DNA of 57,776 bases, taken from assembly GCA_903850335.1 (NCBI GenBank), contig CAINLJ010000164.1, forward strand, positions 1 to 57,776. The letters are read 5' to 3'. Made by a program: the position numbers and the translations under genes. This DNA comes from an uncultured Bacteroidia bacterium. Its GTDB lineage: Bacteria; Bacteroidota; Bacteroidia; Bacteroidales; Prolixibacteraceae. Shown piece by piece: positions 1 to 57,776 of this stretch. Below the pieces are notes generated by a model. It did not search any database and had not been told where the DNA came from. It worked only from the letters and a program-made list of their open reading frames with translations. Each line of letters starts with the position of its first letter. Position 1 is the stretch's first letter.

Positions 1-11
1 GCCCATCGTAT

Positions 12-42
12 ATTCTACAAATATAATCAGTGCTCTGCACCT
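12..42 (-). repeat. REP-like palindromic repeat copy
   Basis: Read on the minus strand this is AGGTGCAGAGCACTG followed by an AT-rich stretch and TTGTAGAAT. The same layout (GGTGCA-GAGCACC palindrome, then about 12 bases, then TTGTAGAA) recurs near 29963, 32856 and 48233. It is a dispersed intergenic repeat rather than part of a gene. The rest of positions 1-289 shows nothing I can name. Confidence 0.55.
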
Positions 43-289
43 CTGTCTCTTTGGTAACAAAACTTCTGCAAATCGCTGTTTATGAAATAAAAACTCAATG
101 TTATACCTTTCCCCACAACTTTTTCATCTGATCCTAAATTATTAACGTGTATCAAAAAATTAAACCTGATGGTTTCAACGCGCACCAATTGTGGGATCAC
201 AGAGATCGAATTTACCCACGCTTGAAGGGCTTAATCTTTGTGATTATTGCGTCTGCTTCGCGTTCTAGCCCATTAAAAAAGGCCTTTAA

Positions 290-2302
290 CTAATCAACCT
301 TTATCGGGAATATGACAATTGGGATCCCAAATTTGAAAAACCTCTTCTGTATAGAGAATATCGTATGATTATGAAGCAATTGCGACATAACAAATGTTTT
401 TGAGAACACCATCTGGCCTCCAAAAAATGTAGGATTAGGGAGTAAAGGCATGATTTTCTTAACCATCTTATACACCTCTTCAACAGGGTCAGTACCAATA
501 GTCCATATACTCTTACCGTAAAACCCAAATTGATTGGCAATATGGACATATTTCTTTCCATCCTCTTTCACGGATTCTTTAAAATGATCGAGTTCATCAG
601 AGCCCCTGTATATCTTCGAGTTTACAATTCCAACACGGATAAAGATGAAATTCTGATATATGCCTTTAAAACTTTCGTTGATTCGTAAGAAGGTATGAAG
701 TCCGGTTCCGCCGAATCCTTTTACAAGTACAATTGCTGTTTTTGCATCCGGGTTGAATTTAACTTCTTCAACATGCTTTTGTGGATCGTATGAAGGAATA
801 TGATCAAGGGCAGTATGCAGATCTGAAATGGCCTTCTGCCTAACTTTCATAAACCGAACTGTGGTTTTAAAATAATGGCGTTTTACATTTATAGCCAGTG
901 CAATGAACAACCCGGTAATAACCAAAGTTATCCAGCCACCTTCCATAAATTTGATAATTGTCACTGAAACAAGGATAAACGAAGTCAGGATAAAGCCAAT
1001 GCCGTTAACAGTCAGCTTTCTTCTCCAGTGTTTCAGTCTGACCCGTTCCTGCCACCAATGTCTTACCATTCCAAGCTGAGAAATCGAAAAGGTTATAAAA
1101 ACATTGATACTATAAAGAACGACCAGCAGAGCTACTGACCCCTTAGAGAGTGCCATAAGCAGAATTGCAGAAAGACCCATCAGAAAAACTCCGTTCATAG
1201 TAACCAGACGGTCACTTAAAGAAGCATATTTTTTCGGGAACCACCTGTCAAGTGCCATATTGGCCATAATACGGGGTCCGTCAATAAATCCGGTCTGGGC
1301 GGCAACAAATAACAAGGCGGCCTCCGATATCAGTGTTATTCCAATAAAACTATGAGACCAGAAAGGCGCCCAGGTCGCTGTAACGTTATCAAACAAGACG
1401 GCATTAAGAGTTTTGACCGGACTGATCTGAACATTATAAAGTGCATAAGCAATCATTAATCCCATCACAATAAACGATAAAGAAAGAGCCATTAAGATCA
1501 TTGTTCTGCGTGCCGTCTTCACCCGAGGCTCGCGAAGGATCGGCATTCCATTACTGACGGCCTCAATCCCTGTAAAGGTTCCGGCCCCCATGCTATAAGC
1601 CTTTAGAATGATAAATAAGGTGCCAAGCCCACCTAACTGAGTAATCGATGAATGCAGCTGATTTGACGTTTCCTGATATACCACATTAAAATCATTCGCT
1701 TTTAAAAATATGGCATAGATAATAACAAAAACGTGCATGATAATAAACACGACAAAAATAGGTGTCAGAGAAAGCACAGATTCCTTTACACCCCTAAGAT
1801 TCAATAATATAAGTAGAAAAACACCTATGATAGCGACACCCAGCTTGTAAACCTGCAGATGTTCGGGTAAGAAACTGAAAAGTGCATCAGATCCACTTGA
1901 CACAGATATTGTGATTGTAAGTACATAATCAATAATCAGGGCACAGCCGGAAATCATACCCACAGTCGGCGATAATAGTTTACTTCCTACAAGATACCCT
2001 CCCCCGCCATTCGGGAATAGTTTGATGATCTGGCTATAACTTGAACTAATGATGAAAATTGTAAATACCGTACCTAATGCCACAAATATTGCAAGCATCG
2101 GATGACCTGCCAGATTCCTGAAAGCCTCCTCGGGGCCATAACACGATGAAGATATACCGTCTGCACCAAGACCAATCCAGGCAAAAAAAGCGACGAGCGA
2201 GAGTTTGTGAAAAATGGATTTGTCTTGTAAGGTCTTGGCTTTGCCAATGAAGATGTTTTTTAATTTTCCTGCAAGCAGGGAACCGTCTAAATTATCAGTC
2301 AT
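290..2302 (-). CDS. APC superfamily amino acid permease with long C-terminal soluble domain
   Basis: A 670-residue inner-membrane transporter of the amino acid-polyamine-organocation type. From the chosen ATG (2302) the first helix carries AWIGLGADGISSS (about 41-53) and YGPEEAF, then FPNGGGGYLVG (96-106). These glycine-rich unwound-helix signatures are typical of APC permeases. About twelve hydrophobic segments run to residue 480, followed by a roughly 190-residue soluble C-terminal region that includes a stretch resembling a nucleotide-binding or universal-stress-like fold (AIVLVKGFGGTG). An ATG ten codons upstream is possible, but the MTDN start is a better cytoplasmic N-terminus. The substrate cannot be read from the sequence. 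It stands alone, ending close to the window edge; its start is about 100 bp from the menE stop. Confidence 0.8.
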   Translation of the reverse strand: MTDNLDGSLLAGKLKNIFIGKAKTLQDKSIFHKLSLVAFFAWIGLGADGISSSCYGPEEAFRNLAGHPMLAIFVALGTVFTIFIISSSYSQIIKLFPNGGGGYLVGSKLLSPTVGMISGCALIIDYVLTITISVSSGSDALFSFLPEHLQVYKLGVAIIGVFLLILLNLRGVKESVLSLTPIFVVFIIMHVFVIIYAIFLKANDFNVVYQETSNQLHSSITQLGGLGTLFIILKAYSMGAGTFTGIEAVSNGMPILREPRVKTARRTMILMALSLSFIVMGLMIAYALYNVQISPVKTLNAVLFDNVTATWAPFWSHSFIGITLISEAALLFVAAQTGFIDGPRIMANMALDRWFPKKYASLSDRLVTMNGVFLMGLSAILLMALSKGSVALLVVLYSINVFITFSISQLGMVRHWWQERVRLKHWRRKLTVNGIGFILTSFILVSVTIIKFMEGGWITLVITGLFIALAINVKRHYFKTTVRFMKVRQKAISDLHTALDHIPSYDPQKHVEEVKFNPDAKTAIVLVKGFGGTGLHTFLRINESFKGIYQNFIFIRVGIVNSKIYRGSDELDHFKESVKEDGKKYVHIANQFGFYGKSIWTIGTDPVEEVYKMVKKIMPLLPNPTFFGGQMVFSKTFVMSQLLHNHTIFSIQKRFFKFGIPIVIFPIKVD

Positions 2303-2408
2303 ACAAAAAATAAAATGATTCGTTAATATCAATCTCCGGTTGACGGCGCAAAGAAACTCATCATTTTATAAGGGGATTATCAATATACAAGCGATATGTA
2401 TAAAGATT

Positions 2409-3512
2409 TTATAAAGATTGAAAATTGAATACGGTCTGTCGCTTCAATATTTTTCCGGATTCTGAGAGATCGAAGGATTGAATAAAAAGGACCTTACGGG
2501 GTATTTCAAATTTAGGTAGCAATGAATGTAGAGACATTGTAAAATTTTGATTTTCAACATCATCAAAGGCATCACCTTCGATAAAAAGTGCTACAATCTC
2601 TCCCAATATCGCGTCTGGCAGACCATAAATGAAAAAACGCCGGTCAATTAATCCGGATAGCTTTTTCTCTATCTGCTCAGGATGTATCTTTACACCTCCT
2701 GAGTTTATAACATTATCAAAACGACCAATCCATTCAAAATGATAGTCATCCTTTATTAAGACCAGATCATTTGTGATCAAAGTTTCGGAAGTTAAATGAG
2801 GGGCATTAATAACCAGACAGCCCCTGGGATCAAGTGAAATTCTCGTATTTTCGAGTACCTCGTAGATTGACGACTTCCCAATGCCATTTACAGGACGGAT
2901 TGCAATGTGGGAACTTGTTTCGGTCATTCCGTAAGTGGCAAAAATAGTTGAAGAAATATCCTGACAACGCATCTCAAGATCATAGGAGATCTCTCCCCCG
3001 CCAACAATTACTGTTTCAACTTTTGCATCGTTTAGTGTGTCGAGAGATTTAATGAGCTGATAAGGGGTAATGGCAGTGAAATCAATTTTCAATTGCTGAA
3101 ACTGGAAAGGATTAGCCGAAGGCTCTGTTATAACCAGATTTATCCTTGAAACAAATGCCCTTACGATCATCATCTTCCCGGCGATATAACTAACCGGCAA
3201 ACACAGCAATGCGTTTTTCCCGGCAGCCAGCTTAAAATACCGCATCGTCATCAGTGCAGAATTAATCATCATCTCCTTTGATTGCCTGATTACCTTAGGA
3301 ATACCCGTTGAACCGGAGGTTTGAAGAACTACATAAGGCACATCAGAAATCCAATCAAGGATAAATTTGTAAATATCTCTTTCCCAGGTCGGAAGATTTC
3401 CCCTTTCCAGACTGGTCTCACAATACTCTGACAGCTCTTCAGTTTCATAATGGTGACCATTCAGGTTTAACGAGGAGAAATACTCAATCATCGAAACAGA
3501 TTTAAGTCCCAT
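2409..3512 (-). CDS. menE: o-Succinylbenzoate-CoA ligase (MenE)
   Basis: Activates o-succinylbenzoate to its CoA thioester in menaquinone synthesis, using ATP and CoA. The 367-residue protein belongs to the ANL adenylating family. It has the phosphate loop TSGSTG (65-70), the ATP-binding motif YGMTETS (194-200), the hinge region GRFDNVINSGG (263-273) and the C-terminal catalytic lysine region SGKILKR (352-358). It is about 100 residues shorter than E. coli MenE and lacks most of the N-terminal subdomain, as is usual for Bacteroidota MenE. The 5' end overlaps the menC stop by 25 bp, so translation is probably coupled. It is the last gene of the men operon. Confidence 0.92.
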   Translation of the reverse strand: MGLKSVSMIEYFSSLNLNGHHYETEELSEYCETSLERGNLPTWERDIYKFILDWISDVPYVVLQTSGSTGIPKVIRQSKEMMINSALMTMRYFKLAAGKNALLCLPVSYIAGKMMIVRAFVSRINLVITEPSANPFQFQQLKIDFTAITPYQLIKSLDTLNDAKVETVIVGGGEISYDLEMRCQDISSTIFATYGMTETSSHIAIRPVNGIGKSSIYEVLENTRISLDPRGCLVINAPHLTSETLITNDLVLIKDDYHFEWIGRFDNVINSGGVKIHPEQIEKKLSGLIDRRFFIYGLPDAILGEIVALFIEGDAFDDVENQNFTMSLHSLLPKFEIPRKVLFIQSFDLSESGKILKRQTVFNFQSL

Positions 3513-4543
3513 TCTTTTCCTGGTAGGCAGTACAAATTACCATCCAGCATAGTTAAGGGCGATGAAATATTATTTGTATAAATCTGCCCGGTCCCCAACC
3601 CCTGAGGCAAAGGATTTTTAAGTCTGAATGTCCATTGGGCAATTGCATTTAGTCCGATATTGCTCTCCAGTGCAGAAGTTATCCACCAGTTGATTCCCTG
3701 TTCATCTGCTATCGAAGTCCATTTATTGCAAGCCATAAAACCACCTAACAACCCGGGTTTTAGAATGATATATTGTGGTCTGATTGTTTTCAGCAATTGT
3801 TCCCTTTGCCCATCGGAAAAAATTCCTATCAATTCCTCATCCAGTGCAATTGGGATAGGAGATTCGAGACAAATTTCTGCCATTGCTTCGGCTTGTCCCT
3901 GACGAATCGGTTGTTCTATTGAATGGATTGAAAATTCAGAAAACCGTAAAAGTTTTTCTTTTACATTATCACAAGTAAAAGCCCCGTTTGCATCCAACCG
4001 AATGGTAATATCCTTCGGAGAAAATTGTTTTCGGATATTTCGAAGAATATCCAGCTCAGTTTCAAAGTCCAGTGCCCCGACCTTGAGTTTTATCGTATTA
4101 AACCCATGCTGTAGTTTCTCAATAATTTGTTGTTCCATATAATCCCTGGAACCCATCCATACAAGACCATTGATTGGTATTCCTGCATCACCTTCTGTAA
4201 ATTCAGAAGGATAAAGGACAAACTGCTCCTCTGTATTGCAGTTCAGATCGGCCACGGCCATTTCGAGCGCAAAGGCAATGGATGGAAATTCCGCCAGGTT
4301 TAGCATTTCGATTGGAACACCTGCATTTATTTTGCTGCTTATTTCAGTAAGCTTTTGCTCATAATCAGGGCGGTCATCAATACTTAAACCGGGGATTACA
4401 GAGCATTCACCGATACCTGTATATCCAATAAAATAATCATGCAGAAGGATGTACCACGAATTCTTCCGGGTAAGCGTTCCCCGTGATGTCTTAGCGGGAA
4501 CTTTGAAATTCAGAATATGTTTAATTACACGTGCGTGAAGCAT
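3488..4543 (-). CDS. menC: o-Succinylbenzoate synthase (MenC)
   Basis: Dehydrates SHCHC to o-succinylbenzoate. This 351-residue enolase-superfamily protein of the muconate-lactonizing subgroup shows the full catalytic set. The KxK pair is K152/K154 (IKLKVG). The metal ligands are D184 (RLDANG), E210 (SIEQP) and D235 (ALDEE), and the second base is K262 (ILKPG). The capping domain covers about residues 1-115. It lies between menA (10 bp upstream) and menE (overlapping), so it is co-transcribed with them. No key residue is missing. Confidence 0.93.
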   Translation of the reverse strand: MLHARVIKHILNFKVPAKTSRGTLTRKNSWYILLHDYFIGYTGIGECSVIPGLSIDDRPDYEQKLTEISSKINAGVPIEMLNLAEFPSIAFALEMAVADLNCNTEEQFVLYPSEFTEGDAGIPINGLVWMGSRDYMEQQIIEKLQHGFNTIKLKVGALDFETELDILRNIRKQFSPKDITIRLDANGAFTCDNVKEKLLRFSEFSIHSIEQPIRQGQAEAMAEICLESPIPIALDEELIGIFSDGQREQLLKTIRPQYIILKPGLLGGFMACNKWTSIADEQGINWWITSALESNIGLNAIAQWTFRLKNPLPQGLGTGQIYTNNISSPLTMLDGNLYCLPGKEWDLNLFR

Positions 4544-4553
4544 TCGATAATAT

Positions 4554-5450
4554 TCAAATTACCATTCCTAAACCAAACGTAATTGAGAATAAAAGTGTCG
4601 AAAGTGATAGATTTCTAAGTTCCACATTCAGGTCAGAGGGAATTCTGTTGCGCAGAACGACTACCATATTTCGTATTAGAAATGGAATTGAAACCAAAAA
4701 AAGCAATTGCGTAATTGCATGATAGTTCAATACGACATAAACAAGTGCACTGATAACAGCACTGATGATTAAAGTTGCATGGTAGCGTCGGCCCCAGGTG
4801 CCTCCCATTTTTACAACAAGGGTAAATTTTTGAGTAAGTGCATCTGACCTTTCGTCGCGGAGATTGTTTAGATTTAAAACTCCAGTACTAAGCAAACCCA
4901 ATGAAGAGGCAGGAAGTAACACTTTAAAATCAAGTATCTGACCATGTAAAAAGTACGTCCCCATTACCGCAACCAATCCAAAGAAGACAAAGACAAACAC
5001 ATCGCCAAAACCACTGTAACCATAAGGGTTTTTTCCAATTGTATAGTTTATAGCCGAACCAATGGCAGCAATGCCCAGGAGCAGATACAAAAGTTTGAAA
5101 AATACATTGCCATCCGGAAAACCTTCAAGAATTAAAATAATACCTGTAACTAAGGCAAGGGATGAGACCAGTCCTATTCCTCCAATCATTTGCCGGGGAG
5201 ATATTGCACCTGTTGAAACCATCCTGTCAGGACCTATACGCTCATGATTATCCGTACCTTTAGTAAAATCACCGTAATCATTGGCGAGATTTGAGAGAAT
5301 CTGAAGCAGCAGGGAGGTCAGTGCTGCAAGGAGGAATATATTCCAGTGGAAGACGCCGTCTGCATCAGCAAGAAAACTCCCAAGTATCGAACCGGAGAGT
5401 GCCAGTGGCAACGTTCTTAGTCTGGCTGCATGGATCCAGGGTTTTATCAT
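4554..5450 (-). CDS. menA: 1,4-Dihydroxy-2-naphthoate polyprenyltransferase (MenA)
   Basis: Membrane UbiA-family prenyltransferase that attaches the isoprenoid tail to DHNA, giving demethylmenaquinone. The 298 residues form eight to nine hydrophobic helices. The first aspartate-rich motif is NDYGDFTKG (57-65), followed by RIGPDRMVSTG, and a second conserved region NLRDERSDA lies near 195-205. Both are the Mg-diphosphate binding motifs of the family. It follows menB with a 50-bp gap and precedes menC by 10 bp. The later methyltransferase step (UbiE/MenG) is not encoded in this window. Confidence 0.92.
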   Translation of the reverse strand: MIKPWIHAARLRTLPLALSGSILGSFLADADGVFHWNIFLLAALTSLLLQILSNLANDYGDFTKGTDNHERIGPDRMVSTGAISPRQMIGGIGLVSSLALVTGIILILEGFPDGNVFFKLLYLLLGIAAIGSAINYTIGKNPYGYSGFGDVFVFVFFGLVAVMGTYFLHGQILDFKVLLPASSLGLLSTGVLNLNNLRDERSDALTQKFTLVVKMGGTWGRRYHATLIISAVISALVYVVLNYHAITQLLFLVSIPFLIRNMVVVLRNRIPSDLNVELRNLSLSTLLFSITFGLGMVI

Positions 5451-5500
5451 TTTCTTACTATAAAATTTACGATTTTGTTAGGATCTCAATGTCAATCTGG

Positions 5501-6322
5501 CTAAGGAAACCTTGGAAATTTCCTGAAGTCAGGTTTGCGTTTCTCAAGATAGGCCTTTTTCCCTTCCTGTGCCTCCTCCGTAAGATAGTAAAGTAAGGTA
5601 GCATTCCCGGCTAGTTCCTGAATACCAGACTGTCCGTCAAGTTCGGCATTGAGGCCAACTTTAATCATACGCAATGCCAATGGACTGTGCTGCATCATTT
5701 TCGTACACCATGCCACTGTAGTGTCTTCCAGCTGATCGAAAGGAACAACTTTATTGACCAAACCCATTTCGAGAGCTTCACTGGCAGAGTATTGCTCGCA
5801 AAGAAACCATATCTCACGTGCCTTCTTCTGACCGACTACCCTTGCCAGGTAAGAGGAACCAAATCCCGCGTCGAAACTTCCAACTCTTGGACCCGTCTGT
5901 CCAAAGATCGCATTTTCAGACGCTATAGAAAGGTCACAGACTACATGCAACACATGACCGCCACCAATTGCAAAACCATTTACCATAGCCACTACAGGCT
6001 TTGGTATTGATCGTATTAATTTTTGAAGATCGAGTACATTCAGTCGCGGCACGCCATCTTTCCCAATATACCCTCCCGAGCTTTTTACGTTCTGATCACC
6101 TCCGCTGCAAAATGCCTTATCACCTTCTCCGGTAAGAATTACAGTGAAAATATCCGGACTTTCGCGGCAATAAACCATGGCTTCAATCATTTCCTTCACA
6201 GTATCGGGAGTAAAAGCGTTGCGATACCTCGGACGGTTGATCGTGATCTTGCCAATACCTTCAAAATATTCGAATTTAATCTCCTCAAATTCCTTAATGG
6301 AAGTCCAGGTTCTATTGCTCAT
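5501..6322 (-). CDS. menB: 1,4-Dihydroxy-2-naphthoyl-CoA synthase (MenB)
   Basis: Closes the second ring: o-succinylbenzoyl-CoA to DHNA-CoA. This is a 273-residue crotonase-fold enzyme. The CoA/oxyanion-hole segment is FCSGGDQ (71-77), the second oxyanion element is GFAIGGGH (116-123), and the MenB-specific stretch [15 protein letters not shown] (141-155) is present. The C-terminus [13 protein letters not shown] is the usual MenB tail. A 4-bp ATGA overlap joins it to the menD stop, so coupled translation is likely. Confidence 0.95.
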
Positions 6323-8004
6323 ATCAACTTTATTTGTTTATAATATTCTTTAAAAACTGCAGTATTAACACCTGGGTCAGTAACAATTTCAAGGATATAA
6401 GGTTTATCGGAAGGTTCAAAAAACCAATCGAGCCTTTCGGTTAGATCCTCTGAAGAAACGCATACTGAATAAACGGCTCCGAAGGCTTCGGCCAGAAATT
6501 TAATTTTTACCTTGTGTGGCGTTTCAAAAAATTCACGCGCCGGATTATCCGAATCATTTGGGTTGATCAGCCTGAAAATGTTTCCTCCGCCGTTATTGAT
6601 AACTATAATCTTAAGATTGCCTTTGAGGTATTTATTCCAAAGACCGTTTGAATCGTAAATGAATGAGATATCTCCGGTAATGAGAATTGTCTGTTTTCCG
6701 GATGCCACGCTACAACCTGCCGCAGTAGAAATGCAACCGTCAATTCCTGAAGTGCCTCTGTTACAGTGATAAGTAATATTTGGTCCAACCGGAAATAATT
6801 GCGAATAGCGTATTGACGTGCTATTGGAAAGATGTAAATCCACACCTGCCGGAATTCGCTTTAATAAGGTATCAAAAACACTCAAATCTGAATAAGGCAA
6901 TGCTGAAACAAGACTGGCATGTTTTTGCCTGATTTTCATCTCTTTGCCCAAAAGGGTATCACGGTAGCTACTTTCTTGTAATTCAATATTTTGCGAAAGA
7001 GATCCTAATAAAGGTTCAGGTAATGAAATTATTGAATGAGTTAATCCCTGAAAAGTATCAACATAGGAGGGTGAATCTTGAATATGCCAGTGCTGTGCAG
7101 GAGGAAATTGCCGTAAATATTTTTTTAATTGTCCGGTTACGACTGACTTACCCACTGTGATCAATATTTCGGGTTGAAATGCAATAAACTCATCTGAAGT
7201 AAGTGATGCGAAAAAACGTTCGGGGGATGAAATAACTGAATCAGAGTTACAATTTGAAATATTCTCTGCGATGATGACAAGAGATGGATCAGCAGATAAA
7301 TGGGGTAAAATCTCACGCCGTCTCACATTTGGAATATCAGCTCCAAGGACCAACAGTTTTTTGTGGCTTTTATTCCATTTTTTACGAAGCTGTTCCGTCG
7401 ATTCAGATGATAACACCTGTTGATCGGTTAGTGTTAATATGATTTTTATTTCATTTGCTTGCGGAGGAAGCGGACTATAGAGAGGTTCTCTAAGTGGAAT
7501 ATTCAGGTGAACCGGCCCCTGTGGTTGGAGAAGTGCTGTATTTAGGCCTACATTTACACTCCTGTTAAAATGCCAAAGGTCAGCATCCAGAGTTGTTTCA
7601 GCAGGTAATTCAAAACTTTCTTTAATATAATTTCTATAAATTCCGGCTTGTCTGATTGTTTGTCCGTCATACTGATCAATCCATTCGGAAGGACGGTCCG
7701 CAGTAAGAAGTACAAGTGGTATGTTCTGATAATATGCCTCTGCCACTGCCGGGGCAAAATTCAGGACTGCTGTTCCGGATGTGCAGATTAAACCTACCGG
7801 TTCCCGGGTGAATAAGGCAAGACCAAGAGCAAAATAGGCAGCAGAACGTTCATCAGCGATGCTTAGACACTCAAGTTTACCATGGCCTGTAAACGCGAAT
7901 ATCAGGGGCGCATTTCTGGATCCGGGTGCTATTACAACCCTGCGCATTCCATGCCGGAAACAGATCTCAGGCAAATTACTAACTCCCTGTTTTGGAGAAT
8001 TCAT
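6319..8004 (-). CDS. menD: SEPHCHC synthase (MenD)
   Basis: Thiamin-diphosphate enzyme joining isochorismate and 2-oxoglutarate to give 2-succinyl-5-enolpyruvyl-6-hydroxy-3-cyclohexene-1-carboxylate. The 561 residues have the usual three ThDP-enzyme domains. The N-terminal Pyr domain carries the activating glutamate E53 (ADERSAA) and APGSRNAPL (26-34). The C-terminal PP domain carries the ThDP/Mg motif running from GD at 444-445 to NN at 470-471. The length is normal for the family. It overlaps menF upstream by 26 bp and menB downstream by 4 bp. Confidence 0.94.
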
Positions 8005-9169
8005 ATGGATTTAAACTTTTTTTGACACTCGTTACAAAGGTGGAGAGAGTCATAATCTTCTGTGTTGTTTCTTCCCATTCCCTCCTTGCAACAGATCCTT
8101 TTGTGATTCCTGCACCTCCAAAAAGTGCAAATCCCTCTTTTACAACTTTCAGGCAACGTAAATTTACAAATAGTGACGTTTGGTCTCCGATATTTACCGG
8201 TCCCAAAAATCCAGAATAATATTCACGGTTATGTTTTTCGACTTTCATAAGCAGATCCCTGGCTTCGGCCTTTGGCAATCCACCTACAGAGGGTGTTGGT
8301 TGAAGAGTGTCAATGAATTCGCCTAGTAAAGGTTTAATAAGTGATGCATCAAAATCAAACTGAGTTCTCAGATGAACCAGATTTGCAGCCTGATAGCTGT
8401 GAGGACCGTATTTTTCGTAGGATGTAATACCAAAAGTATGTAATACAGATTCGATATATCCTGTAACTATCTCTTGCTCATCGAGCTCCTTTGCCTTCCA
8501 GACGACCTGTTCAACAGGACTGACACCCAGAACCTGTGTCCCCGCGATTGAGGTAGTCTTGGCAACATCACCTTCTATTAGTAGCAGAGGCTCGGGTGAT
8601 GCTCCCATCCAGCAACCAACGCCTGGAATCCGGAGTAAATAGACGAATGCACCGGGGTAGGCCTGGCAAAGTGAGTTAAAAAGAATGACCAGATCCACTC
8701 CGCTAATGTGCCTGTCGATTGTGATTCTGGATAAAACAACTTTATTTATAATTCCTTCGGCGATTTTTCTTTTTATCGCTTCAACCTGAGCCGTAAACTC
8801 AGCCAGAGTTGCCTGATGAATTGGTAAGGAAGAAATACTTTGGACATTGGTTGCCTTATAATTCAGAAGTATTTCAATAATTTCATCTACAGGATTATTG
8901 TCTGTATGAATGTAATCCGGTTCGAGTAGAATTGCCGGGAATGAATCGTTCGCCACAAAGGGGGCGATTACGAATCCTTTTGCATTTGTCAGATCACCAG
9001 CCCGTTCTAATTTCTGAGGATTACCAAGGTACTGAATGAGTGTGGTCACCTCCGATTCTCCCGGTTTCTGATAGGAAACAAACGGGATATCTTTGTCCAG
9101 ACAAACGTTAAGCAGCCTGTTATTTAATTTTATGTTCTGAATTTCACTATTCTTTGAGGCAGTCATCAT
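7979..9169 (-). CDS. menF: Isochorismate synthase (MenF)
   Basis: Converts chorismate to isochorismate, the entry step of menaquinone synthesis. The 396-residue chorismate-binding protein shows KVVLSR (143-148) with the catalytic lysine, SPEPLL (191-196), TTSIAGTQ (205-212) and the E-rich metal segment KELDEQEIV (227-235). A C-terminal GGAGITKGS motif completes the family pattern. Two adjacent ATGs start the gene; the first is given. Gene order points to MenF rather than a salicylate or siderophore EntC enzyme, because menD follows directly. It is 38 bp downstream of the thioesterase gene. Confidence 0.92.
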   Translation of the reverse strand: MMTASKNSEIQNIKLNNRLLNVCLDKDIPFVSYQKPGESEVTTLIQYLGNPQKLERAGDLTNAKGFVIAPFVANDSFPAILLEPDYIHTDNNPVDEIIEILLNYKATNVQSISSLPIHQATLAEFTAQVEAIKRKIAEGIINKVVLSRITIDRHISGVDLVILFNSLCQAYPGAFVYLLRIPGVGCWMGASPEPLLLIEGDVAKTTSIAGTQVLGVSPVEQVVWKAKELDEQEIVTGYIESVLHTFGITSYEKYGPHSYQAANLVHLRTQFDFDASLIKPLLGEFIDTLQPTPSVGGLPKAEARDLLMKVEKHNREYYSGFLGPVNIGDQTSLFVNLRCLKVVKEGFALFGGAGITKGSVARREWEETTQKIMTLSTFVTSVKKSLNPYEFSKTGS

Positions 9170-9207
9170 TGTCTGTTACATGAATATATACAAAAATAGC
9201 GGACACA

Positions 9208-9627
9208 TCACTTTTTTTTCTGAACAATCATTACTGTGACGCGTCCAATCATGATTTTTCGGCTTGTCTCATCCAAAATCTCAACGTTCCAAACATGTGT
9301 TCGTTCACCTTTATGAACGAGATGAGCTGTTGCAAATACGAAACCGGAAGATGCACTTCCAACATGGTTGCCATTCACTTCAAGACCAACGACTGCTGAA
9401 ACCGAAAGATCAGTCATCATTGCCGACCCCGCACTTGCAACAGTTTCAGCCAGCGCTAGGGAGGCACCACCATGTAATAATTTAAATGGTTGAAGAGTTC
9501 TTTCATCAACCGGCATTCGTGCTACTACAACACCCTCATCAACTGAAATAAACTCGATCCCGAGATTATCAATGAGTGAGTTCTTACATAACGCATTCAT
9601 TTGTTGCACCTTTGACAACTCTTCCAT
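9208..9627 (-). CDS. PaaI-family hotdog thioesterase, probable DHNA-CoA thioesterase
   Basis: A 139-residue hotdog-fold acyl-CoA thioesterase with the family signature FKLLHGGASLALAE (48-61), in which H52-G-G and E61 form the active site. It is the first gene of the men operon, 38 bp before menF. From position I infer that it hydrolyses DHNA-CoA to DHNA, the MenI step, which no other gene here would supply. Known MenI enzymes belong to related hotdog families, but the PaaI group also acts on phenylacetyl-type thioesters. The fold assignment is firm; the substrate is inference. Confidence 0.85.
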   Translation of the reverse strand: MEELSKVQQMNALCKNSLIDNLGIEFISVDEGVVVARMPVDERTLQPFKLLHGGASLALAETVASAGSAMMTDLSVSAVVGLEVNGNHVGSASSGFVFATAHLVHKGERTHVWNVEILDETSRKIMIGRVTVMIVQKKK

Positions 9628-9677
9628 TTCAGTTCAAACGTTTTAATGACAGACACGAAAAAATCACAATAAGCCCG

Positions 9678-9707
9678 CAAAAATAGTTTAAAACTAAGGA
9701 TTTCCAA
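9678..9707 (-). promoter_or_regulatory. Probable promoter of the men operon
   Basis: On the minus strand TATTTTTG (9685-9678) matches the Bacteroidota -7 element TAnnTTTG. A TTG at 9707-9705 sits 19 bases upstream, matching the -33 element. It lies about 50 bp before the start of the first men-operon gene and on the opposite side of the spacer from the marR operator. Confidence 0.55.
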
Positions 9708-9759
9708 GCCAAATTAATTGAGTGCCGGAACTTTTCTTCCATTTTAGCAGCCTGATTAC

Positions 9760-9784
9760 AATTAGTTGCAATTGTCAACTAATT
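9760..9784. promoter_or_regulatory. Palindromic operator, likely MarR binding site
   Basis: AATTAGTTG and CAACTAATT form perfect 9-bp inverted arms around a 7-base centre (CAATTGT), ending 31 bp before the marR start. MarR-family dimers bind such TTG...CAA palindromes, so autoregulation of marR and of the downstream efflux genes is likely. The men operon promoter, about 55 bp away, might be touched as well. Confidence 0.65.
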
Positions 9785-9815
9785 TTAATTCTTTTGCCGG
9801 TAATTATTTATCAGA

Positions 9816-10289
9816 ATGAAATCAGGAATTCCACTTGGTTATATGTTAAGCAGTAGCCGTCGGGTGTTCAAAAACCAGATGACTTCAGAATTCAGGAAAA
9901 ACAATATTTGTCTGACTTTTGAGCAGTATGTTATCTTGAAATTGCTCGAAATGAATGCAGGTTTTATCCAGCAGGATCTTGTCGAGCGCCTGCAAACCGA
10001 TAAATCCATTATCGTACGCCAAATCAATTGCTTACTGGAAAATAACTATGTTGTAACGATCCCAAATCAGGAAGATAAGAGAAAGAAAAATTTTGCACTG
10101 ACAACCCTCGGGGCATCGATTCTAGGCCTTATGAAGGAGATTGCCTCTGAAGTAACAGACAAATTACTTTCGGGAGTACCGGAGAAGGAGCTTGAGATTT
10201 TTCAAAAGGTACTTGTTATTATCCAGAATAATTGTGAAAATGAGCAAGATATCTCAAAATATAACAATGATTTTCAAAAATATAAATAA
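9816..10289 (+). CDS. MarR-family transcriptional regulator
   Basis: A 157-residue winged-helix regulator. A helix-turn-helix spans about 45-75 (NAGFIQQDLVERLQTDKS) and the wing contains NQEDKRKKNFALTTLG, the D-x-R-x(3-4) pattern typical of MarR. It begins 31 bp downstream of a perfect palindrome and runs directly into the efflux operon, so it is most simply a ligand-responsive repressor of the RND pump. The ligand is unknown. Confidence 0.88.
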   Translation: MKSGIPLGYMLSSSRRVFKNQMTSEFRKNNICLTFEQYVILKLLEMNAGFIQQDLVERLQTDKSIIVRQINCLLENNYVVTIPNQEDKRKKNFALTTLGASILGLMKEIASEVTDKLLSGVPEKELEIFQKVLVIIQNNCENEQDISKYNNDFQKYK

Positions 10290-10314
10290 ATACAATGCAA
10301 TTTTTAAAACTATT

Positions 10315-11502
10315 ATGGGAATAAATACTCAATTGAAAGGAGCTGTTATCGTTTTCATCCTGTTTCTAACAGTTTCCTGTGGCAATCAGCCCCCAAAAGG
10401 GCAACCGGGAAGTGCCGCAAAAGTAAAGGAATATCCGGTAATCACTATAAAAAACCAATCAACAACACTATTCAGGGATTATCCGACTAAACTTCAGGGA
10501 CAGCAAACTGTTGAAATCAGGTCCAGGGTAACAGGATACATCGACAAAATCTTCGTCGACGAAGGGGCGTTTGTTAAAAAAGGACAGGTCCTGTTCCGCC
10601 TGAATTCAGATGATATTCAGGCAACAGTGCGTTCAGCCGAGGCTATGGTAAAGGTTGCTGAGGCGGATGTAAGAGTAGCAGAGGTCAATGTATCAAAGAC
10701 CAGACCACTCGTCGAAAAAAATATCATAAGTAAATTCGAATTGGAAACTGTAGAATCGACGCAAAAATCTAAGGAGGCACAGCTTGCCCAGGCAAAGGCA
10801 AACCTGCAGAATGCGAAGGCAAATCTTCAGTACACCCTAATAACAAGTCCTGCGGAAGGAACCATCGGAACCTTTCCTTACCGGGTTGGAAGTCTTGTCA
10901 GCAGTTCAACGGTTGAACCACTGACTACGGTTTCGAATACTCTGAATATGTACGCTTATTTTTCGTTCAATGAAAAAGAATTCATCACCTTGACAAAAGG
11001 TCTTGAAGGGAAAAATCAGCAGGAGAAATTCAGTAAACTTCCGGAGGTTTCACTTGTAATGGCCGATAATTCGATCTACGAAAAGCCAGGCCGTATTGAA
11101 ACTGCAAGTGGCTTGATCAATTCACAGACTGGTGCAGTCAATGTTCGTGCAAGTTTCCCCAATCCGGAAGGTAATTTGTTAAGCGGGGGAAGTGGTACAA
11201 TACGTATTCCACAGGTTATGGATTCAGTAATCATCATTCCACAGAAAACATCCTATGAATTGCAGGGAAAACATTTCGTTTATGTAGTAGGTGCAGGCAA
11301 TAAAGTTCGCAATACTGAAATAGAAGTGCTGACCGGAAATTTAAAAGACTCCTACGTAGTGACGAATGGATTGGGTATCGGGGATCAGATCGTCCTTGAG
11401 GGAATAGCTGCTCTTCGAAATGATACTGAAATAAAACCTAAACCAGTCGCGACAGGGAATCTTTCGGAAAACATGGCTCCAGAAAAACAGCTTAAAAACT
11501 AA
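10315..11502 (+). CDS. RND efflux periplasmic adaptor (membrane fusion lipoprotein)
   Basis: A 395-residue AcrA/MexA-type adaptor that links the inner-membrane pump to the outer-membrane channel. The open frame extends upstream over marR, but the ATG at 10315 gives a proper lipoprotein signal, with hydrophobic residues 10-20 then TVSC (Cys22). The biotinyl-lipoyl halves (GYIDKIFVDEGAFVKKGQVL and the later LQYTLITSPAEG) flank a coiled-coil hairpin rich in Ala and Lys. The beta-barrel and membrane-proximal domains follow. It is 10 bp before the pump gene. Confidence 0.92.
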   Translation: MGINTQLKGAVIVFILFLTVSCGNQPPKGQPGSAAKVKEYPVITIKNQSTTLFRDYPTKLQGQQTVEIRSRVTGYIDKIFVDEGAFVKKGQVLFRLNSDDIQATVRSAEAMVKVAEADVRVAEVNVSKTRPLVEKNIISKFELETVESTQKSKEAQLAQAKANLQNAKANLQYTLITSPAEGTIGTFPYRVGSLVSSSTVEPLTTVSNTLNMYAYFSFNEKEFITLTKGLEGKNQQEKFSKLPEVSLVMADNSIYEKPGRIETASGLINSQTGAVNVRASFPNPEGNLLSGGSGTIRIPQVMDSVIIIPQKTSYELQGKHFVYVVGAGNKVRNTEIEVLTGNLKDSYVVTNGLGIGDQIVLEGIAALRNDTEIKPKPVATGNLSENMAPEKQLKN

Positions 11503-11512
11503 AACCAGAAAC

Positions 11513-14500
11513 ATGTTCAGAAGATTTATAGAACGTCCGATCTTATCGTCGGTAATATCGGTAATCATTGTTATTCTGGGAGTTCTAGGGCTTGTAACAC
11601 TTCCCATTGAACAATATCCCGACATAGCTCCTCCAACAATCCGTGTCTCGGCTTCGTATACGGGAGCCAATGCTGAAACAGTATTAAAAAGTGTTGTAAT
11701 TCCTCTCGAAGAACAGATCAATGGCGTCGAAAACATGACCTACATGACTTCGACGGCCAGCAATGACGGGTCAGCATCAATAGAAGTTTTTTTCAAGCAG
11801 GGAATCAATGCGGATATGGCTGCCGTGAACGTACAAAACCGGGTTGCCCGGGCTACAAGTCTGCTGCCGGCAGAGGTAATCCGTTCAGGTGTAATTACGG
11901 CAAAACGGCAAAACAGCATGTTACTCGTTTTTACTCTACGAAGTGAAAATGGAGAATTTGATGAAACATTTCTTCAGAATTACAGCAAGATCAATCTTTT
12001 GCCACAAATCCAGAGGGTAAATGGAGTTGGAGAGGCAATGGTTTTTGGAATGAAGGATTACTCGATGAGGATCTGGTTAAAACCGGATGTCATGACGTCG
12101 TATGGTCTTATGCCATCGGATGTAATCACTGCCCTGAACGAACAAAATCTTGAAGCCGCACCCGGGCGTCTAGGGGCCTTGAACCAGCAGTCGTTTGAAT
12201 ACATTCTAAAATACAAAGGGAGGCTGACACAACCAGCTGAATTCGAGAACATCGTTATCAAAGCAGATAAAGATGGAAATATCCTGCGTTTAAAAGACGT
12301 TGCACGCATTGAACTTGGTGCACTTGATTATTCAATTTCAACAACTGCAATGGAAAAACCCGGAATCGCAATGGCTGTTTTTCAGGCTGCCGGATCCAAT
12401 GCACGGGAAGTGATCATCAATGCAAAAAAAGTCCTTGAGGAGTCATCAAAGTCCTTTCCTCCCGGCGTGAAATATCAGATTCTTGTCGATGCGAACGACT
12501 TTCTTGACAGTTCAATCGAAAAGGTTATCCATACCCTTCTCGAAGCTTTCATTCTTGTCTTTATTGTCGTATTTATTTTTTTACAGAATTTCAGGGCAAC
12601 TCTTATACCAGCGATCTCAGTTCCTGTTTCCATCATTGGCACATTTTTCTTTCTTAACCTTTTTGGATTTACGATAAACCTCCTAACCCTGTTTGCGCTT
12701 GTTCTCGCGATAGGAATTGTCGTCGATGATGCCATAGTTGTGGTCGAGGCGGTACATGCCAAACTCGATCAGGGGGCAAAAAATGCCCGGGAAGCAGCTG
12801 TATCGGCGATGAACGAAATATCTTCAGCTATTGTGGCAATTACACTTGTTATGGCTGCTGTGTTTGTACCTGTGACCTTTATGAAGGGAACAACGGGCGT
12901 TTTTTACAGGCAGTTCGGAGTAACCCTTGCAGTGGCTATTGTCATTTCAGCCATTAATGCTCTTACGCTTAGTCCGGCTCTTTGTGCAATCTTCCTAAAA
13001 CCACATTCACAGAGTGCGTCACATGGGAAAGGGGTTATGCAGCGGTTTTATCTGATCTTTAACTCAGTATTTAGCTCAATGACTGACAGATACAAAAAGA
13101 CTACCAATCTTTTTATGTCACATAGGTGGATGGCGGCAGTTGTTATTTTACTTTTCTCAGGCGGATTATGGTATCTCATGGAAACTACTCCAACCGGTTT
13201 TGTACCGACTGAGGATACGGGACGTATGTTTATCGATATTAGTCTTCCACCGTCAACAGCTATGGAAAAAACGAAAATAGCCGTCGAGTCTGTTGAAGCT
13301 ATCGTGAAAAATATTCCTGAAATTGAGAGTAGAACGGCTATTGTTGGGAATTCTCTGATCAGTGGCCGTGGCAGCTCCTATGGAATGCTCATCTGTAGTC
13401 TTCATCCCTTCGAACAACGCAAAGAGAAGGGTCAGGACATCAACAGCATCATTGGAAAACTTTACATGCTGACCTCCAAACTGAAGGATGCCAAGATAAT
13501 TATCTTCACGCCTCCAATGGTTCCCGGGTTCAGTATCTCAGGAGGATTTGAATTAAAACTTGAGGACAAAACAGGAGGAGACATCAAAGTCTTTGAACAA
13601 AACGCAAGGCAGTTTCTCGGGGCTCTCAATCAGCGCCCTGAGATACAATATGCAATGACCTCTTTTAATACAAACTTTCCACAATACCAGGTTGACGTTA
13701 ATCCTGCACGATGTAAACAAGCCGGAATTACGGTGAGCAGCGTTCTGTCGGCGCTTCAGGGTTATGTCGGGGGATTTTATGCCTCCGACTTCAACAGGTT
13801 TGGAAAACAATACAGGGTAATGGTCCAGGCTGAACCAAACTACCGCGGTAATCCACAGGATCTGGACAATATTTTTGTTAAGACTTCAAATGGGGAAATG
13901 GCTCCGATAACCGAATTTGTCGCACTAAAACGTGTTTTTGGACCGGAAAACATTACCCGGTTTAACCTCTATACCTCAATTGCCGTAAATGGAGCACCAA
14001 ATTTCGGGTTCAGTAGTGGTGATGCAATCGCTGCCGTTCAGGAAGTAGCGGCTCAAACCCTGCCTCCCGGATACGGGTATGAATTTTCCGGTTTAACACG
14101 TGAGGAAAAATATTCGGGTGGACAATCAATCATGATTTTTATCCTGAGTGTTATCTTCGTCTTCTTTCTTCTGGCGGCTCAGTACGAAAGCTACGTGCTT
14201 CCATTCTCGATTATTTTTTCGCTGCCTATCGGTATCTCAGGTGCTTATATTTTTGCCAAAATTATGGGTGTGGAGAATAACATTTATCTCCAGATCTCTC
14301 TGATTATGCTCATCGGTCTGCTCGCTAAAAACGCTATTTTAATCGTTGAATTCGCATTGCAGCGACGTCACAGGGGAATGTCGATCGTACAGGCGGCCAT
14401 CGAAGGTGCCACAGCCCGTTTACGACCCATTCTCATGACTTCATTTGCTTTTATTTTTGGCTTGATTCCACTTGTGATTGGCGGAGGTGTTGGAGCAAAC

Positions 14501-14665
14501 GGTAACCGTTCAATTGGTGTCGGATCGGTAGGAGGAATGTTTATCGGAACAATGATTGGTATCCTTGTCATTCCAACTATGTTTGTAATATTCCAGACTC
14601 TTCAGGAAAAAATAAAAAAACCTGAAATTCCTCAGATTACCGGATTGGACGATATGGAAGAATAG
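11513..14665 (+). CDS. RND multidrug efflux pump, HAE1/AcrB family
   Basis: Proton-driven inner-membrane exporter of 1050 residues, the normal length for AcrB/MexB proteins. The N-terminus MFRRFIERPILSSVISV and LPIEQYPDIAPPTI are family hallmarks. TM4 carries the proton-relay aspartate pair in GIVVDDAIVVVE (about 400-411), and the TM10 lysine lies in GLLAKNAILIVEF. Two large periplasmic loops and twelve helices can be traced. It is the middle gene of the tripartite operon. Substrates are probably hydrophobic drugs, solvents or bile-like compounds, which is inference from the family. Confidence 0.95.
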   Translation: MFRRFIERPILSSVISVIIVILGVLGLVTLPIEQYPDIAPPTIRVSASYTGANAETVLKSVVIPLEEQINGVENMTYMTSTASNDGSASIEVFFKQGINADMAAVNVQNRVARATSLLPAEVIRSGVITAKRQNSMLLVFTLRSENGEFDETFLQNYSKINLLPQIQRVNGVGEAMVFGMKDYSMRIWLKPDVMTSYGLMPSDVITALNEQNLEAAPGRLGALNQQSFEYILKYKGRLTQPAEFENIVIKADKDGNILRLKDVARIELGALDYSISTTAMEKPGIAMAVFQAAGSNAREVIINAKKVLEESSKSFPPGVKYQILVDANDFLDSSIEKVIHTLLEAFILVFIVVFIFLQNFRATLIPAISVPVSIIGTFFFLNLFGFTINLLTLFALVLAIGIVVDDAIVVVEAVHAKLDQGAKNAREAAVSAMNEISSAIVAITLVMAAVFVPVTFMKGTTGVFYRQFGVTLAVAIVISAINALTLSPALCAIFLKPHSQSASHGKGVMQRFYLIFNSVFSSMTDRYKKTTNLFMSHRWMAAVVILLFSGGLWYLMETTPTGFVPTEDTGRMFIDISLPPSTAMEKTKIAVESVEAIVKNIPEIESRTAIVGNSLISGRGSSYGMLICSLHPFEQRKEKGQDINSIIGKLYMLTSKLKDAKIIIFTPPMVPGFSISGGFELKLEDKTGGDIKVFEQNARQFLGALNQRPEIQYAMTSFNTNFPQYQVDVNPARCKQAGITVSSVLSALQGYVGGFYASDFNRFGKQYRVMVQAEPNYRGNPQDLDNIFVKTSNGEMAPITEFVALKRVFGPENITRFNLYTSIAVNGAPNFGFSSGDAIAAVQEVAAQTLPPGYGYEFSGLTREEKYSGGQSIMIFILSVIFVFFLLAAQYESYVLPFSIIFSLPIGISGAYIFAKIMGVENNIYLQISLIMLIGLLAKNAILIVEFALQRRHRGMSIVQAAIEGATARLRPILMTSFAFIFGLIPLVIGGGVGANGNRSIGVGSVGGMFIGTMIGILVIPTMFVIFQTLQEKIKKPEIPQITGLDDMEE

Positions 14666-14697
14666 TTTATAGTACATTATTTATCAAATGTTTATTC

Positions 14698-16077
14698 ATG
14701 ACAACTAAAATATTATTCCTTGCCGGATTGGCAATTGCAATCTGGTCATGCAGCATCCCGCAGCATTTCGAACGCAACACTGTAAATACCGCCGGTCTTT
14801 ATGGGGTGGCTGAAAGTTCCGATTCTGCAACAATAGCAAATAAACCGTGGCGGGCTATTTTTACTGACGAACAACTCCAAAAACTGATCAACGAGGGTTT
14901 ACAAAACAACCCTGACCTTCAGATAGCTATACAGAAGGTTATCCAGTCTGAGGCGTATCTTTCACAGAGCAAAGCCGCCTTATTTCCTGCCCTTTCGCTT
15001 GGTGCAAACGGCAATCATACACGAAATCCGGAATCTGTCTACCCAACGGGTCCTTCAGAAACCGGAACATGGCAGATAGGAGCCGAGGCAAGCTGGGAAA
15101 TCGATATCTGGGGAAAGCTGAGTAGTTCGAAACGCGCTGCCTATGCTAATTTCCTTTTCAGTGATGCAGGTAAGAAAGAGGTGCAGACACGTTTGATTGC
15201 CAATATTGCAACGATGTATTACAGTCTGACTGCACTGGATGCAAAACTTGCTATTACAAGGCAAACAGTTAAAAATGATATTGAGCAGGTTGAGATCATG
15301 AAGGTGCTGAAGGAAAGCGGTAAGGTCACAGGTGCTGCAATCGTGCAGACAGAAGCAATACGTTATGCAGCAGAGGTGACAATTCCAGACCTTGAACAGC
15401 AAATCCGGGAGACTGAAAATGTCATTTGCCTCCTGATCGGTCGGGTTCCGGGCAAAATTGAGAGGAGAGCCATTGAAGACCAGCCTGAACCGGTAGTTTT
15501 AAAAACAGGAGTACCGGCCAGCCTTCTTGACAATCGTCCAGATGTTATGCAGGCAGAATTCAATGTAATGTCCGCCTATGAAGTGACGAACAGTGCACGG
15601 GCGAGCTTCTATCCATCGCTTACATTATCGGCTTCCGTAGGATTTGTAGCCACTAATATCAATCAGTTTTTCGATCCCAGAACATTTGCTTCCAACATCA
15701 TTGGTGGCCTTGCCCAGCCCTTGTTCAACAAAAAATTGAATACCACCCGGTTAAAAGTAGCCAAATCCCAACAGGAGGAAGCGTTACTCAATTTCAGGAA
15801 TACACTCTTAAAAGCAGGTGAAGAAGTATGTAATGCAATGGGGTCTTACGGATGGTCAACACAGAAAATTGCACTTCGCAAACTCCAGATTGGGGCATTG
15901 GTTAAATCGGTGGATTATACAAATGAATTACTCACTTATGGTTCGGCCAACTATTTCGAAGTACTAACCGCGAGAACCAGCCTCCTGTCTGCCCAGCTAA
16001 GCAGCATTAACGACCGCCTTCAACAGCAGAACGCAGCCGTCGCTCTTTATCGGGCCGTTGGTGGTGGATGGAAATAA
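14698..16077 (+). CDS. Outer-membrane efflux channel lipoprotein, NodT/OprM family
   Basis: A 459-residue TolC-type channel with two OEP repeats. The N-terminus is a lipoprotein signal ending IWSC (Cys18), as in OprM. The first repeat includes WRAIFTDEQLQKLINEGLQNNPDLQIA (about 53-79), and the second starts near DNRPDVMQAEFNV (about 280). It completes the export path of the two preceding genes, 32 bp downstream of the pump, and is probably co-transcribed with them. Confidence 0.93.
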   Translation: MTTKILFLAGLAIAIWSCSIPQHFERNTVNTAGLYGVAESSDSATIANKPWRAIFTDEQLQKLINEGLQNNPDLQIAIQKVIQSEAYLSQSKAALFPALSLGANGNHTRNPESVYPTGPSETGTWQIGAEASWEIDIWGKLSSSKRAAYANFLFSDAGKKEVQTRLIANIATMYYSLTALDAKLAITRQTVKNDIEQVEIMKVLKESGKVTGAAIVQTEAIRYAAEVTIPDLEQQIRETENVICLLIGRVPGKIERRAIEDQPEPVVLKTGVPASLLDNRPDVMQAEFNVMSAYEVTNSARASFYPSLTLSASVGFVATNINQFFDPRTFASNIIGGLAQPLFNKKLNTTRLKVAKSQQEEALLNFRNTLLKAGEEVCNAMGSYGWSTQKIALRKLQIGALVKSVDYTNELLTYGSANYFEVLTARTSLLSAQLSSINDRLQQQNAAVALYRAVGGGWK

Positions 16078-16117
16078 TTTCATTACCTGTATTTATTGAA
16101 ATTCATCTGGTTCCATT

Positions 16118-16303
16118 ATGAAAGGTAAGCATGACTTTCAGATAGATGCCGAAGTGAAGACAAATAATGACCGTTACCGGCTTTCACTTTCAGTTGGTCT
16201 GGAAGGTGGTTTTTCGTCGCTTACAATCATAAGTAACAATCGCAGTTCGATCTCATACAATGGCGAGATCATTGCCCCTGATAAGCCGAAAGATAATAAG
16301 TAG
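16118..16303 (+). CDS. Small hypothetical protein
   Basis: A 61-residue ORF after the efflux channel gene. It is polar, beta-rich looking (NDRYRLSLSVGLEGGFSSLTIISNN), with no signal peptide and a lysine-rich end (DKPKDNK). I recognise no family. It is 40 bp downstream of the channel gene and could be the operon's last member. A minus-strand ORF overlaps it (16174-16407) but has less protein-like composition. Homologues in relatives would decide whether it is real. Confidence 0.4.
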   Translation: MKGKHDFQIDAEVKTNNDRYRLSLSVGLEGGFSSLTIISNNRSSISYNGEIIAPDKPKDNK

Positions 16304-16348
16304 TCAAAGTTATAGCATTGCAGGTTTCTATTGTGTTCACAGATATGA

Positions 16349-16378
16349 TTTGGATTGAAAACAATATTCGTATATTTG
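16349..16378 (+). promoter_or_regulatory. Probable promoter of the AI-2E family gene
   Basis: TATATTTG at 16371-16378 matches the Bacteroidota -7 consensus TAnnTTTG. TTTG at 16349-16352 lies 18 bases upstream as a -33 element. The gene starts 28 bp downstream, leaving a short leader. Confidence 0.6.
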
Positions 16379-16406
16379 TTCTGATCAACCTCTAAATCAT
16401 AAACCA

Positions 16407-17480
16407 ATGGGACTATCTAAATTCAGCTCATCAAATTTTGAGATCGAAAAAACTGTGGATACTCTGATTCGTCTGGGGTTACTATTTTTTCTCATTGGTC
16501 TGTGCATAAGTTTTATTATGCCTTTTGGTTTAGTGCTTATTTGGGGAGCCATCATTGCCATAACCGTTTATCCGGTCTATCTAAAGACATTAAAATTAGT
16601 GAAAGGGCGTAAGATTTTGGCCTCTTCAATCGTTACTCTCCTTATGCTTAGCATTTTAGTCATTCCAACATGGATTTTAACAAATTCAATGCTAACCGGC
16701 ATCATGCATTTCCGCGATATTTATAATCAAGGACAACCATTGGTTCCGCCTCCGGGTAATGAGGTGCGTGACTGGCCATCGTTTACGAAGCCCCTTATTA
16801 ATTTTTGGCAGAGTGCATCCGATAATTTGCAGGGTGTAATCATCCAGCACAGGGATCAGCTTGCAGAACTTGGGAAGTGGTTGTTAGCTGCTTTGACAGG
16901 ATTTGGTAAAGGTGTCGTTCAATTTCTCATTTCCATATTATTGGCAGCAGTTTTTCTTGTCTATGCAGTACCGTTAACAAATTCTTCAATTAAGGTATTC
17001 AAAAAACTCGCTCAATCGAAGGGTGAGTATTTTGCTGCACTCACCATAGGAACGATTCGCAGTGTTGTAATTGGGATCCTTGGTGTGGCTGTAATCCAGG
17101 CTGCTATGGCCGGGGTAGGACTTTTTTTGGCAGATATTCCCTTTCCGGGATTATGGACCCTGTTATGTCTGGTGCTTTCTATTATCCAGATTGGCTCGTG
17201 GCCTGTCCTCATTCCTTTAACCATTTACATGTATTCGACAACAAACCCGATAGTCGCCACATTGTTTGCTGCGTGGATGGTTATTGTTGTATTCGCGGAC
17301 AATTTCTTGACACCTGTTCTGTTGGGTCGCGGGTCAGCAGTACCTATGCTTGTACTACTAATGGGATCTATGGGTGGCTTCATTACAATGGGATTCTTAG
17401 GATTATTTGCAGGTGCAGTAATCCTTTCAATTGGATATAAACTTTTTGTAGCCTGGATAGGGGGTGAGGAACAAGACTGA
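16407..17480 (+). CDS. AI-2E family transporter (TqsA/PerM type)
   Basis: A 357-residue membrane protein with about eight helices in the AI-2E transporter arrangement: two N-terminal helix pairs, a polar middle (about 100-150) and a C-terminal bundle. The family motif region PFPGLWTLLCLVLSIIQIGSWPVLIP (shown here in part) and the end DNFLTPVLLGRGSAVP are characteristic. The family includes E. coli TqsA, but many members carry ions or unknown solutes, so autoinducer export cannot be claimed. It has its own promoter and convergent transcription with the following beta-barrel gene. Confidence 0.85.
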   Translation: MGLSKFSSSNFEIEKTVDTLIRLGLLFFLIGLCISFIMPFGLVLIWGAIIAITVYPVYLKTLKLVKGRKILASSIVTLLMLSILVIPTWILTNSMLTGIMHFRDIYNQGQPLVPPPGNEVRDWPSFTKPLINFWQSASDNLQGVIIQHRDQLAELGKWLLAALTGFGKGVVQFLISILLAAVFLVYAVPLTNSSIKVFKKLAQSKGEYFAALTIGTIRSVVIGILGVAVIQAAMAGVGLFLADIPFPGLWTLLCLVLSIIQIGSWPVLIPLTIYMYSTTNPIVATLFAAWMVIVVFADNFLTPVLLGRGSAVPMLVLLMGSMGGFITMGFLGLFAGAVILSIGYKLFVAWIGGEEQD

Positions 17481-17523
17481 ATGACCCTTTTTCATTACTA
17501 AACACAAGGATCCGGGAAAGAGA

Positions 17524-18144
17524 TTAAAAAAGTTTTACTCCAACAGATAATGTGAGCGTTTTACCCTTGTCGGCAAAGCCAATTTTAGAGATGTCACCCT
17601 CAGTGGTGTTAGTAATCCCCCATGAATAACGGACATCAAACGTTAAGCTCATAACATCGAGACTGGCGCCCAACTGCCAGTCCCAAATATTCTTTTTGAA
17701 ATTCTGAGGATCAAAATTCGGAAGATTAGAGCTTATACTGCTGCCGCTTTGAACAAACGACATCGCAGGACCGGTATACGCACGTACAGAAGCTAATTTT
17801 AGATCAATCAATTTAAAACCAATAAGTAACGGAACCTGAATCGTCTTGAGGTTTAGATTTTGATATCCCGCCGTCCCAGTTGCAGAAGTTGAATTTGTAG
17901 TACTGTTTAATGTCCCGTACAGGACTTCAGGCTGAAAATATAGTCTTTTACCTTTAATCCGGGCAAAGGCACCAATGCTATAACCGGATTTAGCTTCAGT
18001 AATAAAATCTCTGTAGGAATAGTTTAATGGACTTCCTGTTGCGAATTTACTGGAATTAAAACTTCCTTTGAGTCCCAGATCAAATTGTGCAAATGTTGTG
18101 AGAACAATTGCAACAAGGCTTATTGTGAGAATAATCTTTTTCAT
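17524..18144 (-). CDS. Outer-membrane beta-barrel protein (PorT-like)
   Basis: A 206-residue protein with a cleavable signal (KKIILTISLVAIVLTTFAQ) followed by alternating beta strands and the Bacteroidota barrel opening FDLGLKGSFNSSKFA. The length fits an eight-stranded OmpA/PorT-type barrel, and it ends with the usual aromatic-containing strand TLSVGVKLF. It stands alone on the minus strand. Its role is unknown; many relatives are structural or immunogenic porin-like proteins. Confidence 0.75.
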   Translation of the reverse strand: MKKIILTISLVAIVLTTFAQFDLGLKGSFNSSKFATGSPLNYSYRDFITEAKSGYSIGAFARIKGKRLYFQPEVLYGTLNSTTNSTSATGTAGYQNLNLKTIQVPLLIGFKLIDLKLASVRAYTGPAMSFVQSGSSISSNLPNFDPQNFKKNIWDWQLGASLDVMSLTFDVRYSWGITNTTEGDISKIGFADKGKTLTLSVGVKLF

Positions 18145-18381
18145 CGTTTTGTATTGTTTTATGAGGGAAAGATATAAATTTTTCTGTTACCTTCCTGGAA
18201 TGGAAAATAATTTTTGAGTTAAGGATTCTGAGGTTCATTATCTCAAATCCTGATCACGATCAAAATTCATTTTCGCCCTGCTGAACCTTAAACCATTCTG
18301 TTTGTTAATTCTCACACAGTCAATCAAGCATAAACTATTAACCAGATATTTCAACAACGTTACAGAATACTTTATTTTTAT

Positions 18382-18389
18382 TAAATTTG
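18382..18389 (+). promoter_or_regulatory. Possible -7 promoter element for the ABC transporter operon
   Basis: TAAATTTG matches TAnnTTTG and lies 50 bp before the gene start. No clear -33 TTG is found at the expected distance, so this is a weak call. The remainder of 18145-18438 shows no gene. Confidence 0.35.
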
Positions 18390-18438
18390 ATAAAGTAATT
18401 GTTGTACAACTCTTTTCATTTTCAGTTAATCGACTCAT

Positions 18439-21432
18439 ATGAAACAACCACTGCTCCTTATTTTAGCTTTAGGATTATTCATCCTTACAGGGTGCCATAA
18501 GAAGGAAACACCAATTGCCGGGTTAAAAATGCTTGAAGGTGGAAAAGTTTTTGCCGTTCCAACAGGAACCATTGCAGATCAGTTTGTATTGAAACGATTC
18601 CCCGATGCACACATTAAGTATTACAACAATGTACTTGACTGTGCATTGTCTGTTAAAGACGGTAAGGCAGACGCCGCCTGTTATGATCAACCCATTCTGA
18701 AAAATATTGCGGGAAAGAATGAAGGCGTCACTGTCTTGTCCGAATTACTCGTTGGTGATCAATATGGGTTTGCTGTTCAGCTAAGTGATACTAAACTGAA
18801 GTCAGCAATAGACTCCGTACTGTCGGCTTTAAAAGCTGATGGTACTTACAAGGACATGATGAAGCGTTGGTTTCCCGATCATGGGGTTCCGGCACCTATG
18901 CCCGATCTGGTCACCAAATCGAATAATGGCAGTAATGGGGTGCTAAAGTTTGGAACTGCCGCGGTCACGGAACCGATGTCTTTCTTTGATTCAAACCACA
19001 AAATTACGGGATTTGATATTGAATTTGCCACGAGAGTTGCTGCCTTTCTCGGTAAAAAACTTGAAATTTCAGATATGGATTTTGGAGCCATGCTCCCTGC
19101 ACTTATATCCGGGAAGGTGGATATGATAGGTGCGGGAATCTCAATCACAGAAGAACGTGCGAAAAAAGTACTGTTTTCACAAAGTTACTATCCAAGCGGT
19201 ATCGCCGCCCTTGTTAAAAGCAATCCCGAAAAAGTATCAAGTTCACAACCCCTCAAATTGGGAACGCCTGAGGATATCAAGGATAGAAAAATCGGTGTAC
19301 TTCTTGGCTCAATTCATGACACCTATGCCAACCGTGATTTCCCTGGTTCTCATATATTGACTTTTCAAAATGTGCCTGATATCATTACTGCTCTGAAATC
19401 TAAAAAGATAGATGTTGCATTTTCCGATCATATCGCATTGAAGGACATCTTTGGAAAGAATCCGGATCTGGACATCTTCGCTGCAAATATTTACACAGTG
19501 CCCATTGCTGCAGCATTTAACAAGGAAAATAACACATTGCGCGAAAAGTTTAATGTTTTCCTTAAAGAGATCAGGTCTAATGGTGTTTACGACGATATGG
19601 TTAACCGGTGGATGATAAAGGGAGAAAGTGAAATGCCTGAGATAAAAACCAATTCAAAGAATGGTCCCTTAAGAGTTGGAGTAGTAGGCGACGGTGGACT
19701 TCCCTCTTCGATACGTCAAAACGGTAAACTGGTGGGATTTGACATTGAATTGCCTGCCCGCTTCGCCGCCTGGCTTGGGATGTCCTTTGAACCTGTTGAC
19801 ATACCTTTTGGAAGCATGCTTGCATCGATATCCACCAATAAGATCGATATCGTCACCTGCCAGTTAATGATCACCGAAGAGAGGAAAAAACAGGTTCTTT
19901 TCTCAGATCCGTATTATGAGTCGGGAATAAGCCTCTATGCCCGGAAGGATCAAATTGCAACCTCCCAAAAGAAGAAATTAACTGTTCTGGAGGATATTGC
20001 CGATAAAAGAATCGGTGTTTTCACAGGAACCGTTCATGATGTATTCGTAAGTAAGAAGTATCCTAAAGCGCAAATCTTCAGGTTTGATGGAAGCACAGAC
20101 CTGATAGCGGCCCTCTCAGGTGATAAAATAGATGTGGCAATGTTTGATAATGCCAATGCTAAACTCATCATGAAAAGGAATAAAGATCTGGGATTACTCA
20201 CCGATGATGTCTTTAGTTTACCTCTCGGTGTTGGATTCAATAAAAACAATCCTGGTCTTAGAGATGAGTTTAATAACTTCTTAAGAGAAATTAAGAAAGA
20301 TGGAACCTATGATAAAATTTATAAACGTTGGTTTGAGGAGGATGCTGAGGTGGCAGTTATGCCAAAATTTAAAGTTCAGCCAACAGGAAAAAAACTGATA
20401 CTCGGCACAAGTGTAAATGATCTGCCCCATGTTTCACTTATGAATGGCGAGTATGTGGGTTTTGATATTGAGATGATCCAGACCTTTGCACAGCGAAATG
20501 GTTATGACATCGAATTCACGTCGATGCTATTTCCTTCCTTGATTCCTGCCCTTGCCTCAGGAAAAGTTGATTTGATAAGTGCAGGAATTGCTATTACCGA
20601 AGAGAGGGCAAAAAAGATTAATTTCTCAGATAGTTTCTGCGATTTTAAGACGGCCCTGATTGCAACAAAAAATAATTTGTCTTCTGTTAGCAGCACCAAT
20701 GATGTAAAAGAAGGAAAAAAGTCCTTCCTAAAAACGGTCAGTGAGAGTTTTCATAACAATATAATTCTTGAGAAAAGATATCTTTTAATTATTGATGGTC
20801 TTAAGCTTACAATACTTATCGCTCTCCTGGCTGCTGTGGTTGGGACAATTATAGGTGGATTGGTTTGCTATCTCAGGATGTCAAAAAGAAAGATCCTCTC
20901 ATTGACAGCAAGGTTTTACATCTCGGTTCTTCGCGGGACGCCAGTCCTTGTATTATTAATGATTATCTATTATGTTGTCTTCGCCTCCGTAAATATCAAT
21001 CCTGCTCTCGTTGCCGTGTTCGCTTTTGGACTTAATTTCGGAGCTTATGTATCCGAGATGTTCAGAACCTCAATCGAAAGTATCGACAGAGGTCAGAAAG
21101 AAGCGGGTATCGCGGGTGGGTTCACAAAAATTCAAACATTCATCTATATCATAATGCCTCAGGCTATCCGTCAGGTGCTGCCTGTTTATAAGGGTGAATT
21201 TATATCGCTTGTGAAGATGACATCTATTGTTGGATATATTGCAGTACAGGATTTAACCAAGGCGAGTGATATAATCCGGAGCCGTACATTCGATGCGTTC
21301 TTCCCTCTTATTATGGCAGCAGTGCTTTATCTTGTCATCGCATGGCTGCTGACCTGGGCACTCGATTATGTCGAGATTACTGTGGATCCAAAAAGAAGTC
21401 GTTTAGCAAATCTAAGAAAGATAAAGAAATGA
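18439..21432 (+). CDS. Polar amino-acid ABC transporter: split/tandem substrate-binding domains fused to permease
   Basis: A 997-residue fusion. A lipoprotein signal ends LTGC (Cys19). Residues about 30-148 match only the second half of an SBP_bac_3 domain. Complete domains follow at about 167-393 and 410-633 (each with GFDIE, SGKVDMI- or TNKIDIV-like stretches, ITEER and a C-terminal DGTYD/NRW-type end). Residues 651-745 are only the first half of a fourth domain. A HisM/GlnP-type permease occupies about 780-980, with the EAA loop [14 protein letters not shown] (888-901). The ATG of the ATPase gene overlaps its stop (ATGA). Glutamine or another polar amino acid is the likely substrate. The half-domain ends suggest internal duplication of a repeat unit cut in mid-domain, or a circularly permuted pairing of the two halves. 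Confidence 0.9.
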
Positions 21433-22508
21433 TCGTAGTAAAAAACCTATCCAAGCATTTTGGCGACCTCGAAGTACTAAAGGATATTAACGCGGAGATC
21501 AAAAAGGGCGAGGTGATATCCGTCATCGGACCTTCAGGAACAGGCAAAAGTACGTTTTTGCGCTGCCTGAACCTCCTTGAGACTCCTACCGGGGGTAGCA
21601 TACTTATTGATGGAATACCATTACTGGATAAAAACACAAACGTTCCCGGAATGCGACAAAAGATGGGTATGGTCTTCCAATCCTTCAATTTGTATGCTCA
21701 TCTGTCCGTCCTGGATAATCTGACGATAGGACCCATAAAACTGTTGCATATAAAAAAAGAGCAGGCAAATAAGAGAGCCCAAGAATTGCTTAAACTTGTG
21801 GGCCTCGGTGAAAAAGCCAATAGTTTTCCTGATGAACTTTCAGGAGGTCAGAAACAACGTGTTGCAATTGCCCGATGTATGGCAATGGAGCCGGAGATTC
21901 TTCTTTTCGATGAGCCAACATCCGCCCTTGATCCAACTATGGTCAGTGAGGTGCTTGCTGTTATCCGGAAACTGGCACGGGAAGGCATGACTATGGTTAT
22001 TGTAACACATGAAATGGAATTTGCCAGAAACATATCCAGTAGGGTATTTTATATGGACGAAGGTCTTATCTATGAAGAAGGTCCGCCTGAAATTATCTTT
22101 GTCAACCCTGTCCGTGAAAAGACTAAGGCCTTTATAAATCGTATCCGGAGTCTTCATTATCACATTTCAAGTCAGGATTATGACCTTTACGCCTTAAATG
22201 CTGAGATAGAAACATTTTGCGAAAAGCATATGCTTCAGGGTAAGACTGCCGAATTCATCTTACTTGTTGCAGAGGAATCTCTTGTACTGCAAAGAGACTT
22301 TCATGATATCGATATCAGTATTTCGTTTACTGAAAAAGATGGAAGTGTCGAAATTGTTTGTGAAGGTACCGGCGATTCTTTTAATCCGCTTGAAGAGGGT
22401 GCGCTTGACGATCCGATCGGATTGAATATACTTCGCAACAGATGCAAGAGCATTGTATACGCATACGAAAAAGGACGAAACATTCTTTCAATGCAAATCA
22501 GAGTTTAA
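21429..22508 (+). CDS. Amino-acid ABC transporter ATPase fused to RsbW-like ATPase domain
   Basis: Residues 1-240 are a GlnQ-type ABC ATPase: Walker [10 protein letters not shown] (34-42), Q-loop Q84, signature LSGGQ (137-141), Walker B ILLFDE (157-162) and the switch histidine H194. Residues 243-359 resemble a GHKL ATPase of the anti-sigma/RsbW kind, with a helix containing VAEES (280-284), a G1-like box GTGDSFNP (313-320) and [12 protein letters not shown] (328-339). The frame is open further upstream, but the ATG at 21429 overlaps the preceding stop and gives the normal ABC N-terminus. It energises the permease fusion encoded just before it. The C-terminal domain could be regulatory. Confidence 0.88.
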
Positions 22509-22592
22509 CTGGGAATTGGAAGAATTAGTACAATCCGGAAGGGAAATTTTAAATGAACTAAAATCACAAAAATTTTAATGCTAATCCATCAC

Positions 22593-22748
22593 ATTGAAAA
22601 TCAGACCTAATAGTGAACGGGTGACGGGGGTCATGGATTGAAGGTCAAACCTAGAAGTGAACGGGTGACGGGGGTCATGCATTGAAAGTCAAACCTAGAA
22701 GTGAACGGGTGACGGGGTTCATGCATTGAAAGTCACCCGGTCACCTGG
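22593..22748. repeat. Three 44-bp tandem repeats plus partial fourth
   Basis: Units start at 22593, 22637 and 22681, each 44 bp and nearly identical; a truncated fourth starts at 22725. Each holds GTGAACGGGTGAC. The last complete unit pairs with GTCACCCGGTCAC (22732-22744), giving a hairpin with its arm at 22700-22713. The same hairpin sequence occurs at 29701-29746, on the other side of the five-gene island. There are no unique spacers, so it is not a CRISPR array. Confidence 0.9.
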
Positions 22749-22770
22749 TCCACATATAATCCCGCGAGGG

Positions 22771-22849
22771 ATTTGATACTGGTAGAAAATCGAATAAAAT
22801 AAAAGTTCTCGTCCAGGCTTGGACGAAATATTCTGCCAGTATCCCAAAT
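22771..22849. repeat. Nested inverted repeat
   Basis: The outer arms GATACTGGTAGAA (22775-22787) and TTCTGCCAGTATC (22831-22843) are complementary with one G-U type mismatch, and pairing extends outward past a 2-base bulge. Inside lies a short perfect hairpin, CGTCCA-GGCT-TGGACG (22810-22825). It may be a small mobile palindrome or a structured RNA. The rest of 22509-22951 shows no gene. Confidence 0.6.
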
Positions 22850-22927
22850 TAACCCCTAATTTAGTGCTTGTGACACAGTCTTCAAAACCAAATCCAGGAT
22901 CAAATTCAATTCAATATTGAAATTTAA

Positions 22928-22942
22928 ACAGATCATATCTGT
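22928..22942 (-). terminator. Possible weak terminator after the five-gene cluster
   Basis: ACAGAT-CAT-ATCTGT is a perfect 6-bp hairpin just past the stop of the last cluster gene. On the minus strand it is followed by an A/T-rich run (TTTAAATTTC). The stem is short, so termination is only plausible. Confidence 0.35.
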
Positions 22943-22951
22943 AATTTTTCC

Positions 22952-25063
22952 CTATTGAGGCAAACTTAAATTCAAAACTTTTGCATCCAGTTGAAGAATA
23001 TTACTCAACGAAAGATCCAGATTACCCGCAGGCTGAACAAGATCCGGCCTTCCGTCAGTAAATTTAACTGTAACCTGATATGAAATTTTCCGGTTTGTAA
23101 GATCCCCTCCTACAGGTATTAAAACAAAGGAAAACTGATATCGGGGCGCATCTTTGGCAAAGGGTATTTGTAAGGGTACAATGACTTTATTATCAGGACT
23201 GCTAAACAAGACTAATATGTTATCAATAAGATATGCATCAAAAAAATCTTTCGATCCTGAAAGGGTCAGATCATTCGGAACCGGACAGGTAACCGTCAGG
23301 CACATTTGATTGGAGTCCTTTTCGGTATAATTTACATTCAGAATCTTTCTCTCATCATAGCTAACGACATAATCAAGGGCAAACTTATTTTGGCCGATAT
23401 TTGTATAGGATGCCTTAAATGCAGCTACCTCTTTTTCTACGTTTCCATTAAGCAGATTAGCAAGGATATTATCTCCAGAGCTAAATGTTTTGAGAATATC
23501 AATAAATGTTATCTCATGGGTATCTCCCTTTTTTGACAATAAAATATTCAGGCTGCTCAGATCATAGACCTGTGTATTATCCTGAACAATCAACGAATTA
23601 ACCTTTACTTCACTATTAGTATTATTAGTGATTTTTATCCCGGTTGCATCACTGGATGCCGTGACAGCCAATCCTGTAATATTCGTCTTCACAAGCGAAA
23701 TATCCAGGGCACTGGTTTCATCATCGTCCGAATTAACGGTAAGGGTCACAGGGAGAGCAAAACTATTGCGCAGGAGTTTGATAAATCCTGCCATATCATT
23801 CAGACCGACTTTTGAGAATGAAAGCATAAAATGATTTATGGATAAATCATCAGTCTGACCAACATAGGTTAATGTAATGTTTTCAAACAGGGTAAACGAA
23901 CTTTGTGTTTTAAGTTCCATATTGCTTCCGGCCGGATACTCAAGAGCAATATCAGTTGCTATGTTAAGATTTTTCTTTAGAAGCGTTTTAAACTGAATAA
24001 GCTGATATTCTGATATTTTCGGAGCAAGCCCAATTGTCAGTGATGCCGAGCTTTTATCAGTCTGTGTATCCTCCATAATAATTACATTCTCCAGATAGGT
24101 GAAAGGAATACCATCTCTCAGCGTAATGGAATAAACAACGGGAACAATAAGAAATGTACCAGGCACAGTTGTTTTCTGGTAGACATTGCTGATTCCCAGA
24201 CTTGTTAACACCGAAGTGTTAAATTTACCTGTAACTGATAAATACGTCGGGTTGGGGGCTGCAATAGGTTGTATATTTATAACAGGGTTTATCCATGCTG
24301 CCCAATCCTGTCCTGAGGACGCACCCGCATCAACACGAAGTTCAAGTTGGATGTCCTGGTTAGCCCATTTTGAAAGATCAGCGGAAATATCCACCAAGGC
24401 TCCCGAATATCTCTTACTTTGAGTGATAACATTTTGAGTGGTCAATACTCCGTTTAAAGTATAAATTACATTAACCGAGAATATAACACCATCAGAGTTT
24501 ACTGCCCCGCTGAGAAGTCCCACTTTCGCATTAAATGTTCCGTTCCCATTAATTTTGAGTGGCATTACTCCCTTGATCATTCCATAATTAACCCACATCG
24601 GATGAGTCCTTAATGAATCATAGGTGCCATTATCTTCCATTAAAACCCTGCTGTTTATAACAAACCCATCACTGCAACCATCCGAACCCATCCAAGGAAG
24701 TGGTTTAATATTTGTTACACTTCCATTTGGCATAACTAAACCACCTGTCCACGTTGCTGTTGCGGCTGATGCCAAAATATTTATCTGGTTCGGATTGAAA
24801 TTAATAAACCGAATCTCCTTAAATATGGAAACATCATTTATCCGTGACGAAATATTAATATTTCTAGTCAAAACAGGACGATTGAGTAGTACTGCCCTGT
24901 TGTCCGAAACACTCTCTCCGGTTGATACAACCTCACTTGCCGAAACAACCTTACGACTGACTACAGGTTCACCGGCTGAAAGTACCTGATTGGATAAAAC
25001 CGGATTATTTGGCAATTCAACTTCTTTATTTATAACTACTTTGCGATTAAAGACAGGTGACAT
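22952..25063 (-). CDS. Large unrecognised beta-rich protein, 703 residues
   Basis: I do not recognise the family. No signal peptide or membrane helix is seen. Residues about 15-65 form an imperfect repeat of the type PVLSNQVLSAGEPVVSRKVV (valine/serine every few residues). Residues about 95-260 look like a beta-sandwich, containing PWMGSDGCSDGF and ending GQDWAAWINPVI, which recalls carbohydrate-binding jelly rolls; this is inference only. The remainder is beta-rich (TLTVNSDDDET, SLTIGLAPKISEYQL). It is the last gene of the five-gene cluster and is separated from the 661-residue gene by a strong hairpin. Confidence 0.75.
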   Translation of the reverse strand: MSPVFNRKVVINKEVELPNNPVLSNQVLSAGEPVVSRKVVSASEVVSTGESVSDNRAVLLNRPVLTRNINISSRINDVSIFKEIRFINFNPNQINILASAATATWTGGLVMPNGSVTNIKPLPWMGSDGCSDGFVINSRVLMEDNGTYDSLRTHPMWVNYGMIKGVMPLKINGNGTFNAKVGLLSGAVNSDGVIFSVNVIYTLNGVLTTQNVITQSKRYSGALVDISADLSKWANQDIQLELRVDAGASSGQDWAAWINPVINIQPIAAPNPTYLSVTGKFNTSVLTSLGISNVYQKTTVPGTFLIVPVVYSITLRDGIPFTYLENVIIMEDTQTDKSSASLTIGLAPKISEYQLIQFKTLLKKNLNIATDIALEYPAGSNMELKTQSSFTLFENITLTYVGQTDDLSINHFMLSFSKVGLNDMAGFIKLLRNSFALPVTLTVNSDDDETSALDISLVKTNITGLAVTASSDATGIKITNNTNSEVKVNSLIVQDNTQVYDLSSLNILLSKKGDTHEITFIDILKTFSSGDNILANLLNGNVEKEVAAFKASYTNIGQNKFALDYVVSYDERKILNVNYTEKDSNQMCLTVTCPVPNDLTLSGSKDFFDAYLIDNILVLFSSPDNKVIVPLQIPFAKDAPRYQFSFVLIPVGGDLTNRKISYQVTVKFTDGRPDLVQPAGNLDLSLSNILQLDAKVLNLSLPQ

Positions 25064-25100
25064 TTTATTTCGGTTTTTAAATAATAACTAAAAAGGAGAA

Positions 25101-25132
25101 GAGGCTGTATCAAACGATATGGATACAGCCTC
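25101..25132. terminator. Intercistronic hairpin within the five-gene cluster
   Basis: GAGGCTGTATC and GATACAGCCTC are perfect 11-bp inverted arms with a 10-base loop. They lie just after the stop of the 661-residue gene and before the 703-residue gene. On the minus strand the stem is followed by TTCTCCTTTTTAG, so it may attenuate transcription into the last gene or protect the upstream mRNA. Confidence 0.6.
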
Positions 25133-25140
25133 AATATTTA

Positions 25141-27126
25141 TTACTTAATCCCCAAATACTGATTTACCAAAGCTACTTTATCTGCAGGTACATCAGGCAG
25201 GGAAACTACTAAAGGACCACTTCCAACTTTTTGAATTACAGGACCTTGCCATTTAATTGACGGATGAGGGAAAGTTCCCTTAACAGTAACGGCAACCTGA
25301 TAACTCCATGGGATATTTGAGCGTGCTTCGGAGGTATACGCTAAATACGACTGAAGAACTTTCGCGTTGTCCGCATTAAACAGTTTCACTTCAGGCTGTC
25401 TGTTAGCCTTTGAAAATGTCACACTTACCTCAACCTGAGGAGGAAGGTCCGTGTCCAGAATAATTGGTGAAATGCGGAGTGTTCCAATCGGATTAGCCGT
25501 TACAACTGCAGATTTCTCAGTCGTTTGGAAGTTTAAGATTACAGGATCCGTCACCTCAACACGGGGGTCGGCATCATATGTAATCCTGCTCATCAGGTTA
25601 ATTTGATTGGTGTCAATACCTGCAGGTGCATCAGTATCCAACCGGGAAAAATCAAAAATGAAAATCGAATCTTTATTTGTTTCGTCCCATATAGCATTAC
25701 CCATATCGTTAACCTTCTTTGGTGAATTCATATTCGCCATCACATAAGCCGGACTTCGGGATACTATGGTTCCCGTATGGTCCGGATATGAAGCAGTAAG
25801 GGCTATTTGATTGATTGGATCTCCGTCGTCCTTACCTGGGGCCGATGGCCAGAAGGCGTTTGCGGAGGCGACAAAATGGATTTTTCGGAAAGCATCATCC
25901 AAATGAACAATCTGAAAATAATTTTTCATCCCTGCATCATCCTGTCCCATCTTATTGGCCAGACCACACATGTCGGACGAAATGAGATTGTACGGAAGGT
26001 AGGATTCTGTAATTGTTTCTTTAAAATTAAGACTTTGATGAACCTGATCATGCTGCACTTTAACAGCTATACTCACGCCAACACACCCGCTGTTATCTGC
26101 TGCCTTTGCCGGGTCAGGTTTTGCAGGTGTCTGATCAACCATTGTCTTTAAAAACCAGTCCTGAATCTTATCAAATACCTTGTCCGTCTGGGCCTGATAC
26201 ATTTTTTGCTGATCTGGCGTCAGGATCATGTTGTCAATTGTAATATCATAAGTCAGGGCCCCCTGCTTTTGCAAATCGCTGAAAGCTCCCTGTACATCTG
26301 CCTTTGCCCATACGTACTGTGCCTTTACCTGGGCCGAAACATACGTGTAGCACATATCATAATCAGCTTCAATCCGTGCAGAAAAAGCATCCATATAAAA
26401 CATATGCTGCAAACGGTGAGACACAAAAATCGGACTGCTGTTCCCCTTGAATGCCTGTTCAAGTATGGTTGCCGGATATTGGCCAAGCATAAAGGTAAAA
26501 GCATTTTCACCTGCCGGATTTGTTGTACCAGTAGATACTACATTCCCTTTATCATCTTTCACAGCTGTATCATAATTGGTCCCTTCGACAATACACATCC
26601 ATGGATCGTCGCCAGTTGCCGGCTTGGCCGCACCCGAAATCATGTTAGAAACTGCGCAAAGATTTGATACGATTGGGACAACACCCAGAACAGGATCCGG
26701 CATTCCATCCATAATTCTCCACCGTGAAAGATTCGAAAAAATTGCATCCTTCATACATCTTGTCTTCAATTGCTGAATGGCTCCTGATATTACCTCATCG
26801 GGTATTTTAAGTGTTGAAGTAAATGCCAATACCCCACCGGCAGTTTCTGTCTCTGCTCCCTGAACATCTATGTTGTCATCGGCGTTCAGAACACCTTCGA
26901 ATTTAACAAAGCTAAACTTATAGGTGCCGTCCGCATTTTGGGCCAACCGTGGTTTATCAGGCTGATAATAAAAGTACATTGGCTTACCTGCAGCTCTTAA
27001 CTGTTCGTTAAAATAATCCGGAAAAATATTAAGCTGATAGGTTTCACCATCCTTTTGCTGAACAACCATCATCTGATTTGGTCCCCAAACAGGACCCAAT
27101 GCGTTACCTTGAAATTGATACGACAT
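25141..27126 (-). CDS. Large unrecognised protein, 661 residues
   Basis: I recognise no family. There is no signal peptide and no transmembrane helix. The N-terminus (SYQFQGNALGPVWGPNQMM) and middle (AQVKAQYVWAKADVQGAF, near 265-282) are mixed alpha/beta. A proline/alanine stretch (DQTPAKPDPAKAADNSG) lies near 335-351. The C-terminal third contains repeated beta segments ending in SLPDVPADKVALVNQYLGIK. Several cysteines are present. It sits 38 bp downstream of the protease gene and could be a structural or carrier partner, but nothing in the sequence proves that. Confidence 0.75.
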   Translation of the reverse strand: MSYQFQGNALGPVWGPNQMMVVQQKDGETYQLNIFPDYFNEQLRAAGKPMYFYYQPDKPRLAQNADGTYKFSFVKFEGVLNADDNIDVQGAETETAGGVLAFTSTLKIPDEVISGAIQQLKTRCMKDAIFSNLSRWRIMDGMPDPVLGVVPIVSNLCAVSNMISGAAKPATGDDPWMCIVEGTNYDTAVKDDKGNVVSTGTTNPAGENAFTFMLGQYPATILEQAFKGNSSPIFVSHRLQHMFYMDAFSARIEADYDMCYTYVSAQVKAQYVWAKADVQGAFSDLQKQGALTYDITIDNMILTPDQQKMYQAQTDKVFDKIQDWFLKTMVDQTPAKPDPAKAADNSGCVGVSIAVKVQHDQVHQSLNFKETITESYLPYNLISSDMCGLANKMGQDDAGMKNYFQIVHLDDAFRKIHFVASANAFWPSAPGKDDGDPINQIALTASYPDHTGTIVSRSPAYVMANMNSPKKVNDMGNAIWDETNKDSIFIFDFSRLDTDAPAGIDTNQINLMSRITYDADPRVEVTDPVILNFQTTEKSAVVTANPIGTLRISPIILDTDLPPQVEVSVTFSKANRQPEVKLFNADNAKVLQSYLAYTSEARSNIPWSYQVAVTVKGTFPHPSIKWQGPVIQKVGSGPLVVSLPDVPADKVALVNQYLGIK

Positions 27127-27164
27127 AATTATTTATTTTTAAGAATCAGTTTAAAATTTCTAAG

Positions 27165-27941
27165 TTAATTACTACCACCGCTGTTATCAGCAGAGCCGTC
27201 AGAGGATGCAGATCCTGATCCTTCAGAATCACCTGAGCCGGATGAAGATGAAGTTGAATCGCCGGAGGCGTCAGCCGAAGTATCTGCCGATGAACTTGTT
27301 GAATTTGTATTGGTTGATTCGGTCGAAGTATCAATTGAAGTATCATCAGGAGTGCTGCTGTTGGAAGGATCTTCTGTGTTATTGCTTGTCGTACCAGCTG
27401 TTGCGTTAGTATCTGAGGTCGGGAAATGAACCATTTGAAGGTTCCAGCCATTTGCCTGGCTCATTGATTCGTATTTGGACGCAAATACGTCAAACGACTC
27501 CTCATATGTTTGGCCCTGATCTGGATCTATGATTTTAAGAAGTGTGCCAGCCCCGGTTCCGTCACCATTAATACCCCTGATGATACGCATATGTATAAAT
27601 ACAGGCGTGGCATCCGAAGGCACCTCATTATCCACAATACCAACAGGACCATAACTCTGGAGATACTGTAGTATGCTGTCAGGCGTTTCACACTTCTGAT
27701 ATTCAATAGTCATTCCCGAAGCGGTTGCAAGATCCTGAATACGATCAGGGGCAAGACCCGTGTTATCATCAAATATCTTCCGGAAATCACTCCCTAAAGA
27801 ATCCATCGCCGTTTCTATTGTAAACGATTGTGTTTTTTTCCACGACAACATCATTGTCGTAACTGTGGCCCAGCAAGCCATAGATTTTGGCTGCGCAATA
27901 ACAGGGATAATTCCCTGAACATCAAATTGAATCTGTCCCAT
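27165..27941 (-). CDS. Papain-like cysteine protease with Ser/Thr/Asp-rich tail
   Basis: Residues 1-172 fit the papain-like C70 (AvrRpt2-type) or C39-like peptidase group. Q17 and C23 lie in IAQPKSMACWATV, H117 in PVFIHMRIIRG and D139 in LLKIIDPDQG, which is the complete Gln-Cys-His-Asp set in correct order. From about 175 to 258 the protein is a low-complexity Ser/Thr/Asn/Asp/Gly tail. No signal peptide is present, so the product is cytoplasmic or leaves by a non-Sec path. It lies between the PLD-like gene (67 bp) and the 661-residue gene (38 bp). Confidence 0.8.
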   Translation of the reverse strand: MGQIQFDVQGIIPVIAQPKSMACWATVTTMMLSWKKTQSFTIETAMDSLGSDFRKIFDDNTGLAPDRIQDLATASGMTIEYQKCETPDSILQYLQSYGPVGIVDNEVPSDATPVFIHMRIIRGINGDGTGAGTLLKIIDPDQGQTYEESFDVFASKYESMSQANGWNLQMVHFPTSDTNATAGTTSNNTEDPSNSSTPDDTSIDTSTESTNTNSTSSSADTSADASGDSTSSSSGSGDSEGSGSASSDGSADNSGGSN

Positions 27942-28008
27942 TTTAGGTGTTTATTAATTTTTGTAGCGTAAGAATTTCTATCAATTGACTTGTAATTAAT
28001 CAAATTTC

Positions 28009-28650
28009 TCATTTGGCACCCTTTTGAGCGATAAGATGTTCAGCAATGAGCTCAGCTGTAAAACGACTTATAGTATCATTGTCAGTAAACACCGATTGTG
28101 TATTATTCTGTGCCTTATATCCTGGTCCGCCTGGCTTCCCGGCAACAACAAAAGTTCCTTCGCCCGAGCCTGACCAGTTTGTGGAACCTTCTCCCCCGAC
28201 CTTCCCATCAGCAACGAAACCTTTCGTGTGTGAGATTTGTCTTGTAGCAGATTGACCAATCACGAAATGGGTATTAAAGGCTGCCAGATTATTTGCCCTG
28301 TCAGCATCGAGTAAAGCCTTCTCGTGAACACCTCCGGCCTGACTCGCATCCAGTGTAATAAGCATTGTAATATTGGGATCCAGGGCCTTGGCCATCAGAA
28401 TCGAGTTTAACTCATCGTCATCAAACCCAAACATATTCAGGTAAAGTGAGACGCTGCACCGTGAGAGAATATGTTTCAGAATGTCGTGTACATCATCGCG
28501 GCCAACATAAAACAAATGAAAATCTTTACTGGCATTGGTTGCAAATGATTTCTCCTGAGTGTATTGCTGGAGATCCAGCAAATCAAATGTCTGCAGGCTC
28601 TCGGAAGGTGTACCGAGTGAATTGCTTGAACTTTGTACTGTGTTTGCCAT
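28009..28650 (-). CDS. Phospholipase D-like protein with one HKD motif
   Basis: This 213-residue protein carries a single HKD signature: H141-T-K143 with D148, then GSTNWS (155-160). That matches single-domain PLD nucleases such as Nuc, which work as homodimers. Residues 40-110 form the expected alpha/beta half (FHLFYVGRDDVHDIL, ITMLITLDAS). The N-terminus is Ser-rich and lacks a signal peptide. Activity could be against DNA or phospholipid. It is 19 bp downstream of the Ser-rich gene, in the same likely operon as the cysteine protease. Confidence 0.82.
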   Translation of the reverse strand: MANTVQSSSNSLGTPSESLQTFDLLDLQQYTQEKSFATNASKDFHLFYVGRDDVHDILKHILSRCSVSLYLNMFGFDDDELNSILMAKALDPNITMLITLDASQAGGVHEKALLDADRANNLAAFNTHFVIGQSATRQISHTKGFVADGKVGGEGSTNWSGSGEGTFVVAGKPGGPGYKAQNNTQSVFTDNDTISRFTAELIAEHLIAQKGAK

Positions 28651-28669
28651 GTTGTTGTCTGTTTTTTAA

Positions 28670-29332
28670 TTAATTGTAACTATCTGAAGAGCTGCTTTCT
28701 GAGGAATTATTCTCTGAAGAGCTATTTTCAGAGGAACTATTCTCAGAGGAGCTATTCTCTGAAGAACTATTTCCCGAAGAGCCATTCTCGGAGGAGCTGC
28801 TATTGGAGGCTTCGGGTCCAGGGTCTTCCGTTGAACCAGAATCCGTTCCTCCTGATGATGAATCTGAATTATTTCCGGTGGAACTTGTATTTATCACTAT
28901 TCCTGTCTGTCCGGTCCTTATGGCTGTGTCCGGAGAAGAAGATGCATAAATAGAAGCTGATAGAGTGTAGTGAATAAATTGATTCGGGAATGAGCCATAA
29001 TGGACATTCGCTAAAACTTTCGCCCCGCCATCCAATCCAGCGTCCTGACCAAAGGAGATCTCTTTAGAAGAGCCGTCATCCCCTTCAATCTTAAAAAGAA
29101 CAAATAAAGCTCCCGATGGTAAATCACTATCGTTCTCAATCGTAGAACAGAAATCGTATTCTATGTTTGGCCGATGGTTATTTTCAACGTTTTTGCCGCC
29201 ATCCTGACTGACATATACTGGATTTTCAGGATAAGTAAAAAATAATTTTGAGGAATCACTCTTCGGTTTATCACTACCACCGGATAAGCCATCTCCTGAA
29301 TCAGGACCGGAATTGTTATCTTCTAAACTCAT
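28670..29332 (-). CDS. Ser/Glu/Asn-repeat protein, first gene of the island
   Basis: This 220-residue protein has an acidic, glycine-rich start, a beta-sandwich-like middle (about 28-150; KLFFTYPENPVYVSQDGG, ALFVLFKIEGDDG) and a C-terminal tail of pentads SSSEN repeated about six times (about 175-220). The DNA for the tail is a 15-bp tandem repeat at about 28680-28800. No signal peptide. I recognise no family. The tail resembles that of the neighbouring protease, suggesting a shared linker or export property. It is the first gene of the probable five-gene operon. Confidence 0.7.
   Translation of the reverse strand: MSLEDNNSGPDSGDGLSGGSDKPKSDSSKLFFTYPENPVYVSQDGGKNVENNHRPNIEYDFCSTIENDSDLPSGALFVLFKIEGDDGSSKEISFGQDAGLDGGAKVLANVHYGSFPNQFIHYTLSASIYASSSPDTAIRTGQTGIVINTSSTGNNSDSSSGGTDSGSTEDPGPEASNSSSSENGSSGNSSSENSSSENSSSENSSSENNSSESSSSDSYN
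28673..28800. repeat. 15-bp coding tandem repeat (SSSEN pentads)
   Basis: Successive copies of about 15 bp (CAGAGGAGCTATTCT and variants) encode the pentads SSSEN. Copies differ by a few synonymous changes. Such arrays change copy number by slippage, so tail length may vary between strains. Confidence 0.8.
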
Positions 29333-29670
29333 AATAGATTATATTTATTGTTAATACTATTTCAATTCATTCCAACCTGAGTTTTCAGACTATAAAAATT
29401 AATGAAACTTTCAGGGTAAACTACCTATCAAAAGGGGTACTTATCCTTATTTCAATATATTTTATTGAAAGAACCCCACAATCCAAAAGGATCTTATAAT
29501 TAATAAAGCTTTCGTGATTTCTTTTCTAATGTTGTATAGGATTGTATTTAGAATTGTTACAAATAAAACATAAGTAGTATAATCCATACAAGTAATTGAT
29601 CAGATATCGTAGAATGTGATGACCTGGTCTTAATAAAAAAGGAATCAAGTTGATTTTTAAGGGTTAGGAG

Positions 29671-29775
29671 AAATCAAATTAATGGATGAATTCCTGAAGT
29701 AGTGAACGGGTGACAGTGTTCAGGTATTGAAAGTCACCCGGTCACTTCAGAAAGTTTCATACATTAATTTGATTT
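29671..29775. repeat. 105-bp palindromic element with nested arms
   Basis: The outer arms AAATCAAATTAATG (29671-29684) and CATTAATTTGATTT (29762-29775) are perfect 14-bp complements. Inner arms AGTGAACGGGTGAC (29701-29714) and GTCACCCGGTCACT (29733-29746) pair with one mismatch and extend through CTGAAG/CTTCAG. The inner hairpin is the same as in the array at 22593-22748. It looks like a MITE- or REP-type element. The surrounding spacer 29333-30074 has no recognisable gene. Confidence 0.85.
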
Positions 29776-29941
29776 GTCTGCAACAGGATTTTATCACAAA
29801 GACTTATTATACAGAATTATAGCACCTTGGAAAATTTAGACTGGTATAGCAATAATCAAAAATTGTTAATAATTCAAAAATCAAAGGAAGGTGTGCCAAT
29901 TCTATAGTGTTTCAGAGGTAAAGGGATTTATGATAAAAGGT

Positions 29942-30045
29942 GCCGGTATCCGGAGTATCGGCAGGTGCATCGCACCGAAATATTTGTAGAAACTCACAAT
30001 TACTAAGGTGCAGAGGTGCAGCGCACCGTAACAACTGCAATACAA
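29942..30045 (+). repeat. Two REP-like palindromic repeats
   Basis: A small imperfect hairpin (about 29942-29962) precedes AGGTGCATCGCACC with TTGTAGAAAC downstream (29963-29993). A second copy has GGTGCAGCGCACC at 30015-30027. The pattern is that of the dispersed family seen at 12-42, 32856 and 48233. Confidence 0.6.
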
Positions 30046-30074
30046 CTCCTATCCCAGCCGTCTCAAACCCCAAA

Positions 30075-32630
30075 TCATGTTTTTCTGATAATCAGCTTTT
30101 TATTGATCGTCGTTCCGTTCATTTTTACATTGACAAAGTAAACACCACTCAAAAGTTCAGAAAAATCAAATAAAAAACTGTTATGCTCCTTGGTTACACT
30201 AATTTCCTTATTCAACATAACTTGTCCGCTAAACGAGATGATACTCATATCAGCAGTGCCATCCTGGTCATTGGAAATGATAATATTTACTACTCCTGCT
30301 GTAGGATTTGGATAAACCTCTAAACTATTGCTTAACAGGTCAACAATCACGTCTCCAATTGCCCCATCGGTGCCTCCTACCTGAAGGAAGTATTTCCGGG
30401 AAGGAGCCAAAGACAGATTTTCAATCAGCGCTGTGCCATCTGTAAGTGACCTGCCATTGTTAGTTGCAACCAGTTTATATCCCGCAGAATTTCCGGAAAG
30501 TAAAGGGGTGTAAGAGCTCGCGTCATAAACAGCAATCTGATCGTTAAATCCATGTGTGTCGATGGTGATTTTCCCGCTTGAGGGAGCGAGAAAAGTAAAC
30601 CAGATCGTTTTTTGCATTGAAGAGGATGGAACCGCCTCACCACTCTCCAATGATGCACAGAAATTAGCGTATGGAACATTCCTGCCGGGATGTAGTTGAA
30701 TGGAATTTTCCACATCATCATTGGTGGGCATCGACACCTGAATATTAACACTGTCGGCACTTGCACAGCTACCTTGTTTTCCAATGACTTTCAGCCATGA
30801 ACTAAATGAACCATACTTCTTTACCTCTGGTCTAAGGGAAAGGAATATGGAGTCAGCACGGTTGACAGTACTTATCTTATCAGTACGTTCCATACTAAAA
30901 GAATAATTCAAGGCACCAGAAGCTGCAAATGGGTAATCAATAAGATTGCATCCGCAGACAATCCCGTCAGATCCCAATCCTGACAGCTTCACCTGAAGAT
31001 CGCCTGCCTGAATATAATTCGTTCTTGTCAGTGTATCTGTGCCATTCGCATTAGCAACTATCAGGGATATTGTATAAATACCTGGTTGTAAAAACTTCAC
31101 CTGCGGATTCTTTGAGTTGTGGCCTGAACCGCTGGAATATTGATAAGTTGATGGAGTAATATTCCAAGTCCAGGAGGTTGGACCGTAGATACTACTATCG
31201 TTAAGGGTGATTATTGATTCCGGACATATTCTGGTGAGTGCAGTTGAAAAGGCAGCCTTTGGCTTTACCTTGGAGTACGTCCCTTCTAATGATTTAATCC
31301 CCTTGCTGTCAGGATCAAGCCAGTTTTGAAGTTGAGTAGAACTGGAACCTCCATGATTCCAGGATACTGAAAACTTACCGTAATAATCCTCACCCGTTGA
31401 TCCTCCATGTAACTGACCTATCACATGTGCATTCTGATCAAACAGAGGCGCTCCTGAAGACCCGCCTTCAACTTCGCCGGAAGTGAATTGTACATCCCAG
31501 TGCGTATTGGGCGCCGTAGTACTTGCAGTAGAGCCGGTATTGGGATCTGTCCAGGTCAATGTGCTGGAATAGTTAAACGGTGGTTTGTTCTCGATCGCGA
31601 TACACTTAGCCGTTCCCTGAGGGTGGTGAATCGAAGTACCCAGAAGAGGGGTGCTGCCACTGGCATCCCAACCGGCAAAATAGGGAAGGTAGATGGCCGG
31701 TGGATACTCGTTCAGCTGAAGAAGTGTAAAATCGCTATAACTGTTGGTCGCTTTCAAAGTAGCGCCGGAAAGTGATTGTTTCCGAATAGCATCGGCTGAA
31801 GTACAACTGCTGTTTTCAAAATTAAAATAGGCAACAACAGTACGGGCCAAGGCTGGTGTGCTGATACAATGATTGGCGGTCTCAAAATATGGTGTTCCGT
31901 CTTCTCTTACATTATTAACCAGGAAACCTGTACAATCGTATGAATATTGACTGTCGTGAAATGTAAACATACAGACCGAATGTTTGGCATCCTGCCAATT
32001 GGCGCCCTGCGGACAATTGATCCCAATTCGAATTGAGGATGCCTTTAAAGGATCACGATAAGACTGTGTTATGGATTCAATGACTAGTTCACCGGGAAAC
32101 GACCGGCCTGTAGGTTCAAAATATTCAACAATTGCATCCTGACCTGGTATATCCGAGATAATAAGATGATTGCCTGCATTATTATTATCGTGTGTAAAGG
32201 CCCCGAGAAGCTCAGAGCGGGTTTTGTTGTAAATAAAAACGGTTGCACCATTAGGCAGATGAAAGTTCCCGAATTCAATGCCGATTGAGTGACATTGGCT
32301 GGAATGAAATTCATATTGCCAGATAGTTCCCTTTCCAGGAATTGCAGTCTGCACTCCTTCGGCGATTATATCGATAGCAGTCTGTTCAACAACACCATAT
32401 CTGTTTGGAATTCCATTTGCCCTGTCTTCCTGAAGAAATTTAACAATATCAATCGGTCGAAGTTCCCGTGAGGGGATAATAACAGCTGACTTAAAATCCG
32501 GATTAAAACTTTCCGGCGTTCCCGGTTGAGAAATCTGGGCATTTGATGTATTGAACAGGCAGACAAATTGGAATATGAGTAATATTAAGTTTCTTGTTCT
32601 ATTCAGCTTTAGTATATTTTTCTTTAACAC
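30075..32630 (-). CDS. Secreted trypsin-like serine endopeptidase with PKD and T9SS sorting domains
   Basis: An 851-residue exported protease. A Sec signal (NLILLIFQFVCLFNTSNAQ, about 14-32) is followed by a propeptide region. A lysyl-endopeptidase/trypsin-like catalytic domain follows at about 200-440, with triad H254 (TANHCIS), D300 (YSDFTLL) and S392 (GGSSGAP). A PKD-type beta domain spans about 455-545 and further beta domains lead to the C-terminal type A T9SS signal (about 775-851, LEVYPNPTAGVVNI). It should cross the outer membrane through the type IX system and be anchored or released. It lies alone, with REP-like repeats on both sides. Confidence 0.9.
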   Translation of the reverse strand: MLKKNILKLNRTRNLILLIFQFVCLFNTSNAQISQPGTPESFNPDFKSAVIIPSRELRPIDIVKFLQEDRANGIPNRYGVVEQTAIDIIAEGVQTAIPGKGTIWQYEFHSSQCHSIGIEFGNFHLPNGATVFIYNKTRSELLGAFTHDNNNAGNHLIISDIPGQDAIVEYFEPTGRSFPGELVIESITQSYRDPLKASSIRIGINCPQGANWQDAKHSVCMFTFHDSQYSYDCTGFLVNNVREDGTPYFETANHCISTPALARTVVAYFNFENSSCTSADAIRKQSLSGATLKATNSYSDFTLLQLNEYPPAIYLPYFAGWDASGSTPLLGTSIHHPQGTAKCIAIENKPPFNYSSTLTWTDPNTGSTASTTAPNTHWDVQFTSGEVEGGSSGAPLFDQNAHVIGQLHGGSTGEDYYGKFSVSWNHGGSSSTQLQNWLDPDSKGIKSLEGTYSKVKPKAAFSTALTRICPESIITLNDSSIYGPTSWTWNITPSTYQYSSGSGHNSKNPQVKFLQPGIYTISLIVANANGTDTLTRTNYIQAGDLQVKLSGLGSDGIVCGCNLIDYPFAASGALNYSFSMERTDKISTVNRADSIFLSLRPEVKKYGSFSSWLKVIGKQGSCASADSVNIQVSMPTNDDVENSIQLHPGRNVPYANFCASLESGEAVPSSSMQKTIWFTFLAPSSGKITIDTHGFNDQIAVYDASSYTPLLSGNSAGYKLVATNNGRSLTDGTALIENLSLAPSRKYFLQVGGTDGAIGDVIVDLLSNSLEVYPNPTAGVVNIIISNDQDGTADMSIISFSGQVMLNKEISVTKEHNSFLFDFSELLSGVYFVNVKMNGTTINKKLIIRKT

Positions 32631-32855
32631 GATGAATCCAATTATTAATAATTCAAATCTTTGAAATTATTTTTCAACAATTACTATGCCGATATTTTGG
32701 ACATTCATATGAGACCAAAAAATCGATATCATAGTAACAGATTAGCAGAAGTAATCAGGATTCAGACTTGTAAGTCCAGGCATACCCGGATCATAACGGG
32801 AGATCAGAAATGTCCGGCTCATCGTTAATTGAACAGATTTTCCACAAAATTTCCG

Positions 32856-32887
32856 GGTGCAGAGCACTGAAATAATTGTAGAGAATT
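32856..32887 (+). repeat. REP-like palindromic repeat copy
   Basis: GGGTGCAGAGCACTG followed by AATAATTGTAGAGAAT, the same layout as the other dispersed copies. It lies between the protease and the histidine kinase genes; the rest of 32631-32909 holds nothing I can name. Confidence 0.55.
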
Positions 32888-32909
32888 AGAATTATTTTCC
32901 TTCTGAGAT

Positions 32910-35900
32910 TTAATTAAAATGTTTCTCAATCATCTTTTTTAATGAATCAAATGCAATTGGTTTTGAAATATAGTCATCACATCCGGCTTCCAAAGCCTTT
33001 TCCCTGTCTCCGAGTAAGCCAAAAGCAGTTTGTGCAATAATTACGACTTTCTTATTAAAATCCCGGATCTTGCTTGTCGCCACATAGCCATTCATTTCAG
33101 GCAACTGAATATCCATCAGAACCAGATCAATATCAGGGTTATTTCTGCATTTCTCAATGGCTTCAACACCTGTTTTAGCAAAAAGTATTGAATCACTAAC
33201 CTTTTTCAGGAAAATCGAAATCAATCTGGAGGATGGTGCATCATCTTCAACAATTAATACTTTAAGTTTTCTGACCGTATCTTTATCAGCAATTGCTGAA
33301 GCGGTCTCTTCTAAAATCTCCTTATTATTAAACACAATATTATAGGGCAAGGTAAAATAAAATGATGACCCTTTCCCCTCTTCACTCTCTAAACGGATTT
33401 TCCCGCCTAACATTTCAACATACGATTTAGCTATAGCAAGGCCTAATCCTGCACCCTGATAAGCATTCCTATCTGCAATATCTGCCTGAATAAACCGTTC
33501 GAATACTGCATCGTGTCTATGGGCTGGAATCCCGATACCCTGATCGGTTACAAAAAACTCAAGGAGCGATGCAGCATTTTCAGTAACTACTGATTGCTTG
33601 GTGACCAGGTTATAACCAAATTCAATTGTACCATTTTTACTGTATTTAATGGCATTTTTTATAAGGTTTGTAAGAATCGCAAATACTTTTTCACGATCTG
33701 TTTTAATTATTGACTGATTAGAAGGAAGTGAGTTTTTCATTACAAGGTGAATTCCCTTTGAATCACATTCGGGCTTAAAAAAAGTAAAGAGGTAATCAAT
33801 CTGTTCGTTGATATTCGACTCCTTCATTTCAACTTTCATCAGTCCCGATTCAATTTTTGAAATATCAATAATATCATTGATGATATTTAGCATCCGGATA
33901 CCACTTTTTTCGATGAGTTCGACATATTCGTGTTGTTCTTCTCCTGACAATTTGGGTTGTTTAAGGAGTTCTGCAAAACCCAGAATACCATTCATTGGAG
34001 TGCGGATCTCATGACTCATATTGGCAAGAAATGCTGATTTTAAACGATCGCTCTCTTCTGCTTTATCCTTTGAAATCATCAGGTTGTTTTCATAAACCAT
34101 CCTTCCTGTAATATCCTGAAAAACTTCAAGCATCGCCTTTTTACCATCATAAATTATACCTGTGTGGATAATCTCAAATGTTTTACCCCCAAGTACATCC
34201 TGCGATTCACATGTTTGCGTTTCGTCTATTGTTATTCCATTGATAAGCGGACAATCTGCGCATTGAGTTTTATCATCCCGATATACCTCCCAACATTTCT
34301 TCCCTACTACTTTCTCACTAAAGAACGTGCTGAACTTTTCACTTTGATATTTAATCGTTCCTGTCTCATCAACAATATCCATCCCGAAGGGAATAGTTTT
34401 AAGAAGCGACGTACTAAACTCGTGGCTTTCCCTTAATAATTTTTCAGCTGTTTTACGTTCTGTAATATTGCGAACAACCTTTGAAGCCCCAACTACCTTA
34501 CCCAGACTGTTCAGGATCGGTGATACCGTTACCGAAACATCAAGTAAATTACCACTTTTTGTTAATCTGACTGTCTCAAAATTCTGTATGCGATTACCAA
34601 GTTTGATATTATCCAGAATTTGGGATTCTTCGTTCCGAAGATCTTCTGGTATAAGTTGCATGATCGAGTGCCCGATCATCTCGTCTTCAGAATACCCAAA
34701 TAATTTTTCTGCACCTTTGTTCCAGCTGGTAATACTGCTATTTAAATCTTTTCCAATAATAGCATCATCTGAAGATTGTACAATTGCCGCAAGATGATTA
34801 ACCTTTTCCTTAACCTCGACATAATCAGTGATGTCACTGATTGTTCCAATAAGTCTGACTGCCAGGTTATCGGTATTAAATTCAATCGCGCCTATTCCAT
34901 GTACCCAGCGCTCCTCTCCGTTATCCTGCCTGATGATCTGATATTCCATGTCAAAATTTTGTTTTTTTTCCAAAATTTCATTGATAACATAGTCAGTCAT
35001 TTTGGTTTGCCAGTCAGGATGAACGATGGATGTCCAGCCATCAAGTGTTCGCTCAAAATTTACCCCGATGCCAAATATTTCATCCAAAATTTCCGAGCTT
35101 TTCCAGTTACCTGTTGATAAATCCCAGACAAAACTTCCAATGCGGGCCACTGCCTGAGATTTCCTAAGAAGATGTTCGCTTTCGATTAAGGCTTTTTGCG
35201 CTAGTTTGCGTTCGGTAATGACATCGAAGATTGCGATAAAAAATCCACTTTTGGGGCTATAAACCGAAATGAAATACCAATCGTTAAGTGACTCAACAAA
35301 TGTTTCAAAGGTTTCAGGTATTCCTGTGAGTGCAACCCTGCCATAGGTTTCTATTAAATTACTATCTGATTCTCTGATTCCGGGTATAATAACACTCACT
35401 TTTTTCCCTGTAATATTTCTCAAACCTGTTAATGACTCAAATGCTGCATTAACCTTAAGGTAAATGAAATCGTTGGGTTTTCCATCCTCAAAAAGCATCT
35501 GGCAATAAGCAAATCCATTTATCATATTCTCAAAGAGTGAACGGTATTGTTCTTCACTTTCCCGCAATGCCTGCTCTGCATATTTACGGGAAGTAATGTC
35601 GATACCCATGTTGGCATAGTGATCAGAATCAACCATAAAGACTGAAGTCAGATAGCTGTGTCCATTTGCCTCGAGATAAGTTTCAAAAGTCTGTGCCTTA
35701 CTGTTGGATAATACCTGTTGTATAATTTCGAAATAGGGAGCCATCAAATTGGCTCCGAAAAGTGCCAGTACACGTTTCCCAATGGCGGATGCTCTGTTTA
35801 ATCCTAAGCTGGCTGCCCCAAGTTCATTAATGGCAGAGATTTCCCAATCGATAATAAGACCCGCATCGTCGCGGATAAGCTTATATATGACTCCGTTGAA

Positions 35901-36554
35901 GGGTGCCTGGCTGAGAAGTGCCTCGAAGCGTTTGGAACTCTTTATCAATGCTTCTTCTGCAAGTTTACGCTCAGAAATATCAATAAATGTGCATACCACC
36001 TGTTTTACCATCCCGTCTCCACTTAATTGAGGAACAGCACTTACCAATAACCATACACGGTCTTCTGTAACCGGCCGGTAAACTCCCATTACCACATCCA
36101 TTACCGGACACTTTTTCGCAATAGCTTGTGGAACAGGATGCGTATCTCCAGGGAAGGGTAAACCATCCTCATGGATGACATTCCATTCAGGGCTGAATGA
36201 GCTCCGCCCCATTAGCTGATCCTCGCTAAGCCCCAACAATTCAAGGGCCTTTTTATTACTCATTAATATTTCGGCCTTTGGACCCTGAAGCAATACTCCC
36301 ACCTGCATTTCGTGTACCAAAAACGACAATTGCTCCCTGCTTGATTTTAGTTCCTCGGTGAGTTTCCCCAGTTCCCTGTTACGTATATCAAGTTCGTGGA
36401 CAAGCCGATGAATTTCAACTTCCGAAGTGGAGTCGGAATTAATTGAAAGGTCGATTTTTTTAGCAGGCAGTTTGGCAAGTTTATTCACAAATAATGATGA
36501 GAACTTTTTGTGAATGAAGGAAAAAGGTGCTGTTAGTTTGATCCGCTTTTTCAT
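32910..36554 (-). CDS. Six-PAS hybrid sensor histidine kinase/response regulator
   Basis: A 1214-residue soluble sensor with no clear membrane helices. A short coiled coil (about 48-78) leads to six PAS-like domains at about 70-200, 205-330, 332-455, 460-580, 585-705 and 710-825. A HisKA domain follows with H848 (FLANMSHEIRTPMNG). The HATPase domain (about 950-1070) shows N-box LIKNAIKY, G1 DQGIGIP and G2 GAGLGLA. A receiver domain (1095-1214) has D1148 (LVLMDIQLPEMNG) and K1198. The sixth PAS carries C754, C765 and C768, a CX10CXXC arrangement that may bind a metal or respond to redox. The protein probably passes phosphate to a separate phosphotransfer protein not in this window. Confidence 0.93.
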   Translation of the reverse strand: MKKRIKLTAPFSFIHKKFSSLFVNKLAKLPAKKIDLSINSDSTSEVEIHRLVHELDIRNRELGKLTEELKSSREQLSFLVHEMQVGVLLQGPKAEILMSNKKALELLGLSEDQLMGRSSFSPEWNVIHEDGLPFPGDTHPVPQAIAKKCPVMDVVMGVYRPVTEDRVWLLVSAVPQLSGDGMVKQVVCTFIDISERKLAEEALIKSSKRFEALLSQAPFNGVIYKLIRDDAGLIIDWEISAINELGAASLGLNRASAIGKRVLALFGANLMAPYFEIIQQVLSNSKAQTFETYLEANGHSYLTSVFMVDSDHYANMGIDITSRKYAEQALRESEEQYRSLFENMINGFAYCQMLFEDGKPNDFIYLKVNAAFESLTGLRNITGKKVSVIIPGIRESDSNLIETYGRVALTGIPETFETFVESLNDWYFISVYSPKSGFFIAIFDVITERKLAQKALIESEHLLRKSQAVARIGSFVWDLSTGNWKSSEILDEIFGIGVNFERTLDGWTSIVHPDWQTKMTDYVINEILEKKQNFDMEYQIIRQDNGEERWVHGIGAIEFNTDNLAVRLIGTISDITDYVEVKEKVNHLAAIVQSSDDAIIGKDLNSSITSWNKGAEKLFGYSEDEMIGHSIMQLIPEDLRNEESQILDNIKLGNRIQNFETVRLTKSGNLLDVSVTVSPILNSLGKVVGASKVVRNITERKTAEKLLRESHEFSTSLLKTIPFGMDIVDETGTIKYQSEKFSTFFSEKVVGKKCWEVYRDDKTQCADCPLINGITIDETQTCESQDVLGGKTFEIIHTGIIYDGKKAMLEVFQDITGRMVYENNLMISKDKAEESDRLKSAFLANMSHEIRTPMNGILGFAELLKQPKLSGEEQHEYVELIEKSGIRMLNIINDIIDISKIESGLMKVEMKESNINEQIDYLFTFFKPECDSKGIHLVMKNSLPSNQSIIKTDREKVFAILTNLIKNAIKYSKNGTIEFGYNLVTKQSVVTENAASLLEFFVTDQGIGIPAHRHDAVFERFIQADIADRNAYQGAGLGLAIAKSYVEMLGGKIRLESEEGKGSSFYFTLPYNIVFNNKEILEETASAIADKDTVRKLKVLIVEDDAPSSRLISIFLKKVSDSILFAKTGVEAIEKCRNNPDIDLVLMDIQLPEMNGYVATSKIRDFNKKVVIIAQTAFGLLGDREKALEAGCDDYISKPIAFDSLKKMIEKHFN

Positions 36555-37023
36555 AAATATTGCTTATTGACGATTCGTTAACTCTTATATCAGAATTATA
36601 CTTGCCAAACCTGATCCTTAGTATTCAAATTCGCAATGATTTTTCTAATTGGACAGGATTATAAACAATTTTGCAGGCTATAGTAAGGGTTAGTGTAAAG
36701 ATATAAAAAAATAAACTTAAATGTCAGGAAAAATAACATGTTTTGGATTTAAAAATCTCAATGTATACAAATGTACGCAAACTACCAATCCTTAGGTGTA
36801 TCTGAATACCAGTATGAGTTCCGACTACCATTCAAAAGGGAGAAGCATTGAGATAACGATTGTATATAATTCATAATCTATGTAATCCGTAATGAATGTA
36901 TTGAAATATTGATTATAATTGATTTTTAAATATAGTTTCCGTAAAACCTTTTTCCTAAATTGCAGACTAAATGCACGTGAAAAGGTCAGAAATATTATAG
37001 TATGGTAATTACGGTGAGTTTCA
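36555..37023. other. Divergent spacer without a gene
   Basis: A 469-bp AT-rich region between the minus-strand histidine kinase and the plus-strand sigma factor gene. CAAATGTA at 36768-36775 would read TACATTTG on the minus strand, a -7 match for the kinase, but no -33 is at the proper distance. No ORF or RNA gene is recognisable. Confidence 0.5.
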
Positions 37024-37587
37024 ATGGATGAATTAAAATTACTTTATGGCTTAAGATCCGGTGATAAAGCTGCCTTCGAAGAGCTGGTATCTATTTACTC
37101 CCACAAAGTCCTTAATACTTGCTTTCGCTTTATTCCCAATCAGAAAGATGCCGAGGATATTTCGCAGGAAGTATTTATTGAAATCTATCAATCGATTAAA
37201 ACTTTCAAGGGAAATGCAAAACTTTCATCCTGGATATACCGGATAGCAGTTACAAAATGCCTGGATGAGATCAGAAGACAAAAACGAAAAAAGCGACTTG
37301 TTGAAGCCGGGAGGATGCTGCGACTTGATGAAATTGGGGCATGGATTGGCGGTGGTACCATGCCGGATAAAAAGTTGAATGAAAAGGAGAACGAAAATCT
37401 CGTCTTAAAAACGCTTGATAAATTACCTGAAAATCAAAGAATAGCATTTACTCTTAGTAAAATGGATGGATATTCAAACAAAGAAATTGCACAGATTATG
37501 GATACCACTATTATTGCCGTTGAGTCATTGGTATCTCACGCCAAGAAGAAGATCACCTCTGAATTAATAAAGATTCTACAAAAATAA
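37024..37587 (+). CDS. ECF RNA polymerase sigma factor
   Basis: This 187-residue sigma-70 family member has only regions 2 and 4. Region 2 spans about 10-75 (FRFIPNQKDAEDISQEVFIEIYQ). Region 4 spans about 128-182 (LPENQRIAFTLSKMDGYSNKEIAQIM) with the helix-turn-helix near the C-terminus. A basic linker (RRQKRKKR) precedes region 4. The genes directly downstream, a small membrane protein and a Spy/CnrX-like sensor, resemble the anti-sigma and sensor partners of an envelope-responsive ECF system. It probably controls the downstream locus, including itself. Confidence 0.92.
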   Translation: MDELKLLYGLRSGDKAAFEELVSIYSHKVLNTCFRFIPNQKDAEDISQEVFIEIYQSIKTFKGNAKLSSWIYRIAVTKCLDEIRRQKRKKRLVEAGRMLRLDEIGAWIGGGTMPDKKLNEKENENLVLKTLDKLPENQRIAFTLSKMDGYSNKEIAQIMDTTIIAVESLVSHAKKKITSELIKILQK

Positions 37588-37639
37588 TTCCTCATTTGTG
37601 CCAGCATAGAAATTAAAAAACGTCTAAAATATAACGACT

Positions 37640-37948
37640 ATGGAAAAAAATAACGTACATAGAAAAGCAGCAAAGATGCTCCATGATTTCGAAACCATGG
37701 AAACTATTCTCCCTTCAGCAGAGTGGAACGATTCGCTGATGGAGAGATTGAATAAAGTGAAATCAGGAACATCTATATCCTCCTCATTTAAGAAGTTCAA
37801 CGCTTTATTGATACTTATTGGGTTTATCAACCTTTGTTTTGTGCTAAATGTCCTGCTTATGAAGTCTCCGGAAAAGCAGCTCCGCGAAAAAGAGCTTATG
37901 GAAATTTCAAAAGAATTATTGATTAATCCTTCATCTATAAATCATTAA
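37640..37948 (+). CDS. Small membrane protein, candidate anti-sigma factor
   Basis: The 102 residues give an N-terminal polar region (about 1-55, with LHDFETMETILPSAEWNDSLMERL), one transmembrane helix (ALLILIGFINLCFVLNVLLM, about 55-74) and a short C-terminal part. No zinc-binding HxxxCxxC motif is present. Topology and place (52 bp after the sigma gene, 3 bp before the sensor gene) fit a single-pass anti-sigma factor of the CnrY kind. The assignment is from context, not from a recognised domain. Confidence 0.75.
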   Translation: MEKNNVHRKAAKMLHDFETMETILPSAEWNDSLMERLNKVKSGTSISSSFKKFNALLILIGFINLCFVLNVLLMKSPEKQLREKELMEISKELLINPSSINH

Positions 37949-37951
37949 GCC

Positions 37952-38443
37952 ATGGACGTTTTCACTCAAAATAAGATTCTAATTCGTATTGTCATTGTAC
38001 TTGTCGTGTTCAATCTGATTTTCATAACACTAATTCTCAAAGAGGATTTCAAGCCAAGGAATCAGAAAAATCCCCCAATTAATGGGAAGGGCGATGTGTC
38101 TGAACTGTTAAAGAAAGAACTTGGACTAAATGAAGACCAGACTCAACGGGTTAAGGAGTTGCGTTCGGCATTTTTTGAAAAGGAACGGGATTTATCAGCA
38201 GCAATCCGAAATGAACGTGACTCCATGAATGAGGTCATGTTCAGCAAAAATACCGATGAAACCTTGATTAAATCGTTGGCAAAAGAGATTGCCGACAATG
38301 ACTATAAAATGGAACTATTACGATATGAACAGGCCCTAAAGCTGAAAACGATCTGTACCCCCGTTCAACTTGAGAAATTTAACGGTTTGGTAAAGGAGAT
38401 CCGCGATTATTTCAGGCCGGACCCCAAACCAGACAAAAGATGA
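37952..38443 (+). CDS. Spy/CnrX-like periplasmic sensor protein
   Basis: A 163-residue protein with an N-terminal membrane anchor (RIVIVLVVFNLIFITLIL) and a charged helical periplasmic region containing LGLNEDQTQRVKELRSAFFE (about 53-72) and a second helix pair. This is the LTxxQ-like four-helix arrangement of Spy, CpxP and CnrX. In the CnrX system such a protein releases a sigma factor when metal binds; here His and Cys are scarce, so unfolded-protein or other sensing is equally possible. Its stop overlaps the ATG of the next gene (ATGA), which points to coupled translation. Confidence 0.72.
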   Translation: MDVFTQNKILIRIVIVLVVFNLIFITLILKEDFKPRNQKNPPINGKGDVSELLKKELGLNEDQTQRVKELRSAFFEKERDLSAAIRNERDSMNEVMFSKNTDETLIKSLAKEIADNDYKMELLRYEQALKLKTICTPVQLEKFNGLVKEIRDYFRPDPKPDKR

Positions 38444-39873
38444 TCCTTCGTTTATTTCAGAAAAACCCTGCTTTCGCCCTCTTGTTTTTAGTCGCCTTCG
38501 TGGCTTGTAAAAAGAATGATCCAATAGTCACTCCAAAGAATGACGAAATTGTTAAAACGGGGAATCTGAATTTAAACGAAATACTCGGCAGACCAACTAA
38601 TACTTCGGTAACGATAAATATCCTTTTTGATCAGCCGGAAGAGGTATATTGGGAAATAGGAACCTCATCCGGAGTTTATAAATTAAAAACAAATATCTAC
38701 ACTTCGCTTAAAGGTGTTCCTACTTTGGCTGACTTCACTAATCTAAGTCAAAATACTAAATACTATTATAGAACAAGATACCGGACATCAGGATCAAATG
38801 ATCAGTTTGTCGCCGGTGCGGAGCATACTTTTCATACACAGAGAAACCAGGGAGAATCCTTTGTATTCACTGTAGAATCTGATCCTCATCCCTACGATAA
38901 AAAAGGCTGCCATAACCTTTGGCTTCTCACACTTCAGAATCAACTTAAAGACAATCCTGATTTCATGTTTGATTTGGGAGATACTTTTGGTGATGATCAT
39001 AATGCCTCAACAATTACTTCTGATGAGGTGAAGCAGCTTCATTTGAATGACAGGGCATATTTTGGTGCAGTTTGTCATTCGATGCCTTTGTTCTTTTGTC
39101 TTGGAAATCATGAAGGAGAATCCGGATACTATCTTCTGCAATCGCCTCCGGATAACCTCGCTGTTTATGGGAATATCTGGCGCAATTATTATTATCCTAA
39201 CCCATATCCTGATGGATTTTATACAGGAAACCTGATGATTGAAGGAAATCCAGTCGGAAAACCGGAAAATTATTACTCCTGGAAGTGGGGCGATGCTCTC
39301 TTTGTAGTCATTGACGTATACCGTTACGCTTCGTCTGGCGAAAAACCGGAAAAATGGGACTTTACTTTGGGGAAAGTACAATACGACTGGTTAAAATCCA
39401 CACTAGAGAACACAAGTTCAAAGTACAAATTTGTCTTTGCCCATCACGTAAGAGGCCAGGGAAGAGGAGGCATAACGAATGCAAAATTCTATGAATGGGG
39501 AGGTTATGAAGAAAATAACAACTCTTACACTTTTGATACTAATCGCCCCGGCTGGGGAAAACCCATTCAGCAGTTATTTAAGGATAATCATGTAAATATC
39601 TTCTTTCAGGGTCATGATCATTTGTTTGCCCATGAAGTACTTGACGGAATAACTTACCAGGAGGTACCCATGCCCGGCGATTCAACCTATATCCTTGGAA
39701 AAACGGCTAATGGTGCAGCATATACATCTGATGTCATAGATGGAAGTGGTTATATCCGTGTGACAGTATCGCCATTAAATATTAAAACTGAATATATTCA
39801 ATCATACCTGCCAAAAGATGAGAACGGAACACAGAAAAACAGGATGACATCATTCAGCTACACCTTAAATTAG
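38440..39873 (+). CDS. Metallophosphoesterase lipoprotein with purple-acid-phosphatase-like N-domain (first paralogue)
   Basis: A 477-residue predicted lipoprotein (FLVAFVACKK, Cys near 23). A fibronectin-like domain like that preceding purple acid phosphatases spans about 45-140 (ILGRPTNTSVTINI, YYYRTRYR). The calcineurin-like phosphoesterase domain follows, with metal motifs ESDPHPY, LGDTFGD, GNHEGE, FAHHVRG and GHDHLFA, so all five signature blocks are present. It hydrolyses a phosphoester in the periplasm or at the cell surface; the substrate is unknown. The next gene is a close paralogue, so this is a tandem duplication. Confidence 0.88.
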   Translation: MILRLFQKNPAFALLFLVAFVACKKNDPIVTPKNDEIVKTGNLNLNEILGRPTNTSVTINILFDQPEEVYWEIGTSSGVYKLKTNIYTSLKGVPTLADFTNLSQNTKYYYRTRYRTSGSNDQFVAGAEHTFHTQRNQGESFVFTVESDPHPYDKKGCHNLWLLTLQNQLKDNPDFMFDLGDTFGDDHNASTITSDEVKQLHLNDRAYFGAVCHSMPLFFCLGNHEGESGYYLLQSPPDNLAVYGNIWRNYYYPNPYPDGFYTGNLMIEGNPVGKPENYYSWKWGDALFVVIDVYRYASSGEKPEKWDFTLGKVQYDWLKSTLENTSSKYKFVFAHHVRGQGRGGITNAKFYEWGGYEENNNSYTFDTNRPGWGKPIQQLFKDNHVNIFFQGHDHLFAHEVLDGITYQEVPMPGDSTYILGKTANGAAYTSDVIDGSGYIRVTVSPLNIKTEYIQSYLPKDENGTQKNRMTSFSYTLN

Positions 39874-39930
39874 CCACCCTGTTTATAATTACATGGATTG
39901 TTGGAACCATATAAAAACCTACACCGAAAA

Positions 39931-41373
39931 ATGAAAAATCGACTTATTAAATTGATCAATAATCACTTATTGATATTATTAGGGTTAGCTTTACTTACCG
40001 GAATCATTATCGACTGCTCTAAAAAACAGATTACCCAAAGCCCTGAAGAAAATCCTCAGCAAATAAATCAATCCACCCAAAAATTCTCAGAGATACTTGG
40101 CAGACCAACCAATTCTTCGGTTACAATGAATATTTTAATGGGGCAGGCTAATGATGTATATTTTGAATATGGAACGTCATCTGGTAATTATACCTTAAAG
40201 AGCTCAAAACAAACTACTGTTACGGGTACACCTTTACAAACAGATCTAACCAATCTTATTGCCAACACCAAGTATTTTTACAGGACAAGATATCGGCTAA
40301 ATGGATCAACTTCGGCCTATTCAGCCGGTTCTGAACACTCATTTCGCACCTCAAGAGCGGCTGGAGATAGATTCACGTTTGCAGTGGAAGCCGATCCACA
40401 CCTGGATGTAAATTCAGATACTTCGGCGTACAAACTGACACTTCAAAATATTCTTTCTGCAAACCCGGATTTTATGATTGATCTTGGAGACATGTTTATG
40501 TCTGAAAAACAGACTGGTGTTAATCAGACAATCATTACAGACCGGCATCTTTTATATCGTCCATTGTTTGGAAGTGTCTGTCATTCAGTACCACTTTATC
40601 TTGTCATTGGGAATCATGAGGGTGAACTGGGATGGATGCTGAACGGTACCAATAGCTGCCTCCCTGTAATGGCATCAAACACCCGAAAATTGTATTATCC
40701 AAATCCGGAGCCAAACTCATTTTATTCAGGAAATTCTAGTACTGAGAATTTTGTGGGGCTTCGTCAAAATTATTATTCCTGGCAGTGGGGCAATGCCCTA
40801 TTTATCATCCTTGATCCCTATTGGTATACAACTAACAAACCCGGATGGGGCTGGACACTGGGAGCGGATCAATACAACTGGTTTAAAGGTGTGATCACAG
40901 CAAGCACAGCAAAATATAAATTTGTCTTTTGCCATCAACTGGTTGGAGGAAATGGAAATGATGCCCGCGGAGGAACCGAATTTGCACAACTATTTGAAAT
41001 GGGAGGAAATAATACAGATGGAAGTTACGGGTTTGACAGCAACCGTCCGGGATGGCAGAAACCGGTTCATCGCCTGATGAAAGAAACAAATACTACCATT
41101 TTCTTTCATGGTCATGATCATTTCTATGGGAAACAGGAAAAAGATGGGATTATCTATCAGGAAGTTCCACAACCTTCAAACAAAAATATCACAAAAACAT
41201 CTGCTGCGGATTATGGCTATGTTAATGGTATTATCCTTCCAGGAAGGGGCTTCCTACTGGTCACTGTAACTAATTCAAATGTAAAAGTTGATTACATAAA
41301 AACCTATCTGCCGGCTGAAGAAAATGGAACCGAAAAAAACAAGACAGTCGGCGACTCATATACAATCAATTAA
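39931..41373 (+). CDS. Metallophosphoesterase lipoprotein (second paralogue)
   Basis: From the ATG at 39931 this is a 480-residue predicted lipoprotein, with hydrophobic LLILLGLALLTGIII then DCSKK. An upstream TTG would add eleven residues and is less likely. The domain order equals that of the first paralogue: N-terminal beta domain ILGRPTNSSVTMNIL, then phosphoesterase motifs DPHLD, LGDMFMS, GNHEGE, FCHQLVGG and GHDHFYG. Differences in the third and fourth blocks suggest diverged specificity. The pair may act on related substrates with the neighbouring surface proteins. Confidence 0.87.
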   Translation: MKNRLIKLINNHLLILLGLALLTGIIIDCSKKQITQSPEENPQQINQSTQKFSEILGRPTNSSVTMNILMGQANDVYFEYGTSSGNYTLKSSKQTTVTGTPLQTDLTNLIANTKYFYRTRYRLNGSTSAYSAGSEHSFRTSRAAGDRFTFAVEADPHLDVNSDTSAYKLTLQNILSANPDFMIDLGDMFMSEKQTGVNQTIITDRHLLYRPLFGSVCHSVPLYLVIGNHEGELGWMLNGTNSCLPVMASNTRKLYYPNPEPNSFYSGNSSTENFVGLRQNYYSWQWGNALFIILDPYWYTTNKPGWGWTLGADQYNWFKGVITASTAKYKFVFCHQLVGGNGNDARGGTEFAQLFEMGGNNTDGSYGFDSNRPGWQKPVHRLMKETNTTIFFHGHDHFYGKQEKDGIIYQEVPQPSNKNITKTSAADYGYVNGIILPGRGFLLVTVTNSNVKVDYIKTYLPAEENGTEKNKTVGDSYTIN

Positions 41374-41378
41374 AAATC

Positions 41379-42380
41379 ATGAAACGCTTTATGGTAAACA
41401 GTAGTCAACAAAGGTCTTTCGTTCTAAGTAAAACAAGGCTCATGATTTACACGACACTAGCATGCTGCGTGTTATCTTGCACATCCCATAAAACTATTAA
41501 TGAGATCCAGTATGATTCCGGATCAAAAATTCTGTTGCCTGATACAGGACAGACATTTAGCTTTACAAATACCGCCGGTGAAGATAGCGACTATTCTTTT
41601 AATCCACAATCATTTACCGATAATAAGAATGGAACCATCACGGATAATATCACCGGCCTGGTATGGCAGCAAATGGATGGAGGAGAGATGACATTTGAGA
41701 ATGCCGGAAATTACTGTTCATCCCTTAATCTTGGAGGGAAGAATGACTGGAGACTCCCAACAAGTCATGAACTTTTTGATATCAATGACTTTAGCAGAAT
41801 AAATCCGGCTCTAAACACGACTTACTTCACCAATACTCAAGCTGAATACTGGTGGACATCAGATCTCCGCATTGATGATCCAACAAAAGTATGGGTTGTG
41901 AATGCTGGCGGAGGGGTTGGAGCACATCCAAAATCAGAGACTGTGAGTGCAGGTGGAACAAAACAATTCCATACAAGAGCCGTAAGGAGTAATAATTCAG
42001 CGCCGGTTATTATCAATCATTTAAATAACACTGGAGTCGGAACAATTACCGACAACCGTACCGGGTTAATCTGGCAGCAGATTCCCTCCCCGAATACGAT
42101 GACCTGGGAGGAAGCGTTAACTTATGCGTCGTCTTTGGCTCTGGGAGGAGTAACAGGCTGGAGAATACCCAATATTAAAGAAATTCAATCCCTTAATGAC
42201 GAAAAAATATTTAAACCATCTTTCGATAAAAACTATTTTCCGTCAATATCCTCCGGTAATTTCTGGTCTTCAACTTCCATGCAAAATGCATCATCGAAAG
42301 CCTGGGATATTAATGTTGATTATGGTATTGTATCCTATAATGAAAAGACTGTTAAGGAATACGTCCTCTGTGTGAAATGA
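41379..42380 (+). CDS. DUF1566 (Lcl-type) lipoprotein with two domain copies
   Basis: A 333-residue lipoprotein (lipobox VLSC near residue 30). Two repeats of the DUF1566 pattern are seen: GTITDNITGLVWQQ with WRLPTSHEL, and GTITDNRTGLIWQQ with WRIPNIKEI. The second ends with NFWSSTS. DUF1566 domains belong to the C-type-lectin-like fold group and often sit in surface-attached proteins. It lies in a train of exported-protein genes and overlaps the next gene by 4 bp (ATGA). Confidence 0.82.
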   Translation: MKRFMVNSSQQRSFVLSKTRLMIYTTLACCVLSCTSHKTINEIQYDSGSKILLPDTGQTFSFTNTAGEDSDYSFNPQSFTDNKNGTITDNITGLVWQQMDGGEMTFENAGNYCSSLNLGGKNDWRLPTSHELFDINDFSRINPALNTTYFTNTQAEYWWTSDLRIDDPTKVWVVNAGGGVGAHPKSETVSAGGTKQFHTRAVRSNNSAPVIINHLNNTGVGTITDNRTGLIWQQIPSPNTMTWEEALTYASSLALGGVTGWRIPNIKEIQSLNDEKIFKPSFDKNYFPSISSGNFWSSTSMQNASSKAWDINVDYGIVSYNEKTVKEYVLCVK

Positions 42381-43519
42381 ACGAATACAGACATATAAAT
42401 CATAGGATGAATATTTTACAAAAAACAGGCTTATGCCTCGGACTTATTAGCGCTCTCATTTGTTCCTGCAAAGAGAAACCAGCTATTGAATCCCCGCAAA
42501 TTTCAGATCCGGTAATTACCGAATTTACAGAAGTTAAGATTACTGGTGGTGAATATGAAATGGGCGACCATTTTGGCTTTGTGGATCCCGCTCATCCGAG
42601 CGATGAGACACCTGTCCACAAGGTAAAGGTCAATACACTTTATATGACTACAACAGAAATCACAAACAAACAATTCCTTGATTTTCTAAACAGTTCTTTA
42701 ATAAAAGTGGTGATCGAGGTGCGCAATAATGTGGTTTATTCTATTGGAAGCACAATAAACTATTACTTAACCTGGCAGTATGCCCACTTTTACAGTATTG
42801 GTTACGACGGGAAAAGTTTTTCAATAGTAGATTTCAGGGCAAACCACCCCGTTGTGGGTGTGATGTGGGCAGGGGCAGCTGCCTATTGTAATTGGTTAAG
42901 TCAACAGAAAGGACTACAGGAATGTTATAATCTCACCTCAGGAAGTTGTGATTTTTCAAAAAACGGTTATCGGTTACCTACTGAGGCAGAATGGGAATAT
43001 GCTGCGAGAGGAGGAAATACCAATCCATACCTTAATTATCCTACTGGGAATACCATTGATAAAACAGCCGTTAATCTACCCGATTCCGGTGATCCATTTG
43101 AAACAGGTGATTTGCCCTATACAACACCTGTTGGGTTTTATGACGGTAAACTGAAGCAAAAATCTGCGTATAACTGGCCTGGAAATGCCTCAACTTACCA
43201 GACAAAAAATGGTGTAAATGGATTTGGACTGTATGACATGCAAGGAAACGTATGGGAATATGTCAATGACTGGTATGGACAAAACTATTACACTATAAGT
43301 CCTTACGATAATCCCAAAGGACCTGATTCCGGTTTTATTATGCCGGATGGAAAGCCATACCGGGGAATGCGTGGAGGAAACTGGTATAATGGTCTTGTTG
43401 CAGCAGGTGTCAATGATGGTCATTCGAGAGTTTCAAATCGGAATCCGTCCTATTATAGGGGACCACAGGATCCAAATCACCCGTATTACCATCTGGGATT
43501 TAGAATAGTCAGAAATTAG
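42377..43519 (+). CDS. Formylglycine-generating-enzyme-like (SUMF1) lipoprotein
   Basis: A 380-residue FGE-sulfatase-domain protein exported as a lipoprotein (lipobox ICSC). The family hallmarks are VKITGGEYEMGD, TPVHKVKVN, GYRLPTEAEWEYAARGG, GNVWEYVNDWY, RGMRGGNWY and a C-terminal HLGFRIVR. The classic active-site cysteine pair of true FGEs is not obvious, so it may bind ligand rather than oxidise cysteine; many Bacteroidota homologues are gliding or adhesion-related. The start overlaps the previous stop; ATG 42407 would give a shorter signal peptide. Confidence 0.85.
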   Translation: MNEYRHINHRMNILQKTGLCLGLISALICSCKEKPAIESPQISDPVITEFTEVKITGGEYEMGDHFGFVDPAHPSDETPVHKVKVNTLYMTTTEITNKQFLDFLNSSLIKVVIEVRNNVVYSIGSTINYYLTWQYAHFYSIGYDGKSFSIVDFRANHPVVGVMWAGAAAYCNWLSQQKGLQECYNLTSGSCDFSKNGYRLPTEAEWEYAARGGNTNPYLNYPTGNTIDKTAVNLPDSGDPFETGDLPYTTPVGFYDGKLKQKSAYNWPGNASTYQTKNGVNGFGLYDMQGNVWEYVNDWYGQNYYTISPYDNPKGPDSGFIMPDGKPYRGMRGGNWYNGLVAAGVNDGHSRVSNRNPSYYRGPQDPNHPYYHLGFRIVRN

Positions 43520-43562
43520 ATATTTCATTCATCCGCTTAAACAATCAAAAATTAAGTCTGTT

Positions 43563-46500
43563 ATGAAAGCACAATCCCCAATTCCAAAATCAACCTTTCA
43601 GAAGGGTTTCTGGTTCGTTCTCTTGTTATTTACTGCCTTTCAAACTACCAAGGCACAGCAATTCACAATTGATGTCACGCTTGCTGATCAGGGTCAGCAA
43701 AACACGATTGCATTCGACGGGCTGGCTTTCCTAACCGGCACCCTGGGATCCGATTCCTTTTTCCCTCCCGGTAAGGTGGCCGATTTTTGGGGCTTTCAAT
43801 ATCTGCGGGATAATGATCCTTCCGGAATGGGACATAATACAAGTTTTCTTACGGGAGCTGCGAACAATATGCTGAATGTGCTGACTGCCGAGCAACGGCA
43901 GCAACTCGTAACACTGGCAAAGCTTCAGGTTGAACCGATCAATGAATACGGATACAAACGGTTTGTACTTATGAAGGCATTCAGACGTTTACTTGCAGGT
44001 GATTTCCCTGCAGAGACAAATAGCCTGGATCGTGAAGCCGTAAAAGGCTATTCTGCTCAATTATACAGGCTTGATGGTGGGATGAGTTTCCAGCGAGCAC
44101 GAATCATGGGTTCAATATTGTACTCATTAACAGAAACACAGAAAGCTTATCTGGACGCAATGTCAGGAAAGGGAATGCTTACATGGCCGGTTGTTGATGA
44201 ACCGATTGATCTTCGTGGACTTGGTCAGGATGTTAAAGTTGCAGTGATGACTTATGCCGGAGATATGTTCAGCTGGTACGCCGGTTCAGTTGATGCAGAT
44301 GTTTACTTCTGTCCGGAACGTCAGGGGACTTATTTTGGATCATTTTACATGAAAGATGCTCCTGCAATCGGGAATCCGGATTATACAATAAGCTCAGACA
44401 TAACAGCTGATTACGGAAATAAATTTCTTCAGGCTTTAACAGCAAACGAATCAGCTCTGATTTCAGGTCTCGTAGATATCCAGAGACCTTGGTTATATGA
44501 GATTGTGGAGCGCAGAAAGGATATATCTGTCGAACTAAGAAAATTCATGGCAGGAGGTATTCCGGACAGCACGCAGGTAATCAGTCTGATGACCAGATAT
44601 GGAGAGCTGGATGGTGAAATCATTTACAACTTTGCATCCAATTTTGCCACAGTTAACGGAACGAATACACCATCCGAAAAGGATGCATTATTAGCGCTTA
44701 GGAAGGAAGTCCTGGGTGATTTTAATCCAACTGGAGCATACCTTTATGCGACACCAATTGCTATTCCCTCAATTCCAAACACTGATTTTCTATTTACAGC
44801 TACATTTGGTATTTCAGTTACTGCAAGTGCCAATAATGTGTGTGAAGGCACAAATGTTACTTATACGGCAACTCCTGTAAACGGAGGTACTTCTCCTGCG
44901 TATATCTGGAAAGTGAACGATGTTAATGCAGGGTCCGGCAGCAACACATTTATCTATTCTCCGGCCAATAATGATGTAATCACTTGTGAGTTAATACCCA
45001 ATACGAATATTCCCGTCAACAGCCAAATCATAAGTGCCCCGATCACTATGACTGTCAATTCAAAATTGCCGGTAAGTGTATCAGTTACCCCCGCCATGAA
45101 TTCGGTCTGCTCAGGAACTAACGTCATATTTAACGCGACACCCGTAAATGGAGGAAACGCTCCGCAGTATCAATGGAAGATTAATGGCAATGTCACAGGT
45201 CCCAATTCAGCAACTTTCAATTTCAATCCTGCAAATAATGACATTATTAGTTGCATACTGACCTCCAATCTATCCTGTATTTCCGGCTCTCCTGCCACTT
45301 CGAATAAAGTCGCGATGACTGTCAATACTGCTCCTGCCCAACCTGGGATCATCAACGGTGTAAATGCCATCTGTAGCGGTACTGCCGGCATCACTTACAA
45401 CGTTGTACCTGTCACGGGAGCATCAGGATATATCTGGAATGTCCCTGCCGGCTCAGTTGTGACATCGGGGCAGGGAACAAACTCAATTGCAGTTAATTTT
45501 GGAAGTACTTCAGGCATACTATCAGTCGCAGCAGCAAACACTTGTGGAACAAGTCCTTTACGCACCCTAAACATGGCAGTAAATCCAGCAGTTCCTGCCC
45601 AGATAACCACCTCAACAGCAACAACCTTCTGCTCAGGGGGAAGCATTACTCTTTCGGCAAATACAGGTTCAGGTTACCTTTATCAATGGAAAAGCGGTAC
45701 CATTAATATTTCAGGAGCTACAAAATCTACCTATATAACTAAAACAGGCGGGAGCTTCTCTGTCGCAATCTCAAAGACCGGATATTGTGCAGGCACATCA
45801 GCACCCGTTAATGTCACAGTTGTGCCTTTACCGCCTCCTATAATTACGGTTCAGGGAGCATTATCATTTTGCCAGGGTGGCAGCGTTCAGCTAACCGCGA
45901 ACACCGAATTACCGCTCACCTACCAATGGAAGAAGGATGGAGTGAGCATATCCGGAGCAGTGTCATCAGTCTTTAAAGCGACAGTAAGTGGCACTTATAC
46001 AGTCTCGGAAACTAATTCCAATGGTTGTTCTTCGACTTCGCAAGGGATAAAAGTAACAGTAAACCCAATTCCGGCGGTCACGGTTACGCCAGTCGGGCCC
46101 ATTAGCCTATCAACAGGTGGAAGTACTATTCTTACAGCTACTAAAGTCATTGGTTGTACATATCAATGGTTTAAGAACAACATACTGATTACAGGTGCAT
46201 CCACCTACAAATATACAGCATCAGTCGCTGGTGTTTATAATGTAGTAGTTTTCAATAGTACTTCAGGTTGTACCACAACATCAAACTATATAACTGTAAA
46301 TACTCCCCTAAAATCTGTGAGTCTGCAGGAAGATCCGTTTTATGAGCCAACGATCAAAAACTTTCCAAATCCTTTCAACGAAATTACGCAGTTTGATTAT
46401 TCTTTGTCTGAGCCATGCATGGTTTCGCTTAAAATCTATAACCTTTCAGGTACAGAGGTAGCCTCACTTGTCAATAGTTATCAGGAGAACGGTATTTATA

Positions 46501-46616
46501 CAATAACATTTGGAAACCAGGAACTCGCTTCCGGCACCTATATCTACAGATTCATCGCCAAGGGACGTACAATAAATTTTGCGAAGAGCAAAAAACTTAT
46601 TCGATACAAAAATTAA
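43563..46616 (+). CDS. T9SS-type surface protein with LTxxQ-like N-domain and Ig-like repeats
   Basis: A 1017-residue exported protein (FVLLLFTAFQTTKAQ signal). The N-terminal domain (about 35-415) is closely related to the protein at 48654-50000 and shares FDGLAFLTG, PPGKVADF, YLRDND, VYFCPER and RYGELDGE. Within it, segments such as LTAEQRQQLVTLAK and LTETQKAYL resemble the LTxxQ helices of Spy/CpxP. From about 420 to 915 come repeated Ig/PKD-like beta domains (VCEGTNVTYTATPVNGG and VCSGTNVIFNATPVNGG are near repeats). The C-terminal about 80 residues (NFPNPFNEITQFDYSLSEP, KKLIRYKN) are a T9SS type A sorting signal. The role is unknown. Confidence 0.82.
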   Translation: MKAQSPIPKSTFQKGFWFVLLLFTAFQTTKAQQFTIDVTLADQGQQNTIAFDGLAFLTGTLGSDSFFPPGKVADFWGFQYLRDNDPSGMGHNTSFLTGAANNMLNVLTAEQRQQLVTLAKLQVEPINEYGYKRFVLMKAFRRLLAGDFPAETNSLDREAVKGYSAQLYRLDGGMSFQRARIMGSILYSLTETQKAYLDAMSGKGMLTWPVVDEPIDLRGLGQDVKVAVMTYAGDMFSWYAGSVDADVYFCPERQGTYFGSFYMKDAPAIGNPDYTISSDITADYGNKFLQALTANESALISGLVDIQRPWLYEIVERRKDISVELRKFMAGGIPDSTQVISLMTRYGELDGEIIYNFASNFATVNGTNTPSEKDALLALRKEVLGDFNPTGAYLYATPIAIPSIPNTDFLFTATFGISVTASANNVCEGTNVTYTATPVNGGTSPAYIWKVNDVNAGSGSNTFIYSPANNDVITCELIPNTNIPVNSQIISAPITMTVNSKLPVSVSVTPAMNSVCSGTNVIFNATPVNGGNAPQYQWKINGNVTGPNSATFNFNPANNDIISCILTSNLSCISGSPATSNKVAMTVNTAPAQPGIINGVNAICSGTAGITYNVVPVTGASGYIWNVPAGSVVTSGQGTNSIAVNFGSTSGILSVAAANTCGTSPLRTLNMAVNPAVPAQITTSTATTFCSGGSITLSANTGSGYLYQWKSGTINISGATKSTYITKTGGSFSVAISKTGYCAGTSAPVNVTVVPLPPPIITVQGALSFCQGGSVQLTANTELPLTYQWKKDGVSISGAVSSVFKATVSGTYTVSETNSNGCSSTSQGIKVTVNPIPAVTVTPVGPISLSTGGSTILTATKVIGCTYQWFKNNILITGASTYKYTASVAGVYNVVVFNSTSGCTTTSNYITVNTPLKSVSLQEDPFYEPTIKNFPNPFNEITQFDYSLSEPCMVSLKIYNLSGTEVASLVNSYQENGIYTITFGNQELASGTYIYRFIAKGRTINFAKSKKLIRYKN

Positions 46617-46660
46617 AAATTACATCGCCAAATCACTCGGAAAATTTTAAGACTGCAAAC

Positions 46661-48145
46661 ATGAAATACAAAAACACAGGCTATGAGATTTCAAAGCGGG
46701 GCATTCCATTTTTAATCCTTCTGGCATTAGTTAGTCTGGGATGTACAAAGAAAAGCAGTGAAACAACACAACCGGCTGATTCAACAGCTGTAAATGTAAA
46801 TAAAACAGTTGGTTTGTTTCTGAACAACAGCTCAAAAGTATTCAATGGGTATACCTTGTTTGCTCCGAAGCAGAATACCATGACTTATCTGATTAATAAT
46901 GATGGACGAGTTCTGCATCAATGGACCAGGAGTATTTATCCTCCGGGTCAGTCTGTTTACCTTCTTGAGAATGGGAATTTGCTCCGTTCCTGTATGACAA
47001 AAGGCAAACTAAGCAGCGGAGGTGGTGAGGGAGGCCGCGTTGAAGAATACGATTGGAACGACAATCTGGTATGGTCACTTGATTTCTCTACCGATACTTA
47101 TATGCAGCATCACGATATCCGCCAATTACCCAACGGGAATATTTTAATGCTTGTAATCGAGAAAAAAACAGTTGACGAATGTCTTAAAGCGGGGTTTAAC
47201 CCAAATAAATTTCAACCGGAAATCACCCAGAAAGGGATGATGCTTCCTGATTATGTGGCTGAAATAAAACCAATCTTTCCTATTGGTGGAACCGTAGTCT
47301 GGGAATGGCATACCTGGGATCACCTGATTCAGGATTACGATGCCACCAGGGATAATTTTGGGGTTGTGAAGGCACATCCGGAGTTGGTGAATACCGCAGG
47401 TGACCTAAAGAATCTGCCGGCCTTCTGGAATCACATGAACTCTATTGACTATAATGCGGCATTCGACCAGATTGCAGTCAGCGTACGAGGAAATAGTGAG
47501 GTATGGATTATCGATCACAGTACAACAACTGCAGAGGCAAAGGGGCATTCCGGCGGGAAACGGGGTAAGGGTGGAGATCTTATTTATCGTTGGGGAAATC
47601 CGGCAACCTATTGTGCAGGAACAGTTAGTGATCAGAAATATTTTCAGCAGCATGATGTCGAATGGGTTCGCACTGGTAATCCGGGAGCAGGAAACCTAAC
47701 CTGCTTTAATAACGGGCTTGGCAGAGGCGACTACTCAACTGTTGATGAGTTTACTCCATCTGTTGATGCAGATGGTAATTATCCGGATCCGGCAGGTTCT
47801 GCCTGGGGTCCCGCCTCCTATGTCTGGACTTATAAGGGTACCGTTGCAGATCCGATGTATTCGGAAAATATCTCAGGAGCTCATCGTTTACCAAACGGGA
47901 ATACGATCATCTGTTCGGGGACAACAGGTCTTTTTCTCGAAGTCACACCTGGAGGTGAGATTGTCTGGAAATACATTTGTCCCGTTCAGGGAACCGGTCC
48001 GATCAGGCAAGGAACAAAACCAGATGCAGATGCTGCACGCGCAGCAGAAACTATGAATTCAGTTTTCCGAATCTATAAATATCCGGTCACTTACGCCGCT
48101 TTCATAGGAAAAACTTTGATACCTGGAGCTGTAATCGAGCTTTAG
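46661..48145 (+). CDS. Arylsulfotransferase-like lipoprotein
   Basis: A 494-residue predicted lipoprotein (ALVSLGCTKK). The bulk is a beta-propeller like the arylsulfate sulfotransferase/ASST family: LINNDGRVLHQW, HHDIRQLPNGNILMLV, GTVVWEWHTWDHL, HRLPNGNTIICSGTTG and GEIVWKYICP. True ASSTs transfer sulfate between phenols using a transient His; candidate histidines exist, but I cannot name the catalytic one. It lies in the surface-protein train with an FGE-like protein. A sulfatase itself is not present. Confidence 0.78.
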   Translation: MKYKNTGYEISKRGIPFLILLALVSLGCTKKSSETTQPADSTAVNVNKTVGLFLNNSSKVFNGYTLFAPKQNTMTYLINNDGRVLHQWTRSIYPPGQSVYLLENGNLLRSCMTKGKLSSGGGEGGRVEEYDWNDNLVWSLDFSTDTYMQHHDIRQLPNGNILMLVIEKKTVDECLKAGFNPNKFQPEITQKGMMLPDYVAEIKPIFPIGGTVVWEWHTWDHLIQDYDATRDNFGVVKAHPELVNTAGDLKNLPAFWNHMNSIDYNAAFDQIAVSVRGNSEVWIIDHSTTTAEAKGHSGGKRGKGGDLIYRWGNPATYCAGTVSDQKYFQQHDVEWVRTGNPGAGNLTCFNNGLGRGDYSTVDEFTPSVDADGNYPDPAGSAWGPASYVWTYKGTVADPMYSENISGAHRLPNGNTIICSGTTGLFLEVTPGGEIVWKYICPVQGTGPIRQGTKPDADAARAAETMNSVFRIYKYPVTYAAFIGKTLIPGAVIEL

Positions 48146-48232
48146 GGATATTTATTTAAACCTCTAAAGTATGCTGTCATTTAGGAACTCATACCAGATA
48201 ACTTTTAAATGATATCCGACTTTAAACATGCA

Positions 48233-48408
48233 AAGGTGCAGAGCACCGTTTATACTTGTAGAACAGGAATAGAATGGATTCAAACCAGGTACAGCGTACC
48301 GCAATATCTTCATTGACGAAGTGTTTAAGAAAGAATAATATTACGGTACGCTGTACCTCCGAAGAACGGTTATTCGCTGCTTCTACATGTCTTGCGGTAC
48401 GCTGTACC
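48233..48408. repeat. Cluster of REP-like palindromes
   Basis: One GGTGCAGAGCACC copy with TTGTAGAA downstream (48233-48263), then GGTACAGCGTACC at 48288-48300 and two inverted copies GGTACGCTGTACC at 48345-48357 and 48396-48408. These pair into several hairpins. The rest of the 508-bp spacer 48146-48653 holds no convincing gene. Confidence 0.75.
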
Positions 48409-48653
48409 TTTTTCTTAAATATTCTTTCCCAGCATAATTTGCATTGAGTTTGAAGTTTCACAACTCACGAATTCTTTGCCTGATGAATAGAGTTTTTAGC
48501 ACATCAAACTTTGAAAACTGCACACATGATTCAGAAAAACATCCACAGATAAAATACCCGCGGATACAGACGAAATCTTCTGATTCTCTGAACTTATTTG
48601 CTGTTGGAAAAGCCCCCTTTTAAATTCGACTATGAATTAAAAACGAGAAAATC

Positions 48654-50000
48654 ATGAAAACAAAAAAAACAGTTAAATCCGTCGAATTACCAGGTAATCC
48701 GGTGACAAATCTTCAGACAATCTTTTACAAAAATCTGAAAGGAAAGCTCTTTGCAGTAGTTTCTGCGTTCCTTCTTATTGCTTTGGCCGCACTTTTTACT
48801 CAGTGCACGAAAGATCAAATCCTTGCAACTGCCCCAATCCTGGAATCGGAGGCGCAATACAATATAAGCCAGGCCGTTTCGGATGAAGCCCAGCTAAATA
48901 CGATTTCCTTTGATGGATTGGCATTCCTTACCGGTAATGTTGGGTCGCAATCATTTCTCCCTCCCGGAAAGGTTGCAGACTACAGCGGATTTCAGTATCT
49001 ACGGGATAACGATGTAACAAAACTTGGACACAACACGAGTTTTGTTACAATCATTTCCTATAATTTGCTCCATCTGCTTACCACCAGCCAAATCGATATG
49101 TTTGTAAGCCGGGCACAAGTTCAGATAGATTCGATTAATTCATTCGCAATAATGCGATACCCATTATTGAAGGCTTTCCGTCGCCTAAAAGAAAGCGATC
49201 TGCCTGCCGGAACGACACAACTTAGCAAAGAAGCGGTTATGTCTTATACTGCAAAGCTATACCGGACAGATGGACAAATCAGCTATGACAGGGCTCAACT
49301 ATTTGGTGAAGTCATCAATTCAATGAGTGCCATTCAAAAAACAAAATTATCTGCATTGAAGGCATTGGGAGGGATCGGTAAATGGGACAGCACCCTGGTC
49401 AATCCATTACAGGGACTAAATTTATCCAAAGACATGAGCGTGGCAGTAATGACCTATGCGAGTGAGATGTATGCCTGGTATGCCGGCTCTGTAACATCAG
49501 ATGTTTATTTCTGTCCGGAAAGACATGGCACCTACTTTGGTTCTTTTTATCTTAAGGACTGGCCTGCGATGGGCAATCCAAACTTTACAATCGATGAGAC
49601 GCTTACGGCCAGTACAGGTCAGAATTTTCTCGCTATTCTTTCAACAGCGCAGGCGGCTCTTGTGAAGGAAATTGTCAATCAGCAACGAAATGCAATCACT
49701 GAAATCGTAGCGAAGAGAGAAGCAGTTTCCACTGAATTACGGAAATTCCTTTCGGCAAAATCTGCAGACCTGTCAACTGTCCTATCGCTGTCAAAAAGGT
49801 ATGGTGAGTTGGATGGAGAACTCAGCTATTATTATGCGACTGCTTATTCGAAGGTATACAATACAATGACACAAGATCAAAAAGCTAAGCTAATTGCCCT
49901 GGCCAACCAGTTAGGTTACATTGATCCTGCAGGGGCATTCCTATACTCCGAACCGGTCCCGATGCCTTCAATTAAAAATACCGATTTCATGTTTAACTAA
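48654..50000 (+). CDS. Exported LTxxQ-like protein, paralogue of the preceding T9SS protein
   Basis: This 448-residue protein has a long polar start, then a hydrophobic segment (LFAVVSAFLLIALAALFTQC) ending in a possible lipobox cysteine near 52. The rest is collinear with the N-terminal domain of the 1017-residue protein: FDGLAFLTGNVGSQSFLPPG, YLRDNDVTKLGHNTSF, VYFCPERHGTYFGSFYL, LRKFLSAKSADLS and RYGELDGELSY. Helical blocks such as MTQDQKAKLIALANQLG resemble the LTxxQ pattern. It lacks the Ig repeats and sorting signal, so it should stay in the periplasm or on a membrane. Function unknown. Confidence 0.8.
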   Translation: MKTKKTVKSVELPGNPVTNLQTIFYKNLKGKLFAVVSAFLLIALAALFTQCTKDQILATAPILESEAQYNISQAVSDEAQLNTISFDGLAFLTGNVGSQSFLPPGKVADYSGFQYLRDNDVTKLGHNTSFVTIISYNLLHLLTTSQIDMFVSRAQVQIDSINSFAIMRYPLLKAFRRLKESDLPAGTTQLSKEAVMSYTAKLYRTDGQISYDRAQLFGEVINSMSAIQKTKLSALKALGGIGKWDSTLVNPLQGLNLSKDMSVAVMTYASEMYAWYAGSVTSDVYFCPERHGTYFGSFYLKDWPAMGNPNFTIDETLTASTGQNFLAILSTAQAALVKEIVNQQRNAITEIVAKREAVSTELRKFLSAKSADLSTVLSLSKRYGELDGELSYYYATAYSKVYNTMTQDQKAKLIALANQLGYIDPAGAFLYSEPVPMPSIKNTDFMFN

Positions 50001-50029
50001 AAATCAACCACTTAAATCTTCTAAAAGCC

Positions 50030-50689
50030 ATGTTTAATTGTCTAAGCAAATTTATGATTGTAAAAGCATTAGCAGTTATTGTGTTAATTAGTCTTGGGTC
50101 TTGCTTTAGCCAGGAAAATCAAAAAGCACAGCAAAAGAATCCTGAGAGAACAGAAGGATTAATTTCAGAACAGGGTATACTGATTAAAAAAATCCTCGCT
50201 GCATTCAATCCAAATCAATTGACGGTGGAAGATGCAAAATCTATCCAGGATCAATTCAGGAAGGCAGGTATTCATGCCGGCCCGGAGAATGGTCCTGCGA
50301 TCAAGGCCCTCGGTTTTGATCCGGAGAAACTAAGAAGCCTCGCGCCCCCTCCTGAGGTGGGCAATGATGAGAATCATAAGGGTGAAACACTTCAGTCAAG
50401 GTTAAAGATCGTGGACGAAAAAATCTGTAAAGCACTATCTTTGAATTCCTCCCAACATGAAAGTATTATGAATGCTTTCAGAGATTTTTATTCTGAAAGG
50501 GATAAACTGATGCAAAGCCAGCAAGGGAAGGCAGGACCACTTGAAAAATCTAAAATCGACCCTCTGGAAAATTTAAGGAACCAAAAGGTTAAGCACGTGA
50601 TAACTGAAGATCTCTATAACAAATTTCTGGATTTAGAGCGGAAGATACGTCCTGAAAAACCCATCGAAAACAAGACGAAGCAAGATTAG
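50030..50689 (+). CDS. Spy-like helical lipoprotein
   Basis: A 219-residue lipoprotein (VLISLGSCFSQ). It is highly charged and helical. The segment LSLNSSQHESIMNAFRDFY (about 138-156) and the following Lys/Glu-rich helix recall the helical pairs of Spy-type periplasmic proteins and of the sensor at 37952. It sits 29 bp downstream of the 448-residue protein gene and 63 bp before the LytS-type kinase gene. It may act as the periplasmic ligand sensor of that kinase; this is inference. Confidence 0.7.
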   Translation: MFNCLSKFMIVKALAVIVLISLGSCFSQENQKAQQKNPERTEGLISEQGILIKKILAAFNPNQLTVEDAKSIQDQFRKAGIHAGPENGPAIKALGFDPEKLRSLAPPPEVGNDENHKGETLQSRLKIVDEKICKALSLNSSQHESIMNAFRDFYSERDKLMQSQQGKAGPLEKSKIDPLENLRNQKVKHVITEDLYNKFLDLERKIRPEKPIENKTKQD

Positions 50690-50752
50690 ATAAAACCCAC
50701 ACAACAGAATCCTTTATACGCTGATGATATTCACCTTACAAACCGGGATGAA

Positions 50753-51859
50753 ATGAAAAAAAGAAAAATAAAATATGCGGAGATAAGCATTTTAGCTTTC
50801 GTTTGGTTCGTTTTACTCCTCACCCCGATACTATTCAGGGAAGACACCAATAATCCGGTATGGAACAGCATAAACAACCAGCTCGAGATTTTAATTCCTA
50901 TAGCTGTCCTTTTTCTTCTGAATCGTTTTGTCCTGGTTCCCTTACTCCTGTTTCGCAGAAATCTGATCTCCTACTTTTCATCAGTTACTTTCTTAATCTT
51001 ACTGTTGTCTCTCTCCCTGAATTTTTACGACATCAGGTCCAGTCAGGGATTTGGTTCAAGGCCTCCTGTCGGCGACCCTTTAAATCCAAGGGAAAAACCC
51101 TACCCTGATCATGAAATTCAGCACGAGGATAACCCGCCGCCAACTCAACGACAGCCCAGGCCCGTACCGCCCTTCGCAAACTTTATTGTCCTTTCTGTAT
51201 TATTACTGGGTTTTGATACCGGATTGCGTTCTGGTTTACGTTGGATTCAAATTGAGTCTGAAAAAATCCATCTTGAGAAAGAACAGGTTGCCACACAACT
51301 CCTCCTGCTTCGTAACCAAATCAGTCCTCATTTTTTCATGAATACACTCAACAATATTCATGCACTGGTAGATAAAAATTCCAGGGCAGCCAAAGAGGCT
51401 ATCATTAAGTTATCAAAAATGATGCGATACCTCCTTTATGAAACCGAAGCTGAAAAAACAACCTTAAAAAAGGAAGTCGAATTTATTGAGAGTTACGTCA
51501 ATCTAATGAAGCTAAGATATCATGAAAAGGTCAAAATAATTTTCAGTGCGCCGGAATTTATTCCGGCAAAAACACTTCCTCCACTGCTTTTTATCTCTCT
51601 CATCGAGAATGCTTTTAAACATGGTATCAGCTATACGGATGATTCCTTTGTGAATATCGAAATGATGATTGACGAAGAAAGCCTTTTGTTGATAATAAAA
51701 AACAGCAAAAAAAAAGGTAATCTAAATAATAAAGTAACGGCTGGGATCGGTATCATAAATACCCGAAAACGATTGGATCTGCTGTTTGGTTCTGCATATC
51801 ATCTGGTAATTATTGACGGAAACGAGCTTTATACTGTAAACTTATCTATTCCAATATGA
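50753..51859 (+). CDS. LytS/YehU-family sensor histidine kinase
   Basis: This 368-residue kinase has four hydrophobic segments (about 8-26, 45-65, 72-93, 142-156), with a proline-rich periplasmic loop (GSRPPVGDPLNPREKPYP) between the last two. The His_kinase domain holds H193 in NQISPHFFMNTLNNIHALV (189-207). The HATPase N-box is LIENAFKHGI, and a glycine-containing TAGIGIINTRKRL follows. It ends with an ATGA overlap with the response-regulator gene, so the two form a two-component pair. Confidence 0.9.
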   Translation: MKKRKIKYAEISILAFVWFVLLLTPILFREDTNNPVWNSINNQLEILIPIAVLFLLNRFVLVPLLLFRRNLISYFSSVTFLILLLSLSLNFYDIRSSQGFGSRPPVGDPLNPREKPYPDHEIQHEDNPPPTQRQPRPVPPFANFIVLSVLLLGFDTGLRSGLRWIQIESEKIHLEKEQVATQLLLLRNQISPHFFMNTLNNIHALVDKNSRAAKEAIIKLSKMMRYLLYETEAEKTTLKKEVEFIESYVNLMKLRYHEKVKIIFSAPEFIPAKTLPPLLFISLIENAFKHGISYTDDSFVNIEMMIDEESLLLIIKNSKKKGNLNNKVTAGIGIINTRKRLDLLFGSAYHLVIIDGNELYTVNLSIPI

Positions 51860-52569
51860 TACAATGCATTGCAATCGATGATGAACCACTTGCACTTGAG
51901 CAAATTGGAGAGTATATCCGCCAAACAATATTTCTAAACCTGGCTGGATTGTATGACAATGCGTTGCAAGCCCTGGAATTTTTATCTGACAATCCTGTTG
52001 ACTTGATATTTCTTGACATTAATATGCCGGATCTTACCGGATTGGATTTCGTAAGAACACTTCATGATCCTCCGAAAATAGTATTTGTAACAGCTTATGG
52101 TGAACATGCCCTTGAGGGATTCAGAGTGGATGCCATTGATTATCTACTTAAACCAGTGAGTTATGCTGACTTTCTAAGATCCGCAAACAAGGTCATGGCA
52201 TGGTTCACGCTGAATAAACAAAAACAGGTAGTAATCCGGAGCAATACAGATTTTCTTTTTATTAAATCAGATTACAAAGTTGTCAGGATAAACCTTGAGG
52301 ATATTAAATTTATAGAAGGGATGAATGAATATGTCAGGATTCATTTAACCGGTGCTAAACCAGTTATGTCGCTTTTAAGCTTGAAATCTCTTGAAAGTCA
52401 GCTACCTGCCGACCGTTTTATGAGAGTCCACCGGTCTTATATCATCAACCTCTCGAAAATCTCAGTGATTGAAAGGAACCGGATTATTTTTGACGGCAAG
52501 ATATACATACCAGTAAGTGAACAATACAAAACCAGATTTCAGGAATATATTGATAAGAATTTTTTGTAG
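51856..52569 (+). CDS. LytTR-family response regulator
   Basis: A 237-residue regulator. The receiver domain spans 1-120, with acidic D8-D9 pair (AIDDEP), phosphoacceptor D54 (IFLDINMPDLTG), T/S switch and K (LLKPVS). The LytTR DNA-binding domain spans about 133-235 (FLFIKSDYKVVRINLEDIKFIEG, RVHRSYIINLSKI). Translation is coupled to the kinase gene. Likely targets are the upstream exported-protein genes, though no LytTR site has been identified by eye. Confidence 0.92.
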   Translation: MIQCIAIDDEPLALEQIGEYIRQTIFLNLAGLYDNALQALEFLSDNPVDLIFLDINMPDLTGLDFVRTLHDPPKIVFVTAYGEHALEGFRVDAIDYLLKPVSYADFLRSANKVMAWFTLNKQKQVVIRSNTDFLFIKSDYKVVRINLEDIKFIEGMNEYVRIHLTGAKPVMSLLSLKSLESQLPADRFMRVHRSYIINLSKISVIERNRIIFDGKIYIPVSEQYKTRFQEYIDKNFL

Positions 52570-52725
52570 CCGGGAATTTTAGAATTATTATTGATTGCTG
52601 GAAATCGGTTTTGTTTGAGGAACATTTCAAAACTCCGGAAACTTTTTCATTGGAATAAGGGTTATTATTTTGAAAGATTAGTAACATCTTTGATTTTTCG
52701 AAATGTTTAAATCCGGAATATAATC

Positions 52726-53721
52726 ATGCAAAAAATACAATTATCAGTACTCGAGTTAGCAACAGTTGTTGAGGGTGGGGATGCTGCGTCCGCAATAAAC
52801 CGTGCTGTTGAAGTTGCTAAACATGTCGAATCCTTAGGATTTAAGCGGATCTGGCTGGCTGAACATCATAATATGAGGCATATTGCAAGCTCTGCAACCT
52901 CTGTTCTTATTGGGCATGTTGCGGGGAAAACAACGCAGATTCGGGTAGGTTCAGGAGGAATAATGCTGCCCAATCACAGTCCGCTGGTAATTGCTGAACA
53001 ATTCGGGACCCTTGAATCCATCTATCCGGGGCGGATTGATCTGGGGCTTGGAAGAGCGCCTGGTACTGACCACACTACTGCAATGGCATTAAGACGCAAT
53101 ATAATAGATACCTCATTCAGTTTCCCTGCTGATGTCAGACAGCTTCAGACCTATTTTAGTTCAGATAATGCCAGCGCAAAGGTACGTGCGTTCCCGGGTG
53201 AAGGACTGGACATCCCAATATGGATACTCGGCTCCAGTACCGACAGTGCTTATCTTGCCGCCGAAATGGGTTTACCCTATGCCTTTGCAGCCCATTTTGC
53301 TCCTCCTCAATTTCGCCAGGCAATAGATATCTACCGCAAAAATTTCAGACCATCAAAGCAATTGGAAACACCTTATGTTATGGCGTGTGTAAATGTTGTC
53401 GCAGCAGATTCGGATGAGGAAGCTGAATTTTTATTATCAAGCCTGCGCACCCTTTTTGTTGGTGTGATAACCAATACTCGGGCAGCTTTAAAGCCTCCTG
53501 GTGTGCTGCCGGAACATTATTGGATTCCCGATGTACAAAAATTAGTAAGAAGTATGTTGTACTACACTTTTTCAGGTAGCTGCGCAACACTTCGAAAAAC
53601 CCTTTCAGAATTTATTGCAGAGACTGGTATCGATGAACTTATGGTCACCACTCATATCTATGACAACGCTGCCAGGTTAAAATCGTTTGAGATTTTGAAC
53701 GATGCTTTAAACGGAGCTTAA
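52726..53721 (+). CDS. LLM-class flavin-dependent oxidoreductase (luciferase-like)
   Basis: This 331-residue TIM-barrel protein belongs to the MsnO8/YhbW-type luciferase-like group. Family signatures include LSVLELATV at the start, [13 protein letters not shown] (38-50), [14 protein letters not shown] and [14 protein letters not shown] (near 100-113). It should use FMN or F420-like cofactors; the substrate is not known. It stands alone, 156 bp after the response regulator, on its own transcription unit. Confidence 0.88.
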
Positions 53722-53800
53722 AAAGCATTTTGAATTACTTTCATTTCAGGATTTAAGTGTTTAATTTGGCAATATCAAATAAGCCAAAATAAATACTACT

Positions 53801-55393
53801 ATGCAAACCATCTTTCAAGCAATCATTGTCTTCATTTTGACACTTTTTATAGTTCAAAATTTAAGTGCCGGGACAAAAAACAATAGAAAAGGAGATCTTT
53901 TGAATCGAGTTTCAGCCCACGGAGGCATTGTAAACTTTAATTCGAATGGCAAACAATTAACCAGGTTTGATTCTGCCGCAGCAGCCATTGATGCACATGA
54001 CGGAGAAATAGCTCTTTTTGACGGAGTTTACTATTTATATGGCACAAGTTACGATTGCGGCTATGAATGGGGAAATAAAACAAGCTCATTTTGTGGTTTC
54101 AAATGTTATTCATCACAAGACCTCGTGAACTGGGTCGACCGCGGATTTTTGTTTGATGCCAAAATTAAACTCTGGCAAACCCGGTGTAATGGCAGCACCT
54201 ATGGATGTTATCGCCCACATGTCATTTATAATCAGGCAAGTAAAAAATATGTATTGTGGATAAATGTATATGACAATCAGGTTGGTTATCGTGTTTTTAC
54301 GAGTAATTTGCCTGAAGGTCCATTTGTAGAAGTGGCAAATCCGACACTTGCTGCGAATACCGATGCTCCCGTGGCTGGCTTAAATAATGGGGACCATGAT
54401 ACATTTGTGGATGACGATGGAAGCGCATACCTGGCTTATACCGACTGGAGAACTCAGGGTACGATTTTGATTGAAAAACTAAGCGCTGATTATCTGACCG
54501 GGACCGGTAAATGTGTAAAATCTGTTACTCCAGGTAATACAGAGGCGCCTGCAATGTTTAAACGCAACGGAGTCTATTATCTTCTGTATTCGGATCCCAA
54601 TTGTGGTTATTGTTCCGGAACCGGAACATCGTATCGAAGAGCATCCAATCCCCTGGGTCCATGGTCTGAAGGAATGAGTATAAGCGCAAATTCATGCGGA
54701 GGACAGCCTTCCTTTGTTTCAGTTATAAAACGAGGGTCGGATGTGGCATATCTTTACGGGAGTGATTTATGGAATAACGGAGCCAGAAATGAAGCTTTAG
54801 CCAATTATTTTTGGGCCCCTTTATCCTTTGCAGCGGATGGGTCGATAAACCCGGTAGACTGTAAGGAAACAATGTCTGCCACAAACCATCCTATTAAAAA
54901 AACTTATCCGAAAAATACAGATGCTGACTATATTATTAGCAATGAAGGATTTACAACTCTTTGTGACCTGCGTGATTCGATTCAGCGGACACAATCATTT
55001 GTTGCCGGGCGTTCCGGAACTTTAACAAAAATCGCACTGGCTACATTCAAAAGCGGTTACCCTGATGCCAGTCTCAATATTTCAGTTTATCATGCAAATA
55101 AATTTCATTTACCAGAAGGAGATCCGCTAAGTTCGTTTGCAATCCCTGCTGATTCTATTGGCTGGGCTCCGAAAACCATCAGTATTTCTCAAAATATTAG
55201 GGTTCTCGGGGGCAAAGCCTACGTCATCGTTTTAAATTCATCGTCCTCCAAGGGTTGTTATGGAATAGAATATACAGAATCCAACGCATCCAATGGCTAC
55301 ATATCAACGCTGAGCACTGAGAAAGGAAAGAGCGTTGTCACTGACAAAAGCAAGAAATTAATGTTCCGGACGTTTATTGAAAATTTGCGATGA
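53801..55393 (+). CDS. Glycosyl hydrolase family 43-like exported enzyme
   Basis: A 530-residue protein with a Sec signal (VFILTLFIVQNLSAG). The five-bladed propeller typical of GH43/GH-F fold enzymes spans about 55-360. Candidate catalytic residues are an Asp/His in AIDAHDGEIALFDGVYYLYG (63-82), a middle Asp in GDHDTFVDDDGSAYLAY and a Glu in NTEAPAMFKRNGVYYLLYS. Its pattern is closest to the arabinanase/galactanase-like GH43 groups. The C-terminal about 150 residues form an extra beta domain, perhaps carbohydrate-binding. It stands alone, with no SusC/D pair nearby. Confidence 0.8.
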   Translation: MQTIFQAIIVFILTLFIVQNLSAGTKNNRKGDLLNRVSAHGGIVNFNSNGKQLTRFDSAAAAIDAHDGEIALFDGVYYLYGTSYDCGYEWGNKTSSFCGFKCYSSQDLVNWVDRGFLFDAKIKLWQTRCNGSTYGCYRPHVIYNQASKKYVLWINVYDNQVGYRVFTSNLPEGPFVEVANPTLAANTDAPVAGLNNGDHDTFVDDDGSAYLAYTDWRTQGTILIEKLSADYLTGTGKCVKSVTPGNTEAPAMFKRNGVYYLLYSDPNCGYCSGTGTSYRRASNPLGPWSEGMSISANSCGGQPSFVSVIKRGSDVAYLYGSDLWNNGARNEALANYFWAPLSFAADGSINPVDCKETMSATNHPIKKTYPKNTDADYIISNEGFTTLCDLRDSIQRTQSFVAGRSGTLTKIALATFKSGYPDASLNISVYHANKFHLPEGDPLSSFAIPADSIGWAPKTISISQNIRVLGGKAYVIVLNSSSSKGCYGIEYTESNASNGYISTLSTEKGKSVVTDKSKKLMFRTFIENLR

Positions 55394-55601
55394 TTTTAAT
55401 TCAATTGGAATTAAAAGTTGAATAAATAAGGAGCAAGCGACGAATTAGCCTCGATATAAGTAGTGCAGGGGGTAGATATGCAGTAATATTCGTTTTTTCA
55501 TTGGGATCCTCAGCACTTCCGATGTCATAATGATTTGTTTTGCGGCTTTGGAGAATGTATATGAAATATGACATTGGGGCGATATATGTCGTAATATAGG
55601 T

Positions 55602-55642
55602 AAAAAAGAGGAGAATACAAAATGTAAACTCCTCTTTTTTTT
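55602..55642 (-). terminator. Hairpin terminator next to the tRNA-like remnant
   Basis: AAAAAAGAGGAG (55602-55613) pairs with CTCCTCTTTTTT (55629-55640), so the stem carries A/T runs at both ends and can terminate in either direction. On the minus strand it directly follows the tRNA-like sequence. Confidence 0.65.
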
Positions 55643-55707
55643 GTAGCGAGGGGGGGCATGATCCCTCGACCTCCCCGATTGGGATCGGGACGCTCTAACC
55701 GACGGAT
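55643..55707 (-). pseudogene. tRNA-like remnant 1
   Basis: On the minus strand the sequence shows a D-arm-like GTCGGTTAGAGC, an anticodon-arm-like CCCGATCCCAATCGGG, a T-arm-like block with a GGATCATGCC loop in place of GGTTCGAATCC, and a 3' acceptor-like CCTCGC. The 5' acceptor strand is not found and the T-loop is non-canonical, so a working tRNA is unlikely. A second partial copy lies at 55811. Confidence 0.4.
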
Positions 55708-55768
55708 GATCTATTGGAGAAAAAATGAATTTAGCCTGAGGATCTGGCAAGAATTAGGCAAGAAAAAA

Positions 55769-55798
55769 GGAGTTAAGAGATTTTACCTTCTTAACTCC
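55769..55798 (-). terminator. Second hairpin terminator next to tRNA-like remnant
   Basis: GGAGTTAAGA (55769-55778) and TCTTAACTCC (55789-55798) form a perfect 10-bp stem. Reading on the minus strand it is followed by TTTTTTC. It has the same position relative to a tRNA-like piece as the hairpin at 55602. Confidence 0.6.
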
Positions 55799-55810
55799 CT
55801 GATAATTAAT

Positions 55811-55842
55811 GTAGCGAGGGCGGGGCATGATCCGGCGACCTC
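55811..55842 (-). pseudogene. tRNA-like remnant 2 (3' portion only)
   Basis: Nearly identical to 55643-55673 over about 31 bases: GTAGCGAGGG, a GGGGCATGATCC core and CGACCTC. Only the T-arm and 3' acceptor equivalent is left; upstream sequence shows no D-arm or anticodon arm. Read forward, the stretch encodes the short artefactual peptide ARAGHDPATS. Confidence 0.35.
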
Positions 55843-55924
55843 ATGATTATGAATTAAGAATTGTACCCCAAAATGATGCATAGCTTTCTCCCGAGCCGCA
55901 ACCCCCATTGGAACTTTCACCTGG

Positions 55925-56329
55925 TTAATGATAATGACCATGAGAATCAAAGGTTCCGAATTGACTATCCATATAATCCTGTACAGGATCAAATAAAACA
56001 CTTCTTGCAAATAAATTACCGCTGGGATCATTATATTTCAACGGGTTATTCAATCCATACGAATACCGGTTGTAGTGCTGCGTGTTGGTTGGATCCTGCA
56101 CATAGTTATCTACACTCAGAAACCTCCCTACCAACGGATCGTACATCCTGCCATTCATATTATACAGGTTAAACCATGAAAGGAACTCATGACTTGTAAA
56201 CCCACGGTCGGCAAAAAGGGCAGGCTGGCTGGTAAGAGTATAACTCCAATCCGTAGGGTTTCTGCGACGGTCCCAGGCATTGAAACTTAAGCTTGAACCA
56301 TATTGTTTTGCTTTTACCCAATAAATCAT
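55925..56329 (-). CDS. Orphan Rhs C-terminal fragment
   Basis: A 134-residue piece of an Rhs/YD-repeat protein. Residues 21-107 match the core end of the downstream-facing gene at the window edge: RRNPTDWSYTL, DRGFTSHEFL, NLYNMNGRMYDPLVGRFL, DPTNTQHYNRYSY and DPSGNLF. After DPSGNLF only about 27 residues remain, ending SHGHYH, so the toxin part is very short or truncated. Upstream of its ATG an in-frame TAA is close, so it lacks the rest of the barrel. It looks like a displaced Rhs C-terminus kept for recombination. Confidence 0.75.
   Translation of the reverse strand: MIYWVKAKQYGSSLSFNAWDRRRNPTDWSYTLTSQPALFADRGFTSHEFLSWFNLYNMNGRMYDPLVGRFLSVDNYVQDPTNTQHYNRYSYGLNNPLKYNDPSGNLFARSVLFDPVQDYMDSQFGTFDSHGHYH
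56009..56269 (-). repeat. Rhs core direct repeat, copy 1
   Basis: About 260 bp encoding the conserved Rhs core end, repeated at 57514-57776 with clear but imperfect identity. Such repeats allow exchange of the C-terminal toxin tip by homologous recombination. Confidence 0.8.
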
Positions 56330-56430
56330 ACTTTACTGTTATTTTATGTTTGATTAAGCCATTTATAAAACATAAAAAACGCGATAGGAGAATATCATTA
56401 CTACAATAAAGAAGGTTGACCAGATATAGA

Positions 56431-56688
56431 TCATTTGGAATACCTTTTAACTAATAATATAATCACTACTGTAAATAGCAATAAAGCAAATATTATTAAT
56501 ACTATTCCGCATATTCTAACCCAATATGTATTGGATTCATTTGTCAAAGTTTTATACAATCTCGTACCATGGTGATATCTTGCAAATGATATAAATTTAG
56601 AAATTGTCTTAACTGAATTAAAAGTAAAATTATAGCCCAATACTAAGAGAACAGTAGAAAAAAATAATAATGTTAAGAACTTATTCAT
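56431..56688 (-). CDS. Two-helix membrane protein, candidate Rhs immunity protein
   Basis: The 85 residues have a hydrophobic segment at each end (FLTLLFFSTVLLVLGYNF, about 3-20, and IVLIIFALLLFTVVIILLV, about 61-80) with a polar middle (FARYHHGTRLYKTLTNESN). It begins 3 bp after the stop of the Rhs gene, the standard place for a cognate immunity gene. I recognise no family, so immunity is inferred from position only. Confidence 0.65.
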   Translation of the reverse strand: MNKFLTLLFFSTVLLVLGYNFTFNSVKTISKFISFARYHHGTRLYKTLTNESNTYWVRICGIVLIIFALLLFTVVIILLVKRYSK

Positions 56689-56691
56689 GTT

Positions 56692-57776
56692 CTATTGTTT
56701 ATTAATGATTAAATATTCTGGTGAATAATTATAACTTGCCCCGAATTGCACAGTATAAAGACCAACGCCTAAAGCGTTATTAGTGCCATTATTTGCTGGT
56801 GAAATAGCCCAATTTGCTCCTCCAAAATATCCTCCTCCAATACTAATTCCATGACCAGAAAGAAAATTATATGTTTCAACAGCAGTAGGTGTATCTGATT
56901 GCAACATCCAGTTAGCTGTTAAGCTTGCAGAAGCAATAAAGGCTGATTTACCTACACTGCCCCCATATGGTGAAATGAAAACTTGACCATGTCTGTCTAT
57001 TGATAAGTTTCCACTCCATCCAACGACAGTAGCAGTTATAGGGTTTGGTATTGCAACTGTTACATTTAATGAATAAAAATCAGGTGTTCTAAATCCTCTA
57101 TTACCTTTACTACATCCAATAGAATTTATATAATTTGAGGCACCCTCGTATGAAGTGAAAGTAGAATATGTCCCATCAGAGATCATTATGCCTTCTTTAA
57201 TGACACCAAATGATCCACTTCCTACAAATTTTCCGTTCTCATCTTTACCGCCACTTTGAAAGATCGCATAAGTAGTTTTTGTCGCTGGATTCATTCTAGG
57301 ATCAATGTATTTCTTTTTTACTTCACTAAAAGGAACTATATCGCCATCATCATTAGTGTATTCTCCAATACTATAATTGTAATGATAAACACCATTTGCC
57401 CAGCCAGGCAAAACCCCGCCGCCCCCATGCACACGGCCCAAAATAAAACCACTCCATTCACTGGCAAATTGAGCATCTGCAGCAGCAATTGGATCGTATT
57501 CCTCGGCCTTATGAAATAACCAGCCGCTTGGGTCAGAGTATTTCAACGGGTTATTCAAACAATACGAATACCGGTTGTAGTGCTGTGTGTTGGTTGGATC
57601 CTGCACATAGTTGTCTGCACTCAAAAACCTGCCTACCAGCGGATCGTACATTCTGCCGTTCATATTGTACAGATTAAACAACGTAAGAAATTCATGACTT
57701 GTAAACCCGCGGTCGGCAAATAGTGACGGTTGACCAGTAAGGGTATAGCTCCAGTCTGTCGGATTTCTTCTTAGGC
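56692..57776 (-). CDS. Rhs-family protein, C-terminal part with variable toxin tip (5' end outside the window)
   Basis: The frame is open to the window edge, so the start lies beyond 57776. The visible part starts within RRNPTDWSYTL and DRGFTSHEFL, then shows the Rhs-associated core NMNGRMYDPLVGRFLSADNY, RYSYCLNNPLKYSDPSGW. After the core comes an about 275-residue variable tip rich in glycine (GRVHGGGGVLPGW, SIGGGYFGGANW) ending YLIINKQ. No known nuclease or protease motif is seen. In this family such tips are toxins delivered to neighbouring cells. The next gene is a candidate immunity protein. Confidence 0.85.
   Translation of the reverse strand, partial: LRRNPTDWSYTLTGQPSLFADRGFTSHEFLTLFNLYNMNGRMYDPLVGRFLSADNYVQDPTNTQHYNRYSYCLNNPLKYSDPSGWLFHKAEEYDPIAAADAQFASEWSGFILGRVHGGGGVLPGWANGVYHYNYSIGEYTNDDGDIVPFSEVKKKYIDPRMNPATKTTYAIFQSGGKDENGKFVGSGSFGVIKEGIMISDGTYSTFTSYEGASNYINSIGCSKGNRGFRTPDFYSLNVTVAIPNPITATVVGWSGNLSIDRHGQVFISPYGGSVGKSAFIASASLTANWMLQSDTPTAVETYNFLSGHGISIGGGYFGGANWAISPANNGTNNALGVGLYTVQFGASYNYSPEYLIINKQ
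57514..57776 (-). repeat. Rhs core direct repeat, copy 2
   Basis: The region encoding the Rhs core end in the window-edge gene, matching 56009-56269. It continues beyond the window. Confidence 0.8.

Follow-up and report, generated by a model that had tools for sequence, protein, structure and literature searches.

Five closely spaced genes on one strand, two of them encoding large proteins that resemble nothing in the family libraries, raise the question of whether they form a unit and what the large proteins might do beside a protease and a phospholipase D (PLD)-like enzyme. The genes lie in a window of 57,776 nucleotides, by which we mean the whole stretch of DNA analysed, from an uncultured Bacteroidia bacterium of the Prolixibacteraceae. 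As an earlier note based on the sequence had described, they stand in close series on the minus strand; the open reading frames are of 703, 661, 258, 213 and 220 aa, separated, in coordinate order, by gaps of 77, 38, 67 and 19 bp. The features are as follows.

29668..29778: right copy of a dispersed palindromic repeat, within a longer hairpin, outside the module
28670..29332, minus strand: gene 1, a 220-aa protein whose N-terminal ~150 residues match nothing known, with a Ser-rich tail of 5-residue repeats
28009..28650, minus strand: gene 2, a 213-aa single-HKD PLD-like protein (H141, K143, D148)
27165..27941, minus strand: gene 3, a 258-aa papain-like protease, Pfam Peptidase_C70, with a Ser-rich tail
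25141..27126, minus strand: gene 4, core protein of family A, 661 aa
25101..25132, minus strand: stem-loop between A and B, with a stem of ~11 bp followed by a T-rich stretch (gap 25064-25140, z -5.7)
22952..25063, minus strand: gene 5, core protein of family B, 703 aa
24287..24784, minus strand: residues 94-259 of gene 5, a domain in common with a 183-aa Streptomyces plasmid protein (hhalign 96.5%, E 7e-10)
23474..24187, minus strand: residues 293-530 of gene 5, the part in common with the B proteins of genus g190 (E 1.9e-9; hhalign 84.5%, E 7e-6)
22807..22828, minus strand: hairpin resembling a terminator, downstream of gene 5; the scan gave 4 such hairpins where 5.0 are expected, so it does not exceed chance
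22592..22749: three 44-bp units of the dispersed palindromic repeat on the left side, outside the module

Residue counts bore out two Ser-rich tails, Ser making up 34% of the final 83 residues in the protease and 47% of the final 70 in the 220-aa protein. The suggested lack of signal peptides also held for all five proteins by crude hydropathy; none has a Sec-like hydrophobic N-terminus, the N-terminal maximum being 1.6 compared with 2.6 and 3.2 for two secreted-looking neighbours at other loci. No EAD, NTPase, caspase or trypsin was found among the five in a Pfam scan, Pfam and NCBIfam gave no trafficking leader domain of the kind that polymorphic toxins combine with a toxin domain in one protein, alongside an immunity gene, and the NCBIfam matches of the five and of A and B relatives included no secretion-tail model. 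RNA families were absent from the window. In GC and GC3 the five genes lie near the window's own values, and recent foreign DNA was rejected as an explanation, since no composition shift was seen.

The earlier note took the palindromic repeat as bracketing a mobile or strain-specific island. The repeat is indeed present on both sides of the five genes, but it does not mark a boundary. On the left, the complementary arm ends only the last of the three tandem units, and on the right a single unit sits in a longer hairpin (29662-29784, z -9.8). Allowing at most 1 mismatch, the 5.5-Mb genome has 49 copies of AGTGAMCGGGTGAC (a reversed-pattern control gave 0), in 20 clusters on 18 contigs, and these dispersed copies rule out an island delimited by the repeat. 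The expected number of further clusters within 7.1 kb of a given cluster is ~0.05; the bracket is thus mildly unusual at one chosen place but not special across 20 clusters. Because the repeat is dispersed, two clusters 7 kb apart are no island marker, and, more generally, a repeat that flanks a gene set on both sides need not be an island boundary. We take the repeat to resemble REP-like dispersed palindromic repeats, a class that likewise forms many-copy hairpins, in tandem in places.

Sparseness, the other half of that proposal, was better founded. Family A was detected in 1 of 18 genomes of the genus and, with a single-sequence query, in 1 of 295 genomes of the order, so the module is not general to the lineage, but no mobility gene was recognised by eye among the window's open reading frames and composition gave no sign of mobility. 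The left-flank transporter is present in 4 of 12 drawn genus mates, where different genes come next. In the stretches of these four that were read (5.8-19.5 kb, the 5.8-kb one ending at a contig end), there was no match to the module or to the window's right flank, so that a clean empty site could not be demonstrated; one of the four stretches contained a single copy of the complementary arm.

The two large proteins proved as unfamiliar as first supposed. A and B have no significant match in Pfam, NCBIfam, PHROG, PADLOC or PDB, and up to E 0.1 PADLOC-DB gave no match for the window's own pair (P0001, P0002) or for three relatives. Homologues of A were absent from the phage records searched, homologues of A, B and the protease from the viral contigs, and full-text searches of PMC, which does not cover subscription journals or bioRxiv, brought up no description of A or B that we recognised. 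In all 15 full A loci read (the window, a Deinococcus taeanensis plasmid, a Lewinella MAG and 12 genomes of genus g190), B is the same-strand neighbour that follows A, with a short A-like ORF between them in 2 of the 12 g190 loci. The A proteins of these 12 loci are 60-96% identical, and Deinococcus-Lewinella identity is 52%, across phyla, which together with the sparse distribution would fit horizontal spread. B is recognisable across groups at moderate scores. The 183-aa Streptomyces protein that shares a domain with it adjoins a protein annotated as trypsin-like with nSTAND1 and WD40. The idea that B is a distant version of A was unsupported (hhalign probability at most 8%). A stem-loop was folded in the same A-B gap in 5 of 5 g190 loci; it is supported by position and stability and not by covariation, the RNAalifold term being about 0.

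Both enzyme motifs in the window proved real. The 258-aa protein belongs to Peptidase_C70, the AvrRpt2 family (PF12385, 70.6 bits compared with a curated cut-off of 19). AvrRpt2 is delivered by type III secretion and cleaves plant RIN4. The window protease has the catalytic Q, C and H of family C70 and differs from it by the Ser-rich tail and by sharing a gene run with A and B. In an alignment with three homologues, Q17, C23 and H117 of the proposed catalytic motif are identical in all four sequences, but D139 is present in only one homologue, being different in another, while the third is cut before that position. The HKD motif was confirmed in the 213-aa protein (H141-x-K143-x4-D148), which scores 20.9 bits against Pfam PLDc_2 (E 3.4e-4), under the curated cut-off of 27. 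Only the window's own genome carried a homologue of the protease among 395 genomes of the phylum, or of the PLD-like protein among 393 of the order. Further proteases resembling the window's (P0003-like) are located after other giant proteins on Undibacterium and Sinorhizobium plasmids; we rejected these giants as relatives of A or B, as hhalign gave no similarity (the first giant of each was compared as an incomplete sequence). A third plasmid record with a P0003-like protease is unannotated.

The five genes do not recur as a set, which was seen here only; what recurs is the A-B pair with varying enzymes. An enzyme follows B in 14 of 15 loci, with one short gene intervening in three. In ten g190 loci this enzyme belongs to one cluster, and the three members scanned are N-acetylmuramidases (PG_binding_1 plus Muramidase); the others are a GH46 chitosanase (one locus), CHAP with PG_binding_1 (one locus) and caspase with PG_binding_1, a peptidoglycan-binding domain (two loci). 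Upstream of A lie the C70 protease and PLD-like protein in the window, a C1 papain with an I42 inhibitor at one g190 locus, and, at another, a caspase together with a trypsin-like protein that falls slightly short of the Pfam cut-offs. A gene cluster resembling a two-component system is also found upstream of A in 10 of 12 g190 loci, its kinase confirmed by Pfam in one. None of the enzymes examined by hydropathy has a signal peptide. Because a single enzyme type accounts for 10 of the 12 g190 loci, whose A proteins are related to one another, we estimate that independent enzyme changes, not counted on a tree, are few, about five. Reading the run as an effector module was fair, since at other loci too the genes for the large proteins are accompanied by proteases and other hydrolases.

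Similar enzymes accompany more distant relatives of A (hhalign 99.9%, E 2.4e-31). In one context, A-like proteins stand in tandem rows with two caspases. On a Paracoccus plasmid (L050), a tandem A-like cluster directly follows a trypsin-EAD1 protein, an EAD1 protein and an AAA/STAND-like ATPase, and a PLDc_2 protein is present too. Only this A-like cluster, which is not an A-B pair proper, was seen in a trypsin/EAD1/ATPase context.

Given A-B adjacency in 15 of 15 loci and the differing neighbouring enzymes, we tentatively favour, at somewhat less than an even chance, the reading that the operon represents one form of a modular killing system with a constant A-B core and exchangeable hydrolases. 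A and B, which lack signal peptides, would assemble in the cytoplasm into a complex holding or aiming the enzymes, and the stem-loop between their genes would yield A in excess of B. A signal, whether a protease cut, the ATPase, or the two-component system in other genomes, might then free or activate the enzymes, which would destroy proteins, nucleic acid or lipid (PLD), or the cell wall. Judging from the enzyme names, the outcome may be death of the carrier cell, as a response in conflict or abortive infection. The likely pair in the window would be the C70 protease and the PLD-like enzyme, with the protease acting with or on the latter. Suicide would need a membrane step, because enzymes that attack the cell wall but are made in the cytoplasm have no way of getting there on their own, and nothing recognised among the genes here supplies one. 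A more specific version of the modular reading, which we regard as unlikely, is that A, B and the tandem A-like relatives could be the core of a cytoplasmic machine unrelated to contractile injectors, gasdermins and known toxin complexes, in which a major (A) and a minor (B) subunit cage, aim or deliver exchangeable hydrolases (muramidase, CHAP, chitosanase, caspase, papains, trypsin-like and PLD).

The same loci might instead encode a delivered toxin complex, somewhat unlikely in our judgement, in which A-B forms a particle, a carrier or something like an injector, that is kept in the cytoplasm until lysis or an unknown route frees it, with the enzymes as payloads for other bacteria or host cells. 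Payload exchange is typical of polymorphic toxins (PMC3482391), and enzymes without signal peptides, cell-wall enzymes among them, would suit such payloads, as would a stem-loop after A that leaves the major subunit in excess of the minor. The chagasin-type I42 inhibitor beside the C1 protease looks like producer immunity; its presence fits delivered toxin plus immunity equally well. However, besides the I42 gene no immunity gene was recognised on unsystematic inspection. The T6SS sheath protein VipB (PF05943) matched in none of 28 genomes (A present in 13, A-like proteins in one, neither in 14), though E. coli alone of 14 matched in the control and divergent sheaths may escape. The scanned neighbours, a minority of all neighbours, included no phage-tail gene, and the Tail_P2_I match in one A-like cluster (L025) is weak, below the cut-off.

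It is improbable that the enzymes serve predation or nutrition by digesting the proteins, chitosan and cell walls of prey, A and B helping in binding or export. Digestive roles are conceivable for chitosanase, muramidase, CHAP and papain, and the two-component-like cluster upstream of A would suit such a set, but the missing signal peptides in the enzymes tested, the lack of secretion-tail models in the window proteins and in A and B relatives, the very sparse distribution, and the presence of caspases and EAD1 do not. We likewise give little credence to a chance neighbourhood in which A-B alone forms a unit, joined by unrelated passenger genes for the protease, the PLD-like enzyme and the Ser-rich protein. 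The absence of C70 and PLD homologues from the other genomes searched speaks for it, as do the plasmid proteases that follow giants without similarity to A or B; against it stand the shared strand and gaps of 19-77 bp, and the protease/PLD theme that recurs by A-like proteins in other hosts.

If the core of the modular killing system is real, it would be an unnamed system in which two proteins absent from every family library consulted occur with as many as eight destructive enzyme classes (muramidase, chitosanase, CHAP, caspase, C1 and C70 papains, trypsin-like and PLD-like), in hosts that include Lewinella and Deinococcus and with A relatives in Alphaproteobacteria. It would also help in finding further modules for cell death or toxins, and would open a direct route to the function of two large protein families. 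Among known systems, bacterial gasdermin operons, as here, carry protease genes beside a possible substrate protein. A and B are far larger than bacterial gasdermins, and, unlike these, match no known family. In the Trypsin/NucA/EAD1 systems (Kaur et al., 2020; PMC7159879), effectors are also exchangeable and, in the section on such systems, include lysozyme-like and papain-like enzymes, and the A-like cluster of L050 likewise lies directly after trypsin-EAD1, EAD1 and an AAA/STAND-like ATPase. In contrast, that section does not describe A or B; the five window proteins lack the NucA-type nuclease and trypsin that form the core of Kaur System 3, as well as the EAD1 through which its effectors are joined, and neither EAD1 nor NucA was found in the subset of A-B neighbours scanned, EAD1 being seen only in L050. 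Protease-activated nuclease pairs (HamMAB, canu; PMC12799240) offer a further parallel. In the portion of that text consulted, the proteases named are trypsin-like and caspase, and "papain", "phospholipase D" and "PLD" are absent, whereas the window has a papain-like C70 protease gene; here too, however, a protease gene stands beside a possible nuclease gene, that of the single-HKD PLD.

The five genes in close series reported on the minus strand in the earlier note are open reading frames in the places claimed, with gaps of 19, 67, 38 and 77 bp, and the two large proteins, called A and B here, are of no known family, as had been proposed: neither matches any Pfam, NCBIfam, PHROGs or PADLOC model significantly.

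22592-22749, palindromic repeat, left copy
22952-25063, minus strand, gene for the 703-aa protein B
25141-27126, minus strand, gene for the 661-aa protein A
29668-29778, palindromic repeat, right copy

Scanned relatives of A and B likewise had no significant family match, and a family-profile search of solved structures returned none for A and, for B, only matches with E above 3. The 258-aa protein, described as a papain-like protease, is a clear member of Pfam Peptidase_C70 (AvrRpt2; 70.6 bits vs a cut-off of 19), with Q17, C23 and H117 identical in all four aligned sequences (the window protein and three homologues). The 213-aa protein claimed as a PLD does have a complete HKD motif, but its score is below the Pfam cut-off; PADLOC gave weak matches to SIR2- and DrmC-type models (E 0.0017-0.012). 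The repeat said to bracket the genes is present on both sides but is dispersed genome-wide, in 20 clusters on 18 contigs; its 14-mer, with at most one mismatch, has 49 sites in the whole genome vs 0 for a reversed control. Because it is dispersed, this palindromic repeat is uninformative on the limits of the gene set, and was ruled out as such a limit. The right copy lies inside a longer hairpin, whose outer arms are 23 nt, and has a MITE-like look. GC and third-position GC of the five genes are ordinary for the window. Crude hydropathy, itself a rough test of secretion, shows neither a signal peptide nor a membrane segment in any of the five window proteins.

Family A was found in 1/295 genomes of the order (queried with the window protein), 1/18 of the window's genus (six-row profile) and 5/395 of the phylum (two-row profile), one of these five, G402, having only distant, A-like relatives; in the class of G402 that genome was the single hit among 145. 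In a further bacterial genus, g190, 12/199 genomes were positive, one through a marginal fragment whose locus was not read. Window A matched 1 of 72,556 plasmid records (Deinococcus taeanensis), and two scans of a genome collection gave a single locus, from an uncultured Lewinella. We read 15 loci with full A: the window, Deinococcus (L008), Lewinella (L012) and 12 of g190 (L022-L024 and L038-L046; 11 from the genus search plus G500 from the phylum search), the last being related to one another. The next large same-strand gene after A belongs to the B family in 15/15 loci, with a short A-like ORF between them in two of g190. The conserved co-occurrence looked for among the five genes extends to the A-B pair but not to the protease and the PLD-like protein, found only in the window's own genome (among 395 and 393 genomes, respectively).

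B of L022 matches window residues 294-530 (E 1.9e-9) and Lewinella B matches that of L022 (E 3.7e-8); window and Deinococcus B showed no mutual similarity by BLAST. With hhalign, the g190 B profile scored 84.5% against window B (E 7e-6) and 77% against the Deinococcus/Lewinella B profile (E 2e-5), the latter profile scoring only 1.6% against window B. These scores, by which B is recognisable across the groups, are moderate and gain strength from gene position. A midpoint-rooted tree was built from 27 proteins, A and A-like, several rows being flagged for length or composition; in it all 15 A proteins fall in one starred clade, the window protein beside those of Deinococcus and Lewinella (support 96/94), which share 52% identity although their host phyla differ.

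The A-B gap is 77 bp in the window, 73-83 bp in 10/12 g190 loci, 466 bp and 503 bp, respectively, in the loci with the extra ORF, and only 5 bp in Lewinella. Of the 11 short gaps, six were folded, and each was stabler than its shuffled versions (z -3.1 to -5.7), unlike 141 nt taken from the 177-nt Deinococcus gap (z +0.9). The stem varies in sequence and keeps its place, RNAalifold gave it no covariation bonus, and a terminator scan found no site within the window gap. The stem-loop may reduce B relative to A, acting as an attenuator or as a site of processing.

The genes beside the pair vary, as seen with a protein-family scan that covered part of the neighbours. After B, one protein cluster recurs in 10/12 g190 loci (PG_binding_1 plus N-acetylmuramidase in three scanned members), with GH46 chitosanase in one locus and PG_binding_1 plus CHAP in another; in 3/12, B and the enzyme are separated by a 213-220-aa gene, each time from one and the same cluster. 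Deinococcus and Lewinella have a caspase with C-terminal PG_binding_1 after B, and the window locus has no enzyme gene 3´ of B. Before A lie the C70 protease and PLD-like protein in the window, C1 papain with an I42 chagasin-type inhibitor in one g190 locus, and a caspase with a trypsin-like protein (just below Pfam cut-offs) in another. Four divergent clusters precede A in 10/12 g190 loci; one is a histidine kinase (Pfam, in the scanned locus), and we read the others from sequence as a probable response regulator, membrane protein and short protein. Deinococcus has a divergent BTAD regulator. L039, L040, L042 and L043, all g190 A-B loci, share a nearby gene of one cluster, which resembles a site-specific serine recombinase, and several of them occupy a common chromosomal place adjoining a pheT-looking gene.

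The A profile matched one built on 12 A-like proteins, which come from G402 and from two plasmids of Alphaproteobacteria (hhalign 99.9%, E 2.4e-31, 518 columns). The A-like proteins are arranged in tandem: in G402, three together with two caspases; four by tblastn and a fifth by eye on a Paracoccus plasmid, with trypsin-EAD1, EAD1, an AAA/STAND-like ATPase and a PLDc_2 protein; and two by tblastn plus two by eye on a Pararhizobium plasmid, with no annotated enzyme among them. The latter plasmid (L049:1884-16487) carries seven complete large hypothetical proteins in a row, several A-like. A 183-aa Streptomyces protein matches residues 94-259 of window B; it adjoins a protein annotated as trypsin-like with nSTAND1 and WD40. 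On plasmids of Undibacterium (L010:1-8802) and Sinorhizobium (L011:1-8456), C70-type proteases directly follow two giant proteins, close to genes annotated Avs1c or AbiE; by hhalign these giants showed no similarity to A or B, the first giant of each being tested incomplete.

Of the proposed mobile or strain-specific effector module, it is shown that a protein pair, undescribed in the open-licence PMC papers searched, recurs with varying hydrolases beside it; the dispersed repeat and ordinary composition lend no support to its being mobile. We infer that A and B form a complex, that the complex kills, and whom it would kill. Our tentative first choice is a role in intracellular conflict or cell death, because a published conflict system with trypsin, NucA and EAD1 includes lysozyme- and papain-like effectors (PMC7159879) and A-like proteins once adjoin trypsin-EAD1. 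The main rival is a delivered toxin complex, which seems to us somewhat less likely. Protease-activated nucleases (PMC12799240) suggest how the C70 and PLD-like proteins might act jointly.

Elsewhere in the window, judged by eye, 18439-22508 encodes a 997-aa transporter, apparently a permease joined to three substrate-binding repeats, whose gene overlaps that of its own ATPase, itself extended C-terminally by a further domain. Also by eye, the 1017- and 448-aa products of 43563-50000 have a long similar N-terminal region, and their genes belong to a series with secreted-looking products that follows a sigma-factor-like gene at 37024. The protein at the contig end (56692-57681) is presumably an RHS-repeat-like C-terminal part.
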